Assembly (NCBI RefSeq): GCF_000732725.1
Contig: NZ_JPNB01000003.1
Location: 124,001 to 188,000 of the forward strand
DNA: 64,000 nucleotides
Origin: Kineothrix alysoides
Lineage (GTDB): Bacteria > Bacillota > Clostridia > Lachnospirales > Lachnospiraceae
Direction: 5' to 3'
The position numbers were made by a program, and so were the translations under genes. This document shows, one piece after another, positions 1 to 64,000 of this stretch. How positions within the stretch are numbered: position 1 is the first letter of the stretch; every line of letters begins with the position of its first letter. The notes beneath the pieces are model-generated. The model worked only from the letters and a program-made list of their open reading frames with translations. It was not told where the DNA came from and searched no databases.

Positions 1-35
1 AAGCAGTTAAATATATTTAACGTAACAAATTTGAA

Positions 36-64
36 TTGACAAATTAATCCAACAAAAGTATTAT
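36..64 (+). promoter_or_regulatory. Sigma-A promoter of the tetR-hydrolase operon
   Basis: A TTGACA box (36-41) is followed after exactly 17 nt by TATTAT (59-64). The -10 box runs into the palindrome at 61-86, so a repressor bound there would block the polymerase. Confidence 0.75.
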
Positions 65-86
65 TGACTTAATATAAAGTCAATAA
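61..86. promoter_or_regulatory. Palindromic operator, probably of the adjacent TetR protein
   Basis: A perfect inverted repeat, TTATTGACTT (61-70) and AAGTCAATAA (77-86), with a 6-nt centre. It overlaps the -10 box and the expected transcription start and lies 17 nt before the tetR start codon. That is the usual position of a TetR-family autorepression site. Assignment to this regulator is inferred from position. Confidence 0.7.
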
Positions 87-103
87 TATTGGGAGGAATT
101 AAT

Positions 104-808
104 ATGCCGCGCAATTCGGAAAAAAATGCCCTTGTGCGAGAGGCCAGAAGAAAACAAATACTTGACGCTGCTCTTACTGTCTACATCCGTTTCGGATACC
201 ACGGAACAGATATGGATACTGTCGCCGAACAGGCACAGCTTGCAAAAGGTTTGCTTTATTATTACTACAAGACAAAAAAAGAACTGTTTGTAGAATTATA
301 CACATGGATGTACGAAGAATCCTATTCGTTCTCTGCCGCCCTATTAGACAATGTTGAAAGGCGAAATTCAATTGAGCAGCTTATGTACTATACTTACGGC
401 ATGTTCGGAGTAAACCGGTCCGACCTGCGATTTATGCAGTTTAGTATGCGTGTACCTTTTGATGCCTATGCCATATTCGGGCCTGAAAAGTGGGAAGAGG
501 GCGCACAGAAATCGGATATGCACAGAAAGGCTCTGACAACTATAATAGAAAAAGGTATGGAACAGGGCTTAATTCCCAAAACAAATCCAGGCAGCGCTGC
601 CAATAGTTTTTGGTCCGTTTTTGTTGCAAATGTCTTTGAGTATTCGAAATTGATGACCGGAAATGAAGTTCCACATAAAAGTGATATTCAAACTTTTAAA
701 AATGTCATTCAGTTTTGCTTTCAAGGGCTGGGAGTAGAATATGCCATCTGGAACGCTTGTTTAGAAAAGGTGGTTGCCGAAAATAGTAAAAAGGAGGAAG
801 CTTTATGA
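104..808 (+). CDS. TetR/AcrR family transcriptional regulator
   Basis: A 234-residue repressor with the TetR N-terminal helix-turn-helix (about residues 10-60, ending in the typical GLLYYYYKTKKEL recognition helix and following segment) and an all-helical ligand domain. The ATG at 104 is chosen over the in-frame TTG at 89 because GGGAGG (91-96) has ideal spacing to 104, while the TTG lies upstream of this site. It is the first gene of a two-gene operon: its TGA overlaps the ATG of the hydrolase (ATGA at 805-808). The palindrome at 61-86 suggests it represses itself and the hydrolase. The ligand is unknown. Confidence 0.9.
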   Translation: MPRNSEKNALVREARRKQILDAALTVYIRFGYHGTDMDTVAEQAQLAKGLLYYYYKTKKELFVELYTWMYEESYSFSAALLDNVERRNSIEQLMYYTYGMFGVNRSDLRFMQFSMRVPFDAYAIFGPEKWEEGAQKSDMHRKALTTIIEKGMEQGLIPKTNPGSAANSFWSVFVANVFEYSKLMTGNEVPHKSDIQTFKNVIQFCFQGLGVEYAIWNACLEKVVAENSKKEEAL

Positions 809-1680
809 AAATTTATAGAAGTAAGAAAGCAGGAAAGCAAATCCATGATACATACAATGAACTGCTTAACATGTGGAATGTAGATAAAGAAGAACAAGAT
901 ATAGCCGGTACCTATGGCTCAACCCATATAATTACCTGCGGCGACAAAGGAAAATCTCCGCTCGTACTCTTTCATGGTGTGGGCGATAACTCTGCCCTAA
1001 TGTGGCTTTACAACGCACAGGCTCTTTCACGCCATTTCCATATTATTGCAATCGATACCATTGGGGGGTCGGGCAAAAGCCGGCCAAACGAGAACTACAA
1101 TAAAGAGTTCGACGATGCAAAGTGGATTGATGAAGTATTATCGGAACTCGCACTCGATAAAATATGCATTGCCGGCGTGTCACATGGTGCCTTTCTTGCA
1201 CAATATTACGCCCTGCACAGGCCCGAACGGACCGAAAAAATTCTTTGCATGGCCGGTTCGGTCCCTGTCGGTAATTCCAGCCCCATGAAAACCATGATGA
1301 AAATATTTTTACCGGAGGCGTTATTCCCTACCAAACAAAATACCATTAGACTTTTGAAAAAATTAAGTGGTGAAAACAGTAATGTATTCACCGAAAGTCC
1401 TATCATACTCGAGCATTATCGCGCTTTGTTGAAAGGATTTAATAATATGGCGATGGCTTATCATAAAGTAGAGCCTTTTAGTGATGAGCAAGTTGCGTCT
1501 ATACGCGATAAGACTCTTTATCTTGTAGGCGATGAGGACCCGTTTGCCAAATTGGGCGGAAAAAATGCTTTGATCCGGTATCGGATGAATGCTAAGTTTT
1601 ATCCCGAAGCAGGTCATGGTATTAATCATGAAATTTCAGATAAAATCAATAACGAAATAATCCATTATTTTTCTTCCTAG
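805..1680 (+). CDS. Alpha/beta fold hydrolase
   Basis: A 291-residue alpha/beta hydrolase of normal length without a signal peptide. The oxyanion-hole motif LFHGVGDN is at about residue 55. The nucleophile elbow GVSHG has Ser126, the acid is Asp243 or Asp245 in VGDEDPF, and the histidine is His271 in EAGHGINH. This complete triad fits an esterase, lipase or related small-molecule hydrolase; the substrate cannot be read from sequence. Translation is probably coupled to tetR through the 4-nt overlap. The pairing with a ligand-sensing repressor suggests an inducible detoxification or carbon-source enzyme (inference). Confidence 0.88.
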   Translation: MKIYRSKKAGKQIHDTYNELLNMWNVDKEEQDIAGTYGSTHIITCGDKGKSPLVLFHGVGDNSALMWLYNAQALSRHFHIIAIDTIGGSGKSRPNENYNKEFDDAKWIDEVLSELALDKICIAGVSHGAFLAQYYALHRPERTEKILCMAGSVPVGNSSPMKTMMKIFLPEALFPTKQNTIRLLKKLSGENSNVFTESPIILEHYRALLKGFNNMAMAYHKVEPFSDEQVASIRDKTLYLVGDEDPFAKLGGKNALIRYRMNAKFYPEAGHGINHEISDKINNEIIHYFSS

Positions 1681-1712
1681 TTAATGGAAAGCATCGGCGC
1701 AGCTTAATTTAG

Positions 1713-1780
1713 ACATCGTCCTGCAAATAACCCGACAAAGTTCAGACAAGCAATAGGGTAGATTCATTTGAGGACGATGT
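1713..1780. repeat. Long imperfect hairpin between convergent genes
   Basis: ACATCGTCCT (1713-1722) is complementary to AGGACGATGT (1771-1780), and the pairing extends inward through CAAAT/ATTTG with one bulged base. The loop, about 37 nt, contains a further ACCC/GGGT pair. It lies between the hydrolase and the convergent aminopeptidase. There is no clear T-run, so it may be a weak shared terminator or a small palindromic element. Confidence 0.45.
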
Positions 1781-1801
1781 GCCGGTATTCCAATTAATAC
1801 T

Positions 1802-3088
1802 TTACATGGAGTAAAAACAGCTCAGCGCCTTTATCATGGCCTCAACGTCCAGACTTCCTGCCGTCTCGTAAGCAGAGTGCATCGCAAGCTGGGCAAGGCC
1901 GATATCCACCGTGCTGACGGGCACCTGTGCCGCCGAAATATTTCCAAGCGTAGAGCCGCCCGCTATATCGGAGCGGTTCGCATAGGTCTGAAAGGGAACC
2001 TCTGCCCGTTTGCAAATATCCTTCATTACCGCTGCTGAAACTGCATCCGTCGTATACTTCTGACTTCCGTGATACTTGATGACGATACCGCCATTTAAAT
2101 AGGGCCGGTTGGTGGGATCCGCTTTTTCCGGGTGGTTGGGATGCACTCCATGAGCGTTATCCGCAGATATCATAAAACTATCCGCCAGCATCCTGCAATA
2201 GCCGCTTTTGGTCAGAGACAACGATTCGCATATCCGTAGCAAGGTATCCTGAAGGAAGGTGGACGCAGCCCCCTGTCTCGTCATGCTTCCCACTTCTTCA
2301 TTATCGAATACAATCATAAGATTTACATTTTCCTCCGACTTCGATGCGAGCATCGCCCGCATGGAAGCGTAGACGCACTCCAAGTCATCCAGTCTGGGAG
2401 CAGAGACGAACTCTCCTTCAGCGCCTAAGATTCTTCCTGCTTCCCTGTTATATAAAAATAAATCACTGCTTAAAACATCCTCCGCCTTCACTCCTGCCGC
2501 CCCGGCAATCAGGCTCAGGAAGGAATTCCTGCTATCTATTCCTCCATACAACGGAAGCATATCCGTCTGCGCATTGTATTCCATACCCTTATTGATATCC
2601 CGGTTCATGTGGATTGCCATGTTTGGAATGATGAGCAAATCTCTGTCCACTGTTACTGTCCGGCTGACCAGACTTCCATTTTCCGTTACTACTACCCTTC
2701 CGGCAACGGAGAGAGGCCGGTCCATCCAAGTTGACATAATCATTCCGCCATAGGGCTCTACGTTCAACTTTACATATTGTTCCTCCACTGCCATTTCCGG
2801 AATTTCCTTTATTTTAAAACAGGGAGAATCGCTATGAGAGGCTACCATGTGGAAACCCTTTATCTCCTTCTCCGGTAGTCGGAAGGCAATGAGAGCGGAA
2901 CCATTTCTGTTTACATAATATTTCCCGCCTGTCGAAAGTTTCCATTCCTCATTTTCATTAATCGGAAGGTAACCCTCCTTCTTTAACTGCTCCTGCACAT
3001 TTTCCACCGCATGAAAGCAGGTAGGGCTTTCTTCTATAAACTTCAACATTTGATATACCGCGTCCATACGATTTTCATGTTTATCCAT
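1802..3088 (-). CDS. apeB: M18 family aminopeptidase
   Basis: A 428-residue cytosolic metallo-aminopeptidase of the M18 (aspartyl aminopeptidase/ApeB) family, at the expected length. Metal-ligand motifs are present: VASHSDSPCFK (His85, Asp87), PRLDDLE near residue 231 and DNEEVGS near residue 263, plus a late histidine in LAQLAMHSAYE. The family forms dodecamers that remove N-terminal residues, often acidic or hydrophobic ones, from peptides. The start is supported by GAGGAAA about 10 nt upstream. It is probably transcribed alone or together with the gene at 3169-4062. Confidence 0.92.
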   Translation of the reverse strand: MDKHENRMDAVYQMLKFIEESPTCFHAVENVQEQLKKEGYLPINENEEWKLSTGGKYYVNRNGSALIAFRLPEKEIKGFHMVASHSDSPCFKIKEIPEMAVEEQYVKLNVEPYGGMIMSTWMDRPLSVAGRVVVTENGSLVSRTVTVDRDLLIIPNMAIHMNRDINKGMEYNAQTDMLPLYGGIDSRNSFLSLIAGAAGVKAEDVLSSDLFLYNREAGRILGAEGEFVSAPRLDDLECVYASMRAMLASKSEENVNLMIVFDNEEVGSMTRQGAASTFLQDTLLRICESLSLTKSGYCRMLADSFMISADNAHGVHPNHPEKADPTNRPYLNGGIVIKYHGSQKYTTDAVSAAVMKDICKRAEVPFQTYANRSDIAGGSTLGNISAAQVPVSTVDIGLAQLAMHSAYETAGSLDVEAMIKALSCFYSM

Positions 3089-3168
3089 TATGGCGTTTCC
3101 TCACATTTTCGAATTCTTATATTTTTGGCCTTGTTTCAGCTTCCCGTCTTATGTTTCAGCTTTACAAT

Positions 3169-4062
3169 TTATATTTCCTTAACAAGCCCCTTTTCCATCA
3201 GAAAGGCCGGATCATAAGATAACTTCGCTTTTCGCAGTCCTTCGTCGCCCGTATCTTCTTCCCTATTGATATAACGATATTCCGACGCCTCATTCAGCAC
3301 GAACTGTTGATTGATCATAGGATAAGCTCCCTGAATATCGGCAAACGCCTTTTCGATATGAACTACGAACATATCCTCACCGCAAGGCTCACCTAATGAA
3401 AATGCTACCACGCGTCCGCCTGCACGGATAAGTCCGCCCTTTAGCATCAGTGCTTCCCTTTCCTTAAGTGCATGCAGCGTCACACAAAACTCGTTGTGCT
3501 TAGGGCCTTTTTCCTCGCATCCATTCTGGTTTCTCCATTCTTTAGCCATGGCAATGCACTCTTCCACGTTTTCATCGGTAATGCGCTCATAGCTCCAGTC
3601 CGGATAGGCTTCTTTGAAGCGGTTGATATGATTTCGCTTTCCGTGCAGCTTTTTTCCTGCAAGAGAAATCAGGCGCTCCGATTCATAAACATAATCCGCA
3701 GTATCTCTATTATACTCCACCTTAAATCTTCCCGGATATAATCTATCTAATTTCTCAAACTGCTTCGGCGATACCAAATGCAGCTTGAAGGGTGCGTTCT
3801 TCTCTTTAAAATATTCCGTAAGAACATTTATTACCTTTTCAAGGTCTCCTTTTCCGAGAGGACAGCTTATGGATACCTCCGCCTCGTCGGAAATGAATAC
3901 GAGCATATCCTCAACCACCGCATAGCGTATATTATAAAAAGGTGACCATAGCAGGTTATTCGCAAAGGTAAATTCACAGTTTCTTACCGGCTCCATGTCA
4001 TAATAGCTTTGAATAATCTCTTCGTCTTCAGTTCCTATCTTTTTCCAATTAATTTCAATCAT
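3169..4062 (-). CDS. DUF2156 (phosphatidylglycerol lysyltransferase C-terminal-like) protein
   Basis: A 297-residue soluble protein of the DUF2156 type, related to the acyltransferase domain of MprF-like lysyltransferases but without membrane segments. The family has a GNAT-like fold with two lobes; features here include KKLHGKRNHINRF in the middle and a C-terminal YDPAFLMEKG. The ATG at 4062 has GAGG just upstream, so it is preferred over the in-frame GTG at 4107. Stand-alone members are common in Clostridia and their substrate is not established. It lies between an aminopeptidase and an ABC exporter, all on the minus strand. Confidence 0.8.
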   Translation of the reverse strand: MIEINWKKIGTEDEEIIQSYYDMEPVRNCEFTFANNLLWSPFYNIRYAVVEDMLVFISDEAEVSISCPLGKGDLEKVINVLTEYFKEKNAPFKLHLVSPKQFEKLDRLYPGRFKVEYNRDTADYVYESERLISLAGKKLHGKRNHINRFKEAYPDWSYERITDENVEECIAMAKEWRNQNGCEEKGPKHNEFCVTLHALKEREALMLKGGLIRAGGRVVAFSLGEPCGEDMFVVHIEKAFADIQGAYPMINQQFVLNEASEYRYINREEDTGDEGLRKAKLSYDPAFLMEKGLVKEI

Positions 4063-4150
4063 AACTTCCTCTTTCACCAGATTTTTATCCGCTGTAATTA
4101 TTTTCACTTTTTTCCCTAACAGTATACAGCTAATATATTTTTTTTACACC

Positions 4151-5785
4151 CTAATCTAACTTTCTTAAGTCAAAATTTACCATTTTTTTATAAATGACCG
4201 CCGTTATCAGCAGCAAAACTATCGTTATCACACTCATTAATATATGATACGCAGCTCCGCCGACCAAAAGCGTCAATACGATTCCCGCTATAGCAACTGC
4301 AAATTCCAACAGCATTCCTGCAAAGAGCGCGGTTCCCTGTTTCACTACCGATGCCTCATTGTCCCAATGGAACTGAGGGAACTTTATATTTATCGCCATA
4401 CCCATCACCGAAGCAAAAACACAATACGTAAGCGGAATCACAAACATCCATACCGAGCTCATTCCCTGATATCCTAACGCCGCCACGCATAAAATAGCGG
4501 CAATAGCACAGCTTGGAACAGACAAGGTGAGATTTACGAGTATTTTACTGTCGAGTATCACTTTCGTCCTTACCGGAAGAGATTTTGGAATCCACCACTG
4601 CTTTCCTTCCAGAGACAGCGCACTGATAGTGGTAGTTCCTATCATTCCCATTAGGGCCAATAGGAAAGGCAGTATTTTTTCTGCCGCATTTCTTGCCACC
4701 TCTGCGACCTCCATCGCGCTCATCACTTTGTCTTTTCCGACAAGCAAGAGAGCGGCTCCCACCAGAATCATCATAATATAACCGACTGCCGTATTCATGA
4801 CATAAATAGATGATGAAAAATACCTCTTCATTTCTTTTCCATACATTGCGCCTATAGGGCTCCGGCTATATTGTTTCCCAAGCACATAGTTCTTCTTCGC
4901 CGCATGGGTAATGAGCGCCGCGCATATGGAGGCGTATTTCCATTGCACCACTCCCGTAAACACCGCAAAAATCCCTGCGGAAACTGCCGCAAAACCTGCA
5001 AAAGCAGACGGACTTCCGTTCACAATGGCTTCTGTGTATAAGTTGGCAAGGGGATACAGATTGTTTATCTGAGCGCTAAGAAGCGATGTGAAATCCGTCA
5101 TCTGCTGCGTCGTAATCTCTCCCTTCTGAAAGGCCGGATAGAAAGACACTATCAGAATACCTATAATGAATGCCATGGAAGTCACAATCGTCAGGGCGTT
5201 CTTGTACTTCATTCTGGCTGCCACTGCCGTTACCGCAGCTCCAACTATGGACGCTACCGTCAGCGGAACGAGAGGCACCAGAAATATGCTGATCACATAT
5301 ACAATATAAAAAGCTGCCGGCGCATTCACAAAGACTCCGTAAATAATCCCTGCCGGAAGCATTGTCAGTAATGCCAGAACAAGATTCCCTATATACATAT
5401 TCAAAAACCGGCTTACCACAATCGCCACAGGACTTATCGGAAGAGAAATCAGCATTTCATAGTTTTTAATCTGAAACAGCATACTCCCCGCCTTTAATAT
5501 GGTAAACATCAGGATAATAATACTGGTTATGGACAACAGGTATGCGGGTACAATATGGGGCAGTCCTAAAAAGCAAAGCCCATAGGCTCCTGCACTCATG
5601 TAAAGGGCAATTATCGCACCGAGAAAAATATAGATTCCCAAGAGAAGATATAAACTGTGCCGCTTCTTTTCATCCTTCGAATGCAAAGTTTCATTGATGC
5701 TCATATATTGTAAAAGCTGTATTTTAAGCAGCTTCACGATCTGCATAACAACGGAGCTATTTTTCCTTAGCTGCATCTCCTCCAT
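4151..5785 (-). CDS. ABC exporter permease (ABC-2-like, about 12 membrane segments)
   Basis: A 544-residue polytopic membrane protein with many hydrophobic segments and a short charged N-terminus. It resembles the large putative ABC exporter permeases of Firmicutes that pair with a single ATPase. Its start overlaps the end of the ATPase gene by 29 nt; the ATG at 5785 is preferred because GGAGG lies about 9 nt upstream, whereas the ATG at 5776 follows a GGAGGAG too closely. It is the last gene of the regulator-ATPase-permease operon read leftward from about 7103. The substrate is unknown. Confidence 0.85.
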   Translation of the reverse strand: MEEMQLRKNSSVVMQIVKLLKIQLLQYMSINETLHSKDEKKRHSLYLLLGIYIFLGAIIALYMSAGAYGLCFLGLPHIVPAYLLSITSIIILMFTILKAGSMLFQIKNYEMLISLPISPVAIVVSRFLNMYIGNLVLALLTMLPAGIIYGVFVNAPAAFYIVYVISIFLVPLVPLTVASIVGAAVTAVAARMKYKNALTIVTSMAFIIGILIVSFYPAFQKGEITTQQMTDFTSLLSAQINNLYPLANLYTEAIVNGSPSAFAGFAAVSAGIFAVFTGVVQWKYASICAALITHAAKKNYVLGKQYSRSPIGAMYGKEMKRYFSSSIYVMNTAVGYIMMILVGAALLLVGKDKVMSAMEVAEVARNAAEKILPFLLALMGMIGTTTISALSLEGKQWWIPKSLPVRTKVILDSKILVNLTLSVPSCAIAAILCVAALGYQGMSSVWMFVIPLTYCVFASVMGMAINIKFPQFHWDNEASVVKQGTALFAGMLLEFAVAIAGIVLTLLVGGAAYHILMSVITIVLLLITAVIYKKMVNFDLRKLD

Positions 5786-6491
5786 GCCTTACCACCTCCA
5801 TAAATACATCCTCCAGCGACTTCCCTTGAGTCAGTTCCTCGGTCCGCCCGGACACAATCAGCGTTCCTTCCTTAATAATCGCAATTTTATTGCACAGCTT
5901 CTCCGCCACATCGAGCACATGAGTAGAAAAAAATATGGCGCTGCCCTCCGCACAAAGCTCCCGCATATATCCTTTCAGTAAAACACTGGCCTGCGGGTCC
6001 AGACCGACGAAAGGTTCATCCAGAATTAACAGCGCAGGCTTATGAATGAGCGCTGAAATAATGGCTAGCTTCTGTTTCATTCCATGGGAATAGGAGGCAA
6101 TCAGATCGCCCAGACTTGCCGTCAGTTCAAAAGCATCCGCATATTTTTTGATTCTTTCTTTTCTCGTCTCTGCATCTATTCCGAAAATATCTCCAATAAA
6201 GCTCAGATATTGGATTCCGGTAAGGTGCTCGTATAAATCCGGATTATCGGGAATATATGCCATCTTTTGTTTACATAATATCGGTTCTTTTACTACAGAA
6301 TGCCCATCAACGAGTATCTCGCCCTCTTCGAAATCGATAATTCCGGCTACCGCTTTAATTGTCGTCGTTTTACCGGCTCCGTTATGACCGATGAATCCAT
6401 AAATATCTCCCCTCTCAATTTCAAGGCTTAAGTTGGATACGGCCTTTTTACCGCCCTTGTATGATTTGGTCAAATTTTTTATGCTCAGCAT
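5757..6491 (-). CDS. ABC transporter ATP-binding protein
   Basis: A 244-residue ABC ATPase with Walker A GHNGAGKTT, signature YSHGMKQK (a YSxGM variant typical of ABC-2 exporters), Walker B LLILDEPFVGLD and the switch histidine in FFSTHVLD. It should energise the permease encoded immediately downstream, with which it overlaps. The 17-nt gap from the HTH regulator supports one operon. Confidence 0.93.
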   Translation of the reverse strand: MLSIKNLTKSYKGGKKAVSNLSLEIERGDIYGFIGHNGAGKTTTIKAVAGIIDFEEGEILVDGHSVVKEPILCKQKMAYIPDNPDLYEHLTGIQYLSFIGDIFGIDAETRKERIKKYADAFELTASLGDLIASYSHGMKQKLAIISALIHKPALLILDEPFVGLDPQASVLLKGYMRELCAEGSAIFFSTHVLDVAEKLCNKIAIIKEGTLIVSGRTEELTQGKSLEDVFMEVVRHGGDAAKEK

Positions 6492-6508
6492 TCTTCCATC
6501 ACCTCTTC

Positions 6509-7033
6509 CTATTCACTTTCATCCTCTTCGCACGGAGACGAGATAAAGGTAAGCCTTCTGACGTTCCTCCCCTTTTCCACCGTACTGCAAAGGTAGGGAG
6601 CTATCGCTTCCCCTATTTTTTCCATAACCACCATAAATTCTTCGTCTGTCAATAGAAGAGTAGAGGTGGAAAGCGCCAAAAAATCCCTGACCGGGTCTGC
6701 TGTTTCCTTGGAAAAATATTTTCCAAAGGAGGTCATTAAAGACATAAGCGATGATTGAATCATGTGTTCCACGCTGTCGTTGCTGAATTCACAGGGCTTG
6801 CAGCCTTTCATCGCATATGTTCTCTCCACAGTCCCTCTTATCTTCTTCTCTTCTACCACCGTTATACAATCCGCTTCATATAGCAGCTTAATATGCCGGT
6901 ATAAGCTCGCCGGCGGAATATCGCTCATCTCCTCCATTATCTGCGAAGGCGTCCCTGATCCATGAATGAGCAAATATTGGATAATCCTAAGCCGTATCGG
7001 ATTCATAACAAGTTTTGATATATCCTGCTCCAT
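6509..7033 (-). CDS. ArsR-like winged helix regulator of the ABC exporter operon
   Basis: A 174-residue protein with an N-terminal winged helix (about residues 1-85: LVMNPIRLRIIQYL, PPASLYRHIKLLYEADCI and a beta wing) and a C-terminal helical part. The reading frame is open up to 7144, but a consensus promoter at 7110-7138 places the transcript start near 7103, so that longer start cannot be used. The ATG at 7033 fits, with AGGAG upstream although somewhat distant. It heads the exporter operon and probably represses it through the palindrome at 7071-7100. Confidence 0.85.
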   Translation of the reverse strand: MEQDISKLVMNPIRLRIIQYLLIHGSGTPSQIMEEMSDIPPASLYRHIKLLYEADCITVVEEKKIRGTVERTYAMKGCKPCEFSNDSVEHMIQSSLMSLMTSFGKYFSKETADPVRDFLALSTSTLLLTDEEFMVVMEKIGEAIAPYLCSTVEKGRNVRRLTFISSPCEEDESE

Positions 7034-7070
7034 TCCTGTTATCACACTCCTGACGTTCGTTCTCATATTT

Positions 7071-7100
7071 AATATTATTATCAATAATGATAATAATATT
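7071..7100. promoter_or_regulatory. Perfect 30-bp interrupted palindrome, likely operator
   Basis: AATATTATTATC (7071-7082) and GATAATAATATT (7089-7100) are perfect reverse complements around a 6-nt centre. The element begins just downstream of the transcription start predicted from the promoter at 7110-7138. It probably binds the winged-helix regulator encoded at 6509-7033. Confidence 0.7.
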
Positions 7101-7109
7101 CCTTTTTTT

Positions 7110-7138
7110 ATATTACTTCTTATTAATATATTTGTCAA
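7110..7138 (-). promoter_or_regulatory. Sigma-A promoter of the regulator-ABC exporter operon
   Basis: On the minus strand TTGACA (7138-7133) is followed after 17 nt by TAATAT (7115-7110). Transcription would start near 7103, inside or at the edge of the palindromic operator. Confidence 0.75.
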
Positions 7139-7194
7139 TATCAATATAGCCGCATTTATATTATTGACTTATCGAACAAAAGTGCGTCTCGTAT

Positions 7195-7230
7195 ACTCCC
7201 GTAACCAGCCGTTTCGGCAGCACAGCTTTT
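7195..7230. repeat. Dispersed 36-bp intergenic repeat, copy 1
   Basis: This stretch matches 32150-32185 at about 29 of 36 positions, including the uninterrupted block GTTTCGGCA followed by CACAGCTTTT. Both copies lie behind the promoter of a minus-strand regulator gene. Confidence 0.5.
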
Positions 7231-7294
7231 GTTGCGCGCGCAGCTGCGTATCTATGGTTTCTGTAATAGGAGCATTTTCCTATTGCAGAAAAAA

Positions 7295-7332
7295 ATACCC
7301 TTTTGTATTAATATTTCAATACAAAAGGGTAT
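7295..7332 (-). terminator. Rho-independent terminator of the agr operon
   Basis: A perfect 15-bp stem (7295-7309 with 7318-7332, ATACCCTTTTGTATT and its complement) and an 8-nt loop. Read on the minus strand it is followed by a run of seven T. It lies 30 nt past the agrD stop codon and ends the agrA-agrC-agrD transcript. Confidence 0.9.
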
Positions 7333-7361
7333 TCGACAAAATAAGTATAATAAGCACCGAC

Positions 7362-7505
7362 CTACTTCTTAAATTTTTTTATTCCCACCGGCTGCTTAGG
7401 TTGATGCAGAACATATACACATCTGCTGTCTGCGGCCACCTCCACAGATTTACGTGCGATTTTCTCCATCAAGGTTGCTGCTACATTCTTTTCGTTCTTA
7501 GTCAT
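7362..7505 (-). CDS. agrD: AgrD-like cyclic lactone autoinducer prepeptide
   Basis: A 47-residue peptide. It has an amphipathic N-terminal part (MTKNEKNVAATLMEKIARKS), an alanine-containing bridge, one cysteine (Cys29) in DSRCVYVLHQP, and a charged proline-containing tail ending GIKKFKK. This is the architecture of clostridial AgrD precursors: AgrB would cut behind about the fourth residue after Cys29 and close a thiolactone ring, here plausibly CVYVL. AGGAGG (7516-7521) lies 10 nt before the ATG. It follows the AgrC-like kinase on the same strand and precedes a strong terminator. No agrB is adjacent; the only one in the window is at 21142-21726. Confidence 0.85.
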   Translation of the reverse strand: MTKNEKNVAATLMEKIARKSVEVAADSRCVYVLHQPKQPVGIKKFKK

Positions 7506-7568
7506 GATTTACATACCTCCTTTTTGTGATATTGCTGTTTTATGTATTGCTGTTAAGATTATATCGAT

Positions 7569-7630
7569 ATTGTACCTCTTTTTTTTATACTTTCATGCTA
7601 TATGTTGAAATTCCGGGACAGCATGTCATT
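7569..7630 (-). promoter_or_regulatory. agrD promoter with AgrA-type binding site
   Basis: On the minus strand AATGACATG (7630-7622), 5 nt, then CCGGAATTTCAACAT (7616-7602) lie 27 nt before a TACAAT -10 box (7574-7569). The ACAT cores are 21 bp apart, two helical turns, as in LytTR regulator sites. The same 29-bp element with the same 27-nt spacing precedes agrB at 21060-21121. It overlaps the stop codon of agrC, so agrD could be expressed separately from agrA and agrC. Confidence 0.75.
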
Positions 7631-8930
7631 TTTCCCCGAGACTTCCATACATAACTACTGTTACCTGAAACATTCCTCCCTGATCCGATATCTTCATCTG
7701 TCCGCGGTAGCAGGCTGCTGCCTGCTCCACCGACAACAGGCCGAGGCCGTGACAGTGTGCATCCGGCTTGGTGCTTAAGAACCTCCCCTCCGCGTCTCTC
7801 CTCCCGCTTCCTTCATAGGGATTTCTCACAGTTACCTGCAGTACCCCCTTGACATAGGAAGCATCCAGATGAATGTATCCCTTTCCGGGCTCCAGCTTCC
7901 GGCAGGCTTCCAACGCGTTCTCAAGCAGATTGCCCAGGATGATGACCAGATGGCTCCCTTGAAATGGCAAGCCTGCAGGAAGGAACACATCCGCTTCAAA
8001 CGCTATCCCCTCCCTCCGGGCCAGGGCACATTTGTGGTTCACCAAAGAGTCTACTACGATATTGCCGCTGCGAAACGCCTCCGCAGGCTGTCCGGCAATC
8101 CCATCATCCAAAAGGCCCTGCAGATAGAGCGCTGCATCTTCCGCATCCCCCGCCTGCACCATGCCCAGAATTCCCGACAGATGGTTCTTCATGTCGTGCC
8201 GCATCCGCCGCAACTCCAGATACAGGCTCTCCTGTTCCTGCGCCTGACGGCCGCACAGCTCCAACTGTTGCTCATACAGACGATTCTGTTCCCGCAGCTC
8301 CGCATCCCGGGCCATCCAGTCATAAACCTCGAAAATCACGTAGCTTACCAGCAGAAGCAGAATACCGGCAGAGACAGCAAAAAAAGAATATTCCCTATGG
8401 ATATAGGCTATCAGGAAGATGTAATGCATCAGATAGATGCTGCATATCGGAATCACCAGAATAGCAAAAAAATATCGGACTGATACATCCCGGCGGTTCC
8501 TGCCCGGCAGACAGCGACCGGCAGTAACGGCAAGGATGAACACCGCCATCTTGGATATAAAACTACCTGCCATCTGCAGACTCTCCCCACCCATGCCAAA
8601 CAGTTCCAGCAGAATGAGAACGATAATCTCCACCAGCATCCATACCGTACAGACAAGCACCGAAAAGGCACACCGCCTTTTCAGGCTCCCGCACCCGGAA
8701 AGGGATGCCGTAAGAAATACAAGCAGTATATTACATGCCAACATCAGATGAGAAGGCAGGGCTGAGCCCGGACCTGAAAATACTTGGAAAACATAATAAA
8801 GAAACCAGCCTGCGTATCCCGGCAGAGATTTATGGAGCGGACCGAAAAAAGCCTTCATGCACCGCTGCATAATGAGCAGATGGAGGACCGGCAGGAGCAA
8901 ATCCGGCAAAAACGGAAAAGGAGTACTCAT
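7626..8930 (-). CDS. agrC: AgrC-like sensor histidine kinase
   Basis: A 434-residue membrane kinase. About six hydrophobic segments fill residues 1-200; a coiled-coil linker (about 205-240) leads to the H-box RRMRHDMKNH with His245 as phosphoacceptor. The GHKL ATPase follows, with N-box LGNLLENALEAC near residue 330 and a GLGLLSVEQ lid. This is the HPK10/AgrC pattern: peptide sensing in the membrane, phosphotransfer to the LytTR regulator. The ATG at 8930 overlaps the stop of the regulator gene (ATGA); the longer frame to 8963 would lie inside that gene. The likely ligand is the product of agrD directly downstream. Confidence 0.88.
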   Translation of the reverse strand: MSTPFPFLPDLLLPVLHLLIMQRCMKAFFGPLHKSLPGYAGWFLYYVFQVFSGPGSALPSHLMLACNILLVFLTASLSGCGSLKRRCAFSVLVCTVWMLVEIIVLILLELFGMGGESLQMAGSFISKMAVFILAVTAGRCLPGRNRRDVSVRYFFAILVIPICSIYLMHYIFLIAYIHREYSFFAVSAGILLLLVSYVIFEVYDWMARDAELREQNRLYEQQLELCGRQAQEQESLYLELRRMRHDMKNHLSGILGMVQAGDAEDAALYLQGLLDDGIAGQPAEAFRSGNIVVDSLVNHKCALARREGIAFEADVFLPAGLPFQGSHLVIILGNLLENALEACRKLEPGKGYIHLDASYVKGVLQVTVRNPYEGSGRRDAEGRFLSTKPDAHCHGLGLLSVEQAAACYRGQMKISDQGGMFQVTVVMYGSLGEK

Positions 8931-9667
8931 TCTATCACCGTCTTCCCACCGGCAATCTCGCACAGACGCTGCCGGACAGACTTCTGCCTGTCTTCACTGA
9001 TCTTAAGCTCCATCTCCTTTCCTCCAAAGCAGAGGAGGATGCCTGAAAAATTCATATTACGTATGTAATCATAATTGACCAAAAAAGACTGATGGATGCG
9101 AAGAAAATAGCTGCGGCTCTCCAGAATGCTCTCTTCCACATCGTTGAGCTTTCCATAGAACTGTTCCCAGCCTCCATCCTGCAAGAAAATATAGACAACC
9201 CGATTGCGGCTCTCAAAATACACAATATCCTTCAAAGCGAGTTTGCGCATTCTCCTGTTAAAGGCGAATTGGAAATATACCTCTGTTTCTCCAATACGCT
9301 GACAGGCCTCCCGAAAGTAACGCCGGAAGCGCTCCGTATCCAGTGGCTTCGAAAGGAAGCGGAAAGGCTCCACCTCAAACAACTCCCTGAGATACTGGTC
9401 ATATCCCGACACATAGATGAGCAGCACGGACCGATCCATCTCCCGGATGCCGTGTGCTGCCCTGATTCCATCCACATTCTCCATTTCAATATCCAGAAAG
9501 ATTATCCCGTAACGTTGTCCTTCCCGCATGGCTGCCAGGAGTGTATCCCCGCCAAAAAACACGTCCGTCTCCACCTGGATGGCCAGGTCACGGCTCTCCC
9601 GCATTACCGCAGTCTCCAGACTACCGGTAAATGTAGTATTATCGTCGCAAATCGCTATCTTAAGCAT
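8927..9667 (-). CDS. agrA: AgrA-like LytTR response regulator
   Basis: A 246-residue protein. The receiver domain (residues 1-120) has acidic pocket Asp8/Asp9, phosphorylated Asp59 in IIFLDIEM and Lys107 in FLSKPLD. The LytTR DNA-binding domain (about 135-240) contains RRMRKLALKDIVYFES and RIHQSFLVNYDYI. LytTR proteins bind two direct repeats about 21-22 bp apart, as found at 7602-7630 and 21060-21088. The ATG at 9667 is preceded by AGAGGGG; the frame upstream of it is an unlikely extension. It is the first gene of the agrA-agrC-agrD operon. Confidence 0.9.
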   Translation of the reverse strand: MLKIAICDDNTTFTGSLETAVMRESRDLAIQVETDVFFGGDTLLAAMREGQRYGIIFLDIEMENVDGIRAAHGIREMDRSVLLIYVSGYDQYLRELFEVEPFRFLSKPLDTERFRRYFREACQRIGETEVYFQFAFNRRMRKLALKDIVYFESRNRVVYIFLQDGGWEQFYGKLNDVEESILESRSYFLRIHQSFLVNYDYIRNMNFSGILLCFGGKEMELKISEDRQKSVRQRLCEIAGGKTVIE

Positions 9668-9811
9668 TTTTCCCCTCTTACTTCCTTCTGGTGCCTTGCA
9701 GAAGCCCGTCGACCTCCTTCTGTGCCGTCCCCTGCAATCATCGCACACAGATAACATCTAAGTTTTCATTCAATCGTCATTGACTAATTAGATAGATATG
9801 TCAATACAATT

Positions 9812-9840
9812 ATTATATTCACCTTCCCGCACATTTGCAA
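9812..9840 (-). promoter_or_regulatory. Sigma-A promoter of agrA
   Basis: On the minus strand TTGCAA (9840-9835) and TATAAT (9817-9812) are separated by 17 nt. A short inverted repeat, ATTGAC at 9779-9784 and GTCAAT at 9800-9805, lies at the predicted transcription start and may be an operator. The rest of the 592-nt gap (9668-10259) holds the palindrome at 10023-10072 and no recognisable gene. Confidence 0.6.
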
Positions 9841-10022
9841 TATGAGCAGGTCATGTAATGTCAGAAAATGTTACTATTCAGTATTCGTCATCATAGCAAT
9901 AATTCATACAAAGAAATACTGCTGGGTAGTATTTTTCGCTGGCAAAGTGCGGGTTTTCTGTAAACTCTGTTCATAAAAACACCTTATTGGGGCAGCACTT
10001 GTTGAACAGGTGCTAATTAATA

Positions 10023-10072
10023 AAACAGACATAACGGAATGATATACATCATAACATCCGCCATGTCTGTTT
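10023..10072. terminator. 50-bp nested palindrome, probable bidirectional terminator
   Basis: AAACAGACAT (10023-10032) pairs with ATGTCTGTTT (10063-10072). Inside it, CGGA pairs with TCCG and ATGAT with ATCAT. Both exits carry short T-runs. It lies about 190 nt past the last gene of the lantibiotic immunity operon and could end that transcript. Confidence 0.55.
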
Positions 10073-10259
10073 TGGAGAGATAATTCTACTCAAATACTAT
10101 TCGGTTGACTACATATTTTTTGTATTCTTCCTGTTCTTTTCAGTCATTTGTATTAACATCTCTCTTTGTTAAAGCCTTATTATTTTTTTCATTGCCGCGT
10201 TCCTAAGCCCCAAAAACTATAAAGCAGAAACATTCCTTAAGAAATACATGACTGTCTTC

Positions 10260-10556
10260 TCATTGCAGAAAGTTTAAAAGCAGTGCCATTGCAACGATTC
10301 CAACCATTAGCAGCGCCCAAAAGGAGCTGATTACCATAGAAATAATGTTCACAGTACTCCGGCTCTCACTGCTCTTTACACATATAATAGAAAGGATCAA
10401 TCCGGCAAGAACGAAGATAATATTGCCCCCGGCACAAATCGTACGTACCTCATCCGATAAGCTGATATTCAGAAATGTCAGAATAAGAGTTACCAGCGGA
10501 AGAATACTGACAACTAATGCCACCATACTCATAGTTTCTCGTTTTTTATTTTCCAT
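10260..10556 (-). CDS. Small four-helix membrane protein of the lantibiotic immunity operon
   Basis: A 98-residue protein with a short charged N-terminus (MENKKRET) and three to four hydrophobic segments covering nearly all the rest. It is the last gene of the immunity operon, 7 nt behind the second ABC permease. From memory, the ruminococcin A cluster of R. gnavus has an extra small gene (rumH) after rumFEG, so this may be its counterpart. A role in self-immunity is inferred from position only. No catalytic motif is visible. Confidence 0.7.
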   Translation of the reverse strand: MENKKRETMSMVALVVSILPLVTLILTFLNISLSDEVRTICAGGNIIFVLAGLILSIICVKSSESRSTVNIISMVISSFWALLMVGIVAMALLLNFLQ

Positions 10557-10563
10557 TTTTTAT

Positions 10564-11328
10564 TTACCTCATTTCCTTTTTCCCAAATCGTGTAACAGCT
10601 ACTAAAAGTACCAATGCAAAAATCATTATCGCGCAAGGCAGGAACGGAAATACTGCAAACGCGGTATCAGAAGACTCCGTTGTAAAATCATGCAAAGAGC
10701 AGGATACCAGATATCCGCTGTAGCAGTAAGGATAGACAATCCATAGCGGTGTATTGGCAACCAAAACCCCCGGAATAACAAGAAATAAATTTAGGCCTAA
10801 AGAAAGCAGCGGTTTTTCAAATAAAATGGTGATTGCCCACATAGTGGCCATACACGGCAGCATCGTAAGGAATAAACCAATGCACCATTTTAACAGATAG
10901 AACAACGGCAAGGCCTCCGTAATACCTGATGTATTGGCAGCAATCAGGCCGGCTGCAACAAAAACTACAAGAAAAACCACCATTTCCATAAAAAGATAAA
11001 ATAGCAGCACACAAAATTTCGCCAATGACAATGTATACCTGCTTACCGGCAAGGCAAGCATCTTTAAAATACCGTTGTTCTGAGTCTCTCGCCCTGCAAT
11101 CATCACGCACACAACAATCATGCTAAAAGGCAGTAAATAATATGCGTATACCAATGCGCTTTGGATAAACATCGCCGGCCATGCATCCGTATAATCCGGC
11201 GTAAAATAACTGCTTAGGTTCGCTACCCCGGATGCCACCACCAGAAGAGGGGCAATAAAAATCAGGGGAGTAATTTTAGAACGCTTTACCTTTTTTAACT
11301 CGATATTAAGTAATTCAAAAAAACTCAT
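10564..11328 (-). CDS. rumG: Lantibiotic immunity ABC transporter permease, LanG type
   Basis: A 254-residue membrane protein with about six hydrophobic segments, of the LanG/MutG permease family. With the LanE-like permease and the LanF ATPase it should form the exporter that removes mature lantibiotic from the producer membrane. The frame starts at 11340, but AAAGGA abuts that ATG; the ATG at 11328 is better spaced. It is separated from lanE by about 50 nt and followed after 7 nt by the small membrane protein. Confidence 0.85.
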   Translation of the reverse strand: MSFFELLNIELKKVKRSKITPLIFIAPLLVVASGVANLSSYFTPDYTDAWPAMFIQSALVYAYYLLPFSMIVVCVMIAGRETQNNGILKMLALPVSRYTLSLAKFCVLLFYLFMEMVVFLVVFVAAGLIAANTSGITEALPLFYLLKWCIGLFLTMLPCMATMWAITILFEKPLLSLGLNLFLVIPGVLVANTPLWIVYPYCYSGYLVSCSLHDFTTESSDTAFAVFPFLPCAIMIFALVLLVAVTRFGKKEMR

Positions 11329-11378
11329 AATAATGCTCATTCCTTTCGGTTTGTTTCATTTGTTTAATTAGTCTTTCC

Positions 11379-12104
11379 TTACTCATAGCGCAGCTTTTCT
11401 GCCATCCATAAACCTATTTCCAGAAAAATAACTGTCTCGATCAAAGAAACAATAAGAATCATATAATCAGGCTGCGCACTCATGGCCACGGCAGGCTTTA
11501 ACATGATAATAAATGGATGTATCAGCAGCAATTCCGCGTCTGATGTCGCCAATGCCATACCGCTCAAAAATCCTGACACGCCTATGCCTAAGGGAATCCA
11601 CATATTTTCAAATCTGGACGACACCAAAAGCATAAAGGAGAGAACAGGCATTGATGTAAGAAAGGAATAACCTGCAAAGATTATCAGCGTTTTCATCTCA
11701 AAGGAACCTTTTGGCAAATCATTCATTCCTATTCTCATTAAAGCCAGATTCTGAAAGGAGACCACCAGCAAAAACAGCATGGTTAAAATCAAAAACTTAC
11801 ATAAATACATTCCCGCAACGCTTACGGGAAGCATGTGGATTCTTTTTATCGCGTTACCCTTAAACTCCATTTCATAAATCATACAGGCAGCCACCACAAT
11901 GCCGAACATATTCAGCACCATGATCATACCATATAGCTGTGTCAGCAGAACATCCATCGGGGCAAGCGGTAAAGCGAGCAGAGTCTCCCTTCGCACGAAG
12001 AAATTGATAAAGGCGTATGCAGCTCCCAGAACGCCCACTGCCAGCAATACCCCAGTGACACCGGTCCGTTTCTCCTTTTGAAGCTCAATTGCAAGCATTC
12101 TCAT
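11379..12104 (-). CDS. rumE: Lantibiotic immunity ABC transporter permease, LanE type
   Basis: A 241-residue permease of the LanE/MutE family with six hydrophobic segments, beginning MRMLAIELQKEKRTG. Its ATG overlaps the TGA of the lanF ATPase gene (4 nt), and a GAAGGAGG ribosome binding site lies inside the end of lanF. It is the partner of the LanG permease in producer self-protection. Confidence 0.86.
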   Translation of the reverse strand: MRMLAIELQKEKRTGVTGVLLAVGVLGAAYAFINFFVRRETLLALPLAPMDVLLTQLYGMIMVLNMFGIVVAACMIYEMEFKGNAIKRIHMLPVSVAGMYLCKFLILTMLFLLVVSFQNLALMRIGMNDLPKGSFEMKTLIIFAGYSFLTSMPVLSFMLLVSSRFENMWIPLGIGVSGFLSGMALATSDAELLLIHPFIIMLKPAVAMSAQPDYMILIVSLIETVIFLEIGLWMAEKLRYE

Positions 12105-12865
12105 AGTTTTGCCTCCTTCTTTCTGGCAAGATTATCCTTCTCAATGATGGATAAAAACATATTTTCCAAATTGTCCGCCGCAAAGCTCTCCTGCGACGCA
12201 TCTCTTCGTAAGTCCTCCATTCTTCCCTCAAACAGCAGTCTCCCATGATTCAGGATACCAATATCATCTGCAATCAGTTCAATTTCAGACAGCATATGGG
12301 ATGAAATCAAGATAGTACAATTATAAAGTGTGGGTAAGCTTTTCACCAAACTACGGATTTCATGAATACCGGTTGGATCAAGTCCATTTGTAGGTTCATC
12401 CAGAATAAGGATAGGCGGCCGCCCAAGTAACGCTCCCGCAAGTCCCAGGCGTTGCTTCATGCCCAGTGAGTACTTTTTGGCCAGCCTGTTCCCGAATTCC
12501 TCAAGACCAACCAACTCCAATGCATCATCTACAGAGCTTTTCGGCAGCTCTAAAATCTGACGAATGATATCAAGATTCTCACGCCCTGTCAGGTTGGCAT
12601 AAAAGGAAGGCGACTCGATAAACGATCCAATCTCCTTTAAAATTGTCAATCTATCGGCGGGAAAATGCTTTCCATCAATAGCAAAGCTGCCTTCTGTGAG
12701 AGTTGTCAATCCCAGCAGCATCTTCATAGTAGTGGATTTACCCGCCCCATTCGGACCAAGAAAACCATATATACTTCCTTGCCGGATATGAAGCGAAACA
12801 CCGTTGACGGCAGTAAAGTTTTTATATTTTTTTGTCAACTGTTCTGTTGTAATAATATATTTCAT
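12101..12865 (-). CDS. rumF: Lantibiotic immunity ABC transporter ATPase, LanF type
   Basis: A 254-residue ABC ATPase of the bacitracin/lantibiotic immunity group: Walker A GPNGAGKST, a Q-loop with E in place of Q (IGSFIESPSFY, typical of LanF), signature YSLGMKQRL, Walker B LILDEPTNGLDP and the switch histidine in SSHMLSE. The E-loop separates LanF proteins from other ABC ATPases. The ATG at 12865 has AAGGAG 8 nt upstream, better than the frame start at 12895. It is the first gene of lanF-E-G, behind the motif at 12925-12949 shared with the lanA promoter. Confidence 0.92.
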   Translation of the reverse strand: MKYIITTEQLTKKYKNFTAVNGVSLHIRQGSIYGFLGPNGAGKSTTMKMLLGLTTLTEGSFAIDGKHFPADRLTILKEIGSFIESPSFYANLTGRENLDIIRQILELPKSSVDDALELVGLEEFGNRLAKKYSLGMKQRLGLAGALLGRPPILILDEPTNGLDPTGIHEIRSLVKSLPTLYNCTILISSHMLSEIELIADDIGILNHGRLLFEGRMEDLRRDASQESFAADNLENMFLSIIEKDNLARKKEAKL

Positions 12866-12924
12866 AGCAACATCTCCTTTTGATACTTTTATCATACAGC
12901 GCTAACCTAACATTTACATTCTCG

Positions 12925-12949
12925 TATCCTTACTTTTACCTTACTTTTT
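12925..12949 (-). promoter_or_regulatory. Probable RumR binding site before rumF
   Basis: Read on the minus strand it is a tandem repeat, AAGTAAGG then AAGTAAGG with an 11-bp period (one helical turn), the usual form of OmpR-family sites. The same sequence with one change is found before the lantibiotic structural genes at 18485-18508 in the same orientation. A TATGAT -10 candidate follows 28 nt downstream. Confidence 0.7.
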
Positions 12950-12995
12950 ATCCGGCCGCCGTACGCCGTAAATTTTGTAATGTAACGGATAGTTT

Positions 12996-15050
12996 TTATT
13001 CAAAAAACTCCCCATAAGAGGGAAACTTCTGTAAAAGCTGTTCATGTATCCCTTGATATACCCTTCCCTCTTTTATGTATATTACTTCGTCCGCATAGCT
13101 TATCATGCTTAATTTGTGTGTAGAAATAAATACAGTCTCATCTCTTAAAATACCATTCCGGCCGATAAGGTTATTCATAATCTTTTCTTCATCAATAACA
13201 TCTATGTTGCTTGTAGCTTCATCCAGTAAATATATTCCGGCCTCTTTGATCAGGCATCTTGCCAGACAAATTCTCTGTTCCTGCCCACGAGAAAGGTTTT
13301 TTCCTTTTGATATTTCCGTGGCCCATTTGAGGGGCTGCCTGTCAACAATTTCCTCCAGACCGGTTGCCTGGCTGACTCTTGCCAGCCTTTCATTTGTGCA
13401 TTGCTGACCAAATAATACATTTTCTAATATGCTTCCGTCCAAAATGGAAGTGTCCTGATCCAGATATACCGGCTTTTGCTTATTGGCAGAATCAAATGCT
13501 ACTGTACCGTGATAATCATTAAACAGATTCGCCAAAACCTTTAATAAGGTAGATTTTCCGCTTCCCGATATTCCGATTACCGCATATTTTTTTCCCTTTT
13601 TTATCTGTAAATTAACATCTTCCAAACATCGGAAGCTTCCATAATAATAGGACATATTTCGTACGGATATCTCTTCATTATTGTCTAAGTGTTCCACTTT
13701 TCGTTCCCTGTCCTGCATGAATTTCTCATCCAATAATTCGTTCGTCTTATCTATATTGGGCAGCACTGTATATAAGGAATTAAATGCCTGCCCCAACGTC
13801 ACTACATTCTGAACGACTAAATACAACAACGGTAATAATGCTATTTGGCTGAAAATATCATCCTCCCTGTTACAGATTATGTTTACGATACTGACTACTA
13901 TCGGCACAATGTATGTGAATATATTGGTTAATACATTTTGTATACTTTGCAAAATAACAAGCTGACCATAACGCTCCGCTTGCTCTTCATTTTCACTATG
14001 CCATTTTTCCATGAAAACCTTACTCACATCCAAAACCTTAATAGTAGAAATCGTCCTGATTATATTTTCGCTCGTCGTATTAAGCTTAATCACCTTTTGC
14101 GTATACTTATTGCTTTCTATGTATGTCACTTTACTAATGCTGATATAAAAAAACAAATATAAAACATTTGCCGTAAGAAACAATCCTCCCAGAAACAGGT
14201 TTTTCCAGAATAAAACCGTCTGTACCAAAATAACGGTACATAATGCTATAAAGGAAGGTACTATCTTTAACAGCAACGCATCTTTGATCATTCCCCGCGC
14301 GTTAATGCGATATAATAAATCACCGTTACTTCTAAATGAAAAAAACTTGTAGTTCTTACACACCAGCTTATCGACTAATCGATTTCCATATATCTGTTCA
14401 TATAAAACATTAAACTTTTTAGTCAGATACCCTTGAATCATACTTCCTGCTCCCAGCAAGACAACTGCAGCTATCAGCAGGATACCCAGGTTCAAATAGG
14501 AATTGTCTTTACTCACAGCCGAATACATATAAGAATAACTCATAGCTACAATCTGGGTGAAAACCGAAGTTATAAGTAATCCTGATAAGATTTTAATAAG
14601 TTCCTTATTTTTCAAGAAACCTAATAATTCCCGGTGCTTTACAACCTTTACTTTCACATCGTTCCTTGCTTTGTCGATCTTTACTACAACTTTACTGTAA
14701 ATACCTTGAAATTCAGCATAGGAGTAGGCAATCCGCCCGATGGCAGGGTCAACGCCTATAAACTTGTTCTTTGTTATTTTATTAATCACAATGAAATGCC
14801 CATTATTTACATAAGCTATTATAGGTAACATCGATGAATTAAGCTTTTCATATTCCACTTTATAGCCTTCAACAGAAAATCCATATTCCCCCAATGCATC
14901 TCTTAGCTGCAGTACATTGCTTCCGGCCATTGACAGTTCTACCTTTTCCACCAGTCGATAGACCGGAACTGTGCATTTATATGTATCCATGAGCATGGCC
15001 GCACATGTGAGAAGGCAATCCGATTGATTTGTCTGCAATATCACTTTCAC
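12996..15050 (-). CDS. rumT: Lantibiotic transporter-protease, LanT (C39 peptidase-ABC)
   Basis: A 684-residue three-domain protein. The N-terminal C39 peptidase has Cys12 in NQSDCLLTC, His85 in NNGHFIVIN and Asp101. A six-helix ABC membrane domain (about 150-420) and an ATPase domain follow, with Walker A GISGSGKST, signature LSRGQEQRI and Walker B IYLLDEAT. It cuts the leader after the double glycine and exports the modified peptide. The GTG at 15050, with AAGGTGG 8 nt upstream, is chosen over a GTG at 15062. It follows lanM by 17 nt. Confidence 0.92.
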   Translation of the reverse strand: MKVILQTNQSDCLLTCAAMLMDTYKCTVPVYRLVEKVELSMAGSNVLQLRDALGEYGFSVEGYKVEYEKLNSSMLPIIAYVNNGHFIVINKITKNKFIGVDPAIGRIAYSYAEFQGIYSKVVVKIDKARNDVKVKVVKHRELLGFLKNKELIKILSGLLITSVFTQIVAMSYSYMYSAVSKDNSYLNLGILLIAAVVLLGAGSMIQGYLTKKFNVLYEQIYGNRLVDKLVCKNYKFFSFRSNGDLLYRINARGMIKDALLLKIVPSFIALCTVILVQTVLFWKNLFLGGLFLTANVLYLFFYISISKVTYIESNKYTQKVIKLNTTSENIIRTISTIKVLDVSKVFMEKWHSENEEQAERYGQLVILQSIQNVLTNIFTYIVPIVVSIVNIICNREDDIFSQIALLPLLYLVVQNVVTLGQAFNSLYTVLPNIDKTNELLDEKFMQDRERKVEHLDNNEEISVRNMSYYYGSFRCLEDVNLQIKKGKKYAVIGISGSGKSTLLKVLANLFNDYHGTVAFDSANKQKPVYLDQDTSILDGSILENVLFGQQCTNERLARVSQATGLEEIVDRQPLKWATEISKGKNLSRGQEQRICLARCLIKEAGIYLLDEATSNIDVIDEEKIMNNLIGRNGILRDETVFISTHKLSMISYADEVIYIKEGRVYQGIHEQLLQKFPSYGEFFE

Positions 15051-15067
15051 GCGAAATACCACCTTTC

Positions 15068-17827
15068 TTATATATTCTCAATTGCCAGTATGGACGGCAG
15101 CTTTCTGTCTTTACAGCGGTCCAGCATATATTGAACTCCGGCTTCTCCAACCATGAATCCGATCGCATTTATCGCTCCCGGAGCGCCTATACAGCTATAT
15201 CCTTGCTGCTTTGCCGTTTCCATGGTACGAAGAATATACGTTTTTTCTTCGGGTATTTCCCCGAATAACGTATCATAGGAAAGCAGAAAATCTACAAAGG
15301 CAAAATTGCCATGGCATAGAGAAAAGTTTTGTGAATTTAATTTTTCCGATTTAATTGCCTCACTATATTGGAACAGCATTTCATCCAGATCAGCTTCACT
15401 CATCTCTATAATTCCATCCCTTATAAAATTCCATTTCCTCCATATCAATCGTGCATGCATAATCCCACAAGAGCCATGGCACCAAAAGTGTGAATATTCT
15501 TCCTTGCTGCTTCTTAAATCCTTCCACATATGCATTCCGGCATATAGTTGTTTTTCCTTTCTCCACAATTCTCTTGCCAGTTCTGCAAAGTACTCGCATT
15601 TTTCGATTCTGTTCATGCACATAACCGATGTAATAATACCTGAATATCCATGTGCAAAACTTGCATAATTAAAGTCTTTCTCCATAATATTCATTTTAAA
15701 AGTGGACATGAAATATCTTTTTAGTACAGGAATCATTTCTTTTGCAAATTCATCTGTTTCATATCTGGCAAAGAAATATATAACTGCTGAGTGAATTCCC
15801 GATAAAGTATCATAACTGTTTGTTTTCACTATATTGGTTTTAATCAGTTCTTTGATTCCCATAATATATGGTTCTATCTCATCATATCCGGCAAACCTGC
15901 TCTCCTTAATTTGCACCATAAAAGCATATATACCTGACAATCCGCAGAAATAGGAAATATTGTACTCTTCAAACGTCCCTGACCGATAAGCCATTACAAT
16001 CGTACGATAAATTTTATTTACAATTGTTTTTGCCAATTCATCTTTACTATTCAAATATTCGGCAAGGTACATATAACCTATCCCTACCATTCCTGAATAC
16101 AAAGACCAATCTAATACCGCATATTCAAGCTGTTCTTTATCGTTAACCATCAGACCGATCCAACTGATTGTGCCATCGTCTCCCTCAATTCTATTATCGT
16201 CGATATTCTTTCTCAATAGTTCATTGCTGTCAAACCTGATTTCCTTTTTCGCGCTTGCCTCCATACTCTTATATTCGATTCCCAGCGCTATACTCGACGA
16301 TATCGAATCCATGACAAGCTTTTTTTGTCTCGCCAGCATTTGTACATCCGTCTGTTCTTCCAATATCCCGGCTATCTTTTTCATATTAAACTCATGCATA
16401 TCCAATATTTTTTGCGTTGTTTTTCCATGATACCCGTATACATAATTTAAACGGATGTTCCAATAAAAGCTGGGAATATTACTTCTGCATAACTCTGTCA
16501 CTTCGTAGAGATAAACACTTTGATTAAACTGATTGCTCCTTTTTAAACCGCCAAGCAGTTTTTCAAATAATTCAGGCTCATGGCGGTATCTGGGGTCGCT
16601 CTTTATCCGTACTATCTGAGAATATCCTTTCGTCATATTCAGAATAATGCGCGATTCTATTCTATATAAATTGCTTAGAATATAATTTATAATTTCAGCT
16701 TTCTCTTCTCTGAATATATTCTCAGCCTGACCAAATCCATTTATTATTTGGTCACCATAAAGTAAGGGATCTGCCTTCTCATCCGGTAAATGACTATATT
16801 GTGTAATAATCTCCGGTTTTGTGTAAATATACATATCATCTCTGTACTCATTTTCAACTTTTTCCGTAATAATTTTTATGCCTTTATTGGATAGACAGCT
16901 TACATCACCTCCGAAATATTCCGTCATGGAAAATATCGGTATCAAGCCTGTAGCCATTACTCCATACAATAGTCTTTGCACTGCCTTATATTGCGCATCA
17001 TATTCAAATTTGTGAGTGTCAAAAAACAAATAAGAAGAAAGAAGCGTTTCAACATCTGTGATGACAGGATATTCTCCGTGAGCAATCAAGTTCTCGTAAT
17101 GCATATCGTTCATTCCTAACAAATATGCAACAAACAGCAGCTTTCCGTAATTGAAGTAAAACTGACTGACTGCACTTTCATCAGCAGCCCTTTCATATTC
17201 AACAAATTTTACCCATGTCCCCTCACTTTCATAGATACAGCCATATTGACTCGTATATTCTGCTTCAAAAAAATAACGGATCACACCCTTTAAAAAGTTT
17301 AAATTATCTCCGCTTGTAGGCTTGAATACAATCTTCTTATTTGAGGTAAAAGTTATAACCAATACACATTTATCGTTATGCCAGTCACCGGAATTTGCAA
17401 TGTTAATAATACCCTCTGATTCTGTATTGAAAAAATATTGACAGATATCCGATTTGTTTTTTTGGAATAGATTGATTACGCTCAGAACATATATACATTT
17501 TCCTTTCATCTCTTCATATAATTGCGTTTTCATTGCCGGGAACATCTCTTCCATACTATCAATGCAGTATTGATTATTAACAAACCAAAGATAACGTTCC
17601 TGTGGTGTGCCGCCTGCCAGCCTGCCTTCCACCCTGTTCACATTCATACAGTAAAGTAAGGATTTGAAGCATCTTTTAAATATCTCTTTCTCCATCGTTT
17701 CCTTTAAATACGGAACTTTCTCAATATGAAAATCTATTTTTTCATCGTCTTCTATTTCTCTTATAATATATTCAAAAATATATTCGACATATATTTTACA
17801 AAAATCCTTATCCATATTAATAACCAT
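15068..17827 (-). CDS. rumM: Class II lanthipeptide synthetase, LanM
   Basis: A 919-residue bifunctional enzyme. The N-terminal dehydratase part (DUF4135, up to about residue 570) uses ATP to phosphorylate and eliminate Ser/Thr hydroxyls; the conserved stretches KPTSGDNLN and DMHYENLI are visible. The C-terminal LanC-like cyclase has FCGLSG (about 629), WCHGSCG (about 783) and LCHGNF (about 838), which supply the Cys, Cys, His zinc ligands for thioether formation. The length is normal for LanM. It should act on the two identical RumA peptides just upstream. The start at 17827 is preceded by AGGA; an ATG four codons later is also possible. Confidence 0.95.
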   Translation of the reverse strand: MVINMDKDFCKIYVEYIFEYIIREIEDDEKIDFHIEKVPYLKETMEKEIFKRCFKSLLYCMNVNRVEGRLAGGTPQERYLWFVNNQYCIDSMEEMFPAMKTQLYEEMKGKCIYVLSVINLFQKNKSDICQYFFNTESEGIINIANSGDWHNDKCVLVITFTSNKKIVFKPTSGDNLNFLKGVIRYFFEAEYTSQYGCIYESEGTWVKFVEYERAADESAVSQFYFNYGKLLFVAYLLGMNDMHYENLIAHGEYPVITDVETLLSSYLFFDTHKFEYDAQYKAVQRLLYGVMATGLIPIFSMTEYFGGDVSCLSNKGIKIITEKVENEYRDDMYIYTKPEIITQYSHLPDEKADPLLYGDQIINGFGQAENIFREEKAEIINYILSNLYRIESRIILNMTKGYSQIVRIKSDPRYRHEPELFEKLLGGLKRSNQFNQSVYLYEVTELCRSNIPSFYWNIRLNYVYGYHGKTTQKILDMHEFNMKKIAGILEEQTDVQMLARQKKLVMDSISSSIALGIEYKSMEASAKKEIRFDSNELLRKNIDDNRIEGDDGTISWIGLMVNDKEQLEYAVLDWSLYSGMVGIGYMYLAEYLNSKDELAKTIVNKIYRTIVMAYRSGTFEEYNISYFCGLSGIYAFMVQIKESRFAGYDEIEPYIMGIKELIKTNIVKTNSYDTLSGIHSAVIYFFARYETDEFAKEMIPVLKRYFMSTFKMNIMEKDFNYASFAHGYSGIITSVMCMNRIEKCEYFAELARELWRKEKQLYAGMHMWKDLRSSKEEYSHFWCHGSCGIMHARLIWRKWNFIRDGIIEMSEADLDEMLFQYSEAIKSEKLNSQNFSLCHGNFAFVDFLLSYDTLFGEIPEEKTYILRTMETAKQQGYSCIGAPGAINAIGFMVGEAGVQYMLDRCKDRKLPSILAIENI

Positions 17828-17880
17828 ACCTTTCCTATCCCTGCAAGTTTCGAATCACATGCACAAAATCTATTATATAA

Positions 17881-17910
17881 GCCGCTTAGATTATATGTTT
17901 TCTAAGCGGC
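17881..17910 (-). terminator. Intra-operon stem-loop between rumA and rumM
   Basis: A perfect 9-bp stem, GCCGCTTAG (17881-17889) with CTAAGCGGC (17902-17910), and a 12-nt loop. It lies between the structural genes and lanM without a real T-run. Such partial terminators or processing sites usually keep the prepeptide mRNA more abundant than that of the modification genes (inference). Confidence 0.6.
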
Positions 17911-17953
17911 CTATTAATAAATCCCATTTGAGAACATTAATTTAGTTGTTATA

Positions 17954-18100
17954 TTATGAGCAACATGTAAACAGGAACTGCCACGTGTTCATTGCACATT
18001 CATGGCTGATCGTTTTAATTACACCATTGCCGCCTCCCAAAATCTGCTCTAATTCTTTTTCTTCCATCGGATTTGTCAAGTTAAGAATGTCATTTCTCAT
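17954..18100 (-). CDS. rumA: Ruminococcin A-like lantibiotic prepeptide, copy 2
   Basis: A 48-residue prepeptide identical in protein sequence to copy 1 but different at several silent positions. Residues 1-23 are the leader (MRNDILNLTNPMEEKELEQI, ending LGG). The 25-residue core has KTISHEC, NTWQFLF and a terminal TCCS, giving the ring-forming Thr/Ser/Cys pattern of the lacticin 481 group. Against mature ruminococcin A as I recall it, there are L5I, N13A and an added C-terminal Ser. GGAGGAAGAAAAC precedes the ATG. It is the template for LanM. Confidence 0.93.
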   Translation of the reverse strand: MRNDILNLTNPMEEKELEQILGGGNGVIKTISHECAMNTWQFLFTCCS

Positions 18101-18127
18101 GTTTTCTTCCTCCTTATTATGTTCTTG

Positions 18128-18274
18128 TTATGAACAGCATGTAAACAGGAACTGCCATGTGTTCATTGCACATTCGTGGCTAATAGTTTTAATTACACCA
18201 TTGCCGCCTCCCAAAATTTGCTCCAGCTCTTTTTCTTCCATCGGGTTCGTAAGATTAAGAATGTCATTTCTCAT
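18128..18274 (-). CDS. rumA: Ruminococcin A-like lantibiotic prepeptide, copy 1
   Basis: A 48-residue class II lanthipeptide precursor, first gene of the biosynthetic operon and 27 nt before copy 2. It has a double-glycine leader (residues 1-23) with the acidic MEEKELEQ segment recognised by LanM and LanT, and a 25-residue core containing three Cys. Core and leader are identical to copy 2, so the duplication raises gene dose rather than diversity. A TGGAGGAAAAAAC ribosome binding site is present. The product should be a lipid II-binding bacteriocin active against related Gram-positive bacteria (known for the family). Confidence 0.94.
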   Translation of the reverse strand: MRNDILNLTNPMEEKELEQILGGGNGVIKTISHECAMNTWQFLFTCCS

Positions 18275-18484
18275 AGTTTTTTCCTCCATTTTTCTCAAAC
18301 AGGATTATGGTCATATCGTAACATTTATTGTTAATCATGATGAATGCTAGTAACTTTTCCCCCTTTTTCATGTAATTTTTCCCTTACCAGCCAAAATAAC
18401 CTCCCTGTTCTCTCCTTATCCGCGTTTTATCTGCAAATAACTTCCTGTTTCACTAAAATTCCTGCTTCATTCACATAACTGCCT

Positions 18485-18508
18485 TATCCTTACTTTTACC
18501 TAACTTTT
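18485..18508 (-). promoter_or_regulatory. Probable RumR binding site before rumA
   Basis: A tandem AAGTTAGG-AAGTAAGG repeat (minus strand, 11-bp period) with one difference from the element before rumF at 12925-12949. The spacing to the first rumA start is about 210 nt, so a long leader follows. The region 18275-18484 otherwise shows no gene. Confidence 0.68.
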
Positions 18509-18539
18509 CCGTATAAAGACTTCAATGTGATTATTTTCA

Positions 18540-18548
18540 TGATATAAT
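18540..18548 (+). promoter_or_regulatory. Extended -10 promoter of rumR-rumK
   Basis: TGATATAAT combines a TG extension with a perfect TATAAT (18543-18548). No good -35 box is visible. Transcription would start near 18555 and leave a leader of about 207 nt that contains the structured repeat at 18696-18765. Confidence 0.6.
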
Positions 18549-18695
18549 GAGAACCATAAATATCCTGCTAAAGCGGCGGTCAGAGCTTATCTTTCTATCT
18601 TTCTGATAAATGGATGAAACACTGCAAACTTTACATCTGCCAGCAATACAATAACTAACCGGGATATTGTTCATGCCGCGCATCGGTATATTTGT

Positions 18696-18765
18696 AAGGC
18701 TGAAAGAAAAAAGCTTTCAACTATTGATTTTGAGTCCGCCGAAGCGGATATGGGGTATCATTATG
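18696..18765 (+). repeat. Structured leader repeat, copy 1 (rumR translation start)
   Basis: A 70-bp element, also present at 19463-19532 and, as a 57-bp core, at 20996-21052. It folds into a first hairpin (GCTGAAAG with CTTTCAAC, one mismatch here), a linker CTATTGATTTTG, a second hairpin (TCCGC with GCGGA), then ATGGGGTATCATT and the ATG of rumR. The GGGG is the only ribosome binding site in view. Confidence 0.8.
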
Positions 18766-19464
18766 GATAAATTATTTTTAAACATCAAGAAAATTATGCT
18801 TGTGGATGACGAACCTGAGTTGTTAAAAATGGTAACTGAAATTTTGAAGGATGATGGTTTTCTCAATATTATAACAGCAGCTTCCTTCCATGAAGCAGTT
18901 TCCACCAGCAAGAAAGAAAAACCTGATTTAGCAATTTTAGATGTCATGCTCCCGGATGGAGATGGGTTTTCCCTCATGCAGCAGATGCATACATTCACTC
19001 ACATCCCTATCATATTTCTAACTGCCAAAGATGAAGCATCTGACAAATTAGCCGGACTTGGTTTAGGAGCTGATGATTATATTATCAAGCCATTTATGCC
19101 GCAAGAGTTATTACTGCGTGTTTATGCCGTCCTTCGCCGATGCTATAAAGAAGATGTATCGCTCGTGAGCTTAGAAGACTGCATTATTGATTTCAGCCGG
19201 GCAGAAATCAATAAAAATGGTGAAACGGTAGCTTTAACTGCCAAAGAATATACTCTATTGGAAATCCTCGCCAGAAATGATGGTAAAATTGTCACCATAG
19301 ATTCCATATGCGAAGCCCTCTGGGGTGATAATCCATTTGGATATGAGAATAGTTTAAACACACATATTCGTCGTATTAGGGAAAAAATTGAATCTGATCC
19401 CTCCAAGCCTGTTTCACTTGTTACAGTGAAAGGATTAGGGTATAAGTTGAATTTGAGGAAATAA
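18763..19464 (+). CDS. rumR: OmpR-family response regulator of the lantibiotic cluster
   Basis: A 233-residue regulator with a receiver domain (Asp15/Asp16, phosphorylated Asp60 in AILDVMLPD, Lys109 in IIKPFMP) and a C-terminal winged helix (about 135-233). It is the LanR of the cluster and should bind the 11-bp direct repeats at 12925-12949 and 18485-18508. The frame is open from 18667, but that part translates the repeat element, and the ATG at 18763 follows the GGGG of the repeat. rumK follows after 65 nt that are entirely copy 2 of the repeat. Confidence 0.92.
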   Translation: MDKLFLNIKKIMLVDDEPELLKMVTEILKDDGFLNIITAASFHEAVSTSKKEKPDLAILDVMLPDGDGFSLMQQMHTFTHIPIIFLTAKDEASDKLAGLGLGADDYIIKPFMPQELLLRVYAVLRRCYKEDVSLVSLEDCIIDFSRAEINKNGETVALTAKEYTLLEILARNDGKIVTIDSICEALWGDNPFGYENSLNTHIRRIREKIESDPSKPVSLVTVKGLGYKLNLRK

Positions 19465-19532
19465 GGTTGAAAGAAAAGCGCTTTCAACTATTGATTTTGA
19501 CTCCGCCAAAGCGGACATGGGGTATAATTATG
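19463..19532 (+). repeat. Structured leader repeat, copy 2 (rumK translation start)
   Basis: Same 70-bp length and layout as copy 1, with about 60 matching positions. The first stem is perfect here (GTTGAAAG with CTTTCAAC) and the second is TCCGC/GCGGA. It begins at the rumR stop codon and ends with the ATG of rumK. In both copies the reading frame through the repeat is open, giving similar KEKxFQLLILxPPKR peptides. Confidence 0.82.
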
Positions 19533-20894
19533 AGAAAATCCTTTGGGAAATATATATCGGGATACATTATTTCTTTTATAGTATTTACAGCTATCCTGGC
19601 ATTAATTAACATCTTCCTTTTTGGCTGGACCTTTTATAATACATTCTCTCAAGACTACGGTGAAGGCTCACCTCAAAACATGTTAGATGAAATAACTGCT
19701 GCTTCCACCGCCACATCGCCTGCCGGTCCGGCAGTGGAAAAGCTGAGAGACAAGAATATATGGGCTATGTATGTAAATCAGGATGGCGGCTTGTTTTGGT
19801 CCGTTGATTTACCGTACGGAGTGCCATCTCACTATACTCTTCAGGATGTTGCTGTTTTTGCCAAAGGCTATATTTCTGATTATCCCGTTTTTATCCGCAG
19901 TACGGAGAATGGGCTCATTGTGCTGGGATATCCGCCAAACAGTTATACAAAACTACTGAGTAATTATTATTCCATCAGCACCATAAAAAAATTACCTGCT
20001 TTTACAATTATCGTACTGGTTATAGATTTTCTTCTGCTCTTTTTTGCATACTATTTATCCAAACAAAAAATTATAAAAAATACCGAGCCTATCACCAATG
20101 CAATCGATGCTCTTTCTGACGGTAAGCCAATATCTCTATCTATTCGCGGAGAATTATCGGAAGTTGCAGAAAGCCTTAATAAGGCATCGGGCATTATAAA
20201 CAAACAAAATGAAGCACGCGCAAATTGGATCAGCGGTGTTTCCCATGATATAAGGACGCCCTTATCTATCATTATGGGGTATGCCGATAAACTTACTTCT
20301 GCCTCTTTCTTAGATAGCTCCGCCAGGGAAGATGCGGAAGTCATCAAATGGCAGAGCATAAAAATCAGAGATCTTGTTCAAGATTTAAATTTGGTTTCAC
20401 AGCTCGAGTATGAAATGCAGCCGCTAAATAAAAAAAAGATACGCTTTTCAAAGCTTATCAGGGCATACGTTGCCGACCTGCTTAATATCGGCCTATCCGA
20501 CCTATATTCTATTGAAGTAGAAATCTCTCCGCAGGCAGAGACCATTATATTTGAATGCGATGAAAGGTTAATGACAAGGGCCGTATCCAATTTAATCCAA
20601 AACAGTATGAATCATAATCCACAGGGTTGTAAAATCTATCTTACCCTTGATGTTTACGAACAGTCAATTCTATTGGCCGTTGCAGATAATGGGATTGGTA
20701 TTTCATCTGAAAAGTTATTAGAATTGCAAAGTCGTCCTCACTATATGAAAAGTGTAGATGAGCGTTTGGACTTGCGACATGGATTGGGCTTGCTTTTGGT
20801 GCAAAAGATCATAGAATCTCATAATGGCAGCTTACAAATAGAAAGTGAAATAAAATCGGGCTATAGAACTACTTTAATTTTCCCCTCGTCATAG
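19530..20894 (+). CDS. rumK: Sensor histidine kinase of the lantibiotic cluster
   Basis: A 454-residue kinase with a membrane segment at about residues 8-32, an extracellular domain of about 120 residues and a second membrane segment near 160-180. HisKA has His239 in GVSHDIRTP, and the HATPase domain has NLIQNSMNH, DNGIG and GLGLLLVQKI. It is the partner of RumR. In R. gnavus the homologous pair is reported to control ruminococcin A production in response to trypsin (recalled, not checked). The TTG start at 19467 is rejected because it lies in the leader repeat. Confidence 0.92.
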   Translation: MRKSFGKYISGYIISFIVFTAILALINIFLFGWTFYNTFSQDYGEGSPQNMLDEITAASTATSPAGPAVEKLRDKNIWAMYVNQDGGLFWSVDLPYGVPSHYTLQDVAVFAKGYISDYPVFIRSTENGLIVLGYPPNSYTKLLSNYYSISTIKKLPAFTIIVLVIDFLLLFFAYYLSKQKIIKNTEPITNAIDALSDGKPISLSIRGELSEVAESLNKASGIINKQNEARANWISGVSHDIRTPLSIIMGYADKLTSASFLDSSAREDAEVIKWQSIKIRDLVQDLNLVSQLEYEMQPLNKKKIRFSKLIRAYVADLLNIGLSDLYSIEVEISPQAETIIFECDERLMTRAVSNLIQNSMNHNPQGCKIYLTLDVYEQSILLAVADNGIGISSEKLLELQSRPHYMKSVDERLDLRHGLGLLLVQKIIESHNGSLQIESEIKSGYRTTLIFPSS

Positions 20895-20995
20895 GATCAA
20901 ACAATATACATTTGTACAGGACCGATACTTATCTCTTCACCTGCATCTCCTCTGCAGAATATAGTCGCAAAATACGACCTTAATAAAAAAAGGGG

Positions 20996-21052
20996 AAGGT
21001 TGAAAAAAAGCACTTTCAACTATTGATTTTAAGTCCTCTAAGCGGACATGGG
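20996..21052 (+). repeat. Structured leader repeat, copy 3 (degenerate)
   Basis: The 57-bp core of the element again, with GTTGAAA/TTTCAAC, the CTATTGATTTT linker and GTCC/GGAC. It has one base less than copies 1 and 2. An ATG still stands 8 nt after the GGG, but it opens only a two-codon frame. The AgrA-type site of agrB begins 8 nt further on, so this copy looks like the remnant of the leader of a lost gene. Confidence 0.75.
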
Positions 21053-21059
21053 ACGGAAA

Positions 21060-21121
21060 AATGACATGAAATACCGGAATTTCAACATGCATTATATCAA
21101 TCCGCACTTTTCCTCTATAAT
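21060..21121 (+). promoter_or_regulatory. agrB promoter with AgrA-type binding site
   Basis: AATGACATG (21060-21068), 5 nt, CCGGAATTTCAACAT (21074-21088), 27 nt, then TATAAT (21116-21121). The two ACATG cores are 21 bp apart. Sequence, internal spacing and distance to the -10 box equal those of the agrD promoter at 7569-7630. No -35 consensus is visible, as expected for an activator-dependent promoter. Confidence 0.75.
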
Positions 21122-21141
21122 AGATACGAGGTGATTCTATC

Positions 21142-21726
21142 ATGGAATATTTATCAAACAGATTAACGGATTACATATTAAAAAAAGGAGCTATCCAGGA
21201 AGAAAATTATGATGTCTACCAGTATGGATTTCAATGCTTTTTAGAAATTTCCATCAGTGTTATATGCAGCATAATTATTGGCTTATCTCTTGATATGATG
21301 CTCGAATGCATATTATTTTTCCTTTTTTTTATTCCGATGAGATCTTATAGTGGCGGAATACACATGGAAACTTATTTTGCCTGCCTGTTTTTCTCGTGCA
21401 TTATACTTATATCTACTTTATTGGCAGTAAAATACCTGGCCATTCCATCGATTATCTCTTTTCTTATTTATTTAATATGTATCATTACAATAAAACTAAT
21501 CGGCCCTGTTAACCATCCAAACAGAGAGGTAGATAGTCAGGAAAATCGTTTATTTATAAAAAGAACTGATGTAACCTTATTCCTCAGTCTCGTTATCGCT
21601 GTTGTATTTATTCTGACAAATAATGCAAGATATATCTTTCTTCAATCTATTGTATTTTTGTTTATATTCATTACCTCATTAGCCGGAAAGATAAAATATT
21701 ACAAAAATCTGTCACCAAATGACTGA
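21142..21726 (+). CDS. agrB: AgrB-like peptide-processing membrane protease
   Basis: A 194-residue membrane protein with about five hydrophobic segments. The catalytic pair is intact: His74 and Cys81 in SGGIHMETYFAC, seven residues apart as in staphylococcal AgrB. The family cuts the C-terminal tail of AgrD and forms the thiolactone. A GAGGTG ribosome binding site precedes the ATG. No agrD-like peptide is encoded next to it; the only candidate substrate in the window is at 7362-7505, whose promoter carries the same binding element. An alternative is an agrD outside the window. Confidence 0.9.
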   Translation: MEYLSNRLTDYILKKGAIQEENYDVYQYGFQCFLEISISVICSIIIGLSLDMMLECILFFLFFIPMRSYSGGIHMETYFACLFFSCIILISTLLAVKYLAIPSIISFLIYLICIITIKLIGPVNHPNREVDSQENRLFIKRTDVTLFLSLVIAVVFILTNNARYIFLQSIVFLFIFITSLAGKIKYYKNLSPND

Positions 21727-21786
21727 ATAATTACACGCATATACGTTTTCCATTTCATGAATCGTATCTGCTTCAAGGAACCGGAC

Positions 21787-22263
21787 TTATTGCGGCCTCT
21801 GTTTCTTCTTACCGCAGTAATCCGAAGTACTCACTTTATACACGCATACGCTGTTCGCCTGCACCTCGTTGAACTCTACATCTCTATCCGCCTGATGCTT
21901 CATCAGAAGGGAAAGAGCCTTGCATTTTTCCTTCGTATCTTCGATAAATTCCACGCTGCCCGTACCTATAATGCTGGAGAAATAATAGCCGCTGTTACAA
22001 GGCGTTTCCGCATGTACAGGCATTCCTTCCCTGGCGATATCGAAGCATACACCGCTGTTTTTATGTAAGATATCCAGCTTTCTGCCTTCCTTTGCACTAT
22101 GAAAGTACAAGGTCAGCCCGTCCTCATCGAATTCATAACCGAAGTTCAACGGAACCACATACGGCTTTCCATCGTCTACCATAGCCAGATGGCAGACTTT
22201 ACATGCTTTTATTATTTTTTCTATCGTTTCCCTATCGGTCACTTCTCTGTCTTTTCTTCTCAT
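21787..22263 (-). CDS. Pyridoxamine 5'-phosphate oxidase family (NimA-like) flavoprotein
   Basis: A 158-residue split-barrel FMN-binding protein starting MRRKDREVTDRETI. The segment CHLAMVDDGKPYVVPLNFGY is typical of the NimA/PNPOx-like family. Members reduce small compounds such as nitroimidazoles or are of unknown role. The ATG at 22263 has AGGAG 7 nt upstream and is preferred over the frame start at 22311. It is convergent with agrB. Confidence 0.83.
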   Translation of the reverse strand: MRRKDREVTDRETIEKIIKACKVCHLAMVDDGKPYVVPLNFGYEFDEDGLTLYFHSAKEGRKLDILHKNSGVCFDIAREGMPVHAETPCNSGYYFSSIIGTGSVEFIEDTKEKCKALSLLMKHQADRDVEFNEVQANSVCVYKVSTSDYCGKKKQRPQ

Positions 22264-22335
22264 GGTTATACTCCTTTTGTATTTTGTCTTTTTTTCTATT
22301 TCTCTCACCACAACATGACATTCTGCCGAAAGAAG

Positions 22336-23211
22336 TTATCGCTTCTCAGACATGCAGCTCATACCGCATGCCGTAGGGGCTGCCGCGCAGCCGCCCAGAG
22401 CACTTTCTCTAAGCTCAAAGGGAAGGCTCCTGCCTACACGGTACATCACTTGTACCATCTCGTCAAAGGGAATCAACTGCTCGATTCCTGCCAGCGCTTG
22501 CTCCGCATTCAGCAGTGCGTTGGCAGCACCGATGGAGTTTCGGTTCTGGCATGGATTTTCCACCAAACCACCGATCGGGTCACAGACCAATCCTAAGAGA
22601 TTGGATAAAGCTCCGGTCGCTGCACTTAATGCCTGTTCAGGCGTTCCGCCCATTATTTCCACCGCGGCTGCCGCTGCCATTGCTGACGCTGAACCGACCT
22701 CCGCCTGGCACCCCGCCTGTGCACCCGCCACAGAAGCATTGCGCATCAGCAGATATCCCACCGCTCCGGCCGTGTAAAGAGCATCCATCACCTTTTCATC
22801 GGAAAGTCCCAGCTCCTCCTGAAGAGCCAGCAGAACCCCCGGAAGAACACCGGAAGAGCCCGCCGTAGGAGCAGCCACGATAACTCCCATAGAGGCATTC
22901 ACCTCCAATACCGCCATGGAGTAGGTCATGGCCTTGGACATCGTCGCTCCGCAAAGCGACTTTCCCTCCGCCCGCAGCTTATCAAGCTTTTTCGCTTCAC
23001 CGCCGATCAGTCCGCCTATGGAGGATATTTCGTTTCCTAACGGTTCCTTTGCAGAGACCCTCATAATATCAAGCGATTTCGCCATCTTGCGGTCTGTTTC
23101 CTGCTCCGTAATTTCCTGCAATTCCATTTCTCTTTGCTTCATAATCTGTGAAATAGACAGACTCGTCTGCCCGCACAGCTCCAACAACTCTTTACCGTTT
23201 CGAAAATCCAT
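22336..23211 (-). CDS. sdaAA: L-serine ammonia-lyase, iron-sulfur-dependent, alpha subunit
   Basis: A 291-residue catalytic subunit of the two-subunit [4Fe-4S] L-serine dehydratase, which converts L-serine to pyruvate and ammonia. The conserved glycine-rich core (APTAGSSGVLPGVLLA, MRNASVAGAQAGCQAEVGSA) and the cysteines in VCDPIGGLVENPC and the C-terminal ACGMSC, likely cluster ligands, are present. The beta subunit gene precedes it by 26 nt on the same strand. GAGGAAAAAAGAA precedes the ATG. Confidence 0.95.
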   Translation of the reverse strand: MDFRNGKELLELCGQTSLSISQIMKQREMELQEITEQETDRKMAKSLDIMRVSAKEPLGNEISSIGGLIGGEAKKLDKLRAEGKSLCGATMSKAMTYSMAVLEVNASMGVIVAAPTAGSSGVLPGVLLALQEELGLSDEKVMDALYTAGAVGYLLMRNASVAGAQAGCQAEVGSASAMAAAAAVEIMGGTPEQALSAATGALSNLLGLVCDPIGGLVENPCQNRNSIGAANALLNAEQALAGIEQLIPFDEMVQVMYRVGRSLPFELRESALGGCAAAPTACGMSCMSEKR

Positions 23212-23237
23212 TTCTTTTTTCCTCTATATTATTATTT

Positions 23238-23903
23238 TCAGACCTGCACTAACATTACATCGGATACGTAGGGATTTTCCTTTATACATTCCAGGGCTTC
23301 CTCCGGTATCTTTTCATCCGACTCCACCACCGTATAAGCCGCCGCACCCTTTTCCTCCCGGAATAAGCGCATAAAGGCGATGTTCACATTGTGGTCGCTC
23401 AAGCTCTTCGTAATATGGGCTGCCACTCCCTGTCTGTCGCTCTGGCACACGATAAGAGTGCTGTATTCCCCTGTAAATTCCACTTCCACCCGGTTTAACC
23501 GGACAATTTTTACTTTTCCTCCGCCAAGGGATACTCCCCGTACGAACAGTTTCTTTCCATCCTCGCCCGCGATGTGCATATCCGCCGTATTCGGATGCAC
23601 GTCCTCTTCCTCGGAGACGGAGAAGGAATATTCGATCCCTGCCTCCTTCGCCAGCGAAAAAGAATCCCTGATTCTTAAATCGTCGGTTTCATATCCAAGG
23701 ATTCCTCCCAGAAGTGCCCTGTCAGTTCCGTGCCCCCGATAGGTCTTTGCAAAGGAACCGTATAGGGTAAAATCTACCCTTTTTATCGTCCCCTGAAACA
23801 TTTTCCGTGCCAAAAGCGCCATGGATACTGCCCCCGCCGTATGAGAACTGGAAGGTCCCACCATGTTCGGTCCGATTACCTCAAATACACTGATTCCTGT
23901 CAT
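23238..23903 (-). CDS. sdaAB: L-serine ammonia-lyase, iron-sulfur-dependent, beta subunit
   Basis: A 221-residue beta subunit: FEVIGPNMVGPSSSHTAGA at the N-terminus, a middle domain and a C-terminal ACT domain (about 150-221) that may sense serine. It is transcribed with sdaAA, probably behind recQ (20-nt gap). Confidence 0.95.
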   Translation of the reverse strand: MTGISVFEVIGPNMVGPSSSHTAGAVSMALLARKMFQGTIKRVDFTLYGSFAKTYRGHGTDRALLGGILGYETDDLRIRDSFSLAKEAGIEYSFSVSEEEDVHPNTADMHIAGEDGKKLFVRGVSLGGGKVKIVRLNRVEVEFTGEYSTLIVCQSDRQGVAAHITKSLSDHNVNIAFMRLFREEKGAAAYTVVESDEKIPEEALECIKENPYVSDVMLVQV

Positions 23904-23923
23904 ATCTATTCCTCTTCTTCCGA

Positions 23924-25771
23924 TTACGTTTCTCCATTCTTAATTGCCTCCAAAAACCGTTCCCCGTATTTTCTATATTTAAATTCTCCCACACCGGATA
24001 CCGTCAGCATTTCTTCCTCCGTCCGGGGCCTTACCACGCACATGTGACTGAGAGTCTTGTCCGAAAATACGATATAAGGAGGCACCTTTTCCTCTCTGGC
24101 AATTTCCGAACGAAGCGCGCGAAGACCTTCGAATAAAGTCTCCTCTCTTCCGGAAAATTCTCCTCCGGCAAATGCACTCTTTCCGCCCCTTTTGCTTTTT
24201 GCCACCTTTGCCGGATGTTCTTCTTCCTTCGACATCTTCATAACGACGATATCGTCCCCGGCAAGCACGGCCTTCCCCTTCTCCGTCAGCTTCACAACGG
24301 CATACTCATCGCTCGTCGCCTTCAAATATTCGCTTAAGAAAAGATAATTCAACACCTGACGCAGCTTAAATACCGGAACCTTCGCCAATTCCCCGTAATA
24401 AGGGTTAAGATTCATTCCATAGCCGCGTATCTTTGCCGTATTCGCTCCGTGCACCGCATCTACAATAACTCCGCTTCCATATCTTTGGCCGCATGTCTTC
24501 ACACATCCGATCAGCGCCTTCGCAATATCTGTTACATCCGTCTTCTCGAACTTGCTTAAGCAATTAGAACAATTACCGCAATAGTTTTCCTTATATTCCC
24601 CAAAATAACGTAAAATATAATCTCTCAGACACTCGTTGGTAAAGCAGTAATAGGTCATCTTTCTAAGCCGCTCCCTGTCCCGCTCCATAACTACTTCACG
24701 AATAGACCCATCCAGCGCTTCATTGTCCTGATTGTGATCGATAAAAAATTGGTTCGTCACCACGTCCTGCCCTCCGTAAAGCAGGATGCACTCCGCCGAT
24801 TCCCCGTCTCTCCCTGCCCTTCCTGCTTCCTGATAATAGCTTTCCATATTTTTAGGCATATTATAATGAATTACGTAGCGGACATCCGACTTGTCGATTC
24901 CCATTCCGAAAGCGTTGGTCGCCACCATGATTTCTTTTCTTCCGTAAATAAATTCTTCCTGCCCTGTCTTTCTCTCCCTGTCTGAAAGCCCTGCATGGTA
25001 TTTCGACACAGAAAATCCGTCGTCCCGAAGCCTTTCAAAAACCTCCTCCACCGTTTTTCTCGTAAGACAATATATAATGCCGCTTTGCGAGGGGTGAAGC
25101 TCCAGATAGTTTTTCATGGACGCATACTTATCCTTTGGGGACTGCACCGCGAAATAAAGATTGGGGCGGTCGAAGCCCGTGGCAACTATCATAGGATTTT
25201 GAAGTGCCAGAAGATAAACGATATCCTCCCGCACCTCCTTCGTCGCCGTAGCTGTAAAAGCGCTGACTACCGGACGGGACGGAAGTTTATTTATGAACTC
25301 CTCTATTCTCAAATAGCCGGGCCGGAAATCCTGCCCCCATTGGGATACACAATGGGCTTCATCCACTACCACCATGGAAATCTTTACATTCAGGGCAAAA
25401 TCCAAAAAGCTTTCCGTCGCAAGGCGCTCCGGAGCCACATAGATAATTTGATACCTGCCGTTCTTCGCGTATTCAAGCGCCTTAAAATATTGGCTCGAGG
25501 TCAGCGAGCTGTTCAAAAATGCCGCGTGTACTCCTGCCTGATTCAGTCCCTCCACTTGGTCCTTCATTAACGAGATTAACGGCGACACCACCAAAGTAAT
25601 TCCCTCCATGATAAGAGCGGGCACTTGGAAGCATATGGATTTCCCCGCCCCCGTAGGCATCACTCCAAAGGTATCTCTTCCCTCCAGAATACTATCCACC
25701 AGCTCCTTCTGCCCTTCTCTGAAGGTATCATATCCAAAATATTGCTTTAAAATTTTTTCTGATATTTCCAT
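23924..25771 (-). CDS. recQ: RecQ family ATP-dependent DNA helicase
   Basis: A 615-residue 3'-5' helicase: motif I MPTGAGKS, DEAH box VVDEAHCVSQWGQDF, motif VI QEAGRAGRDG, a zinc-binding cysteine cluster (CFTNEC, CGNCSNC near residues 375-405), a winged-helix RQC domain and a C-terminal HRDC domain (about 535-610). All parts of a full RecQ are present. It acts in recombination repair and fork rescue. A GAGGAATTAC ribosome binding site precedes the start. Confidence 0.95.
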   Translation of the reverse strand: MEISEKILKQYFGYDTFREGQKELVDSILEGRDTFGVMPTGAGKSICFQVPALIMEGITLVVSPLISLMKDQVEGLNQAGVHAAFLNSSLTSSQYFKALEYAKNGRYQIIYVAPERLATESFLDFALNVKISMVVVDEAHCVSQWGQDFRPGYLRIEEFINKLPSRPVVSAFTATATKEVREDIVYLLALQNPMIVATGFDRPNLYFAVQSPKDKYASMKNYLELHPSQSGIIYCLTRKTVEEVFERLRDDGFSVSKYHAGLSDRERKTGQEEFIYGRKEIMVATNAFGMGIDKSDVRYVIHYNMPKNMESYYQEAGRAGRDGESAECILLYGGQDVVTNQFFIDHNQDNEALDGSIREVVMERDRERLRKMTYYCFTNECLRDYILRYFGEYKENYCGNCSNCLSKFEKTDVTDIAKALIGCVKTCGQRYGSGVIVDAVHGANTAKIRGYGMNLNPYYGELAKVPVFKLRQVLNYLFLSEYLKATSDEYAVVKLTEKGKAVLAGDDIVVMKMSKEEEHPAKVAKSKRGGKSAFAGGEFSGREETLFEGLRALRSEIAREEKVPPYIVFSDKTLSHMCVVRPRTEEEMLTVSGVGEFKYRKYGERFLEAIKNGET

Positions 25772-25816
25772 GTAATTCCTCTGCTTTACTCTCTTTTCTT
25801 TTCCCTGTTTTCTTTT

Positions 25817-26398
25817 TTACTCGCCTTGTATATCGTGCTTATTTTTATTATCGGCAGTCTTTTGCCGCAAGTATCCTGCGATATCTCTGTTAAGAGAATC
25901 ACTTTTTATCGTTATCAGCAATTCTTCGACTGCTGCCAGACTCGAAATGGCACATAGGATAATCGCCGTCTTTTCCATTCCTGCCAAAAGATACAGCAGC
26001 GGAAATGCAAACAGAAAAAATCCCGCCGCCTTATTCAATACCGTATGTAAAAAAGCTGCCGTATGATATTTTACAAAGCCGATGTAGAGGCTGACCAAAC
26101 GCAAAAGTGCAATCGCTCCAATCCATGCCGCTATCCATAATTTCCACGGAAGAAGAGGAATGAAGATAATGAGCATGACCGAAAGAAAAATAAAGTCGGC
26201 CACGCTGTCCAGCATAGCACCCATCTCAGTTGCGTTTCCCGTTTTTCTTGCAATAAAACCATCCAGCATATCGCTCAGTCCGCATAGGAAATAGACAATG
26301 AAAAAAGAAGCAGTCAGTGGTTCTAAAAAGCACAGACAAATCGTTCCCGCAATTCTAAAAATAGTCATTATGTTTGCTAAATTCTTAATGTATATCAC
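25817..26398 (-). CDS. CDP-alcohol phosphatidyltransferase family protein
   Basis: A 193-residue integral membrane enzyme with the signature DGFIAR, eight residues, then GAMLDSVAD (DGxxAR...GxxxDxxxD) at residues 45-70, which binds CDP-diacylglycerol and metal. Five to six membrane segments are seen. It transfers a phosphatidyl group to an alcohol such as glycerol phosphate, inositol or serine; the acceptor is not clear. The start may be the GTG at 26398 or an ATG ten codons later. Confidence 0.85.
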   Translation of the reverse strand: MIYIKNLANIMTIFRIAGTICLCFLEPLTASFFIVYFLCGLSDMLDGFIARKTGNATEMGAMLDSVADFIFLSVMLIIFIPLLPWKLWIAAWIGAIALLRLVSLYIGFVKYHTAAFLHTVLNKAAGFFLFAFPLLYLLAGMEKTAIILCAISSLAAVEELLITIKSDSLNRDIAGYLRQKTADNKNKHDIQGE

Positions 26399-26432
26399 CT
26401 ATCTCTCTATCATAATTGGTTCCTAGCTTGCA

Positions 26433-27047
26433 CTAATCGAATAATGTCTGCCAATCAGCATCCCTATACGCTTCGAAACACATCCTGATCTGTTCCTCAT
26501 TATTTTTCTCTCCGGCCAGTCCGGGCAGCTCGTCCTCGGCAAAATAGCCGCTTCCTATCGTCTCGGTATTCTCCATAAATTCGCCGTCCAGCACGGAACA
26601 GAGCACAAATACCTTGCACACCTTATAGGCATAAACAGGCAGATTATGCTTTTCCCTATCCTGCACAGCGATAATCCTATCGGCACTCACGGTCAGCCCC
26701 GCCTCTTCCTTAACCTCTTTTATTGTATTTTCCTTTACCGACAAACCTACATCCACCCAGCCGCCGGGAAGTGACCATGTGCCATTTTTCTCCTGGACAA
26801 GCAATATCTTATCATCCTTGAAAATGGCCGCACGGGTATCCAGCTTCGGTGTCTGATAGCCAATCTCGTTACAAAACAAATCCTTTACCCTCTCCAATGG
26901 AAACCCTGACTGTAGGCTTAACATTTCTGCCGAAATCTCCCTTATCCGGTTAAAACGTTCGATATCGAATTCATCTTTACAGTAATATAGAGCACCTTGT
27001 GCGATGCTTTGCAATTCCACCGCCCATTCCAGCAATCTATTCTTCAT
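26433..27047 (-). CDS. NUDIX hydrolase with N-terminal helical domain
   Basis: A 204-residue protein. An N-terminal domain (about 1-65) of the type found in NUDIX proteins acting on nucleotide sugars or NADH-like substrates is followed by a NUDIX fold. The NUDIX box lies near residues 95-117 in GGWVDVGLSVKENTIKEVKE and the following EAGL; the usual R of REV is K. The substrate is unknown. The start overlaps the end of the acetyltransferase gene upstream, with GGAGAAGGACAA as ribosome binding site. Confidence 0.87.
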   Translation of the reverse strand: MKNRLLEWAVELQSIAQGALYYCKDEFDIERFNRIREISAEMLSLQSGFPLERVKDLFCNEIGYQTPKLDTRAAIFKDDKILLVQEKNGTWSLPGGWVDVGLSVKENTIKEVKEEAGLTVSADRIIAVQDREKHNLPVYAYKVCKVFVLCSVLDGEFMENTETIGSGYFAEDELPGLAGEKNNEEQIRMCFEAYRDADWQTLFD

Positions 27048-27606
27048 TTGTCCTTCTCCACTCTGTTCTCAACAATCCATACCATGCCGCATCGCATATC
27101 CCTTGATTGTTCCTGTCGGACTTACGCAGCGTTCCTTCATAAATGAGTCCGCATTTCTCCATTACCTTGCCTGAATAAGGATTCCGTGGGTCGTGTCTGG
27201 AATCGATACGGTTTACTTCTACCACCTCGAACAAATATGGGATTACTGCCGAAAAGGCTTCCGACATAATCCCCTTGTTCCAGTAATTCTTTCCGATACA
27301 ATAGCCGATATGTACGGACTCTGCATTTTCATTAATATTAACTACACTGATACCGCCTATGACCTGACCGATTTCCTTTAATTTGATTCCCCATGAATAA
27401 AAGGTAGGATCCTTTTCATAATTATCTATATTGAACTGCATATAACCTTTTGTGGTCTCAATACTTTCATGGGTGGGCCATGTAAGGAATTTCGTAACCT
27501 CAGCATCGCTCGTCCAGTTATGGTACGCATCTTCCGCGTCACTTAGTTCGAATCTGCGGAGAATAAGTCTCTTCGTTTCCAATCTTGTCGTTCCTGAATG
27601 CTTCAT
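27037..27606 (-). CDS. GNAT family N-acetyltransferase (RimJ/RimL type)
   Basis: A 189-residue acetyltransferase of the RimJ/RimL group: LETKRLILRRFELSD at the start, YWNKGIMSEAF as acetyl-CoA loop and NPYSGKVMEKCGL near the end. GGAGG supports the third possible start, the ATG at 27606, over the TTG at 27621. It ends 11 nt inside the NUDIX gene. The substrate is unknown. Confidence 0.87.
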   Translation of the reverse strand: MKHSGTTRLETKRLILRRFELSDAEDAYHNWTSDAEVTKFLTWPTHESIETTKGYMQFNIDNYEKDPTFYSWGIKLKEIGQVIGGISVVNINENAESVHIGYCIGKNYWNKGIMSEAFSAVIPYLFEVVEVNRIDSRHDPRNPYSGKVMEKCGLIYEGTLRKSDRNNQGICDAAWYGLLRTEWRRTNEE

Positions 27607-27627
27607 CTTCATTTCCTCCAAACCTTT

Positions 27628-28323
27628 TCACTGCTTTCCGGCAGCGAGTTCCACTGCTTTTCTTGCATGTATCTGCGTCGTATCGAAAATCGGCAAAGAC
27701 GTATGTTCCTGCCGAATCAACAGCCCTATTTCCGTGCATCCGAGAATGACTCCCTGGGCACCTTTTCCTGTAAGCTGTTCGATGATCCTTACATATTCTC
27801 TCCTCGATTCCTCGGAAATGACTCCGAGGCACAGTTCATCGTATATTACACGATTGACAATTTCCACGTCTGCATCCGTTGGAATCAACACCTCTAGTCC
27901 CGCATCGATAAGCTTTTCTTTATAGAAATCCTGCTGCATCGTATATTTGGTTCCCAAAAGGGCGACTCTTTTTATATTATTTGCAAGGAGCTCATCTGCT
28001 GCCGCTTTTGCAATATGTAAGATAGGAAGGCCTACCTGCGCCTGAATCTGCGGCACGACCTTGTGCATCGTATTCGTGCAGATTACGAGAAAATCGGCTC
28101 CGCCTTTTTCCAGGCGCTGCGCCGCGTCCACCAGTATATCCGCGCTTTTCTCCCATTCTCCTTTTGACTGACACTCTTCGATTTCCTGAAAATCCACGCT
28201 GTACAAAAGAATTTTGGCGGAGTGAAAGCCTCCCAGCCGCACCTTTACCATTTCATTGATCAACCGATAATAAGTAACGGTGCTTTCCCAGCTCATTCCT
28301 CCGATCAAACCGATTGTCTTCAT
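27628..28323 (-). CDS. Aspartate/glutamate racemase family protein
   Basis: A 231-residue amino acid racemase (YgeA/RacX-like). The two catalytic cysteines are in FLVICTNTMHK and VILGCTEIGLL, and the N-terminus is KTIGLIGGMSWEST. It probably interconverts enantiomers of aspartate, glutamate or a non-canonical amino acid. GAGAGGAGTG precedes the ATG at 28323. It heads a racemase-acetyltransferase-NUDIX operon. Confidence 0.9.
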   Translation of the reverse strand: MKTIGLIGGMSWESTVTYYRLINEMVKVRLGGFHSAKILLYSVDFQEIEECQSKGEWEKSADILVDAAQRLEKGGADFLVICTNTMHKVVPQIQAQVGLPILHIAKAAADELLANNIKRVALLGTKYTMQQDFYKEKLIDAGLEVLIPTDADVEIVNRVIYDELCLGVISEESRREYVRIIEQLTGKGAQGVILGCTEIGLLIRQEHTSLPIFDTTQIHARKAVELAAGKQ

Positions 28324-28460
28324 AAATTCACTCCTCTCATTCCGGGTTCTAATGCTTGCAATTTTTCTTGCTTTTTTCAGTATATCACTCAAGCCGCACA
28401 ATTGAACATCATAAATATTAATAAATTCCTTTTTAATTCTTTTAACCCTCTCTTTGTGTC

Positions 28461-28610
28461 CCCATTACTATTCAGTCCGCTATGCCGAGAAACTAAAATT
28501 GCGTCCCTATGCGATTTTGCGAGGGATGCACTCGCCAATGCAGTTTTATCGTATTTTGTATGCATATGTGCTGCAGTTTAGCCGAAGGCCGAACTGTAAT
28601 GTCTTCCCGC
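28461..28610. repeat. Hairpin-rich intergenic element
   Basis: The 414-nt gap 28324-28737 has no gene. Its middle holds several short complementary pairs: TCCCT/AGGGA around a GCGATTTT stretch, GCGAG/CTCGC, and CAGTTTAGCC with GGCCGAACTG. The compact set of hairpins suggests a dispersed repeat rather than a regulatory leader; no second copy is in the window. Confidence 0.35.
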
Positions 28611-28737
28611 ATAAGCCCCTTAAATATCGTAGCCAAATAATGATAAATGTAGTAAAGTATTTATACAACAGCCGCATTTACCATTCATACCGTTTCCAAA
28701 AACAATAAGTACATTACAAAGAGCCGGGAGAGAATAG

Positions 28738-29937
28738 ATGAAAGAAATCGTAATTTTCACAATGGGTACCAGAGGAGATGTTCAACCGTATATTTATCTT
28801 GCGAAAGCACTATTAAAAGAAGGTTATAAACCAGTTCTGGGCACTCATCCCTGCTGGAGGAATCTCGTATCGGAAGCCGGTCTTGCGTTCGTACCCATAG
28901 GCCCCGACATCGATATCGAATATGAAGCGGCTGTAATTCGGGGAAAAACCAAAAGTCCCATTCTCAGCATGCTAAAAACAATGCAGTTCGTCTTTCGCAT
29001 TATTCAAAAGTCCTCAGGCGATATCTATGATGCCTGTAAGGGCAAAGACCTCGCAATCATTTCTCACAGCCATATGGGTGCCGCCGAAGCCGAAGCATTA
29101 CATATAAAAACCATAGACGTCACCTTACAGACTGAAATGCTCCCCAGAGAAAATACGGTTCCAACGTTAAAAGACAAAGTGCTCGGTGCCCTCATCAATC
29201 CGCAGGTGGTCAAGCCCTACAACAAAATCAGAAAGCTATATGACTTGCCTCCCATCAAGTCAATGAATCAGATGATGTCAAAGGAACTCAATTTAATACC
29301 TATCAGCCGTTATGTGGTAGAGCCAAACCCCAATTGGGCAGAGAAAAATGCTCTCGTCGGCTATTGGTTTGCTCCTGAGGATGATTATCAGCCTTCCGAG
29401 GAACTGAAATCTTTTTTAGATGAAGGAAGCAAACCCATTATACTCGCGCTAGGGGCCATGTCCTTCGAAAGCAGGCAGGAGAAGGAAAAGCTCGGCATCT
29501 TCATCAAAGCCTTCGATCAAACGGGAATGCGAGCTATGATACAAGGATTTAACAAAACGCTTATCGATTACCAGCTCCCAAAATCGATGATCCGGGTTGG
29601 CTCCATACCCCATAGCTGGCTTTTTAAGCAAGGCTGTTGCGTAATACACCACTGTGGCTTCGGTACGTCGGCCTCTTCCATGATTTATGGCATCCCGTCG
29701 ATTCCCGTTCCCCACGTGCTGGACCAATTCGCATTTGCAGAGCAGATCTACCGTCTAAAGGCAGGCGTAAAGCCGATAAAAGCAAAGGAACTCAGCACAG
29801 ACAGATTAATAGCGGCTATCGATGAATTAAATGCAGATTATGCACAAATATACCGGAAAGTTACGGATCTATCCAGGAAAATGCAGGAGGAAAACGGACT
29901 GGAAAAGTCGGTGCAGCTCATAAAAAACATTGTTTGA
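28738..29937 (+). CDS. UDP-glycosyltransferase (GT1, MGT/sterol glucosyltransferase-like)
   Basis: A 399-residue GT-B glycosyltransferase: N-terminal FTMGTRGDVQPYIYLAKAL, as in sterol and macrolide glycosyltransferases, and a C-terminal donor site with VIHHCGFGTSASSMIYGIPS and DQFAFAEQIYRLKAGV. It transfers a sugar from a nucleotide donor to a lipid or natural product. No biosynthetic neighbours reveal the acceptor. GGGAGAG precedes the ATG. The gene stands alone on the plus strand and ends before the tandem repeat. Confidence 0.88.
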   Translation: MKEIVIFTMGTRGDVQPYIYLAKALLKEGYKPVLGTHPCWRNLVSEAGLAFVPIGPDIDIEYEAAVIRGKTKSPILSMLKTMQFVFRIIQKSSGDIYDACKGKDLAIISHSHMGAAEAEALHIKTIDVTLQTEMLPRENTVPTLKDKVLGALINPQVVKPYNKIRKLYDLPPIKSMNQMMSKELNLIPISRYVVEPNPNWAEKNALVGYWFAPEDDYQPSEELKSFLDEGSKPIILALGAMSFESRQEKEKLGIFIKAFDQTGMRAMIQGFNKTLIDYQLPKSMIRVGSIPHSWLFKQGCCVIHHCGFGTSASSMIYGIPSIPVPHVLDQFAFAEQIYRLKAGVKPIKAKELSTDRLIAAIDELNADYAQIYRKVTDLSRKMQEENGLEKSVQLIKNIV

Positions 29938-29957
29938 ACTTCTCCATAAGCCATAAT

Positions 29958-30198
29958 GGTATAATATTTTAACAATATTATACTGCGCCGAGCAAAGCGA
30001 GTGTGCATAAATATACTTTGTCCGCTTGCGGACAAGGTATAATATCTTAACAACATTATACTGCGCCGAGCAAAGCGAGTGTGCATAAATATACTTTGTC
30101 CGCTTGCGGACAAGGTATAATATCTTAACAACATTATACTGCGCCGAGCAGAGCGAGTGTGCATAAACATACTTTGGCCGCTTGCGGACAAGGTATAA
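29958..30198. repeat. Tandem repeat, three 78-bp units
   Basis: Units start at 29958, 30036 and 30114, with a few bases of a fourth at 30192. Each holds a GTATAAT/ATTATAC hairpin, the block GCGCCGAGCAAAGCGAG and a perfect hairpin TTGTCCGC-TT-GCGGACAA. Units 1 and 2 are nearly identical and unit 3 has a few changes. 78 is a multiple of 3, so long spurious frames cross the array. It fills the gap between two plus-strand genes. Confidence 0.92.
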
Positions 30199-30221
30199 AA
30201 TAAAAAGAAAGGGAATAATAT

Positions 30222-30692
30222 ATGAAAATTGTGGAAGCCCGTGAAAAGCATGCCCGTACCATCGGTTATATTCACTCAACCGCATGGTGCCAAACATATA
30301 AAGATATATTTCCTGCCAACTACTTATATGGCGTCACAGAAGAAAAACGAAAACAAGAATTCTTAGAAAGCAACACGAATCAAGCAATCCGGTATTATTT
30401 AATCTTCGAAGGGGAAATTGCTGTCGGGATAATTAAAATAGAACTAAAAGATGAAAAAACATGTGAAATATCCAGCCTTTATTTATTAGAAGCATATCGT
30501 GGCAAGGGATATGGAACAGAAGTCATCGAATATATCAAGTCCGTATTTAACGGCTGTAAAATCATTATATGGGTATTGGAGGAAAATGTAAAGGCTAAAT
30601 TATTCTATGAGAAGAACAATTTTAGCCTTACTTCTCAAACGCGGAAAATTTGGCGCGGATGCTACTGCGAGCAAACTCTCTACGAATATTAA
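30222..30692 (+). CDS. GNAT family N-acetyltransferase
   Basis: A 156-residue acetyltransferase with the acetyl-CoA loop YRGKGYGTEVIEYI (motif A) and FYEKNNFSL near the end. GAAAGGGAATAATAT precedes the ATG. It lies directly behind the 78-bp tandem repeat and is convergent with the flavoprotein gene. The substrate is unknown. Confidence 0.88.
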   Translation: MKIVEAREKHARTIGYIHSTAWCQTYKDIFPANYLYGVTEEKRKQEFLESNTNQAIRYYLIFEGEIAVGIIKIELKDEKTCEISSLYLLEAYRGKGYGTEVIEYIKSVFNGCKIIIWVLEENVKAKLFYEKNNFSLTSQTRKIWRGCYCEQTLYEY

Positions 30693-30715
30693 TGCCTCAC
30701 TGTACGGAGAGGTCA

Positions 30716-31426
30716 TCACTCCCTCCACGGACGGCATTTCTGCGTCCATCCCTGATTTACCCAAAAGTCTCTATCCGTAGGATTCCATGCCGCATCGGGG
30801 GAGGATTGCATCTTTCTGAAAATCCCAAACATAATTCTTCCCCGAAGACTTGGCCGGGGACGCGCTGCTCTTCGCCTCACCGCCTTCGCGATTTTCTCCG
30901 CTTTATTTGTAATCAGCTTCATTCTCTTGGGCTTAATCGCCTCTCCCGGCCCCGTATAGCATGCAAGCCCTAAGGTATACACCTTCGGCACGCACATCCA
31001 TTTGAGCTGTCTCGCCATTGACCTTACTACGTTCCTTGGCGGTGCTCCTGCAGAAGATGATACCACAATGCCTGTCTTCGTAAACATGGACCCGTGAGGT
31101 CTGTGTGATGCCCAGCGGTAAGCCAGATGATCCATGAGATTTTTCATGGAACCGCTCATTTCCATTACATAATTCGGACTGTCCAATAGGATGACATCCG
31201 CCCATTCCATCGCCAGGGCAATCGGCTGTACCTTATCAGCAGAAGGGCAAAAGTCTTCTCCCTTCAAAAAACAATTAAAACAGCCGCAGCAAAAATCCGG
31301 CCCGTCCTTCGGCAGGAAAAATTCCTTTATCTCATCCTTATCTGTCATAAGAAAGTCGAGCACCGTCCGCGTCATTGTATAGGTCACGCCCTTATGCCCT
31401 TGCCCATGAATCACCGTAATCTTCAT
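30716..31426 (-). CDS. Flavodoxin family / NADPH-dependent FMN reductase-like protein
   Basis: A 236-residue protein with a flavodoxin-like fold: the HGQGHKGVTYTM phosphate loop, and the FMN contacts DSPNYVMEMSG and SSSAGAPPRNV. A cysteine cluster, CCGCFNCF then FCP, in residues 45-65 resembles iron-sulfur flavoproteins, so it may carry an extra cofactor (uncertain). The ATG at 31426 with AGGAGG 8 nt upstream is preferred over the GTG at 31429. It is co-transcribed with and 3 nt behind the TetR gene, which suggests induction by a redox-active or toxic compound. Confidence 0.85.
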   Translation of the reverse strand: MKITVIHGQGHKGVTYTMTRTVLDFLMTDKDEIKEFFLPKDGPDFCCGCFNCFLKGEDFCPSADKVQPIALAMEWADVILLDSPNYVMEMSGSMKNLMDHLAYRWASHRPHGSMFTKTGIVVSSSAGAPPRNVVRSMARQLKWMCVPKVYTLGLACYTGPGEAIKPKRMKLITNKAEKIAKAVRRRAARPRPSLRGRIMFGIFRKMQSSPDAAWNPTDRDFWVNQGWTQKCRPWRE

Positions 31427-31429
31427 CAC

Positions 31430-32059
31430 TTATCCCTCCTTTTTCCCATAAAGCCTGCTAAACTGCCGGATATGCTGCTCCAGCATCTCCATCGCTTCGG
31501 ATTCTCTCTCCGGGTGACCGTCGCATAAAACAAGAAGCAAATACATCGGCGCAAAGAAATGCAGCGCCATCACATTCGGATTCTCCGGAATAAACACTCC
31601 TGCCTGTATCAGTAAGCCAAAAAGCACCCCCTGATAGGAAAGCGGTTCATCCACATATTGTTTCACAAAAAGGGCCCCCAGTTCTTTGCTATGAAACTGC
31701 TCCACGGTGAGCATCTTCCGAAAAAGCCCGGTATATTCATCGTGCAAAAAATAGGAAAATAATCCTTTTCCCATTTCAATCAGCCGTTCCTCATCAATAC
31801 CGGCAAATAACTCCATATCCTTATCGGGCTTCACCCCATTCAGCTGCATGGAAGCCGCCTGCCTTTCATAGCGGAAACTCATTTCTTTCAAAATTGCGTC
31901 AAAAATATCCTGCTTACTTTTATAATGCTTATAAAGGGACGGTGCTTTAATTCCCACTGCCTCTGCAATCTGCGCCACACTGACAGCTTCGTATCCTTTT
32001 TGGGCAAATAATTTGAGCGCCTCGCTCATAATCTTCCTTTTAGTGGACTTTTCTTCCAA
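31430..32059 (-). CDS. TetR/AcrR family transcriptional regulator
   Basis: A 209-residue repressor with an N-terminal HTH (AVGIKAPSLYKHYKSKQDIF) and a helical ligand domain. It begins with a TTG codon, placed 7 nt behind GGAGG. The promoter has a perfect consensus with two AGCTAAT-ATTAGCT operators, so it should tightly repress itself and the flavoprotein gene. Confidence 0.92.
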   Translation of the reverse strand: MEEKSTKRKIMSEALKLFAQKGYEAVSVAQIAEAVGIKAPSLYKHYKSKQDIFDAILKEMSFRYERQAASMQLNGVKPDKDMELFAGIDEERLIEMGKGLFSYFLHDEYTGLFRKMLTVEQFHSKELGALFVKQYVDEPLSYQGVLFGLLIQAGVFIPENPNVMALHFFAPMYLLLVLCDGHPERESEAMEMLEQHIRQFSRLYGKKEG

Positions 32060-32075
32060 GTTAGCACCTCCTTCA

Positions 32076-32093
32076 AGCTAATGGTTATTAGCT
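32076..32093. promoter_or_regulatory. TetR operator O2
   Basis: A perfect palindrome, AGCTAAT-GGTT-ATTAGCT, just downstream of the -10 box of the tetR-flavoprotein promoter. It lies 26 bp (centre to centre) from a second copy at 32102-32119. Confidence 0.85.
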
Positions 32094-32095
32094 TA

Positions 32096-32124
32096 ATTAT
32101 AAGCTAACATTCATTAGCTGTCAA
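32096..32124 (-). promoter_or_regulatory. Consensus promoter with operator O1 filling the spacer
   Basis: On the minus strand TTGACA (32124-32119) and TATAAT (32101-32096) are both perfect and 17 nt apart. The spacer is almost exactly the operator AGCTAA-TGAATG-TTAGCT (32102-32119), one mismatch from a perfect palindrome. Confidence 0.88.
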
Positions 32125-32149
32125 TATAGATTAAAAATGTTCTTCTCTC

Positions 32150-32185
32150 ACTCCCGCGGTCAAGCGTTTCGGCAACACAGCTTTT
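32150..32185. repeat. Dispersed 36-bp intergenic repeat, copy 2
   Basis: Matches 7195-7230 at about 29 of 36 positions. It lies just behind the tetR promoter, as copy 1 lies behind that of the winged-helix regulator. The rest of the gap up to 32364 shows nothing recognisable. Confidence 0.5.
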
Positions 32186-32364
32186 ATTTCACATACAGAT
32201 GGTATCGTTTGACCCAAGGACAGCATGATTGAATAATATCCGTAAATATCCGTATACAGACTATATTTTAATATTCTTTATGCAGGACTTGAATAAAAAA
32301 AAGGCACCGAATAAATAATATTCAGCACTTTGTCAGTTCACCATTAAATTGTAATTTTACTACA

Positions 32365-32403
32365 TAAAAAAACTACTAACTTCATATTTCATAGTCAGTA
32401 GTT
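32365..32403 (-). terminator. Rho-independent terminator
   Basis: An 11-bp stem (32371-32381 with 32393-32403, one G-T pair) followed on the minus strand by seven T. It ends the transcript of the hydrolase remnant and the metallo-hydrolase. Confidence 0.85.
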
Positions 32404-32438
32404 AAGGTATGTTTTTTATTATTACTCAAAATAAGAAA

Positions 32439-32796
32439 CTATCTTTTTAAAAAGTCTATTATGACCGTTTTTATATCTTTAGGTAAAATGTGCATATGAC
32501 CACTGTCTTTTATTTCATAAATTCTACAATTTGGTAAAATATGTTTAGCTCTTGATAAAACTCTTTTAGCAGGAAACAAACAATCTTTTTCTGAAGCAAT
32601 GATAAGTGCCGGAGAACTATACTCAGACAGTTTCTTGGCTTCTACATTTGTTGGCATATTGACTTTTGTTTTTACATTATCAAAACCCAATTTTGAAAGT
32701 TGTTTGTCGTATAATTCAATTGATTTTCTTCGTCCCTCTTTTGACTTATATATACTCATATAGTTTCTCCATAAATTCGTATTATGATCGAAATCT
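32439..32796 (-). pseudogene. Alpha/beta hydrolase, C-terminal half only
   Basis: The frame encodes the last part of an alpha/beta hydrolase: the acid in IIASEKDCLFP and the histidine in KDSGHMHIL are present, but the N-terminal half with the nucleophile elbow is missing. An ATG at 32759 with GGAGAAACTAT would give 106 residues. The family-like sequence, however, continues upstream in frame (WRNYM, FDHNTN) to a stop next to the end of the metallo-hydrolase gene, so the gene appears cut there by a deletion. Base composition is more AT-rich than its neighbours. Confidence 0.7.
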
Positions 32797-32799
32797 TAA

Positions 32800-33561
32800 T
32801 TATAGCCATACGCCCCAATCACCGTAATTGAAGTTGCCACTGCCGTGGTGCAGTTTCCCTTCAATATCAAGTTGACGAAATGCATCCCGCATACGGATGA
32901 GAATTTCCGGCTGAATTTCCAGTGTATGGTGTGCCGGAAGCACTCGCATTACAGGTAAACCCGCTATTCTGTCCAGTGAATTGAGATAAGCTTGCGGGTC
33001 AGTAGAAGGATAATATGCGAACAACGTATCCTTGTAAACCAAATCTCCAGTAAAGAGATACCCGCGTTCCTCTTCCCAAAAGGACATATGTCCGGGAGAA
33101 TGTCCTGGTGTATGCAGCACCGTTATTACCCGACCGCCTAGATTGATGGTGTCTCCATCATGCAACACTCGAGCTGGTGTTCCCTGAAAGAACTCGTATG
33201 TATTAACATCGTATTCTTCCGGCAGATCACAGCGGTCGATTACCATTTCCCGAATTGTTTCCATATTGAGCGGAAATTCACCCGAAAGCCAATTCAATTC
33301 CGCTTCGTGAGCATAGAAATTGGGAAAGTATTTATGACCTCCAATGTGATCCCAGTGAATATGCGTGGCAACTGCTATCACAGGTTTATCTGTTAGTTTT
33401 CTTACTTCTTTTGATATATCGCAAATACCCAAACCTGTATCAATGAGAAGAGCTTGATTATCTCCCTCAATTAGATAGCAATGAGTTTCCTCCCAGTGAC
33501 GATATTCACTGATAATATGTGTATCCAAATCAAGTTGGTCTAGCGTAAACCATGTTTTCAT
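32800..33561 (-). CDS. MBL fold metallo-hydrolase
   Basis: A 253-residue metallo-beta-lactamase fold protein with all five metal motifs: THIHWDHIGG, HTPGHSPGH, FTGDLVY and LPAHHT. The family includes glyoxalase II-like, lactonase and other hydrolases; the substrate is not clear. It reads toward the hydrolase remnant and the terminator at 32365-32403. Confidence 0.9.
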   Translation of the reverse strand: MKTWFTLDQLDLDTHIISEYRHWEETHCYLIEGDNQALLIDTGLGICDISKEVRKLTDKPVIAVATHIHWDHIGGHKYFPNFYAHEAELNWLSGEFPLNMETIREMVIDRCDLPEEYDVNTYEFFQGTPARVLHDGDTINLGGRVITVLHTPGHSPGHMSFWEEERGYLFTGDLVYKDTLFAYYPSTDPQAYLNSLDRIAGLPVMRVLPAHHTLEIQPEILIRMRDAFRQLDIEGKLHHGSGNFNYGDWGVWL

Positions 33562-33737
33562 GTAAATCCATCCTTCTTATTATGTAACTTATCTTTATGA
33601 TTAGAATACTACTATACTAGCAAACTATCAATATTAAGCTTTCTCATCCTTTTCCTTTCCTCGGCATTCCTCGGAATTTTTAATTTAACCATCTCACAAT
33701 ATGTGTATTACGGATGAAGCATATTCCATAAAAAACA

Positions 33738-34160
33738 TTAACCCAATCGAAACCGAAAACCTAACATGACCGTAACTAAAACAGGAATTAAAATAATAAT
33801 AATGCCTGATAACACAATAGCTGTACGCACTTTTTCCTCGTTTTTCAGGAAGGCATATAATCCCCTATAGACCAATATTCCAATTAATCCGCCTGCACAA
33901 TTAAGAATAATATCATCAATATCAGCAGCACCCAGTCCGAATATAAATTGAAACATTTCAACAAATAGGGTAGTGAAGAAAATAAATTCCCAAAGGGAAA
34001 AACAGTATCATATTTCCTAATATATTACTTACAACGATAACCGGAGAAACATTCCATATAACATAAAAGCATTGAATCGATTCATTCTCTTCATATAACC
34101 TCTACTCCAAAAGTATAAATAACTTATAATTACAGCTGTTAAATTAAATTCCAATGTACT
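33738..34160 (-). pseudogene. VanZ-like membrane protein, frameshifted
   Basis: The C-terminal part (VEMFQFIFGLGAADIDDIIL then NCAGGLIG) carries the VanZ signature and a last membrane segment. Upstream, in another frame, NILGNMILFFPLG is the other conserved VanZ block. The two lie in different frames, and the distance between them is shorter than in intact VanZ proteins. At least one frameshift and a small deletion are therefore present. VanZ-like proteins are linked to glycopeptide resistance in some bacteria; this copy is dead. Confidence 0.72.
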
Positions 34161-34177
34161 TCTTATAGCTTCCCCTA

Positions 34178-34699
34178 TCACTCATTATTATTACAGAATG
34201 CTTCTTTAATTACCGCATACATAACCGCATTATAAATACTCCCATTCTTATAAACGCTATTTCGAAGCACCCCCTCTTTCTCAAATCCCGTCTTCTCCAA
34301 CACTTTGCACGAGGCCGCATTATATTGAAAAGGCCTGGCATATACTCTGCCAATATCGAAACCGGAAAATAAGAAATTGACGAAGTCCGTAATTACCTTC
34401 GTCATAATCCCCTTTCCTCGTTCCTTTTTCCCGATCCAGTAAGCGATTTCAGCATTCTTACAATACATACCGGACTCAAAAAAAGCGGCTATACACCCGC
34501 ACACCTTTCCGTCAACCAAAATGGCTCTGAAACATGCCCTTTTATCGTCAGATTCTGCAAAAGATGCCACCGCCTCCCTGCATTCCTCTTCCGTATGCGG
34601 AAAATCGTCACTCATATTATCATATAACTCTTTATCTCTGGAATATTGAAAAAAATCCCCATAATATTCCGCTTCCCACCTTACCAGCTTCACTTCCAT
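34178..34699 (-). CDS. GNAT family N-acetyltransferase (RimJ/RimL type)
   Basis: A 173-residue acetyltransferase: WIGKKERGKGIMTKV is the acetyl-CoA loop, and FQYNAASCKVLEKTGFEKEG is the typical RimJ/RimL end. It is the last of a group of three small genes read leftward. The substrate is unknown. Confidence 0.87.
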   Translation of the reverse strand: MEVKLVRWEAEYYGDFFQYSRDKELYDNMSDDFPHTEEECREAVASFAESDDKRACFRAILVDGKVCGCIAAFFESGMYCKNAEIAYWIGKKERGKGIMTKVITDFVNFLFSGFDIGRVYARPFQYNAASCKVLEKTGFEKEGVLRNSVYKNGSIYNAVMYAVIKEAFCNNNE

Positions 34700-34725
34700 A
34701 TTTATAATCTCCCCTCTTTTATCTA

Positions 34726-35211
34726 TTATTCCTTCCGCAAAATGCGCTTTCTCAAATCCACTTCCATAATATAAATCTGACAGGGATTATTCTCATCCCA
34801 AAGCGACACAAAGCACTCCAATTCCTTAAACCCCAAACCCTCATAAAACGTGCTCGTTCTATCATAGCACTCATAGCAGCCCTTTTGCACCGTCTTTACC
34901 TGCAAAAAAGAATACCCCTTCATCCCCGCATAAGAATACAGCTCCGCAAACAATTGCTTTCCTATTCCTCTTCCCTGAAACTCTTCCAGCACTCCCATAA
35001 CATAAATCTCAGCCGTATGCCGGCTAGTCCCTTTCATAGCTATAAACCCGACAGCCCCTGTATCCGTAATCTCCGCCCAGAAAGGCAGACTCTTAACGCC
35101 GTCCTTATACTCTTCCACGCTCTCCGGCACCCCGAACCACTCCGGCAGGCTTTTCAATACAAAATCTGCAATTCTTTCCTTTTCCTCTTCCGTCTGTATA
35201 AACTTAACCAT
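34726..35211 (-). CDS. GNAT family N-acetyltransferase
   Basis: A 161-residue acetyltransferase with the loop EFQGRGIGKQLF and a FYEGLGFKELE end. The ATG at 35211 lies inside the end of the upstream C_GCAxxG_C_C gene (8-nt overlap) behind GGGAGAAGCAGG, so translation is coupled. The longer frame to 35232 has no ribosome binding site. Confidence 0.87.
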   Translation of the reverse strand: MVKFIQTEEEKERIADFVLKSLPEWFGVPESVEEYKDGVKSLPFWAEITDTGAVGFIAMKGTSRHTAEIYVMGVLEEFQGRGIGKQLFAELYSYAGMKGYSFLQVKTVQKGCYECYDRTSTFYEGLGFKELECFVSLWDENNPCQIYIMEVDLRKRILRKE

Positions 35212-35683
35212 CCTGCTTCTCCCTATATCCATCCAAAATCTCAGCCGCTATCCCCACTAACTCCACACATGGCCGCTTCTTATAATACTCCGCCGTGCGC
35301 GCCTCAGGAACCGGCTTATCCTTCCCCGCTCCCAATCCAAGCAGCTCCCTGCACACGATAGAATGATTCTTTTCCTCGAATTCTTTCGCCAGAAGCTGTA
35401 TCCTCTCATAATGTTCCGCCTTCACCTTCTGATCCTTAGGGTCCGTATATCCATATAACATTCCTGCCGCCATGAACATTCCTGTCACAGCTCCGCATAC
35501 CTCCCGCAGCCTTCCCATTCCTCCCCCGAAAGAGGAACTGATTTTAAGAATCGCTTTTTTGTCCATATCGTAACAGTCACTGAATGCCAAGAATACCGAC
35601 TGCGAACAATTATAGCCTTCCTTAAAATATTCCATCGCTAATTGTGAATGTGTCTTTCTGTGCTCTTGTTCTCTCTCGTTCAT
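35204..35683 (-). CDS. C_GCAxxG_C_C family redox-type protein
   Basis: A 159-residue member of the C_GCAxxG_C_C family: cysteines in YNCSQSV, FSDCY, VCGAVTG and SIVCRELLG, with the conserved SSFGGGMGRLREVCGAVTGM. Members are found in anaerobes and are thought to bind a metal or be redox active; the exact role is unknown. It starts the three-gene group with two acetyltransferases. Confidence 0.88.
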   Translation of the reverse strand: MNEREQEHRKTHSQLAMEYFKEGYNCSQSVFLAFSDCYDMDKKAILKISSSFGGGMGRLREVCGAVTGMFMAAGMLYGYTDPKDQKVKAEHYERIQLLAKEFEEKNHSIVCRELLGLGAGKDKPVPEARTAEYYKKRPCVELVGIAAEILDGYREKQDG

Positions 35684-35751
35684 TTTTACACTCCATATCT
35701 GCTCCTACGGACTTAAAATCAATAGGAAGGATATTTTCTTCTGATTTTACA

Positions 35752-35791
35752 AAACCTCCGCCCCGGCATTTATGCGCCGGTTCGGAGGTTT
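35752..35791 (-). terminator. Rho-independent terminator of the alcohol dehydrogenase gene
   Basis: AAACCTCCG (35752-35760) pairs with CGGAGGTTT (35783-35791), with an inner CCGGC/GCCGG pair. On the minus strand TTTT follows. It lies 19 nt past the dehydrogenase stop codon. Confidence 0.8.
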
Positions 35792-35809
35792 GCATAAAAT
35801 ATCAGCTAT

Positions 35810-36988
35810 TTAGAAATCAACTTCAGTACCATAGTAAATACATGTGAAGAGCTTCTCCATAGTCGCCGGATCGATCGCTCTCGGATTTGAACCCGTACAT
35901 GCATCGCCTACCGCATTAGCCGCAATCGCTGCAATTTTTTCCTTGAATTCCTCTTCCACGATGCCGAACTCTTTTAAAGTATTCGGAATCTGCATCTGAT
36001 TGTTCAGCCCTACGATTCTCTCGCACAAACCGTTAATCGCATCCTCAGTCGTTCCCTTTATTCCAATAGAAGCTGCAATTTCGGCATAACGTTTCGCCGC
36101 TTCTTCATTTTTTGCATTATATTTGATAACATATGGAAGATACATCGCATTTGCCAATCCGTGAGTAATATGTCCGGTGGAGAAGGCTGCTCCTGTCTTA
36201 TGAGCCATGGAATGTACGATACCTAAGAGGGCGTTCGAGAATGCCATTCCTGCAAGACACTGTCCGTAATGCATAAGCTCCTTGGAATCCTTGTCTCCGT
36301 CATAGCTCTTTATCAAATCGCTGTTCACAATCTGGATAGCCTTGATAGCAAGCGGGTCTGTAAACGGAGTATGAAGGGTAGAAACATATGCTTCAACCGC
36401 ATGTGTCAAAGCATCCATTCCCGTATAAGCCACCAGGCTCTGAGGCATCGTCTCAGCCAAAACAGGGTCAACGATAGCGATATCGGGAGTTATATTAAAA
36501 TCAGCAAGGGGATATTTGATTCCCTTCGCATAATCTGTGATAACGGAAAATGCCGTTACTTCTGTAGCCGTCCCGGAGGTGGAAGGAATCGCTACGAATT
36601 TCGCTTTTGTTCTTAAGGCCGGAAAGTTAAAAGGAGTAATCAAATCTTCAAAAGTCGTCTCAGGGTATTCATAAAACGCCCACATCGCCTTAGCCGCATC
36701 GATGGGAGAACCTCCGCCCATGGAAACAATCCAGTCCGGCTCGAACTCTCTCATTGCCTCTGCGCCCTTCATAACCGTTTCCACGGAAGGGTCCGGCTCA
36801 ACACCTTCAAACAGAAGTGTTTCTATCCCCGCTTCTTTTAAATAACCGATAGCTTTATCCAAAAAACCGAAACGCTTCATGGAGCTTCCGCCTACAACTA
36901 AGATAGCCTTTTTCCCCTCTAAGGTTTTCAAAACCTCCAATGAATCTTTTCCGTAATAGATGTCTCTCGGTAAAGTAAATCTGTTCAT
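35810..36988 (-). CDS. Iron-containing alcohol dehydrogenase (butanol dehydrogenase-like)
   Basis: A 392-residue group III alcohol dehydrogenase: NAD(P) site VSMGGGSPIDAAKA, STSGTATEVTAF, and metal ligands in TGMDALTHAVEAY, GIVHSMAHKTGA and FSTGHITHGLANA. GSNPRAIDPATME at the end is typical of clostridial butanol/ethanol dehydrogenases. It reduces aldehydes with NAD(P)H during fermentation. AAGGAGGAATAGCAA precedes the ATG. A strong terminator makes it a single-gene unit. Confidence 0.93.
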   Translation of the reverse strand: MNRFTLPRDIYYGKDSLEVLKTLEGKKAILVVGGSSMKRFGFLDKAIGYLKEAGIETLLFEGVEPDPSVETVMKGAEAMREFEPDWIVSMGGGSPIDAAKAMWAFYEYPETTFEDLITPFNFPALRTKAKFVAIPSTSGTATEVTAFSVITDYAKGIKYPLADFNITPDIAIVDPVLAETMPQSLVAYTGMDALTHAVEAYVSTLHTPFTDPLAIKAIQIVNSDLIKSYDGDKDSKELMHYGQCLAGMAFSNALLGIVHSMAHKTGAAFSTGHITHGLANAMYLPYVIKYNAKNEEAAKRYAEIAASIGIKGTTEDAINGLCERIVGLNNQMQIPNTLKEFGIVEEEFKEKIAAIAANAVGDACTGSNPRAIDPATMEKLFTCIYYGTEVDF

Positions 36989-37100
36989 TTGCTATTCCTC
37001 CTTAATAAATTTGATAGATACTTGTTTATTGTTATCCGCTTATTCAAGTATATCAAATTCAAGAAAAATAACAAGTCCTAATGCCCCCTAAAAACCCTTT

Positions 37101-38150
37101 CTATAGAAGAAGTTCCGCCTGTCTGTAGGCCTCCTGTGCCTGTTCTTTCTCCTGAAGCATTTCGTGGCAGCGTCCGATATATTTAAGAGCCAGAAAACTC
37201 CCCGCTCCGACCACGATTAAATATCTTAAATCATCTTCACCGAGGATAAGACAGTGCAAAAAGGTGCTCTTCGCCTGCTCATATTCTCCGAGGGCAAACT
37301 GCGCCATGCCCTTATCGTAATAAAGATCTACATAATCGGGATAAAGCTCTATGGCCTTTTCGATACTCTGTGCTACGGTTTCATAATCTTCCGCTGCAAG
37401 CAGAATATCGTATTTCAGCTTATACACAATAGCAGGAGGCAGAAGTTCCTCTTTCAGAAACTGCAGAATCGCCAGATTGACAAGTCCATAGGCCTCTGCA
37501 TAGGCCTTTGTATGATAGTATTCCACTGCGAGATGATATTGTACCCACGCATTTTCCGGCTGCTCTTCCCTTTCTTTAAGAAGCATCTCCCTATTTCTGT
37601 CGCTTTTATGCTTTATTACATCATCCATATATCCATAGTGAAGAATTCTGATATAATCCTGTTCTTCTTCTGAAATTCTTTCGATTAGATCATCACCGGC
37701 AAGCCTCTCATGTATCTTTCCCGAAAAACATATCCCTGACTTGTTCCGGAACAAACGGCAAGCACTGTTCTTATAAGCCCTGCTCTTATCCGCCGGATAT
37801 TCTCCGTAATAATGTATCATAATAACCGGTATGAGGTCTTTTTTCTCTTTTTGAAGCAGCTTCTTAAATGCCTTTTTATCTTTGATCTGCAGCTCCTCAT
37901 CAGCATCCAGCCACATGACCCAATCACAGGAAGCTTTTTCTACCGCAAAATTACGGGCTGTGGCAAAATCATCCTCCCATGCAAAATCAAATAATTTTAC
38001 TTTATGTTTTTTACAAATAGCTTTCGTCCTGTCTTCGGAACCGGTATCAACCACAATGATTTCATCCGCCAGCTTTGCAGCACTTTTCAGGCACCTTTCG
38101 ATATTCTTCTCCTCATTTCGTACGATCATACATAAACTTATGGTAGACAT
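37101..38150 (-). CDS. Family 2 glycosyltransferase with TPR-like C-terminus
   Basis: A 349-residue protein. The N-terminal GT-A domain (about 1-110: SLCMIVRNEEKNIERCL, DTGSEDRTKAI, and the DxD motif in MWLDADEEL) is followed by tetratricopeptide-like helical repeats (about 190-345). This architecture occurs in enzymes that glycosylate proteins or surface structures. A SigK-like promoter (38183-38211) lies upstream. It is divergent from a paralogue that is coupled to the collagen-like protein, so it may glycosylate that protein in the mother cell (inference). Confidence 0.88.
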   Translation of the reverse strand: MSTISLCMIVRNEEKNIERCLKSAAKLADEIIVVDTGSEDRTKAICKKHKVKLFDFAWEDDFATARNFAVEKASCDWVMWLDADEELQIKDKKAFKKLLQKEKKDLIPVIMIHYYGEYPADKSRAYKNSACRLFRNKSGICFSGKIHERLAGDDLIERISEEEQDYIRILHYGYMDDVIKHKSDRNREMLLKEREEQPENAWVQYHLAVEYYHTKAYAEAYGLVNLAILQFLKEELLPPAIVYKLKYDILLAAEDYETVAQSIEKAIELYPDYVDLYYDKGMAQFALGEYEQAKSTFLHCLILGEDDLRYLIVVGAGSFLALKYIGRCHEMLQEKEQAQEAYRQAELLL

Positions 38151-38182
38151 TTTTATTACCTTCTTCCATGTACTCTGTTAAT

Positions 38183-38211
38183 CATTTTATGCATCATTTC
38201 GAATGATTGTG
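38183..38211 (-). promoter_or_regulatory. SigK-like promoter of the leftward glycosyltransferase
   Basis: On the minus strand CACA (38211-38208) is followed after 16 nt by CATAAAATG (38191-38183), one base from the SigK pattern mACm-N16-CATAnnnTA. It lies 33 nt before the start codon. Confidence 0.5.
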
Positions 38212-38243
38212 ACTTTTGTCCGTTTGGGAGAAGGTTTTTATGT

Positions 38244-38272
38244 CACAAAATGACAATAAAGTACATAAAATA
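38244..38272 (+). promoter_or_regulatory. SigK-like promoter of the glycosyltransferase-collagen operon
   Basis: CACA (38244-38247), 16 nt, CATAAAATA (38264-38272) is an exact match to mACm-N16-CATAnnnTA, the late mother-cell sigma K promoter of spore formers. The start codon follows 45 nt downstream. Confidence 0.6.
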
Positions 38273-38316
38273 TAGCATGCAGGAACAATTATATACTCAC
38301 GTGGAGAAAAAACAAA

Positions 38317-39423
38317 ATGATAACCATAAGTCTTTGTATGATTGTAAAAAATGAAGAAAAAGTATTGGAAAGATGCTTGAACTCAGTAAAGAATCTCGTT
38401 GACGAAATCATTATTGCTGATACAGGCTCTACCGACCGCACAAAAGAAATCGCCGGACGTTTTACAAAAAAAGTCTACGACTTTCCATGGATCGACGACT
38501 TTTCTGCCGCACGGAATTTCGCATATGACAAAGCGACGAAGGAATATATTCTTTGGCTGGACGCCGATGATATCATACTCCCCGAGGACGCCGTCAAATT
38601 TAAAAATCTTAAAAAAACGTTGTCTCAGGATATCGACATCGTCATGATGCTTTATAATATAGGCTTTGACCCTCAGGGGAAGGTGACCTTTTCTTATTAT
38701 AGGGAAAGGCTTTCCAAAAATCTTCCTCACTTCAGATGGAGTGAGCCCGTTCATGAATGCCTGCAGATTGGCGGAAATATCATAAACTCCGATATTGGCA
38801 TCACACATGCCAAGCCAACTGGGGCAAGAAGCTCCAGAAATCTTGAAATATACGAAAATCTTCTGTCCAAGGGAACCAAACTTTCTCCCCGAGGAACATA
38901 CTATTATGCCAGAGAATTAAAGGACAACGGCCGCTTCGAAGATGCTATCGATGCCTTTGAACAATTCCTGGACTCGGGACTGGGCTGGGTAGAGGACAAT
39001 ATTGCGGCATGCGGCGAATTGGCGAAATGCTACCGGGAACAGGGCGATAGCAACAGAGCCTTCCGAGCCATGCTGCGAAGTTTTCAGTACGACACACCCC
39101 GCGGAGAATTGTGCTGTCAAATCGGCTATCATTTTAAGGAGCAGAAAGAATACAAGAAAGCAGCCTTTTGGTTCAATCTTGTTCTCACCCTGGAAAGTCC
39201 GCAAGGCTCATGGGGGTTTCATCAAGAGGATTTTTGGGGATATATTCCCTGCATCGAATGTGTCGTATGCTACGACCACCTAGGCGAGTATGAGAAAGCG
39301 GAACGCTATAATGACATGGCGGCCGGCTTTAAACCAGATTCACCTTCAGTTCTTTACAATAAAAAATATTTTGAAAACAGAAAAAAAACAGATATTTCTT
39401 CACCATTAGAAGGGAGGATATAA
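38317..39423 (+). CDS. Family 2 glycosyltransferase with TPR-like C-terminus
   Basis: A 368-residue paralogue of the gene at 37101: [29 protein letters not shown], DxD motif in [10 protein letters not shown], then TPR-like repeats (about 190-365). The next gene, the collagen-like protein, starts 2 nt after the stop, with its ribosome binding site inside the end of this gene. That makes this enzyme the best candidate for O-glycosylating the Thr-rich collagen stalk, as happens with BclA of Bacillus. Confidence 0.9.
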
Positions 39424-39424
39424 A

Positions 39425-40396
39425 ATGTCACAACCAACATTTCCGGTAATCAGTCCTGAAATAACCCGCGATAGCGCTTTGAACATGATTCTTGCTTCCA
39501 TTGCCATGGAAGAACTAGGCCTCAGCCATATCATCAATGCAGAAGGAGAAAAGCTCCAATATGTCTTAGGTACCTTACCAAACCAAGCCGATGGCTCCAT
39601 TGACCGTGTTAGCGTAGAACATCTTCTAGCCATAAATGAAAGCATTAAATGCCTCTTAGACAGCATTATGCAAAATCAGATCTTTCTGAAAGATAAAATG
39701 GAAAAAGTACTCAATTCATGTAAAGGCTCCTGCGGTCCCACCGGTGCCACCGGACCTACCGGGCCTGCCGGGCCTACGGGAGCTACAGGCGCTACCGGCG
39801 CTACCGGACCTACCGGCGCTGCGGGCGGTTCCACCGGGCCTACGGGCGCTACCGGCGCTACTGGTGCTACGGGCGCTACCGGTGCCACTGGAGCTATCGG
39901 CGCTACGGGCGCTACTGGTGCTACGGGCGCTACCGGTGCCACTGGAGCTACCGGCGCTACCGGCGCTACTGGGTCGTCAGCAGATCTGGCAGTGGCAGCC
40001 TTTGGAGCAGAGGCCGGAACTTGGTGGAATAGGAATTGTCCGCTTGAACTTACGGATCTTATCCCGAATTGCAGCATTGTTCTTTCCAGAGACAGAACGA
40101 GTATTTTACTAAAAGATAGCGGCAATTACCTTATAAGCTTCACCATCAATGTAACCGTCCCCAATCGTTGCAATGGTACAATAGGCATCGCACTGCAAGC
40201 TACTTCCTGCCGAGATACGAGAACCGTATTTACGTGCTGTACTCCTATTACCCGCACCTGTTCACCCATTACCGTTTGCACAGGGACCATTGTCGTACCG
40301 GTAGACCGTTTTGAAGATACGAGAATCTCGCTTGAGCTGCTCTCGCCTCACTGCGTTCAAGTCGACGACTGTTTCATCAGCATAACAAAAGCATAA
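39425..40396 (+). CDS. BclA-like collagen triple-helix repeat spore surface protein
   Basis: A 323-residue protein in three parts. The N-terminus has [20 protein letters not shown], a segment typical of clostridial exosporium or coat-associated proteins. A G-X-T collagen stalk (about residues 104-183, GPT/GAT triplets, one interruption at GGS-T) follows. The C-terminal domain is beta-rich, holds 12 cysteines and lacks aromatic repeats. Collagen stalks trimerise, and the threonines are O-glycosylated in known family members. It shares an operon with the glycosyltransferase and a SigK-like promoter. Stalk length usually varies between strains. Confidence 0.92.
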
Positions 40397-40421
40397 TACT
40401 AATATTTCAGCTATTGAAGAC

Positions 40422-40457
40422 GGTGGCTCTGCCTGATTTTAAAAAGGCAGAGCCACC
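40422..40457 (+). terminator. Rho-independent terminator of the collagen-like protein gene
   Basis: A perfect 13-bp GC-rich stem, GGTGGCTCTGCCT with AGGCAGAGCCACC, a 10-nt loop and ATTTT behind it. Confidence 0.92.
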
Positions 40458-40480
40458 ATTTTAGTGAAACATTAAGAATA

Positions 40481-40636
40481 TTATTTCACGGCCATCGCCA
40501 ACTGCATTGCAAATCGGACAGGCGCGCCGGGATTTTTGAATTGCGCAAGATCACCGACAAAATATAAATCCTTTTCGGTATAATAAAATAGAAACAATCC
40601 CGTTGAACCGGAATGTCCTATCAATTCCCCTTTTGC
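40481..40636 (-). pseudogene. Serine hydrolase (beta-lactamase family), C-terminal remnant
   Basis: The minus-strand frame ending at 40481 reads KGELIGHSGSTGLF, then FYYTEKDLYFVGDLAQ and ends FAMQLAMAVK. The HSG motif and the FYxxEKDLYFVGD block are the end of class C-like serine hydrolases. Only about 50 residues remain; a stop lies directly upstream, and the start overlaps the end of the Lnt-like gene in another frame. The rest of the gene was lost at this junction. Confidence 0.65.
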
Positions 40637-42210
40637 CAACCATTGTTAGATTTTTGGCCTAACTTTTGGGGGTCGGTCCAATTTGTGGCGTTGTTTTTAT
40701 TTCTTTTTATACCATTTTTCCTATGAAAATTTAACAATGACAGCACTACATATACAGTACAGCCCCAAGGCAGAATATTTCCTACATAAGGATATACTGT
40801 AAACCTCCCGCGTATCGGTATTTCTGAAACCATATTCATGCTTTCGGAAGTATAGTAGTCACTGCGTGACAGAATCCTCCCACTATAATCGGCAGCGATA
40901 GAAATGCCCATATTGGTTTGGCGTACCACAGCGCAACCGTTTTCAATTCCTCGTACAATCGCTGTCTTTATCGCAATAGGCGACATTTCTTTCCAGTCTG
41001 AGGCGGGAACCATGATAATATCCACATTATCCCTTCCCGCCTGATTAACCAAATCAGAAGAAGCCATATCAGAACAAATAAAAGAGGTCAGCCTGCCAAA
41101 TTCAGATGGGAAATCCTGCATTTTCCCTGTGCCCTCAACGCATAGCTCACCAGGGGAGCGCACCGTTTTGAAAAACTCCGATAAAATCTCACCTTGAGGG
41201 TTAAAAGCCACCACCTTATTGTCTTTATATTTTTCATAAGGAGTTTTCGTCAAAAGTGAAATAACCAAATATATATTTTGTTGTTTGGCTATCTCTGCAG
41301 CATGTGTAATAAGACGAGCCTCGTCCTCTTGCATTACAGCACCGTTTAACTCCGACCAAAAGATGATCTTGGCACCGGCTTTGGCTTCTTCTATTGTTTT
41401 CTTGAACAACTCGTCGTGTACTTGTGACAGTTTTTTCTTTGTCGTCGCTAAGTTCTCAGCACTGAATGAATTGCTATAAAATACCTTATATACGTCATCG
41501 TCATTTTCAAGTAATTCTTTTACCGGTACAGTAATAGACGCAATACGAACCGTATTGCTCTTCGTTATAGGCAGATTTAACATAGCTATTCCGTACATGA
41601 ATACAAATCCCATAGCTATGGCATAGATAATAATTGCTTTTTTACTTTTTTGACCTTCGCGATGCTCACACAGCCATATTGCCACCGCTGATGTCCAATA
41701 CATAACGAAAATGATGCCGTAAACACCAAACAATGATGATAGGTTTATCAGCGTAAGGTTCTGATACTGCGTATAAACATCTGACAATCCTGCTAATATG
41801 GGATAAATTAAATATATAACATATTCCGCCGTTACCATCGCCGCAGAAAATAAAATGGTGACGGCAAAACAATCCTCGCTTCCGTTAAACTTTTGATATG
41901 CTATGTATGGAAATATTTTTATGCACGATGCCGTTATAGCTATAGCAAGGCAAGTCAACGGGCCCACACCGAGCACATTGATCCATTGTATAAAGAAGCC
42001 AATAATATAAATCAAGAAAATGATAAGCACCGGTTTTAATATTTCACCTTTTTTAAGTAAAGACAAAAATAAAAATGGATAAATCCATGCGAAAACAGGA
42101 ATTCCCCATTGACCGTTCGCCAAAATATAGCATAATGCGCAAACAACTATATACAAAGCCGTACCACTGTTTTTTATACTTATAATTTCAGGCCATATTG
42201 CCGCTTTCAT
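40621..42210 (-). CDS. Lnt-like apolipoprotein N-acyltransferase / nitrilase-domain membrane protein
   Basis: A 529-residue protein. About seven membrane segments (residues 15-205) are followed by a carbon-nitrogen hydrolase domain (about 220-470) with the nitrilase triad: Glu in WSELNG, Lys in FFKTVRSPGE, Cys in TSFICSDMASS. This is the architecture of Lnt, which N-acylates lipoproteins. The C-terminal 35 residues (KRNKNN..., charged) may come from fusion with the remnant downstream. Lnt is mainly proteobacterial; Firmicute homologues are unusual and may have another acyl or amide substrate. It follows a TetR gene by 13 nt, with AAAAGGAGTTAGTGT before the ATG. Confidence 0.82.
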   Translation of the reverse strand: MKAAIWPEIISIKNSGTALYIVVCALCYILANGQWGIPVFAWIYPFLFLSLLKKGEILKPVLIIFLIYIIGFFIQWINVLGVGPLTCLAIAITASCIKIFPYIAYQKFNGSEDCFAVTILFSAAMVTAEYVIYLIYPILAGLSDVYTQYQNLTLINLSSLFGVYGIIFVMYWTSAVAIWLCEHREGQKSKKAIIIYAIAMGFVFMYGIAMLNLPITKSNTVRIASITVPVKELLENDDDVYKVFYSNSFSAENLATTKKKLSQVHDELFKKTIEEAKAGAKIIFWSELNGAVMQEDEARLITHAAEIAKQQNIYLVISLLTKTPYEKYKDNKVVAFNPQGEILSEFFKTVRSPGELCVEGTGKMQDFPSEFGRLTSFICSDMASSDLVNQAGRDNVDIIMVPASDWKEMSPIAIKTAIVRGIENGCAVVRQTNMGISIAADYSGRILSRSDYYTSESMNMVSEIPIRGRFTVYPYVGNILPWGCTVYVVLSLLNFHRKNGIKRNKNNATNWTDPQKLGQKSNNGWQKGN

Positions 42211-42223
42211 ACACTAACTCCTT

Positions 42224-42796
42224 TTATATTGATAGTATGCTAAAGACTAAGCGCCGTATTTCCTCATTTGCATCGCCATTCTCTATGAAATTGATTCTTT
42301 GCAGAATCCCTGTAAGACCGCATACTACGAACAACGCAGTCAATTCGGGATCAGCAACCTTGAAAAAGCCAGCCTCGCATCCTTCTTTCACAAACCCGGT
42401 GATAGTTTGGTGCAATTTGCTGACAATCAGACCTTCCAATAAAGCAAAGTGCTTTGGATGATCAGGAGGGGCACTTTGGTACATCTTGGCTACTTCATAA
42501 AATCGGTTGTTGAATTGCTTCAAAAGAAACTCAAGCCTGTCCATAACAGGCATTTCTTTATCGCAGACTATTTTCTCTAAATCGACGACATAGTCATGCA
42601 GATATCTTTCATGCGCTTGTTCTATAAATTCTTCTTTTGTTTTAAAATAGTAATAGAATAAACCGGTCGCAACATCAGCTCTATTAACAACTTTCTGGAT
42701 TGATACATTTTTATCCCCACCTTGTAAAAATAGGTCGATGCCTATTTGTAACAGTTCTTCTTTTCGTTCTTCCGGGTCTTTGACCGTTCTGGACAT
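42224..42796 (-). CDS. TetR/AcrR family transcriptional regulator
   Basis: A 190-residue repressor: HTH with VVNRADVATGLFYYYFKTKEEF and a helical ligand domain. It is the first gene of an operon with the Lnt-like protein. Two 19-bp operators 30 bp apart lie directly upstream (42806-42824, 42836-42854). It probably represses its own operon; the ligand is unknown. Confidence 0.92.
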   Translation of the reverse strand: MSRTVKDPEERKEELLQIGIDLFLQGGDKNVSIQKVVNRADVATGLFYYYFKTKEEFIEQAHERYLHDYVVDLEKIVCDKEMPVMDRLEFLLKQFNNRFYEVAKMYQSAPPDHPKHFALLEGLIVSKLHQTITGFVKEGCEAGFFKVADPELTALFVVCGLTGILQRINFIENGDANEEIRRLVFSILSI

Positions 42797-42805
42797 GAAA
42801 TCACC

Positions 42806-42854
42806 TCACACTGAATATAGTTCAATGATATTGTGTCACACTGAACTATATTCA
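42806..42854. promoter_or_regulatory. Paired TetR operators before the tetR-lnt-like operon
   Basis: Two 19-bp sites, TCACACTGAA-(5 nt)-TTCA, at 42806-42824 and 42836-42854, are 30 bp apart (three helical turns). The inner parts CTGAATATAGTTCA and TGAACTATATTCAG are exact reverse complements, so the pair also forms one large palindrome. They lie 10-58 nt before the tetR start codon. Confidence 0.78.
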
Positions 42855-42882
42855 GTCAAGTATTTTCTGCTGCATTAGTGCA

Positions 42883-45237
42883 TTATTCCACTGACTTAAG
42901 CGCTTCTACCATGTTAAGCGTCAGTGCCTTACGGGATACAGATGCATTAACAAGGAAGGTCAAAGCACATATTGCTGTCAGTATAAGGCCAAGGCTTGGA
43001 AGACGCAGATACGGAGTATACGCAAAGGTTCCCGTGGAGGCAAGCCCAATATGGACACCCAGCAGAAAATGCCCCGCCGGTACCCCCATAAGCAGGCCCG
43101 CAAAGAGCTGCAGCATGTTATCATGCCGGATAAAAGACTTGATTTCCCTATCCCGGTACCCGATAACTTTCAAGGTTGCATATTCCCTGCTGCGCTCGGT
43201 AAAGCTTAGTATCCCAAGATTATAAAGGATGATAGTGCTCAGTAAAAACGCGCCTGCCATCAGCATAATAATTACTACAAGAACACTACTTGTTGCCTCG
43301 TCCGCCTGTTCCAACTGCTCTGCCAGTGTAGTGGATTCGTTTACATAGCTTAGTTTTTCCGCATCTTTAGAAGTACTCGCCTCTCTCGTGAACAATACAT
43401 TAGGGCGGAATGTGCCGCCTGACATTTCCCAGAAAGCGGAAGAAAGGAACACGCCTTGCGGCGCCGCTACAGAAACGATATGCTCCACCTTCACGGTCAT
43501 ATAGCTGTTCTGCCCAGCGATGCGAAGCTGAAGAGCATCGTTTTCCCGGACATTTAATTCCTTCGCTAATTTCTCAGAAACTGCTGCACCTTCATTGGAG
43601 AGAGCGACGCGATTGCCGTCTGCATCCTCCAGATGAATGAAATATCCATCCCCATATATTTGTATCACCGCGTTGCTTCTGCTTTTCGAAGTACGGATAT
43701 CGACAGAGTTTTCCTGCACCCATTGCACATCTCCATTCGTCCGCTCATATAATTCTTCCCTGTCTTCTTCGGTCGCCTCTGCTTTCAAGGAAATACGTGC
43801 ACCGTAGTCAAACTGTGTCCCATAAAGCCTCTCGTTGACATAATTCAAAGAGTCATATAGTCCAACGCTGTCCATAAGAAGCGCCGTACTTCCGGCGATT
43901 CCTATGATTCCAATAATCATCCTCGCCTTGTTCTGCGCAGTAGCCCGAAGCGTCCACTTCCACTCATAGGAGAGCATATTCCAAAAGCCGGTAAAACGCT
44001 CTGCGAAGATTTTTCCGCGTTTTTTAGGCGGCTCCTCCCTCATGGTAAAAACAGGCATTCCCTGCGTTCCTCTTCTGCTGGCCCATAGAGCGGTAGCAGA
44101 GCACAGCAACACCACCCCTGCCAATATAACATAAGAAATAATCGAATTTCTGACCCTCCATTCCGGTACGGAATAAAATTTCTTCTGAAGCGAAAGCAAG
44201 GCTTCGGAAATGGTAGGAGGCGCTGCAAAAAGTCCTGCAATTCCCCCGAGCAAACTTACCCAGAAGCCATACAAAAGATAATGCAGGCGAATTTTCCAGT
44301 TCTGATAGCCCAGAGCTTTCAGTGTACCGATCTGGCTTCTCTGTATTTCGATCATGCGCTTCATCGTCGTCTGCATCGTTAGCATTGCTAACAGTATGAG
44401 CACCGCGGAAAATAAAACGGTCATGCTCCTTAGCTGTCTGAATTTATCCGTGAAGTCCGATATTCCTTTGAAATCCGAACGTTCAAAATAGGCAGCATAT
44501 GCTGCACCAAGCTCCTCTTCCGCCCCAGAGCGTATCGCCTTTTTATCTTCGGCAAAGCGCTCCGATGTCTCTTCATTATCGTCTTTCAGGCTCTCATAGC
44601 GAATCTTAATTTGGTTATATTCCGGGACAGCACCCGTTAATCGCTGCATACTATCTAACGATATATACCCGTAACCATATTGCAGATGGTCTGGCATGAG
44701 GGACGATGGCGTACCCGTATAGCTCAAATATTCCGGGCTAAGTAAGGTTCCTTGTACCTCCAGCTCTACTTCCCGTCCGCCGTATTCTATCCTTATAACA
44801 TCTCCAGGCCTGATTCGATGTTCTTTCGAAAATTCCTCATATAGCCAGATGCCATCTCCTTTCGGAAGGTAGCTTTCCCCCTGAACCGTTTCAGGCATGG
44901 ATATTTCATTCACATTAGAAGCCATCAGCAGAACGTTCGAATGTTTTTCCCCATAGCTCATCTCACCGGTCAGACTCGATACCGCCTGAACGTTTTCAAC
45001 GCCAGACAATCCGTTGATTTTTTGAACATCTTCTTCTTTTATTCCGTGGCCTTGTACCCACGCATCCGCAGTATTACTTTCTTCAAGCCATTCCTCCCCA
45101 TAATCCAGCATGCCGTACCATACGCCTTCCAGCCCGGCATAGAGAAATATAGCAAAAAGCGACATAAGGAACACCGCAATAAATTGTACCTTCATATTCC
45201 AAAGATCTCTTAGCATTTTCTTCATAAGATATAACAT
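42883..45237 (-). CDS. FtsX-like ABC transporter permease (MacB type)
   Basis: A 784-residue permease with two FtsX-like halves. There is an N-terminal membrane segment, a large extracellular domain (about 40-270), three membrane helices, a central helix, a second extracellular domain (about 440-640) and three C-terminal helices. It is of the duplicated type found in Gram-positive macrolide or peptide exporters and lipoprotein-like extrusion systems. The start at 45237 is 1 nt behind the ATPase stop codon; a longer frame lies inside the ATPase gene. With its ATPase and TetR it forms an inducible export or resistance unit. Confidence 0.88.
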   Translation of the reverse strand: MLYLMKKMLRDLWNMKVQFIAVFLMSLFAIFLYAGLEGVWYGMLDYGEEWLEESNTADAWVQGHGIKEEDVQKINGLSGVENVQAVSSLTGEMSYGEKHSNVLLMASNVNEISMPETVQGESYLPKGDGIWLYEEFSKEHRIRPGDVIRIEYGGREVELEVQGTLLSPEYLSYTGTPSSLMPDHLQYGYGYISLDSMQRLTGAVPEYNQIKIRYESLKDDNEETSERFAEDKKAIRSGAEEELGAAYAAYFERSDFKGISDFTDKFRQLRSMTVLFSAVLILLAMLTMQTTMKRMIEIQRSQIGTLKALGYQNWKIRLHYLLYGFWVSLLGGIAGLFAAPPTISEALLSLQKKFYSVPEWRVRNSIISYVILAGVVLLCSATALWASRRGTQGMPVFTMREEPPKKRGKIFAERFTGFWNMLSYEWKWTLRATAQNKARMIIGIIGIAGSTALLMDSVGLYDSLNYVNERLYGTQFDYGARISLKAEATEEDREELYERTNGDVQWVQENSVDIRTSKSRSNAVIQIYGDGYFIHLEDADGNRVALSNEGAAVSEKLAKELNVRENDALQLRIAGQNSYMTVKVEHIVSVAAPQGVFLSSAFWEMSGGTFRPNVLFTREASTSKDAEKLSYVNESTTLAEQLEQADEATSSVLVVIIMLMAGAFLLSTIILYNLGILSFTERSREYATLKVIGYRDREIKSFIRHDNMLQLFAGLLMGVPAGHFLLGVHIGLASTGTFAYTPYLRLPSLGLILTAICALTFLVNASVSRKALTLNMVEALKSVE

Positions 45238-45238
45238 A

Positions 45239-45940
45239 TCACCACACCACCTGTTCCATAGAGATAGGGTTGTCATTTACCTGAATTCCTTCGATTTTAC
45301 CGTCTTTTAAGCGGATTACCTTATCCGCGGCAGGAGCAATTGCTGCGTTATGAGTAACTATGACCACCGTTTTTCCGTATTCCCTGGACATTCTTTTTAG
45401 CAAACTCAAAATCATCTTGCCGGTTTCGCTGTCCAATGCTCCGGTGGGCTCGTCACAAAGGAGGATTTTGGGATTCTTTACTAACGCCCTCGCGATTGCC
45501 ACACGCTGCAGCTCCCCGCCGGACATCTCTGCGGGAAAATGTTTCATGCGCTTTTCTAATCCTACCGCTTTCATCATTTCTGCTGCCTCAAAAGGATTCC
45601 TTCCGATTCGTGCCGCCATATTCACATTTTCATAAGCGTTTAGCGTAGGAATAAGATTGTAAAACTGAAAAACAAAGCCTACATCTGTTCTGCGATAATC
45701 GGTGAGCTTCGCACCGGAAAAGCCAGTAATATCCATTCCGTCCATAACGATCTGCCCGCCGTCCGACCGATCCATACCTCCGAGCAGATTCAGCAGCGTA
45801 CTTTTCCCTGATCCGCTGGGTCCGAGAATGACAGCAAACTGTTTCTCCTTAATATCGAAGCTCACGCCGCATAACGCCCGCACCTCATCGTTTCCCGTCT
45901 GATAAGTTCTTTTCACATTTTGAAAGTTTAAATATTCCAT
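45239..45940 (-). CDS. ABC transporter ATPase (MacB/LolD type)
   Basis: A 233-residue ATPase: Walker A GPSGSGKST, Q-loop in FVFQFYNLIPTLNAYEN, signature MSGGELQRVAIARAL, Walker B ILLCDEPTGALD and VTHNAAI. It pairs with the FtsX-like permease. The ATG at 45940 has AGGAGG 8 nt upstream and is chosen over 45982 and 45988, because those would overlap the operator. Confidence 0.93.
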   Translation of the reverse strand: MEYLNFQNVKRTYQTGNDEVRALCGVSFDIKEKQFAVILGPSGSGKSTLLNLLGGMDRSDGGQIVMDGMDITGFSGAKLTDYRRTDVGFVFQFYNLIPTLNAYENVNMAARIGRNPFEAAEMMKAVGLEKRMKHFPAEMSGGELQRVAIARALVKNPKILLCDEPTGALDSETGKMILSLLKRMSREYGKTVVIVTHNAAIAPAADKVIRLKDGKIEGIQVNDNPISMEQVVW

Positions 45941-45969
45941 TGTCATATCCTCCTCATTTTTTATTTTTA

Positions 45970-45988
45970 TTGAAAGAACGTCGTTCAA
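45970..45988. promoter_or_regulatory. TetR operator before the ABC exporter genes
   Basis: A 19-bp site with the perfect palindrome GAACG-T-CGTTC in its centre. It differs from the site before the TetR gene (46712-46730) at only two positions, so the TetR protein encoded at 46069-46695 very likely controls the exporter directly. Confidence 0.82.
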
Positions 45989-46006
45989 TAAAATCTTAAA
46001 ATATAT

Positions 46007-46044
46007 GCCAATCCTCCATTCAAAGAATGATTGCCGGGATTGGC
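46007..46044 (-). terminator. Hairpin between tetR and the exporter genes
   Basis: GCCAATCC (46007-46014) pairs with GGATTGGC (46037-46044), with an inner CATTC/GAATG pair. It may partly terminate the tetR transcript before the exporter promoter. The T-run is weak. Confidence 0.5.
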
Positions 46045-46068
46045 AAACTTTTATTTGAGATTCTTGTC

Positions 46069-46695
46069 CTATGCTTCGTCTTCCTTCAGTGCCTCCTTCA
46101 GCAAATTCTCCGAAATTCCAAGAAAACGTGCGATAAAAGGAATGAAATGTCCAATGTCAAACGAAGAGTCTCTTACATCACTGTTATGCACCAGTCCATG
46201 ACAGCCGTGAATGATGAACAGCGACATCGGATATGCCGTATTCTCATCAATGCCGGAATCTGCCGGGATGATGCCCTCCGCTTTCGCCTCCAGCATAAAT
46301 CGGGATACCGGTTCTGCCATCCCTGTCAATAAGTCGAAGGCTGTCATCGTCTCATAGGCTATGCTTTCAGGATTGCTGAAGGTCCTGTAGTAATCACGGA
46401 TTCCGCTTTCAATCAGACAAAACAACTCTTTAAAACGAAGCATGACCGGCTTATCAGTATCTCCCAATATTACCGCTCTCTTGGCAATCTCGGCTTTACC
46501 CATCTGCCTCATAGCTTCATTATATATTTCCTGTTTGGACTCGAAATAATAATAGAACATGCCGGGATGTCCGTTGACAACTTTCAGTATGTCCCTTACG
46601 GATACCGACTCGTACCCCTTTTCCATAAATAGGGCTAAAGCGGCGTCTATAAGCTCTTGTCTTCTTATTTCTGGGGGCTTCGATACTCTCGCCAT
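46069..46695 (-). CDS. TetR/AcrR family regulator of the ABC exporter
   Basis: A 208-residue repressor: HTH with RDILKVVNGHPGMFYYYFES and a helical ligand domain. It has its own perfect consensus promoter, and its operator sequence is repeated before the exporter ATPase gene. This defines a compact regulon of autoregulation plus exporter control. GAAGGAGTGAG precedes the ATG. Confidence 0.92.
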   Translation of the reverse strand: MARVSKPPEIRRQELIDAALALFMEKGYESVSVRDILKVVNGHPGMFYYYFESKQEIYNEAMRQMGKAEIAKRAVILGDTDKPVMLRFKELFCLIESGIRDYYRTFSNPESIAYETMTAFDLLTGMAEPVSRFMLEAKAEGIIPADSGIDENTAYPMSLFIIHGCHGLVHNSDVRDSSFDIGHFIPFIARFLGISENLLKEALKEDEA

Positions 46696-46711
46696 AAACT
46701 CACTCCTTCGC

Positions 46712-46763
46712 TTGACAGAACATCGTTCAATTAAATTATATGACTGAAAATTTTATTTGTCAA
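46712..46763 (-). promoter_or_regulatory. Consensus promoter and operator of the exporter regulator gene
   Basis: On the minus strand TTGACA (46763-46758) and TATAAT (46740-46735), both perfect, are 17 nt apart. The operator (46712-46730, core GAACATCGTTC) covers the transcription start, so binding would block initiation. Confidence 0.85.
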
Positions 46764-46768
46764 TCTAT

Positions 46769-47380
46769 TTAAATTACGGATACATACCGGTTATTCTCTA
46801 TATAGAACCTCCACAGATACTCCTTCGCCTCCTCGGCATAATCGATGCCTACCCGTTTGGATTGTACGATTCCGAAGTCCTGTGTCTCCCCTTCCTCTAC
46901 ATAAAGCACATCGCCGCATAAATCTGCGCCTGTTTTCCCTCTGTCGATGGAAAGTGCCGCACAAAGCTTGCCCGGACCATTAGTCAGCGCTTTTTCCTGA
47001 CTCCGATTCAACCCGGCATACTCCTTTTTAAATCTGTTTCGGGCCATGATGTCCAGCCCTTCTACAGGCTCCGCCGCCCTGATCAGCACGGCTTGAGGAA
47101 CTCCTTCCTCTCTCGTAACTGTATTGAAACAGTTGTGCATTCCATATATAAAAAATACATAGGCAAATCCCGGACCGCCATACATGACCTCCACTCTCGG
47201 TGTACGTCTTCCTCCATAAGAATGGGCCGCTTTATCCAGGACTCCCATATAGGCTTCTGTCTCCACGATTTTGGCCGCAACCCTCTGCCCGTCCACCTCA
47301 TGCACGATAATCTTCCCAAGAAGCTCCTTGGCCACAACGACGGAATCTCTATTATAAAATTCTCTGTCCAGCTTTTTCAT
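46769..47380 (-). CDS. DNA-3-methyladenine glycosylase (AAG/MPG family)
   Basis: A 203-residue base-excision repair glycosylase of the AAG type: KIVETEAYMG carries the catalytic Glu, and YGMHNCFNTVT, VLIRAAEP and LTNGPGKLCAALSID are family blocks. It removes alkylated and deaminated purines from DNA. The ATG at 47380 with GGAG 9 nt upstream is preferred over the one at 47395. Confidence 0.94.
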   Translation of the reverse strand: MKKLDREFYNRDSVVVAKELLGKIIVHEVDGQRVAAKIVETEAYMGVLDKAAHSYGGRRTPRVEVMYGGPGFAYVFFIYGMHNCFNTVTREEGVPQAVLIRAAEPVEGLDIMARNRFKKEYAGLNRSQEKALTNGPGKLCAALSIDRGKTGADLCGDVLYVEEGETQDFGIVQSKRVGIDYAEEAKEYLWRFYIENNRYVSVI

Positions 47381-47515
47381 CCTGTTTTTCTCCATTTTCT
47401 ATCCGAAAATCTACGTTATTTATCATACCCCATCTTCCGCCCGCAAACCAGTACCCTGCGGGGAATATCCGCATATCATATAAAAGAATAAAAAGCTGCT
47501 TTACCCGGAGGAACT

Positions 47516-48058
47516 ATGGAATTCAGAGAAAGCCGTACTTATAGAAATTTACTCAGAGTTTATGAAGAAGAATTGATGTTCAGCTCCAGATTCGCGCTAT
47601 ACGGAGAAATCGCCCAGACGGACGGCTACATCACAATCTCCAGGCTCTATAATACCCTTTCCGGTCAGGATCTCGAGCATGCGCGCATTTGGCTGCGGGC
47701 TATCTACGAAGGAACCCTTCCAAGCACCGCCACCAATCTCATCGAATCCGCCAATGCGGAATATGCTATCGCTGGAAACCAGTATCAGGAATATGTACAG
47801 ATAGCAAGAGAGGAAGGCTTCGACCATATCGCCGCCCTATTTGCCGGGGTAGCCAATATAGACTACAATCACGCCACACTGCTCCAGCAGCAATACGATA
47901 ACGTCGTTTCCGGTCAGGTCTTCTGCAAGCCTGAGGAAATCGTATGGGTCTGCATGCAGTGCGGAAATATTATGTCCGGCCTCTGCGCTCCGGAAATCTG
48001 TCCGGTCTGCGGCTTCCCGCAAGGATATTACAGACCGCTGAACAGTTGTCCTTATTAG
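47516..48058 (+). CDS. Rubrerythrin-like ferritin/rubredoxin protein
   Basis: A 180-residue protein. The four-helix diiron domain (about 10-130) has carboxylate/histidine ligands in YEEELMFSSRF, EHARIW, ESANAEYAIA and DYNHATLL. A C-terminal rubredoxin-like knuckle follows with CMQCGNI and CPVCGFP. It reduces hydrogen peroxide in anaerobes. GGAGGAACT precedes the ATG. It is convergent with the LysE gene (2-nt gap). Confidence 0.9.
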   Translation: MEFRESRTYRNLLRVYEEELMFSSRFALYGEIAQTDGYITISRLYNTLSGQDLEHARIWLRAIYEGTLPSTATNLIESANAEYAIAGNQYQEYVQIAREEGFDHIAALFAGVANIDYNHATLLQQQYDNVVSGQVFCKPEEIVWVCMQCGNIMSGLCAPEICPVCGFPQGYYRPLNSCPY

Positions 48059-48059
48059 A

Positions 48060-48644
48060 TCATTTAATCATACTGTAAATACATTCTAACAATGAAAGTG
48101 CCAATACAACGTTTATAATCCTGTAATGCTTTTGGTAGACCCGCTGTATCAGCATGCCCATGCCGATCCACGACACGGTTGCTATCGTCCCCATGGAAGC
48201 GATGATAAGCCCGAAGAAGAACAAAATGGGAAAAGCATTGCTGTAATCGGTGACATAACCGGTAAGGGAGGTAATGCCAAATAAGTATATCTTCACATTG
48301 ATAAATTGCAGCAAAAATCCCTTAAAAAAGGAGGCAGACTTTTCAGTCTTGCTTTCCTCCGGCTTGCTAAGCACGATATGTACGGCAAGCCATAGAATAT
48401 AGGCTGCTCCGATATATTTCATAAAGTCCAGGGCATCCGGCAGAAAGGTGCTGACACCATAAACGAATATTGCGCAAGCGGTCTGCACTACATAGTAGCC
48501 TGTGAAAATACCTAAAAATAAAGGGCGCCCTTTACGGAGACCATAGTTTGTCGTTGTATTGAGAGCCAGAATATTGCCGGGGCCCGGAGTGAAGGCATTA
48601 ATTACAGCATAAATAAAAAAGTTTCCTAAGACATATCCAGACAT
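48060..48644 (-). CDS. LysE family translocator
   Basis: A 194-residue exporter with six membrane helices and the conserved NAFTPGPGNILALNTTTNYG near the N-terminus. The family exports amino acids or their derivatives. AAAGGATTG precedes the ATG at 48644. Alternating GTTAT/ATAAC half-sites at 48722-48748 in the upstream gap may be a regulator site. Confidence 0.88.
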   Translation of the reverse strand: MSGYVLGNFFIYAVINAFTPGPGNILALNTTTNYGLRKGRPLFLGIFTGYYVVQTACAIFVYGVSTFLPDALDFMKYIGAAYILWLAVHIVLSKPEESKTEKSASFFKGFLLQFINVKIYLFGITSLTGYVTDYSNAFPILFFFGLIIASMGTIATVSWIGMGMLIQRVYQKHYRIINVVLALSLLECIYSMIK

Positions 48645-48976
48645 TGTATTTTCAATCCTTTCGGGAATTATGTGTTTTTTTATTATATCATAGCTCTTGT
48701 TCATATTGGAAATACGTTTATGTTATCCTCGCTATAACATTAAGTTATCGCTGTGTCTTAATTATTCCTAAAAAAGGGCGGAAACCATGTTCCGGATCGT
48801 TTCCATTAAAATTGAAAATCTGCCATTAAGAAGATTGCAATGAGAGTTTAGAACTTGCAATGAAGGCTCGACGTTCATATGGAAATCTTCACAATTTTAT
48901 GCTACACTATATCTGAATTTATATTCATATCTGGATGTTATTCAATAAGATAAGTTCGTAATTGAAAGGATGAAAT

Positions 48977-49534
48977 ATGATTTATTTGGAAACTGACAGA
49001 TTAATTGTGAGGGACTATGTGGAAGAGGATTTCCTCTCCTATTACCGCTTAAAAAGCGATGAAAAGACAATGTATTATTTGCAAGATATCAAAATGGACA
49101 GTGAAGAGTCTGCACGAATCGATTTCGAGAAGGTCTTGGCAGACAGCAAGGAAGAAAAGAGGCGATTCTATTTTTTTCATGTAGAATCGAAGGATAAGCA
49201 CGAACCGGTGGGCAGTGCAGGGTATACGGTCACAGAATTTACTCCGGTTGGACAGCTTGTACATGCGGGATATTTCAGCTTCCCGACGTTCTGGAACAGC
49301 GGATATATCACGGAGGCTTTTGCCGGGATTATCGAATTCGCCTTTGCGGAAAACAATGTATATAGAATTGCGACCGGATGTCTGAAAGAAAATCTCCCTT
49401 CAGAACGGGTGATGCAAAAGTGCGGACTTATAAAAGAAGCCGAGCATTTAAACAGCGAATGGCATGACGGGAATATGAAAACCCGGGTGGAATACCGCCT
49501 GTTAAAAGAAGAATGGCTTAATAAACAGTTCTAA
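48977..49534 (+). CDS. GNAT family N-acetyltransferase (RimJ/RimL type)
   Basis: A 185-residue acetyltransferase: LETDRLIVRDYVEEDF at the start, FWNSGYITEAF as acetyl-CoA loop, LPSERVMQKCGLIKEAE near the end. The gap before it (48645-48976) holds the LysE promoter region and a weak GGAAAC/GTTTCC hairpin. Its stop codon overlaps that of the convergent Gx transporter-like gene. Confidence 0.88.
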   Translation: MIYLETDRLIVRDYVEEDFLSYYRLKSDEKTMYYLQDIKMDSEESARIDFEKVLADSKEEKRRFYFFHVESKDKHEPVGSAGYTVTEFTPVGQLVHAGYFSFPTFWNSGYITEAFAGIIEFAFAENNVYRIATGCLKENLPSERVMQKCGLIKEAEHLNSEWHDGNMKTRVEYRLLKEEWLNKQF

Positions 49535-50034
49535 TTTTTCATAAAATCCAGTTTCTTAATATTGGCTGTTATAAGTGCTCCAACGATACCGATAACCGCC
49601 CCCGTAACGAGGCCGGAAATAATAAGAAACGGAAGGTAGTATAAAAGTACGCTGTTATTTATTACCCACATAGCCACCAAAATCTGTCCGATATTATGAC
49701 CGATACCTCCCAGAATGCTTACTCCTGTCATGGAAAAACGCTTCCACCGCTTCGCTGCCACCATAAGAAGCCAGCTTAGCATACCACCCGCAAAACTGAA
49801 CATCATAGTAGACAGGTTCCCGAAAGTAAAACCTACCAGAACGATGCGAAGCATGGACAATACGAAAGCCTGCTTCGGTCCCATGGTAAATAAAGCAGTG
49901 ATTACCACCAGATTCGCCAGCCCGATTTTAATACCCGGAATCGGCACGGGAATCGGTATGATACTCTCTATATAACTTAAAATAAAAGCCAATGCAATCA
50001 ACATTCCATACATTGCCACGTTTCTAGTCTTCAT
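49531..50034 (-). CDS. Gx transporter family membrane protein of the electron transfer locus
   Basis: A 167-residue membrane protein with five to six helices, of the family annotated as heptaprenyl diphosphate synthase component I or Gx transporter (PVPIPGIKIGLANLVVITAL). It is the last gene of the operon. In Listeria-type flavin-based electron transfer loci, two small membrane proteins, EetA and EetB, accompany the other genes; this and the next gene occupy that place. Which is A and which is B was not decided. Confidence 0.85.
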   Translation of the reverse strand: MKTRNVAMYGMLIALAFILSYIESIIPIPVPIPGIKIGLANLVVITALFTMGPKQAFVLSMLRIVLVGFTFGNLSTMMFSFAGGMLSWLLMVAAKRWKRFSMTGVSILGGIGHNIGQILVAMWVINNSVLLYYLPFLIISGLVTGAVIGIVGALITANIKKLDFMKN

Positions 50035-50046
50035 CTGTACTCCTTA

Positions 50047-50427
50047 TTAATTGGCAATCATATCCACATCGCTCTTCTCTCCGTCACGAATCTCTACAGA
50101 AACTCCGTGAGGCAGACATATAATGGATTCATGATCGTAGTGGATACTTCTATGGGCCACGCATATTTTGTCGGGACAGTTAGCTTCCGTCATCTTTGCC
50201 TCTCCGCCTCTAATTTCCAAAACATTATAATCGCCCTGTTTATCTCCTATCGTAAGCGTAGTGTCTTCATCCAAAGGCAGTGTCTTATACACATCGCCTC
50301 CTATAGTGACTACAACCACTGCGCCTTCCTTCTTCGTAACATTTATAAAAACTATCGCAGCCAGTGCAATTATAAGAATCACTCCGGCAAGAATCAAATC
50401 GCTCTTCTTTATCATAGACTGCACCAT
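50047..50427 (-). CDS. NusG domain II-containing membrane-anchored protein
   Basis: A 126-residue protein: one N-terminal membrane helix (about 10-30) and an extracellular NusG-domain-II-like fold with CPDKICVAHRSI and CLPHGVSVEI. The two cysteines near the C-terminus are conserved in the family. It is one of the small EetA/EetB-like partners. An ATG four codons later (50415) is an alternative start; no strong ribosome binding site distinguishes them. Confidence 0.85.
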   Translation of the reverse strand: MVQSMIKKSDLILAGVILIIALAAIVFINVTKKEGAVVVVTIGGDVYKTLPLDEDTTLTIGDKQGDYNVLEIRGGEAKMTEANCPDKICVAHRSIHYDHESIICLPHGVSVEIRDGEKSDVDMIAN

Positions 50428-50474
50428 TCCATTATAATTACTATTTAACCTTCTGCTTTATAGCAATAATTAGT

Positions 50475-50505
50475 GCACAGAATGCTGCGCTGCAACATTC
50501 TGTGC
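50475..50505. repeat. Hairpin inside the electron transfer operon
   Basis: GCACAGAATG and CATTCTGTGC form a perfect 10-bp stem between the apbE-like gene and the NusG-domain gene. There is no T-run, so mRNA processing or stability is more likely than termination. Confidence 0.55.
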
Positions 50506-50516
50506 CCGCCATATAT

Positions 50517-51581
50517 TTACTCTTTGATCATTGCCTGAAAGCCGCTGCTGTACTTCATGCTCTGGTCGGGAAACACCCATAGAGCCTCCACGCCATCAAG
50601 CCCCTCGATCAATTTGCTGCCCTCTTCATAAGGCATATTGAATACCGCCGTAGAAAGCGCATCCGCCATCCCGGAATCCGGACAGATGATAGAAACGGAT
50701 ACAAAATACTCCGTCGGCATTAGCGTCTTGGGATCGATAATATGATGGTACTGCTTCCCGTCCACTACGTAGTAGCGCTCGTAAATACCGCTGGTCACAA
50801 GAGAATATCCCGACAGATTCAACACATAAAGTGTCTTTTCATCGCTGGATAAATCCGGGTTCTGTATTCCTACACTCCAAGGAATTTCCTTACCGTTATC
50901 GTCGAGCTTGTTTCCAAAGGTTCTGACATTTCCCCCTACGGAAATCATACCGTTCTCAAAGCCCGCCTGCTGTGCGAAAAGAGCAGCTCTCTCCACTGCA
51001 TAGCCCTTGGCAATAGCCCCTACGTCCAGACTCATTTCAGGGTCTTTCAAATAAATGGTGGATGCCTCCTCGTCGATGACCATATCGTCGATGTCGATGT
51101 GCTGGTTTCTCGCTTTCAGCTCTTCATAATCGGGAAGAGTTGCTTTCTCCGGATTGTCCAGACCAGCGGTCCGGTGATCGTGCCATAGAGAGAGCACGGA
51201 ACCAAAGGCCACGTTTATCTCTCCATTTGTCTTCTCATACCAGTCCCTGGAAAACAGAAGGAGATCTATGATTTTCCGATCCACCTTTACCGGCTTTATA
51301 CCAGCATTGTCATTAATCGTTTTTATATTGTTTACGCCCTCGTAATCATTATAAATATCGTAGAGTTCGTTATATACCTTTAATTCATCATATATCATCT
51401 GACTGTATTTCGTGAATTCCTCTTCGCTCTTCGCATATCCTACGATTACGCTTGCTGTGTCGAACAGTTCCAAAAAACTGGCCTCATAGCGCATATCCTT
51501 GCCAAACGAGCAAGCCGACAGCATCGATATCATCATCATTCCTAACAGGAATGCAGTAATTTTTTGTTTCAACTTATCCAC
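50517..51581 (-). CDS. fmnB: FAD:protein FMN transferase (ApbE family) lipoprotein
   Basis: A 354-residue lipoprotein: signal peptide with lipobox LSAC (Cys24), then the ApbE domain with GAIAKGYAVERAA, ISVGGNVRTFG and a C-terminal Mg-binding region DALSTAVFN. ApbE covalently attaches FMN to Thr/Ser of target proteins on the outer face of the membrane. Its likely target is the neighbouring PplA-like lipoprotein. It corresponds to FmnB in Listeria. Confidence 0.93.
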   Translation of the reverse strand: MDKLKQKITAFLLGMMMISMLSACSFGKDMRYEASFLELFDTASVIVGYAKSEEEFTKYSQMIYDELKVYNELYDIYNDYEGVNNIKTINDNAGIKPVKVDRKIIDLLLFSRDWYEKTNGEINVAFGSVLSLWHDHRTAGLDNPEKATLPDYEELKARNQHIDIDDMVIDEEASTIYLKDPEMSLDVGAIAKGYAVERAALFAQQAGFENGMISVGGNVRTFGNKLDDNGKEIPWSVGIQNPDLSSDEKTLYVLNLSGYSLVTSGIYERYYVVDGKQYHHIIDPKTLMPTEYFVSVSIICPDSGMADALSTAVFNMPYEEGSKLIEGLDGVEALWVFPDQSMKYSSGFQAMIKE

Positions 51582-51621
51582 CTCTGAAAAATTAGCTTCC
51601 TAATTATACCATATGAAAAGA

Positions 51622-51654
51622 GGATGCACTATTTTTTTGAAAAATAATGCATCC
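51622..51654. repeat. Hairpin between pplA and fmnB
   Basis: GGATGCA (51622-51628) and TGCATCC (51648-51654) enclose an inner ATTTTT/AAAAAT pair. It may tune the amount of the abundant lipoprotein mRNA relative to downstream genes. Confidence 0.55.
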
Positions 51655-51679
51655 CCCGTAAATTATTTCAAGTTCATTA

Positions 51680-52684
51680 TTATTTCGCGTTTGATGCAGC
51701 CTTTTCAACTACAGCGATGAAAGGACCTACATGTACGGTTACGGAGCTTACAAGATCAGCGTCCGCTGCATGACCTTCACCGTCAACAGCAATTCCGCTT
51801 ACTTCAGATGCAGTCTTTCCGGTTACGAAGGAAGAGAAGCTATCTGCCTGCTCGAACCACTCTTTGCCGATGGAAGAAGCTGATTTCATTCCGTAAGCAT
51901 CACCAAGTTCCTGCTTTGTGGAAACTGCAGCAGCTAAATCAGAGGTAATCGCTCCGGTAGCATCGAAGTTAACGTTACCCTGGGAAGCGTCTACATAGCA
52001 GCTTGTGATTTTCCCGTTAGCATCTGTCGTTACAACAGAGTACATGGAATAAGCCTGAGCAAGACCTTCTGCATCAGCAGTTGCATCTGTGGAGCTGGAC
52101 ATTTGTGTAGTAGTTCCTAAGCCAAGTTTATCCGTGCTCTTTGCGCCCAGATCTTTTGCATTTGCTACTGCCTTATCAACTGCAGAAATGAAATCGCCTA
52201 CATGAATTGTTACAGAAGAAGTTAAATCTGCATCCGTAGGTACGCCTTCTTCATTTACCGCAACACCCTTAACTTGATCTATGGTCTTTCCTACCGCATA
52301 TGCTGCGAAAGCATCTGCCTGCTGGAACCACTCTTTGCCGATGGAAGAAGCTGCACCCATGCCATAATCAGTACCAAGTTCTTGTTTTGTCTGGAAAGTC
52401 GTAGAAGGATCTGTTGTAAGCTTACCTTCTGCGGAGAAATTAATCTTTGTCTGAGCTGCATCGATTTTACAAGCCAGAATTTTACCGTCTGTTCCAACGA
52501 GTACGGCTGCGATAATGGAATCCACTTCTGCCAATCCATCTTCTTCACCTGCCGGTGTCGATTTTGCGATAGATGTCGCAACTCCAAGGCCGGTTTTCGC
52601 TGCTGCTTCTTTTGTACCGCCACATGCGGTAAGTGTTCCTGCTACTAAAGTCATGCAGAGTAATAAAGCTATTACTTTTTTCAT
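51680..52684 (-). CDS. pplA: PplA-like flavinylated extracellular electron transfer lipoprotein
   Basis: A 334-residue lipoprotein (lipobox LTAC, Cys21) made of two similar domains of about 150 residues: each has KQELG.DYGM, a SSIGKEWF(Q/E)QAD segment and ends in DADL(T/V)SSVT followed by HVG. The SSVT threonines (near residues 158 and 316) resemble the ApbE acceptor motif (D..(S/T)GAT), so two FMN groups per protein are likely, as in Listeria PplA. It should carry electrons from the membrane quinone pool to outside acceptors. Confidence 0.88.
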   Translation of the reverse strand: MKKVIALLLCMTLVAGTLTACGGTKEAAAKTGLGVATSIAKSTPAGEEDGLAEVDSIIAAVLVGTDGKILACKIDAAQTKINFSAEGKLTTDPSTTFQTKQELGTDYGMGAASSIGKEWFQQADAFAAYAVGKTIDQVKGVAVNEEGVPTDADLTSSVTIHVGDFISAVDKAVANAKDLGAKSTDKLGLGTTTQMSSSTDATADAEGLAQAYSMYSVVTTDANGKITSCYVDASQGNVNFDATGAITSDLAAAVSTKQELGDAYGMKSASSIGKEWFEQADSFSSFVTGKTASEVSGIAVDGEGHAADADLVSSVTVHVGPFIAVVEKAASNAK

Positions 52685-52767
52685 ATTTTACCTCCATATA
52701 ATGCCGTCTATGCGGCTCTTTTTTTTATTTCAATCCGGGCTATCCGGACGAATAACATAGTTATGTG

Positions 52768-53682
52768 TTACATGATCCTGTCGAGAATCACCGATAAGAA
52801 AACTGACAAAATGCCGGCACCCATAATTAAAATGAAATTCATAATACTGACGCCGAAGGTTGTGGTCTTTTCCTGTTTCTTAAAAAACTTATTAATATTT
52901 TTCTGTACGGGTACGATCGTAAGAAGCGAAATCAAAACCACCGGGGAAAGGATTCCGAATACCACCAGTAAAATCTCAGCGGCATAAGTCATATAATAAA
53001 GTCCTGCAAAAAGATACAGCGCCGTCTTCTTCCCGATGTAATAGGGCAGAGTATACCTCTTTACCGTAATATCCTTCTCCAAATCGCAGATATTGTTCGC
53101 CAGCATCACATTTGCCGTTACCGCAAAGGGAGTAATGGAAAAAAGAAGCAAGGTCAGCATCGGAACCACCTGTACGGATAAGGATACCGTCTCAAAGCTC
53201 AGACTGTAGGATATGAACGTTCCTTTCGGCATATTGATATACATCAATATAAAAGGGATTATCGCTCCGTAAAAAAAACCGGATACCACCTCTCCGAGAG
53301 GCATTCTTGAAATAGGCAGAGGCCCATAAGTGTAAAGCACCCCGCATATAAAACAAATGCCGCCGATAACAAGAATTACCAAATCAGTACTGTATGCCAG
53401 ATATAATCCGAAAGCCGTACTGATTCCAAACAACGCATAAATAATCAAAAGTGCATTCCGTCTTTCAAAAGGAAGGACCTGACCGTTATCCTTGGAATCG
53501 ATATAATTATTGATCGCCGTGGTCGTCAAGTCAAAGAAAAACATTCCCGCAAAAAAGACGAGAGTCTTTCCCCACTGTATATCCTGCCGCTGATATAGAA
53601 GAAACCCTATTGTCAGCATAAATGTAAATGTGCTCGTAATTTTAGTTTTAATTTCTATATAGTTAAAAAATTTCCCAAGCAA
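52768..53682 (-). CDS. dmkA: UbiA/MenA-type prenyltransferase (demethylmenaquinone synthesis)
   Basis: A 304-residue membrane enzyme with eight to nine helices and the two aspartate motifs of the UbiA family, NNYIDSKDNG and NNICDLEKD. It attaches a polyprenyl chain to 1,4-dihydroxy-2-naphthoate or a similar head group. In the electron transfer locus DmkA makes a separate quinone pool. It follows the polyprenyl diphosphate synthase gene by 20 nt. Confidence 0.9.
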   Translation of the reverse strand: MLGKFFNYIEIKTKITSTFTFMLTIGFLLYQRQDIQWGKTLVFFAGMFFFDLTTTAINNYIDSKDNGQVLPFERRNALLIIYALFGISTAFGLYLAYSTDLVILVIGGICFICGVLYTYGPLPISRMPLGEVVSGFFYGAIIPFILMYINMPKGTFISYSLSFETVSLSVQVVPMLTLLLFSITPFAVTANVMLANNICDLEKDITVKRYTLPYYIGKKTALYLFAGLYYMTYAAEILLVVFGILSPVVLISLLTIVPVQKNINKFFKKQEKTTTFGVSIMNFILIMGAGILSVFLSVILDRIM

Positions 53683-53702
53683 TTGTTTTTCCCCGTACCC
53701 AT

Positions 53703-54665
53703 CTACGCTTTGATTCCTGCGGCCTTTTTTACAATCGCGGCCACTTTCTCGCGTTTTTCCTCAGTTACATCCAACTTGTCAATATATCGCTTTGCCTTTT
53801 TATAATACCGTTCGATCATCTCTTTGGTATAATCCAGACCGCCGGCTTCTTGCACTGCCCGGTTGATGTCCGCCCTGACAATTTCACCTGCCTCAGCCTT
53901 CTTCCTGAAATCGGGCCGTTTCTCCAAAGCGCGTATCAGAGGAAGAGTAACGACTCCCTGCTCATAATCGGACTGAACCGGCTTCTTCGCCTCTTCTATC
54001 GTCTTATCGAAATCCAGGCAGTCATCCCTTAGCTGGAAAATCAAGCCTGTATAATTTCCGATTTTCTTATATTTCTTTATATCCTCCGCCGCACTGCCGC
54101 CTAAAACGGCCCCCGCGAAGAAGGACGCTTCAAAGAGAGCAGCCGTTTTGCCGGATATAATTCTTATATATTCGAATACTGTCAGATTCAGATTCTTATT
54201 GTTAATGTGCTGTAACAGCTCTCCCAGACACAGCCTGCTTATATAGTCGGGCAGATCGATGTCCGTATATTCTTTTCTGTCGGGAACAGCCGCGAGCATT
54301 TTAAGCGCAAGACTCAGAAGGTAATCCCCGCAAATGACTGCGGTGCGCTTCCCATATTTCTTCTGAAGGGTCTCCTGGCCTCTTCGCAGGTCTGCATTAT
54401 CGATAATATCATCATGGACGAGAGACGCCAGATGAACGATTTCTATTGCAGCGGCGGCGTGCACCGCCCCCGGAGCAATTTTCCCTTCTCCGTCCCCGGC
54501 ACAGATCAGTACGGAAACCGCACGAATCATTTTCCCCTGAGAAGCGGATAAATGAGTCAAATATTCGTTGATTATGCGGGGTGATCGGGTCAGGGCCTTC
54601 TGAATTTCTTCTTTTACAAGCTCATAGGCTTCCTCATATGTCAATTTCTCCATCGCTTCACCCAT
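53703..54665 (-). CDS. dmkB: Polyprenyl diphosphate synthase
   Basis: A 320-residue trans-prenyltransferase with both aspartate-rich motifs, DDIIDNADLRRG and RDDCLDFDK, and KTAALFEASF between them. It elongates isoprenoid diphosphates to the quinone side chain used by the UbiA enzyme next to it (DmkB role). The start codon follows the ndh2 stop by 6 nt. Confidence 0.92.
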   Translation of the reverse strand: MGEAMEKLTYEEAYELVKEEIQKALTRSPRIINEYLTHLSASQGKMIRAVSVLICAGDGEGKIAPGAVHAAAAIEIVHLASLVHDDIIDNADLRRGQETLQKKYGKRTAVICGDYLLSLALKMLAAVPDRKEYTDIDLPDYISRLCLGELLQHINNKNLNLTVFEYIRIISGKTAALFEASFFAGAVLGGSAAEDIKKYKKIGNYTGLIFQLRDDCLDFDKTIEEAKKPVQSDYEQGVVTLPLIRALEKRPDFRKKAEAGEIVRADINRAVQEAGGLDYTKEMIERYYKKAKRYIDKLDVTEEKREKVAAIVKKAAGIKA

Positions 54666-54671
54666 ATCTTA

Positions 54672-56723
54672 TTAATCCTGATACAGATACAGTTTCCGGA
54701 TCAACGGTATTTTCTTCCAAAGCTTCTTCAGAGCCGGCATCGCATAGTAATCGAGTCCCAGCGTCCTTCCTGCTCCGATCAGTACGGCAATACCCGCAAA
54801 GATCATCCAGAAGGTTCCAAGATACAATCCTGTAGTGCATACGAACATAAACTGCAACACCAGAGAAACTGCCGCTGCGGGAGAAGTGAAGAGTCCGCCC
54901 ATCAGCGCAAGGCCGATTAAAATTTCTGCTATGACGATAAAAATCTGCATCGCCATCTGTACCCAGTTATAGGGAAGAATCCACGTATCGACGAACCAGT
55001 TCATAAGCGGAACATTCAGCTTGAATGCCAAGTCGCTCAAGGTCGAAGATGCCAGATCCGTTCCGCTGACAAATATCATTCGGAAAAGCCCTAAAATATT
55101 CCAGTTGAATATCACATGTCCTGCTGAAACTGCCGTCGCTGCTGCTGCACCCGTTGCCGCACTCACTGCATCTGCTGCTGCCGCTACTGTGCCCGTCGCC
55201 GCACTTACCGTATCGGCTGCCGCTGCTGCTCCTGCTGCCGCAGTAGTTGCCGAGCTTACCGCATCTGCCGCTGCCGCACTGCCGGGATTCAATATGCTTT
55301 CATACCATGCGCTGGCACCGCCGAAAAAGCCCTGAAGCTTCGGCTCCCTGAACCAACCCTCTACCACCTTCATAATTCCCTCGAACAGCCACACCGCACC
55401 GAGCCAGAACCTCAATGGAACGAGAAGGAAGCTGGGCGTTCTGTTAGAGAAGTGTCCGCCCACAAAGCTCCTGCAGTCGCGTACTGTGAAAAATTCATGT
55501 TTTACATAGCTGAATATTTTATTCCATCCTAATACCTGAATAAAATAAACGATATTGATAAAGTGCTTGGCAAACATAGCGAGGAACGAAGGAAGGCTGA
55601 AGAAATGCCCCGGAAGTCCTACATGAGCCGCTCCATAACGTCCTCCTACACAAACCATTACGCCGTGGAAAGCCGGCTTATATTCTTCCATCCCGCCATT
55701 TTCCGTAATTGCACTGACGATGTTGTGAGCTGCCGTATCAGCACTCTGCTCTGCGTTCTCCACCATCTGGGGAACGGATACCTCTTGTCCTTCGGGAACG
55801 AAATACATGTTATCGCCGACAACATATACTGATTCGTCCTTGGTGGAACGTAAGTATTTATCTACAGGGATGCGCCCGCCTCTTTGCTTTTCCAGAGCGT
55901 CGGCCGAAGCTGCGGCAATGGTGCTGCTCTGGATTCCTGCCCCCCAGATCACCGTTCCTGCTTTCTTCGTAACCTCCTTGCCGCCACATTTGTACTCGAT
56001 GGAGTCCTCGGTGACTCGGGTCACACTGGCATTCATGCAAAGCTCGATTCCCATTTTATTCATTCTCTTAGCGACCTTAGCGGATAACTTTTCAGGAAGG
56101 TTCGGAATCGGTCTGCTCAAACCATCCACATTTACCATGGTCACTTCATCTCTGTTGATTTCATATTTCTCACAGAGGATAGGCACATATTCCGCAAGTT
56201 CTCCTACCATCTCTACACCGGTAAAGCCTGCGCCGATCACATAGAAGGTCAGCAGCTGTTTTCTCTCATCGGGGTTTCTCTCTGCTGCCGCTTTACGGAA
56301 AACATTGAGAATATGGTCTTTCAACAAGATAGCATCTTCATAAGACCAGAGCTTGAAGGTAAACTCCTCCGCTCCGGGAACCCCGTAAAATGTCGGTCTG
56401 GAACCGGATGCTATTACCAGATAATCATATTCATAAGAGGCTTCTTCGCCTTTTATCGTCTTCGCCGCAAAATCAACTTCCGTTACGGTATCCAGCTTCA
56501 CATTCACTTTTCTTCCTGCGAATACCTTCTTCAAGCTGATTTTAATACTGTCTTCGTCCACTCTGCCCGCCGCTACCTCGTGCAGCTCTGTGAGCATAGT
56601 ATGGAAGGGATTCTTATCGATAATGGTTATTTCCACATCTCCCTGTTTTTTAAGTCTCTTTGCGAGCTTCTTCGCTGTCAGAATGCCGGCATAGCCTGCT
56701 CCTATAATTACTACTTTCTTCAT
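54672..56723 (-). CDS. ndh2: Type II NADH dehydrogenase with membrane extension (Ndh2)
   Basis: A 683-residue protein. The FAD domain has VVIIGAGYAGILTAKKL at the N-terminus; the NADH domain has FYVIGAGFTGVEMVGEL near residue 165; VYVVGDN near 300. After about residue 400 a long C-terminal part with DoxX-like membrane helices is added, which marks the electron-transfer Ndh2 of Listeria-type loci. An Ala/Ser/Thr-rich low-complexity stretch (about 478-534) interrupts this part. It passes electrons from NADH to the dedicated quinone. The ATG at 56723 with AAGGAGAAGAAGCG upstream is chosen over 56774. It is the first gene of the operon. Confidence 0.92.
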   Translation of the reverse strand: MKKVVIIGAGYAGILTAKKLAKRLKKQGDVEITIIDKNPFHTMLTELHEVAAGRVDEDSIKISLKKVFAGRKVNVKLDTVTEVDFAAKTIKGEEASYEYDYLVIASGSRPTFYGVPGAEEFTFKLWSYEDAILLKDHILNVFRKAAAERNPDERKQLLTFYVIGAGFTGVEMVGELAEYVPILCEKYEINRDEVTMVNVDGLSRPIPNLPEKLSAKVAKRMNKMGIELCMNASVTRVTEDSIEYKCGGKEVTKKAGTVIWGAGIQSSTIAAASADALEKQRGGRIPVDKYLRSTKDESVYVVGDNMYFVPEGQEVSVPQMVENAEQSADTAAHNIVSAITENGGMEEYKPAFHGVMVCVGGRYGAAHVGLPGHFFSLPSFLAMFAKHFINIVYFIQVLGWNKIFSYVKHEFFTVRDCRSFVGGHFSNRTPSFLLVPLRFWLGAVWLFEGIMKVVEGWFREPKLQGFFGGASAWYESILNPGSAAAADAVSSATTAAAGAAAAADTVSAATGTVAAAADAVSAATGAAAATAVSAGHVIFNWNILGLFRMIFVSGTDLASSTLSDLAFKLNVPLMNWFVDTWILPYNWVQMAMQIFIVIAEILIGLALMGGLFTSPAAAVSLVLQFMFVCTTGLYLGTFWMIFAGIAVLIGAGRTLGLDYYAMPALKKLWKKIPLIRKLYLYQD

Positions 56724-56958
56724 CGCTTCTTCTCCTTGGGTATCCCGTAGGTCGATATCCAGACTCCTTTTCATCCATTAATAAAATAACGTGAAATGCC
56801 GTGAAATTTTTAACAAACTGAATCGCAATAACCGAATTGCAGCAATGGGATTATAATACTGTAATTGTTTGCAAAACATTTCACTTTCTTGTATAATAAA
56901 TATAGACATAAAATTGCATCATCTATATATAATAATGGATGTAATCCAGATTCACAAG

Positions 56959-56978
56959 AAGGTACTTTAAAGTACCTT
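56959..56978. promoter_or_regulatory. Perfect 20-bp palindrome, probable HxlR operator
   Basis: GGTACTTTAAAGTACC with AA and TT on its flanks is a perfect 20-bp palindrome in the gap between divergent ndh2 and hxlR (56724-57096). It resembles the TACT-AGTA boxes of YodB/HypR-type HxlR regulators. A TATAAT for the ndh2 direction lies near 56850. The rest of the gap is AT-rich with GTAT repeats. Confidence 0.7.
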
Positions 56979-57096
56979 AGTATCATTTAGTATACCATTC
57001 CCTGACAGGAAATTATACCTTAATCGTATACTTAATTTCATTATAATTATACTATATTTCCAAGTATTGGGAAAGTGGAAAGGTGTTGACATATTC

Positions 57097-57513
57097 ATGG
57101 AAACAAACGAAAAAAAACACGAGAACTGTTTTATGAGAGAAACCTGCTTAAAAGACGATTTATGTCCTATGGTTCTGGCTCATAAACTGCTTTCCGGCAA
57201 ACGGAAAATTATGATTTTATGGTTTCTCAGCAACAAGGTACTGCGCTACAACGAAATTTTAAAGCGTATGCCCGACGTTACCCAGAAGATGCTTACCAAA
57301 CAGCTTCGAAGCCTGGAAGACGATCACTTAATCATGAGGCACGTGTATCCTACCGTTCCTCCCAAAGTAGAATATGAAATTACAGATATCGGAAAGCGAA
57401 TCATTCCTATTTTGGAACTCATGCATCACTTCGGCGCTTCGTATATAGAAATCTTCCGGGACGAACTGAATGCCCGCAAGAACGCGCAAGAACCTCCTGA
57501 AATCTGCAATTAA
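57097..57513 (+). CDS. HxlR family transcriptional regulator
   Basis: A 138-residue winged-helix regulator: KRKIMILWFLSNKVLRYNEI, DVTQKMLTKQLRSLEDDHLI and PPKVEYEITDIGK are family blocks. Three cysteines (ENCFMRETCLKDDLC) lie before the domain; YodB-type members sense quinones or diamide through such an N-terminal Cys. It is divergent from the quinone-dependent electron transfer operon, which makes redox control of that operon likely (inference). The ATG at 57097 is preferred over the TTG at 57067. Confidence 0.88.
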   Translation: METNEKKHENCFMRETCLKDDLCPMVLAHKLLSGKRKIMILWFLSNKVLRYNEILKRMPDVTQKMLTKQLRSLEDDHLIMRHVYPTVPPKVEYEITDIGKRIIPILELMHHFGASYIEIFRDELNARKNAQEPPEICN

Positions 57514-57532
57514 ATAAACAAAACAGCTAAAT

Positions 57533-57571
57533 ACTGCCCGAGCGCCGCATACAAGGCAGCGCACAGGCAGT
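57533..57571. terminator. Hairpin between convergent hxlR and rpiR genes
   Basis: ACTGCC (57533-57538) and GGCAGT (57566-57571) with an inner GCGC/GCGC pair; TACTTTT follows on the plus strand. It is probably a shared terminator. Confidence 0.5.
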
Positions 57572-57604
57572 TACTTTTCCCAATTTATTCTATTTCTATA
57601 AATT

Positions 57605-58441
57605 CTATAACTTGTATTCCATCAATATAACTTCCGGTTTATCCGCATTCGTTTCCTGAATCTTTTCCCAGTTCATTACAAATTCCAGCAATGCGTCAAT
57701 GGTCGCCATCTCTTTCAAATGTTCATAATTCTTATAAAAACCAAAGGTCTCCTTCTTAGCGTTGGATATCAGCGCATAGTCGGAAAGCTGCGCGATGGGC
57801 GACTGCCTGTAGCCCGTAATCGCAATTACCTTAAGCCCCTTCTCCTTGCCCATTTCCACACCTTGAATCACCTGCTTCGATCTGCCCGACTGAGATATCG
57901 CTATGATAATATCATCCTTCGTCGCAAGGTTCACATGATTCAAAAAATATTCCGGTGAGATTCCGCAGCTGCATTTCACACCTAATCTTCCCAGTCGGAA
58001 TCCCATATAGAGTGCTAACGGGGTCGTATTGCCCATAGCTATGACATGAGCCTCTCCGCAGGTCTTGATCAGATTCACGCATTCCATCACGTCATGCTCC
58101 TCCATGTTCTCACCGATAGCTAACATGGTATTGGCATAGTCTTGAAAAACCTTTCCTATTGCATTTCCTTCGTTCTGTATGCCTTCACTGCTTTTATCGT
58201 CATCTCTTCCCACATCCTTGGCCAGCATCAGGCGGAATTGATAATAACCCTTATAGCCCAAATGAGAGCACATTCTGACTACCGTCGCGTCACTGACTCC
58301 GCTCACCTTCGCCAGCTCGGAAACCGTAGCGTTTACCGTCTCTTGCGGATATTCCAAGACATAATCCGCCACTTTTCTTTCAGCAGAAAATATTTTTTCG
58401 TAATTATCTCTTATTACATCCAATACAGGTCTGTCTAACAT
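57605..58441 (-). CDS. MurR/RpiR family transcriptional regulator
   Basis: A 278-residue regulator: N-terminal HTH (about 1-75, VSELAKVSGVSDATVVRMC) and a C-terminal SIS domain (about 105-240, IAMGNTTPLA, IAISQSGRSKQVI) that binds a sugar phosphate. It is the last gene of the sugar operon and probably senses an intermediate made by the isomerases upstream. AAAGGGGATAAAAGCG precedes the ATG; the longer frame to 58501 would overlap the EIIC gene. Confidence 0.92.
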   Translation of the reverse strand: MLDRPVLDVIRDNYEKIFSAERKVADYVLEYPQETVNATVSELAKVSGVSDATVVRMCSHLGYKGYYQFRLMLAKDVGRDDDKSSEGIQNEGNAIGKVFQDYANTMLAIGENMEEHDVMECVNLIKTCGEAHVIAMGNTTPLALYMGFRLGRLGVKCSCGISPEYFLNHVNLATKDDIIIAISQSGRSKQVIQGVEMGKEKGLKVIAITGYRQSPIAQLSDYALISNAKKETFGFYKNYEHLKEMATIDALLEFVMNWEKIQETNADKPEVILMEYKL

Positions 58442-58497
58442 CGCTTTTATCCCCTTTCTGGTCGTCTTTTCTATTTTGCCTCTTTTTTCTTTTATTT

Positions 58498-59625
58498 TCA
58501 AGCTTTTCCCGCAAATATATTATTTTTTCTATGACCGAGCAGCATAACGAAGAGTGCAACCGAAAAAGAAATGACTCCTGCCACCGCGGCCTCTATTAAA
58601 TTACCCGGATCCTTGTCGCTTTGAAATATCAAAATAGAGAACACCGTAGGGAACGCATAGACGTATGTATGAATCGTCACAAGCCCCTGATAAATTCCTC
58701 CTGCTGCGCCTCCTGCCACCGCCGCCAGCAAAGCGATCTTGTCCGTCAGGCAGATGCCGTATAAGACCGGCTCCGTAGTCCCCGTGAAGGTTACGGTAAT
58801 CAGTACTGCCAGCACTGAACTTCTCTTCTCCTTTTCCTTGCTGTTCAGCATCGTAACGAGAGTGACTGCCATAAGTGACATGGTAAGCATAAAATAACCG
58901 ACCATAAAGCCACTCTCTTCACCGAAGGCTCCTAAATTCTGAATGACCAGACTGACAAACACCCAGTGAGCTCCTACCATAATCTGCAAAGGAGCAGTAG
59001 CACCGAATATCGCCCATGCAAGAACCGGGATGTTGACCTGAAGCCACGAGATTCCTGCAAGTGCGCCCTGGCTGACCACATCCACCAGCGGCCCTGCCAC
59101 AAGCATTCCTGCAAGTGCCGTAATCAGTATGAGCAAAAAACGCAGAAATATATCCCTAAGCACACCTTTTAGCCACTTTTCCAACACCTTCTCAAACACA
59201 CTCATCAAATAAATCAAAACAATGATGGGAAATACCGTATAGGCATAAGTCATCCGATAGACCGGAATTCCCATGAAAAGCACGCTGTTTTCCTGCTCCA
59301 TCAGATTGATGAAGCTTGGAAGCAGCAACGTTCCTGCCGCCGCCATGGCGCTGACCACATCTGCCTCAAAATGCTTCCCTGCCGTATAAGCCACGATGAG
59401 AGGAAGAAAATAAAAGGGAGCGTTGCTGATAGCTTCCAGAATCACCTTCGTATCCGGGAAGGCTTGTATCAGAGGCGTGTATCCCAGAAGTAAAACTCCC
59501 AGCTTCAGCAGCCCTCCTGCCACCAACACCGGTATCACGGGCAGCATGCAGGATGAAATATGGTAAAGCATTCTATCCAAATAATTTTTCTTTTTCGTTT
59601 GTCCTTTATCTTTTTTCATAAGCAT
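58498..59625 (-). CDS. PTS transporter subunit EIIC (glucoside type), stand-alone
   Basis: A 375-residue membrane protein of the PTS glucose/glucoside EIIC family with about ten helices and the sugar-site motif FTGTTEPVLYG. Typical proteins also have an EIIB and often an EIIA domain; neither is present here or nearby, so it must use partners from elsewhere or works as a facilitator. Its start overlaps the TIM-like gene by about 20 nt, so the two are translationally linked. Confidence 0.87.
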   Translation of the reverse strand: MLMKKDKGQTKKKNYLDRMLYHISSCMLPVIPVLVAGGLLKLGVLLLGYTPLIQAFPDTKVILEAISNAPFYFLPLIVAYTAGKHFEADVVSAMAAAGTLLLPSFINLMEQENSVLFMGIPVYRMTYAYTVFPIIVLIYLMSVFEKVLEKWLKGVLRDIFLRFLLILITALAGMLVAGPLVDVVSQGALAGISWLQVNIPVLAWAIFGATAPLQIMVGAHWVFVSLVIQNLGAFGEESGFMVGYFMLTMSLMAVTLVTMLNSKEKEKRSSVLAVLITVTFTGTTEPVLYGICLTDKIALLAAVAGGAAGGIYQGLVTIHTYVYAFPTVFSILIFQSDKDPGNLIEAAVAGVISFSVALFVMLLGHRKNNIFAGKA

Positions 59626-60388
59626 TCATCGCCTGACGGATCAGTTTGTCAAAGTCATCCGCCTGCCATGCGGCACGTCCGGTAAAAAGTCCGTCGATAG
59701 AAGGCTGGACAATCATCGCCTCCGCATTTCCCGGATTCACGCTTCCACCGTATAAAACGGGAATCTCTGCGCTCTTCTCTCCGAACAGCTCTTCCAGACA
59801 GTTCTTGATCACCTTGTGCATCTCTTCGGCATACTCTGCCGAAGCCGGAATACCATTTACTCCGATGGACCATACCGGCTCGTAAGCCACCTTGATCTTG
59901 TCCGCCTGCTCCCTGGAAACGCCATGGAAGCCTACCTTGAGCTGGGTACGAAGAATCTCCGGGCTGATGCCGTATTCCTTTTCTTCCAGAGTCTCGCCGA
60001 TACACAAAAGCGTATCGAATCCATGGGCCAGGGAAGCCTTTACTTTAAGGTTTTCTTCTCTGTCTTTTTCTCCGAATACATGCCGTCTCTCAGAATGACC
60101 GATCATGACCATATCCAGTGCCAGCTCCTTCAGCATGAGCGGAGAAATCTCTCCTGTAAACTGCCCCTGATCTTCCCAGCACATATTCTGCGCGCCCAGC
60201 TTGATAAAGCTGCGATCCACAGATGTAACGGCTGCGCTTAACGAGGTATACGACGGTATGACAAAAAGCTCTATCTCATCCCTGCTTATATCCTTCGTAT
60301 TTTCCACCAGCTTCTTAAGATATGATACCGTTTCTTCGATAGTCTTGTACATTTTTAAATTGGTTCCAAAATATAATTTTTTATCCAT
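59606..60388 (-). CDS. Triose-phosphate isomerase paralogue (TIM family)
   Basis: A 260-residue TIM barrel with all catalytic residues: Asn and Lys in GTNLKMYK (usually GNWKMN), His in GHSERR, Glu in AYEPVWSIG, and the phosphate loop YGGSVNPGN. The altered N-terminal motif and the neighbouring RpiB-like gene recall EryH/TpiA2, which isomerises L-erythrulose 1-phosphate in erythritol catabolism. A four-carbon sugar phosphate is therefore as likely a substrate as triose phosphate. The ATG at 60388 is chosen for its GGGAG box. Confidence 0.88.
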   Translation of the reverse strand: MDKKLYFGTNLKMYKTIEETVSYLKKLVENTKDISRDEIELFVIPSYTSLSAAVTSVDRSFIKLGAQNMCWEDQGQFTGEISPLMLKELALDMVMIGHSERRHVFGEKDREENLKVKASLAHGFDTLLCIGETLEEKEYGISPEILRTQLKVGFHGVSREQADKIKVAYEPVWSIGVNGIPASAEYAEEMHKVIKNCLEELFGEKSAEIPVLYGGSVNPGNAEAMIVQPSIDGLFTGRAAWQADDFDKLIRQAMNAYEKR

Positions 60389-60426
60389 TTTGCAGTATGC
60401 TCCCTTCCTCATTCCTCTCCGGATTC

Positions 60427-60882
60427 TTATTTTCCAGCCAGATAGGACTGCTCTACTTCCATAATTCTGTCCACCTTAGGCTTAGAGCCGCCGCCCGCAA
60501 AATCGCATTTCAGCCAGATATCTACCAGGTACTTTGCCAGTTCTACGCCTATGACACGTTCGCCCATACACATAATCTGCGCGTCATTGCTCTTTCTGGA
60601 GCGCTCTGTGGAAAAGGGGTCATGACATACCGCAGCCCTGATGCCGGGCACCTTATTCGCCGTAATCGCCATCCCGATCCCCGTACCGCATACGAGGATG
60701 CCTCTTTCATATCTGCCGTCGGCCACCGCCTCGGCAACATCCTTTGCCACATCCGGGTAAAGTACTACTTCCCCTTTGTTTGCTCCGAAATCGTCATATT
60801 CCACCCCCGTCTCTTCCAGGTGCTTCATAATCTCTACTTTCAAAGCATATGCCGCCTCATCGCATCCAATCGCTATTTTCAT
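60427..60882 (-). CDS. RpiB/LacA/LacB family sugar-phosphate isomerase
   Basis: A 151-residue isomerase with the catalytic cysteine in CGTGIGMAI. The usual DHAG motif at the start is DEAA here (GCDEAAYALK), so a substrate-site residue differs from ribose 5-phosphate isomerase B. With the TIM paralogue it matches the EryH-EryI pair that converts tetrulose phosphates to erythrose 4-phosphate. GGAAGGAAATGGAAG precedes the ATG at 60882. Confidence 0.88.
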   Translation of the reverse strand: MKIAIGCDEAAYALKVEIMKHLEETGVEYDDFGANKGEVVLYPDVAKDVAEAVADGRYERGILVCGTGIGMAITANKVPGIRAAVCHDPFSTERSRKSNDAQIMCMGERVIGVELAKYLVDIWLKCDFAGGGSKPKVDRIMEVEQSYLAGK

Positions 60883-60914
60883 CTTCCATTTCCTTCCTTT
60901 TCTATTAAAATTTC

Positions 60915-60934
60915 CCTCTTCAAGAAACAAGAGG
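60915..60934 (-). terminator. Weak intra-operon hairpin
   Basis: CCTCTT and AAGAGG form a 6-bp stem with an 8-nt loop between the binding-protein gene and the RpiB-like gene. It may reduce read-through after the abundant binding protein. Confidence 0.35.
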
Positions 60935-61014
60935 AGCCGGACTATCCATCCAAACTCCTCCCTTCATTACAAATTCAATATTTTAATCAGCACTTTTCGG
61001 AAAATTATAATTTT

Positions 61015-62079
61015 TTATTGCAAATATTCATCTACGTTATCTTTCGTAATGAGTACGAAAGGAATAACCGGTGCGGAGTCATATTCTTCGCCATTGATCA
61101 AAGCTGTAATAACGTTGATAGCAGCAGCAATCTGGCCAACACCGTCCTGAAGTACGGTAGCGCCTAAGTCGCCGTCTTTAATCATCTGTAACGGGTTCTG
61201 GTTTCCATCTACACCTACGCAAATAATGTCGCTTCTGCCTGCATCGTTAGCTGCACGCTGTGCTGCGGAAGACATATCGTCGTTATCGCAGATAACAGCT
61301 ACTAATTCATCACCATACTGTGCAATAGCGTCTGTCGTAGCATTTGCTGCCTTATCGCCTGACCACTGTGTATCGGGCTCGCCAACCATTTCGAATTCAG
61401 GATGTGCAGACATAACTTCCGCAATACCTGCTCCACGGTCGATCTGTGCGGAGTTTCCAAGAATACCTGTGCAGTGGATATATTTTCCGCCGTCGGGAAC
61501 ATTCTTAACAACCCATTCGCCGAGCATCTTGCCTGCTTCTACGTCATTGGAACCGCAGTAAGCAATTGCTCTTGCATCTGTGCTGGTTGTCTTGGAGTTA
61601 ACAACGATTACGTTAATACCTGCGTCTGCAAGCTTTGTTACTGCAGGGTCGGATGCTTCTGACTCAGCCGGAAGGACAATAACTGCATCACAGCCTTTTG
61701 TAATACATTCGTCAGCACGGTCGATCTGCTTGTTAGGATCTGTCTCACCATCGAGGATTCCTGTCCAGTCATCGATAACGCCGTCACTCTTCATCTGGTT
61801 CAATGTTTTTTCCGCATACTCATTGATCGGTGCGTGGAAAGGGTCTGTTAAGTTCTTGGAGATATATCCAACAATTACTTTTCCATCGCCGTTCACATCA
61901 GCGCCTGCGGCAACTTCTGCCACTGCATCTTCTGTTGTTGTTTCTGCTTCTGTCGTTTCCTCTGTTGTCGTTTCTGCCGGAGCTGCAGGCTCAGCGGTTT
62001 CTGTTTTGGTGCTGCCGCATGCCATCAGACCGAAGGTCATTGTGATTGCCATTGTGATTGCTAATACTTTTTTCATCAT
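61015..62079 (-). CDS. Sugar ABC transporter substrate-binding lipoprotein (ribose/RbsB type)
   Basis: A 354-residue lipoprotein: signal peptide with lipobox LMAC (Cys21), a Thr/Glu-rich linker (about 25-60), then a periplasmic binding protein type I fold beginning VIVGYISKNLTDPFHAPINE. It binds a monosaccharide or polyol outside the cell. GGAGGAAATAATTATT precedes the ATG. It follows the permease gene in the operon. Confidence 0.92.
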   Translation of the reverse strand: MMKKVLAITMAITMTFGLMACGSTKTETAEPAAPAETTTEETTEAETTTEDAVAEVAAGADVNGDGKVIVGYISKNLTDPFHAPINEYAEKTLNQMKSDGVIDDWTGILDGETDPNKQIDRADECITKGCDAVIVLPAESEASDPAVTKLADAGINVIVVNSKTTSTDARAIAYCGSNDVEAGKMLGEWVVKNVPDGGKYIHCTGILGNSAQIDRGAGIAEVMSAHPEFEMVGEPDTQWSGDKAANATTDAIAQYGDELVAVICDNDDMSSAAQRAANDAGRSDIICVGVDGNQNPLQMIKDGDLGATVLQDGVGQIAAAINVITALINGEEYDSAPVIPFVLITKDNVDEYLQ

Positions 62080-62220
62080 AATAATTATTTCCTCCTTTTT
62101 CTTATGAATCCATGAGTGCTAATTAAATATTGTAATACTTTCGGGTATTGTATTTTCTATATAGAGATACCTAAAAGTTATCACCTGGGTTGATTTTTCG
62201 TGTCGGTAAAATGTTACCCT

Positions 62221-63195
62221 TTATCGGTTCCTTTTATTCATTACCATATCGAGCAGTACGGCACCAATGATAACACAGCCCTTTACAATCGATTGATAAT
62301 AGGAAGACACGCCGATCAGGTTCATGCCGTTGTAGATAAAGCCGATGATGAAGATACCCATAAGTACTCCGGGAACCGTCGCTATACCACCTGCGAAGGA
62401 TGTACCTCCGAGCACGCAGGCCGCAACCGCGTCCGTCTCATAACCTACACCGATATTGGATTGTGCAGATCCTGTCTTTGCGGTAAAGATAATCGCCGCA
62501 ACGCCTGCCAAAAATCCGCTGACCGTATATACACCGACTTTCGTCCAGAACTCGCTGACGCCGGAAGCGATTGCAGCGTTTACGTTGCCGCCTACCGCGA
62601 AGATATAACGTCCGAACTTGGTCCAGTGAAGCAAAAGATACATAATGATCGAAATTACAATTAATATAACGATCGGAATCGGCAATCCTAAAAACTTATT
62701 GGAGTAAATACCCTTAAAGGCTTCGCTCGTAAGAGAAATTGCCTTACCGCCGCTGATAACCTGAGACAATCCACGGATAATCAACTGTGTGGATAAGGTT
62801 ACAACGAAGGGGAACATGTTAAATTTAGCGATTAAAAAGCCGTTCAAAAATCCGAAGAAGGTAGCTACCATAAGAGCAACCCCGCATGCCGTCCAAACGT
62901 TCATTCCACTGTTGGTAATCGTAACGCCAAGCACGCAGCTCGTCAGAGCTAATTGGGCGCCAACCGCCAAGTCGATACCACCGGTAGTGATTGCAAGACA
63001 CATACCATAGGAAATCATACCGTTAATGGCTACCTGAGTAGCTACGTTCATAAAGTTCTTGGAAGTGGCGAATGTCGGCTCCATAATACCGATTACCACC
63101 ATCATCAGAAGCAGAACGAGACCGATTCCGTATTTTCCCATGAACATTTTTAAATTATCGTTATTCATACTCTTTACTTTGATTTTTCCTGTCAT
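62221..63195 (-). CDS. Sugar ABC transporter permease (RbsC type)
   Basis: A 324-residue permease with eight to ten helices and the conserved ITTGGIDLAVGA and LGGTSFAGGIATVPGVLMG segments of the ribose/xylose/autoinducer-2 class. GAGGAGGATAGGAAA precedes the start. It is partner of the binding protein and of the ATPase at the window edge. Confidence 0.93.
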   Translation of the reverse strand: MTGKIKVKSMNNDNLKMFMGKYGIGLVLLLMMVVIGIMEPTFATSKNFMNVATQVAINGMISYGMCLAITTGGIDLAVGAQLALTSCVLGVTITNSGMNVWTACGVALMVATFFGFLNGFLIAKFNMFPFVVTLSTQLIIRGLSQVISGGKAISLTSEAFKGIYSNKFLGLPIPIVILIVISIIMYLLLHWTKFGRYIFAVGGNVNAAIASGVSEFWTKVGVYTVSGFLAGVAAIIFTAKTGSAQSNIGVGYETDAVAACVLGGTSFAGGIATVPGVLMGIFIIGFIYNGMNLIGVSSYYQSIVKGCVIIGAVLLDMVMNKRNR

Positions 63196-63209
63196 TTTCC
63201 TATCCTCCT

Positions 63210-64000
63210 CTATTTACCGCCGAAAGCCTTGGCTAAAATAACTTCTTCCGTTGCTGATGAGCTTAAGATTTCCTCTCTTGTAACCTCTCCGTTTATAGTT
63301 CCTTCATGGTAAATAAGGATGCGGTCGCTCATACCCATAATTTCCGGCAGTTCTGAAGAAATCATTATAACCGCCATACCTTTGGCAGCAAACTGACACA
63401 TAAGAGAATGGATTTCCGATTTAGCTCCGACATCCACACCTCTGGTAGGCTCATCCAAAATAAGAAGCTTGGGATTTGCCATAATCCATTTCGCAATTAC
63501 TACCTTCTGCTGGTTTCCACCACTTAGCGAAAAGGCGTCGTGCTCTATGCTGGCTGCTTTTACGGTGAGCTGCTTCGCCACTTCTTCGCATTCCTTCATT
63601 TCCCGCCTTTGATTGATCAAAAGACCTTTCTGCTTTTGGGGAAGATTAGGAAGGGAAATGTTTTCCCTCAGGGAACGCAGCAGACATAAGCCGTAGTTCT
63701 TTCTATCCTCATTTACCATACAGATTCCTTTGTTAATGGCTGCGCGAGGATTTTTATTTTTGATCTCCTTGCCTTCCAGATACATCTTACCGCCGTCTAT
63801 GGGGTCAAGTCCGAATATCGCCCTCATCGTCTCGCTTCGTCCTGAGCCTACCAAGCCCGAAACTCCCAGTATTTCACCTGCACGCACCTCGAAGTTAATA
63901 TCCTTAAATCCCTTTCCGCTTAAGTTTTCCGCTTTGAATACGACATCGCCGATCTTGCAGTCCACCTTCGGAAATACGTTCTCCACCTTACGTCCTACCA
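63210..64000 (-). CDS. Sugar ABC transporter ATPase (RbsA type), 5' end outside the window
   Basis: The C-terminal half of a double ABC ATPase; the frame is open to the window edge, with VGRKVENVFPK matching the linker of RbsA proteins. Visible are a Walker A variant GLVGSGRSE (usual for the second domain), signature LSGGNQQKVVIAKW, Walker B LLILDEPTRGVDVG and ISSELPE. The full gene should be about 500 residues. It precedes the permease by 14 nt. Confidence 0.93.
   Translation of the reverse strand, partial: VGRKVENVFPKVDCKIGDVVFKAENLSGKGFKDINFEVRAGEILGVSGLVGSGRSETMRAIFGLDPIDGGKMYLEGKEIKNKNPRAAINKGICMVNEDRKNYGLCLLRSLRENISLPNLPQKQKGLLINQRREMKECEEVAKQLTVKAASIEHDAFSLSGGNQQKVVIAKWIMANPKLLILDEPTRGVDVGAKSEIHSLMCQFAAKGMAVIMISSELPEIMGMSDRILIYHEGTINGEVTREEILSSSATEEVILAKAFGGK

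Follow-up and report, generated by a model that had tools for sequence, protein, structure and literature searches.

A common AgrA-type promoter at agrD and a distant agrB points to one agr circuit divided by a lantibiotic cluster in Kineothrix alysoides

We report an agr-type quorum-sensing system in a 64,000-nt stretch of the Kineothrix alysoides genome (hereafter, the window). All component kinds of such a system are present, namely AgrB, AgrD, AgrC, and AgrA. We suggest, with a probability of about three in four, that they make up one circuit in which agrB has been parted from agrD-agrC-agrA by a lantibiotic cluster and in which AgrA feeds back on both signal-making genes, agrD and agrB, each of which is preceded by one copy of the same AgrA-type box.

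The box, AATGACATG-N5-CCGGAATTTCAACAT, contains 24 fixed bases and occurs in exact form at 7602–7630 on the minus strand (agrD) and at 21060–21088 on the plus strand (agrB; recovered by pattern and matrix scans). Thus, the common element proposed for the two genes in an earlier, sequence-only reading is exact at both (24/24 fixed bases), and the underlying gene calls hold by profile matches. Its geometry was confirmed as well: the ACAT cores of each box are 21 bp apart, and exactly 27 nt separate the element from a TAyAAT-type −10 box, which is TACAAT for agrD (7569–7574, minus strand) and TATAAT for agrB (21116–21121, plus strand). The arrangement shows the features of an AgrA-activated promoter, i.e., a pair of direct repeats spaced by roughly two helical turns and set at a constant distance upstream of the −10 box. 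Upstream of the box, the two copies stay identical for five bases beyond the earlier description (GGAAAAATGACATG). The 27-nt spacers, described earlier as not conserved, indeed carry the same base at 6 of 27 positions, which is about the chance level, and the upstream flanks are dissimilar. As had been proposed, the dissimilarity of spacers and flanks counts against the region having been duplicated recently; the further step, that the match is functional rather than duplicated, goes too far in that the box itself may be an old copy.

The element is rare. Apart from the two exact boxes, the window contains no match with up to three mismatches, and the box was absent from all 100 dinucleotide shuffles of the window. 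The 4.68-Mb genome contains two matches at this threshold, compared with none for the reversed-pattern control, and no AgrA-box targets beyond agrD and agrB were found in it. A matrix trained on nine sites from relatives, with the window excluded and the training sites chosen by eye under the guidance of the window's element, assigned scores of 34.4 and 30.6 to the two boxes; the next window site scored 13.0, and the best of 15 shuffled windows reached 18.3. Given the window, genome, and matrix scans, a chance origin of the paired boxes was rejected. Occurrence at many unrelated positions, which the sequence-only reading had named as evidence against itself, was not observed: the box is found at up to three mismatches in 1 of 16 genus genomes (K. 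alysoides only) and in 4 of 397 family genomes (K. alysoides and three others at exactly three mismatches, with one match for the reversed control as well). Two of these three matches, L038 and L040, fall within unrelated reading frames, and the third, L039, lies near a LytTR gene whose product is 22% identical to the window AgrA. A loosened version of the exact pattern gave no matches in viral contigs.

The AgrA, AgrC, and AgrD proteins encoded in 12 related loci (L041–L051 and the congener G008) are orthologous to those of the window, and the box is present with the orthologous agrA-agrC set in all 12. It stands directly 5' of agrD in nine of the 11 relatives in which this gene was found, G008 among them; boxes also precede radical-SAM and amidase genes, and L045 provides an independent example in which agrB itself is preceded by a box, with a good −10 box at 27 nt absent there. 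The box variants in relatives are of the CGGAATTTCAACAT and CGTATTTATTACGA types and differ between genomes in step. The −10 box lies exactly 27 nt from the box at 19 of 22 sites, a set that omits L043:30 (score 14.9; the locus stops before the −10 box), L045:14225 (score 12.3; no −10 box at 27 nt), and matrix hits below about 14. For the ten of these 22 sites that were chosen by the box alone, the distance is 27 nt in eight and 28 nt in two, compared with a mean of 0.30 sites at 27 nt in shuffles, none of 5000 of which reached eight. Six of the ten score above 18.3 (27 nt in four, 28 nt in two); L048, L046:14635, L050:9848, and L051:9848 score 14.7–17.6, below the best shuffled window, and hence the box score alone is insufficient to establish them. 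Judged from these loci, the box with its 27-nt spacing can be taken as ancestral. Weak model matches 5' of radical-SAM genes in G415 (E 0.015) and G413 (E 0.047) are not firm, because partial box matches (E 8.7e-4 to 0.036) were also obtained in four congeners without a close AgrC orthologue, out of 14 congeners other than G008. One of them, in G004 (E 8.7e-4), lies within a long reading frame, and no agr-like gene was seen there by eye.

Three of the agr genes are located on the minus strand at 7.4–9.7 kb. The response regulator gene agrA (8927–9667; LytTR domain PF04397, E 1.1e-15, and PF00072) encodes a protein 58% identical to AgrA of G008; its frame extends to 9757, and the start is most likely at 9667 (MLKIAICDD). 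The GHKL histidine kinase gene agrC (7626–8963; PF14501, E 5.1e-16) encodes a protein 44% identical to AgrC of G008. The third gene, agrD (7362–7505), encodes 47 aa recognized by TIGR04223 (E 1.5e-8, above the cut-off) and by alignment, with Cys29, Pro36, and Pro39 invariant in ten aligned rows; it contains the Cys and the P-x-x-P tail motif, and the predicted ring is CVYVL, preceding HQPKQP. Positions and gene calls of the previously proposed agrA-agrC-agrD operon hold, but agrD is better seen as a transcription unit of its own, since its box and the stop codon of agrC overlap and the gene is followed by a terminator-like stem (7293–7334, minus strand; 19 pairs and a T run, by consensus scan only). 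In several relatives agrA is preceded by an XRE gene; no remnant of such a gene was detected in the window at E 1.

The fourth gene, agrB (21142–21726, plus strand; 194 aa; PF04647, E 2.7e-38, supported by alignment and tree), is 11.5 kb from agrA and about 13.6 kb from agrD, so that the usual agrB-agrD adjacency is absent (agrD at 7.4 kb, agrB at 21.1 kb). His74 and Cys81, which we take to be catalytic, are invariant in eight aligned AgrBs. Between agrA and agrB lies a lacticin-481-type lantibiotic cluster (10260–18274, minus strand; profile matches) consisting of a small ORF, two permease-like ORFs, an ABC ATPase, a C39 exporter, LanM, and two lacticin-481-type precursors. It is followed by a response regulator and a histidine kinase of the lantibiotic side (18667–20894, plus strand; profile matches), and agrB is directly 3' of these genes on the same strand, 0.25 kb past the kinase gene. 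The split may have arisen by movement of agrB or by arrival of the cluster in between; K. alysoides itself is the only one of 397 family genomes with LanM at E 1e-100.

Adjacency of agrB and agrD is no strict requirement, as the two are also non-adjacent in five relatives with a divergent agrD. In nine of the 12 related loci agrB adjoins agrC or agrA; it is degenerate in G008, and an orthologue is absent from G414 and G417. None of the 12 has agrB displaced along with its box as in the window. In the tree, the window AgrB nests among AgrBs whose genes adjoin agrC or agrA (support 96/97 with 8 rows and 96/96 with 10 rows), apart from both other AgrBs of its own genome, the exact place of these two being unsure owing to their long branches. 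This grouping makes it very likely that agrB is the cognate partner of agrD in a displaced position. An intact agrB-agrD pair elsewhere, the other finding that the sequence-only reading had set against itself, does exist at C1:2253 kb, but its AgrB belongs to another tree branch; this protein might act in trans on the window AgrD. On plasmids, agrB was limited to two records at 25–27% identity.

For the proposed circuit, we infer that AgrB would cleave and cyclise AgrD, that AgrC would sense the resulting peptide (a predicted thiolactone), and that phosphorylated AgrA would bind both repeats of the box and raise transcription at promoters with a poor −35 region. With a box at each of agrD and agrB, positive feedback on signal production would outlive the split, and because the two genes carry the same rare promoter, AgrA of this circuit is probably still able to activate them together. 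Of the single AgrA regulon proposed earlier, with agrB in the bacteriocin locus, the very likely cognate pairing and the promoter type conserved in relatives stand, and the position beside the lantibiotic sensor genes stands as a location only. Membership of the bacteriocin itself, and thus its control by AgrA, finds no support in these data: no AgrA box precedes the lantibiotic genes, and window sites other than the agrD/agrB pair score at most 13.0.

The position of agrB directly 3' of the lantibiotic two-component genes, together with published agr genes within or next to lanthipeptide clusters (accessible part of PMC10301443), raises the idea that AgrB serves the lantibiotic, e.g., in processing or signalling, and not the window AgrD. 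We find this highly improbable, as a C39 leader peptidase is part of the exporter itself, the cluster comes with two-component genes of its own, the relatives of AgrB in the tree are AgrBs adjoining agrC or agrA, and the promoter box is that of agrD. The same position, on the same strand 0.25 kb past the kinase gene and with no terminator-like sites found between 20850 and 21900, would also allow agrB to be read from the upstream lantibiotic regulator operon, the box being a functionless relic of a copied promoter; the intact 24 of 24 fixed bases between dissimilar flanks and the TATAAT at the conserved distance make this very unlikely.

Alternatively, another LytTR regulator might bind the boxes, for example the one (LytTR-like by eye) that adjoins the AgrB at C1:188 kb, the agr genes being mere targets. 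Such systems abound, AgrC-like kinases being present in 15 of 16 congeners. We nevertheless consider it unlikely, given that the box tracks the orthologous agrA-agrC set in 12 of 12 relatives, against partial matches in four of the 14 other congeners, and that its variants change between genomes in step. The reading of one circuit with AgrA acting at both boxes is preferred.

The Staphylococcus aureus agr system (agrBDCA, P2 and P3) has the same four component kinds, and its AgrA is described as binding two direct repeats just 5' of promoters in which the −35 spacing is poor (PMC4227749, in the part available). In K. alysoides, by contrast, some 13.6 kb separate agrB from agrD, each gene has a box of its own, and no Rfam match, RNAIII-type effector RNAs included, was found up to E 1 in 6900–22000. 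In Clostridium autoethanogenum, agrD2-agrC2 likewise lies away from its AgrB, and trans processing by the distant AgrB1 has been proposed; in that species, two AgrDs are supposed to share a single AgrB, and the available part of the report names no common AgrA box (PMC8748961). The agr systems of Clostridium acetobutylicum (with CA_C0082) and Clostridium hungatei (next to lanthipeptide genes) consist, as far as the accessible text goes, of separate units (agrBD, agrCA) linked to lanthipeptide-type genes, as here; in contrast to the window, agrB and agrD stay together and a LanM-like gene is an Agr target, whereas the lantibiotic genes here lack the box (PMC10301443).

These results provide a sequence-defined candidate AgrA promoter for a Lachnospiraceae agr branch; a literature search, with most subscription journals outside its reach, returned no title or abstract naming one. 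If the proposed circuit is correct, a quorum circuit can be split physically with its logic kept by one common promoter, and this agr branch is tied to RiPP-type genes in relatives. More tentatively, and as less likely than not, we consider that a Lachnospiraceae-centred branch may use the copyable box as a regulon tag, placed on peptide-maturation operons, extra agrD genes, and twice on agrB, so that the circuit could be divided and placed in RiPP clusters while still wired; here, the wiring would comprise the two signal-making genes only, and agrB would be kept within the lantibiotic locus. With two boxed inputs, the rise of signal output with active AgrA would then be steeper than linear.

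Two minor observations concern the surroundings of the boxes. In L045, an apparent fossil of the agrC tail 5' of the divergent agrD is striking by eye and not significant (7.9% of shuffles reach its score), and a version with one-sided offsets likewise yielded none. In the window, a dispersed leader-like repeat, with no Rfam match and folding only modestly above shuffles (z −0.9 to −1.9), is present as a truncated copy at 20996–21056 on the plus strand, ending directly 5' of the agrB box.

The AgrD, GHKL kinase and LytTR regulator genes occupy 7362-9667 on the minus strand and the AgrB gene lies at 21142-21726, the interval between agrA and agrB being filled by a lantibiotic cluster with its own two-component genes. 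This cluster includes two tandem lacticin-481-family precursors (17954-18100 and 18128-18274; NF040664, E 2.5e-23 each), whose core presumably resembles that of ruminococcin A, a LanM (TIGR03897, E 2.1e-127), a C39 exporter (PF03412), and an ABC ATPase and permease that match lantibiotic-immunity models below the cut-offs.

The sequence-only reading had placed the same AgrA-type promoter element upstream of agrD (7602-7630, minus strand) and agrB (21060-21088, plus strand), and both copies are borne out, with all 24 fixed bases exact in each. In each copy 21 bp separate the two ACAT cores, and the -10 box follows 27 nt beyond the element. The 27-nt spacers of the two promoters are identical at 6 of 27 positions. 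The agrD box is agrD's own and overlaps the agrC stop; a terminator-like stem is situated 3' of agrD. No third copy with up to three mismatches was found in the window and no copy in 100 shuffles; at this threshold the whole genome (4,676,087 bases, three contigs) contains these two sites only. A model built from sequence alone on 14 aligned promoters of 62 bases, with the window pair among its training rows, retrieved the same two sites at E 2.1e-9 and 1.8e-7, the next candidate standing at E 0.14; scoring covered 150 of 4517 first-look candidates.

Species genomes were scanned with a two-row AgrA alignment. Of 525 confirmed loci the best 80 were kept, and among these, eleven (L041-L051) form one group with AgrA identity of 49-66%. 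Ten of these are labeled Lachnospiraceae or Butyrivibrio, and one, L046, is a MAG assigned to Paenibacillaceae. Together with a congener (G008; AgrA identity 58%) they constitute the 12 relatives compared here. With the window's element as a guide, the same box was recognized by eye upstream of agrD in relatives, and nine such sites, the window excluded, were used to train a matrix. The window pair scores 34.4 and 30.6 with it, compared with 13.0 for the third-best site in the window and 18.3 for the best in 15 shuffled windows. The box is immediately 5' of agrD in 9 of the 11 relatives with an agrD found (L041-L046, L050, L051, and G008); in L048 and L049 it comes after agrC and before another gene, itself 5' of agrD. 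Ten further matrix-indicated sites were kept, effectively about eight since L048/L049 and L050/L051 are near-duplicates, and 8 of the 10 have a -10 hexamer (T-A-x-x-x-T, at least 4/6) at exactly 27 nt (shuffle mean 0.30; 0 of 5000 reach eight). Overall, this spacing is seen in 19 of 22 sites, the exceptions being the L045 site before agrB and two sites at 28 nt. The initial observation is confirmed and strengthened, and the box-bearing promoter is, judging from these sequences, ancestral.

Gene order varies among the relatives. In L041, L042, L043, L045, and L046, agrD is divergent from agrA-agrC-agrB; in the congener, agrD is again divergent and agrA-agrC is accompanied by a degenerate agrB; in L048-L051, agrD and agrC share one strand and agrA-agrB the other; L044 has agrA-agrC-agrD, and no agrD was found in L047. 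The agrB gene is adjacent in 9 of 12 relatives, degenerate in one and not found in two, absence being weak evidence as several genomes are drafts; the strongest AgrB matches in the L044 and L047 genomes reach 73.7 and 39.7 bits, well short of the 237-319 bits of orthologues. Directly 3' of agrD, L041 carries a 95-aa exporter-ATPase fragment (2454-2741) that shares 64% identity with the lantibiotic exporter of the window across 87 aa.

The genome of the window has three AgrB genes above the Pfam cut-off and two AgrD genes by TIGR04223. An agrB-agrD pair at 2253 kb of contig C1 appears intact. The third AgrB (C1:188656-189147) adjoins what by eye resembles a LytTR response regulator, and no TIGR04223 AgrD was found beside it. 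In a tree of 27 AgrB rows, 26 of them distinct and two paralogue rows incomplete, the window AgrB nests inside the group of adjacent AgrBs (support 96/97 for 8 rows, 96/96 for 10), and both paralogues fall outside it, the program warning of their long branches.

Autoinduction via AgrA acting on both promoters is the most economical reading: with matching promoters, agrD and agrB would both be driven by AgrA, and precursor and protease would rise together despite the split. Binding by AgrA, activation, and the structure of the peptide are all inferred from the protein families. The layout resembles that of S. aureus, where AgrA occupies a pair of direct repeats immediately upstream of poorly spaced promoters (PMC4227749). 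The proposed AgrA regulon would comprise agrD and agrB only; its suggested extension to the lantibiotic is not supported, the cluster being linked by place. Published accounts describe agr arranged as separate units and agr adjoining lanthipeptide clusters (PMC10301443), as well as an agrD thought to depend on a distant AgrB (PMC8748961); the regulator described in PMC6222199 is of the OmpR family and not relevant to this system. None of the titles and abstracts searched dealt with an agrB separated from agrD but linked to it through an AgrA box.

As to the origin of the split, a dispersed leader-like repeat occurs 5' of lanR (18695-18777), 5' of lanK (19462-19544), and, truncated, just 5' of the agrB box (20996-21056). 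The first two copies end with a purine-rich stretch and a start codon; in the third this end is missing and the box comes next. About 75 nt long and predicted to form two stems, the repeat is matched 38 times across the genome at E 1, with 33 of these matches at E 0.0022 or lower; Rfam gave no match in 6900-22000. In 14 of 20 copies inspected, a reading frame of at least 60 aa starts 66-69 nt from the repeat start (for two, at an in-frame ATG counted by hand), the products being unrelated, a pattern suggestive of a mobile gene leader. Landing of the agrB unit behind another gene's leader would fit this arrangement, and landing of a leader before agrB fits as well. The linear order D-C, A-B of L048-L051 would be compatible with insertion of the cluster between agrA and agrB.

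A search for box targets with the promoter model covered 13 genomes, those of the 12 relatives and of L053, and yielded 27 matches at E 0.05, 18 of them below 1e-3. Part of the target sites, among them the additional ones in G412, G413, G414, and G416, belong to the training set, and those of G411 (contigs C26 and C102), G417, G421, G422, and G008 are outside it. Targets include agrD (11 sites, one being a second agrD of G411), agrB (one, L045), a secreted Amidase_6 protein (two, G413 and G414), a radical-SAM enzyme (two, G412 and G411:C102), a 106-aa membrane protein (one, G416), and an ORF without a Pfam match behind agrC (one, G417). In the window's own genome, no box was found before targets of the Amidase_6 or radical-SAM type. 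The secreted protein is 367 aa long, with an AgrA-type box 5' of both genes (L043:7880-8983, Amidase_6; L044:6804-7907). The second agrD of G411 (C26:123, L182) has a box 5' and another radical-SAM gene about 0.7 kb on; a further, partial agrD (C102:1-123, L183), cut by the contig end, lies upstream of the boxed radical-SAM site. Such box sites and extra agrD genes near radical-SAM genes tie this agr branch to RiPP-type genes in the relatives.
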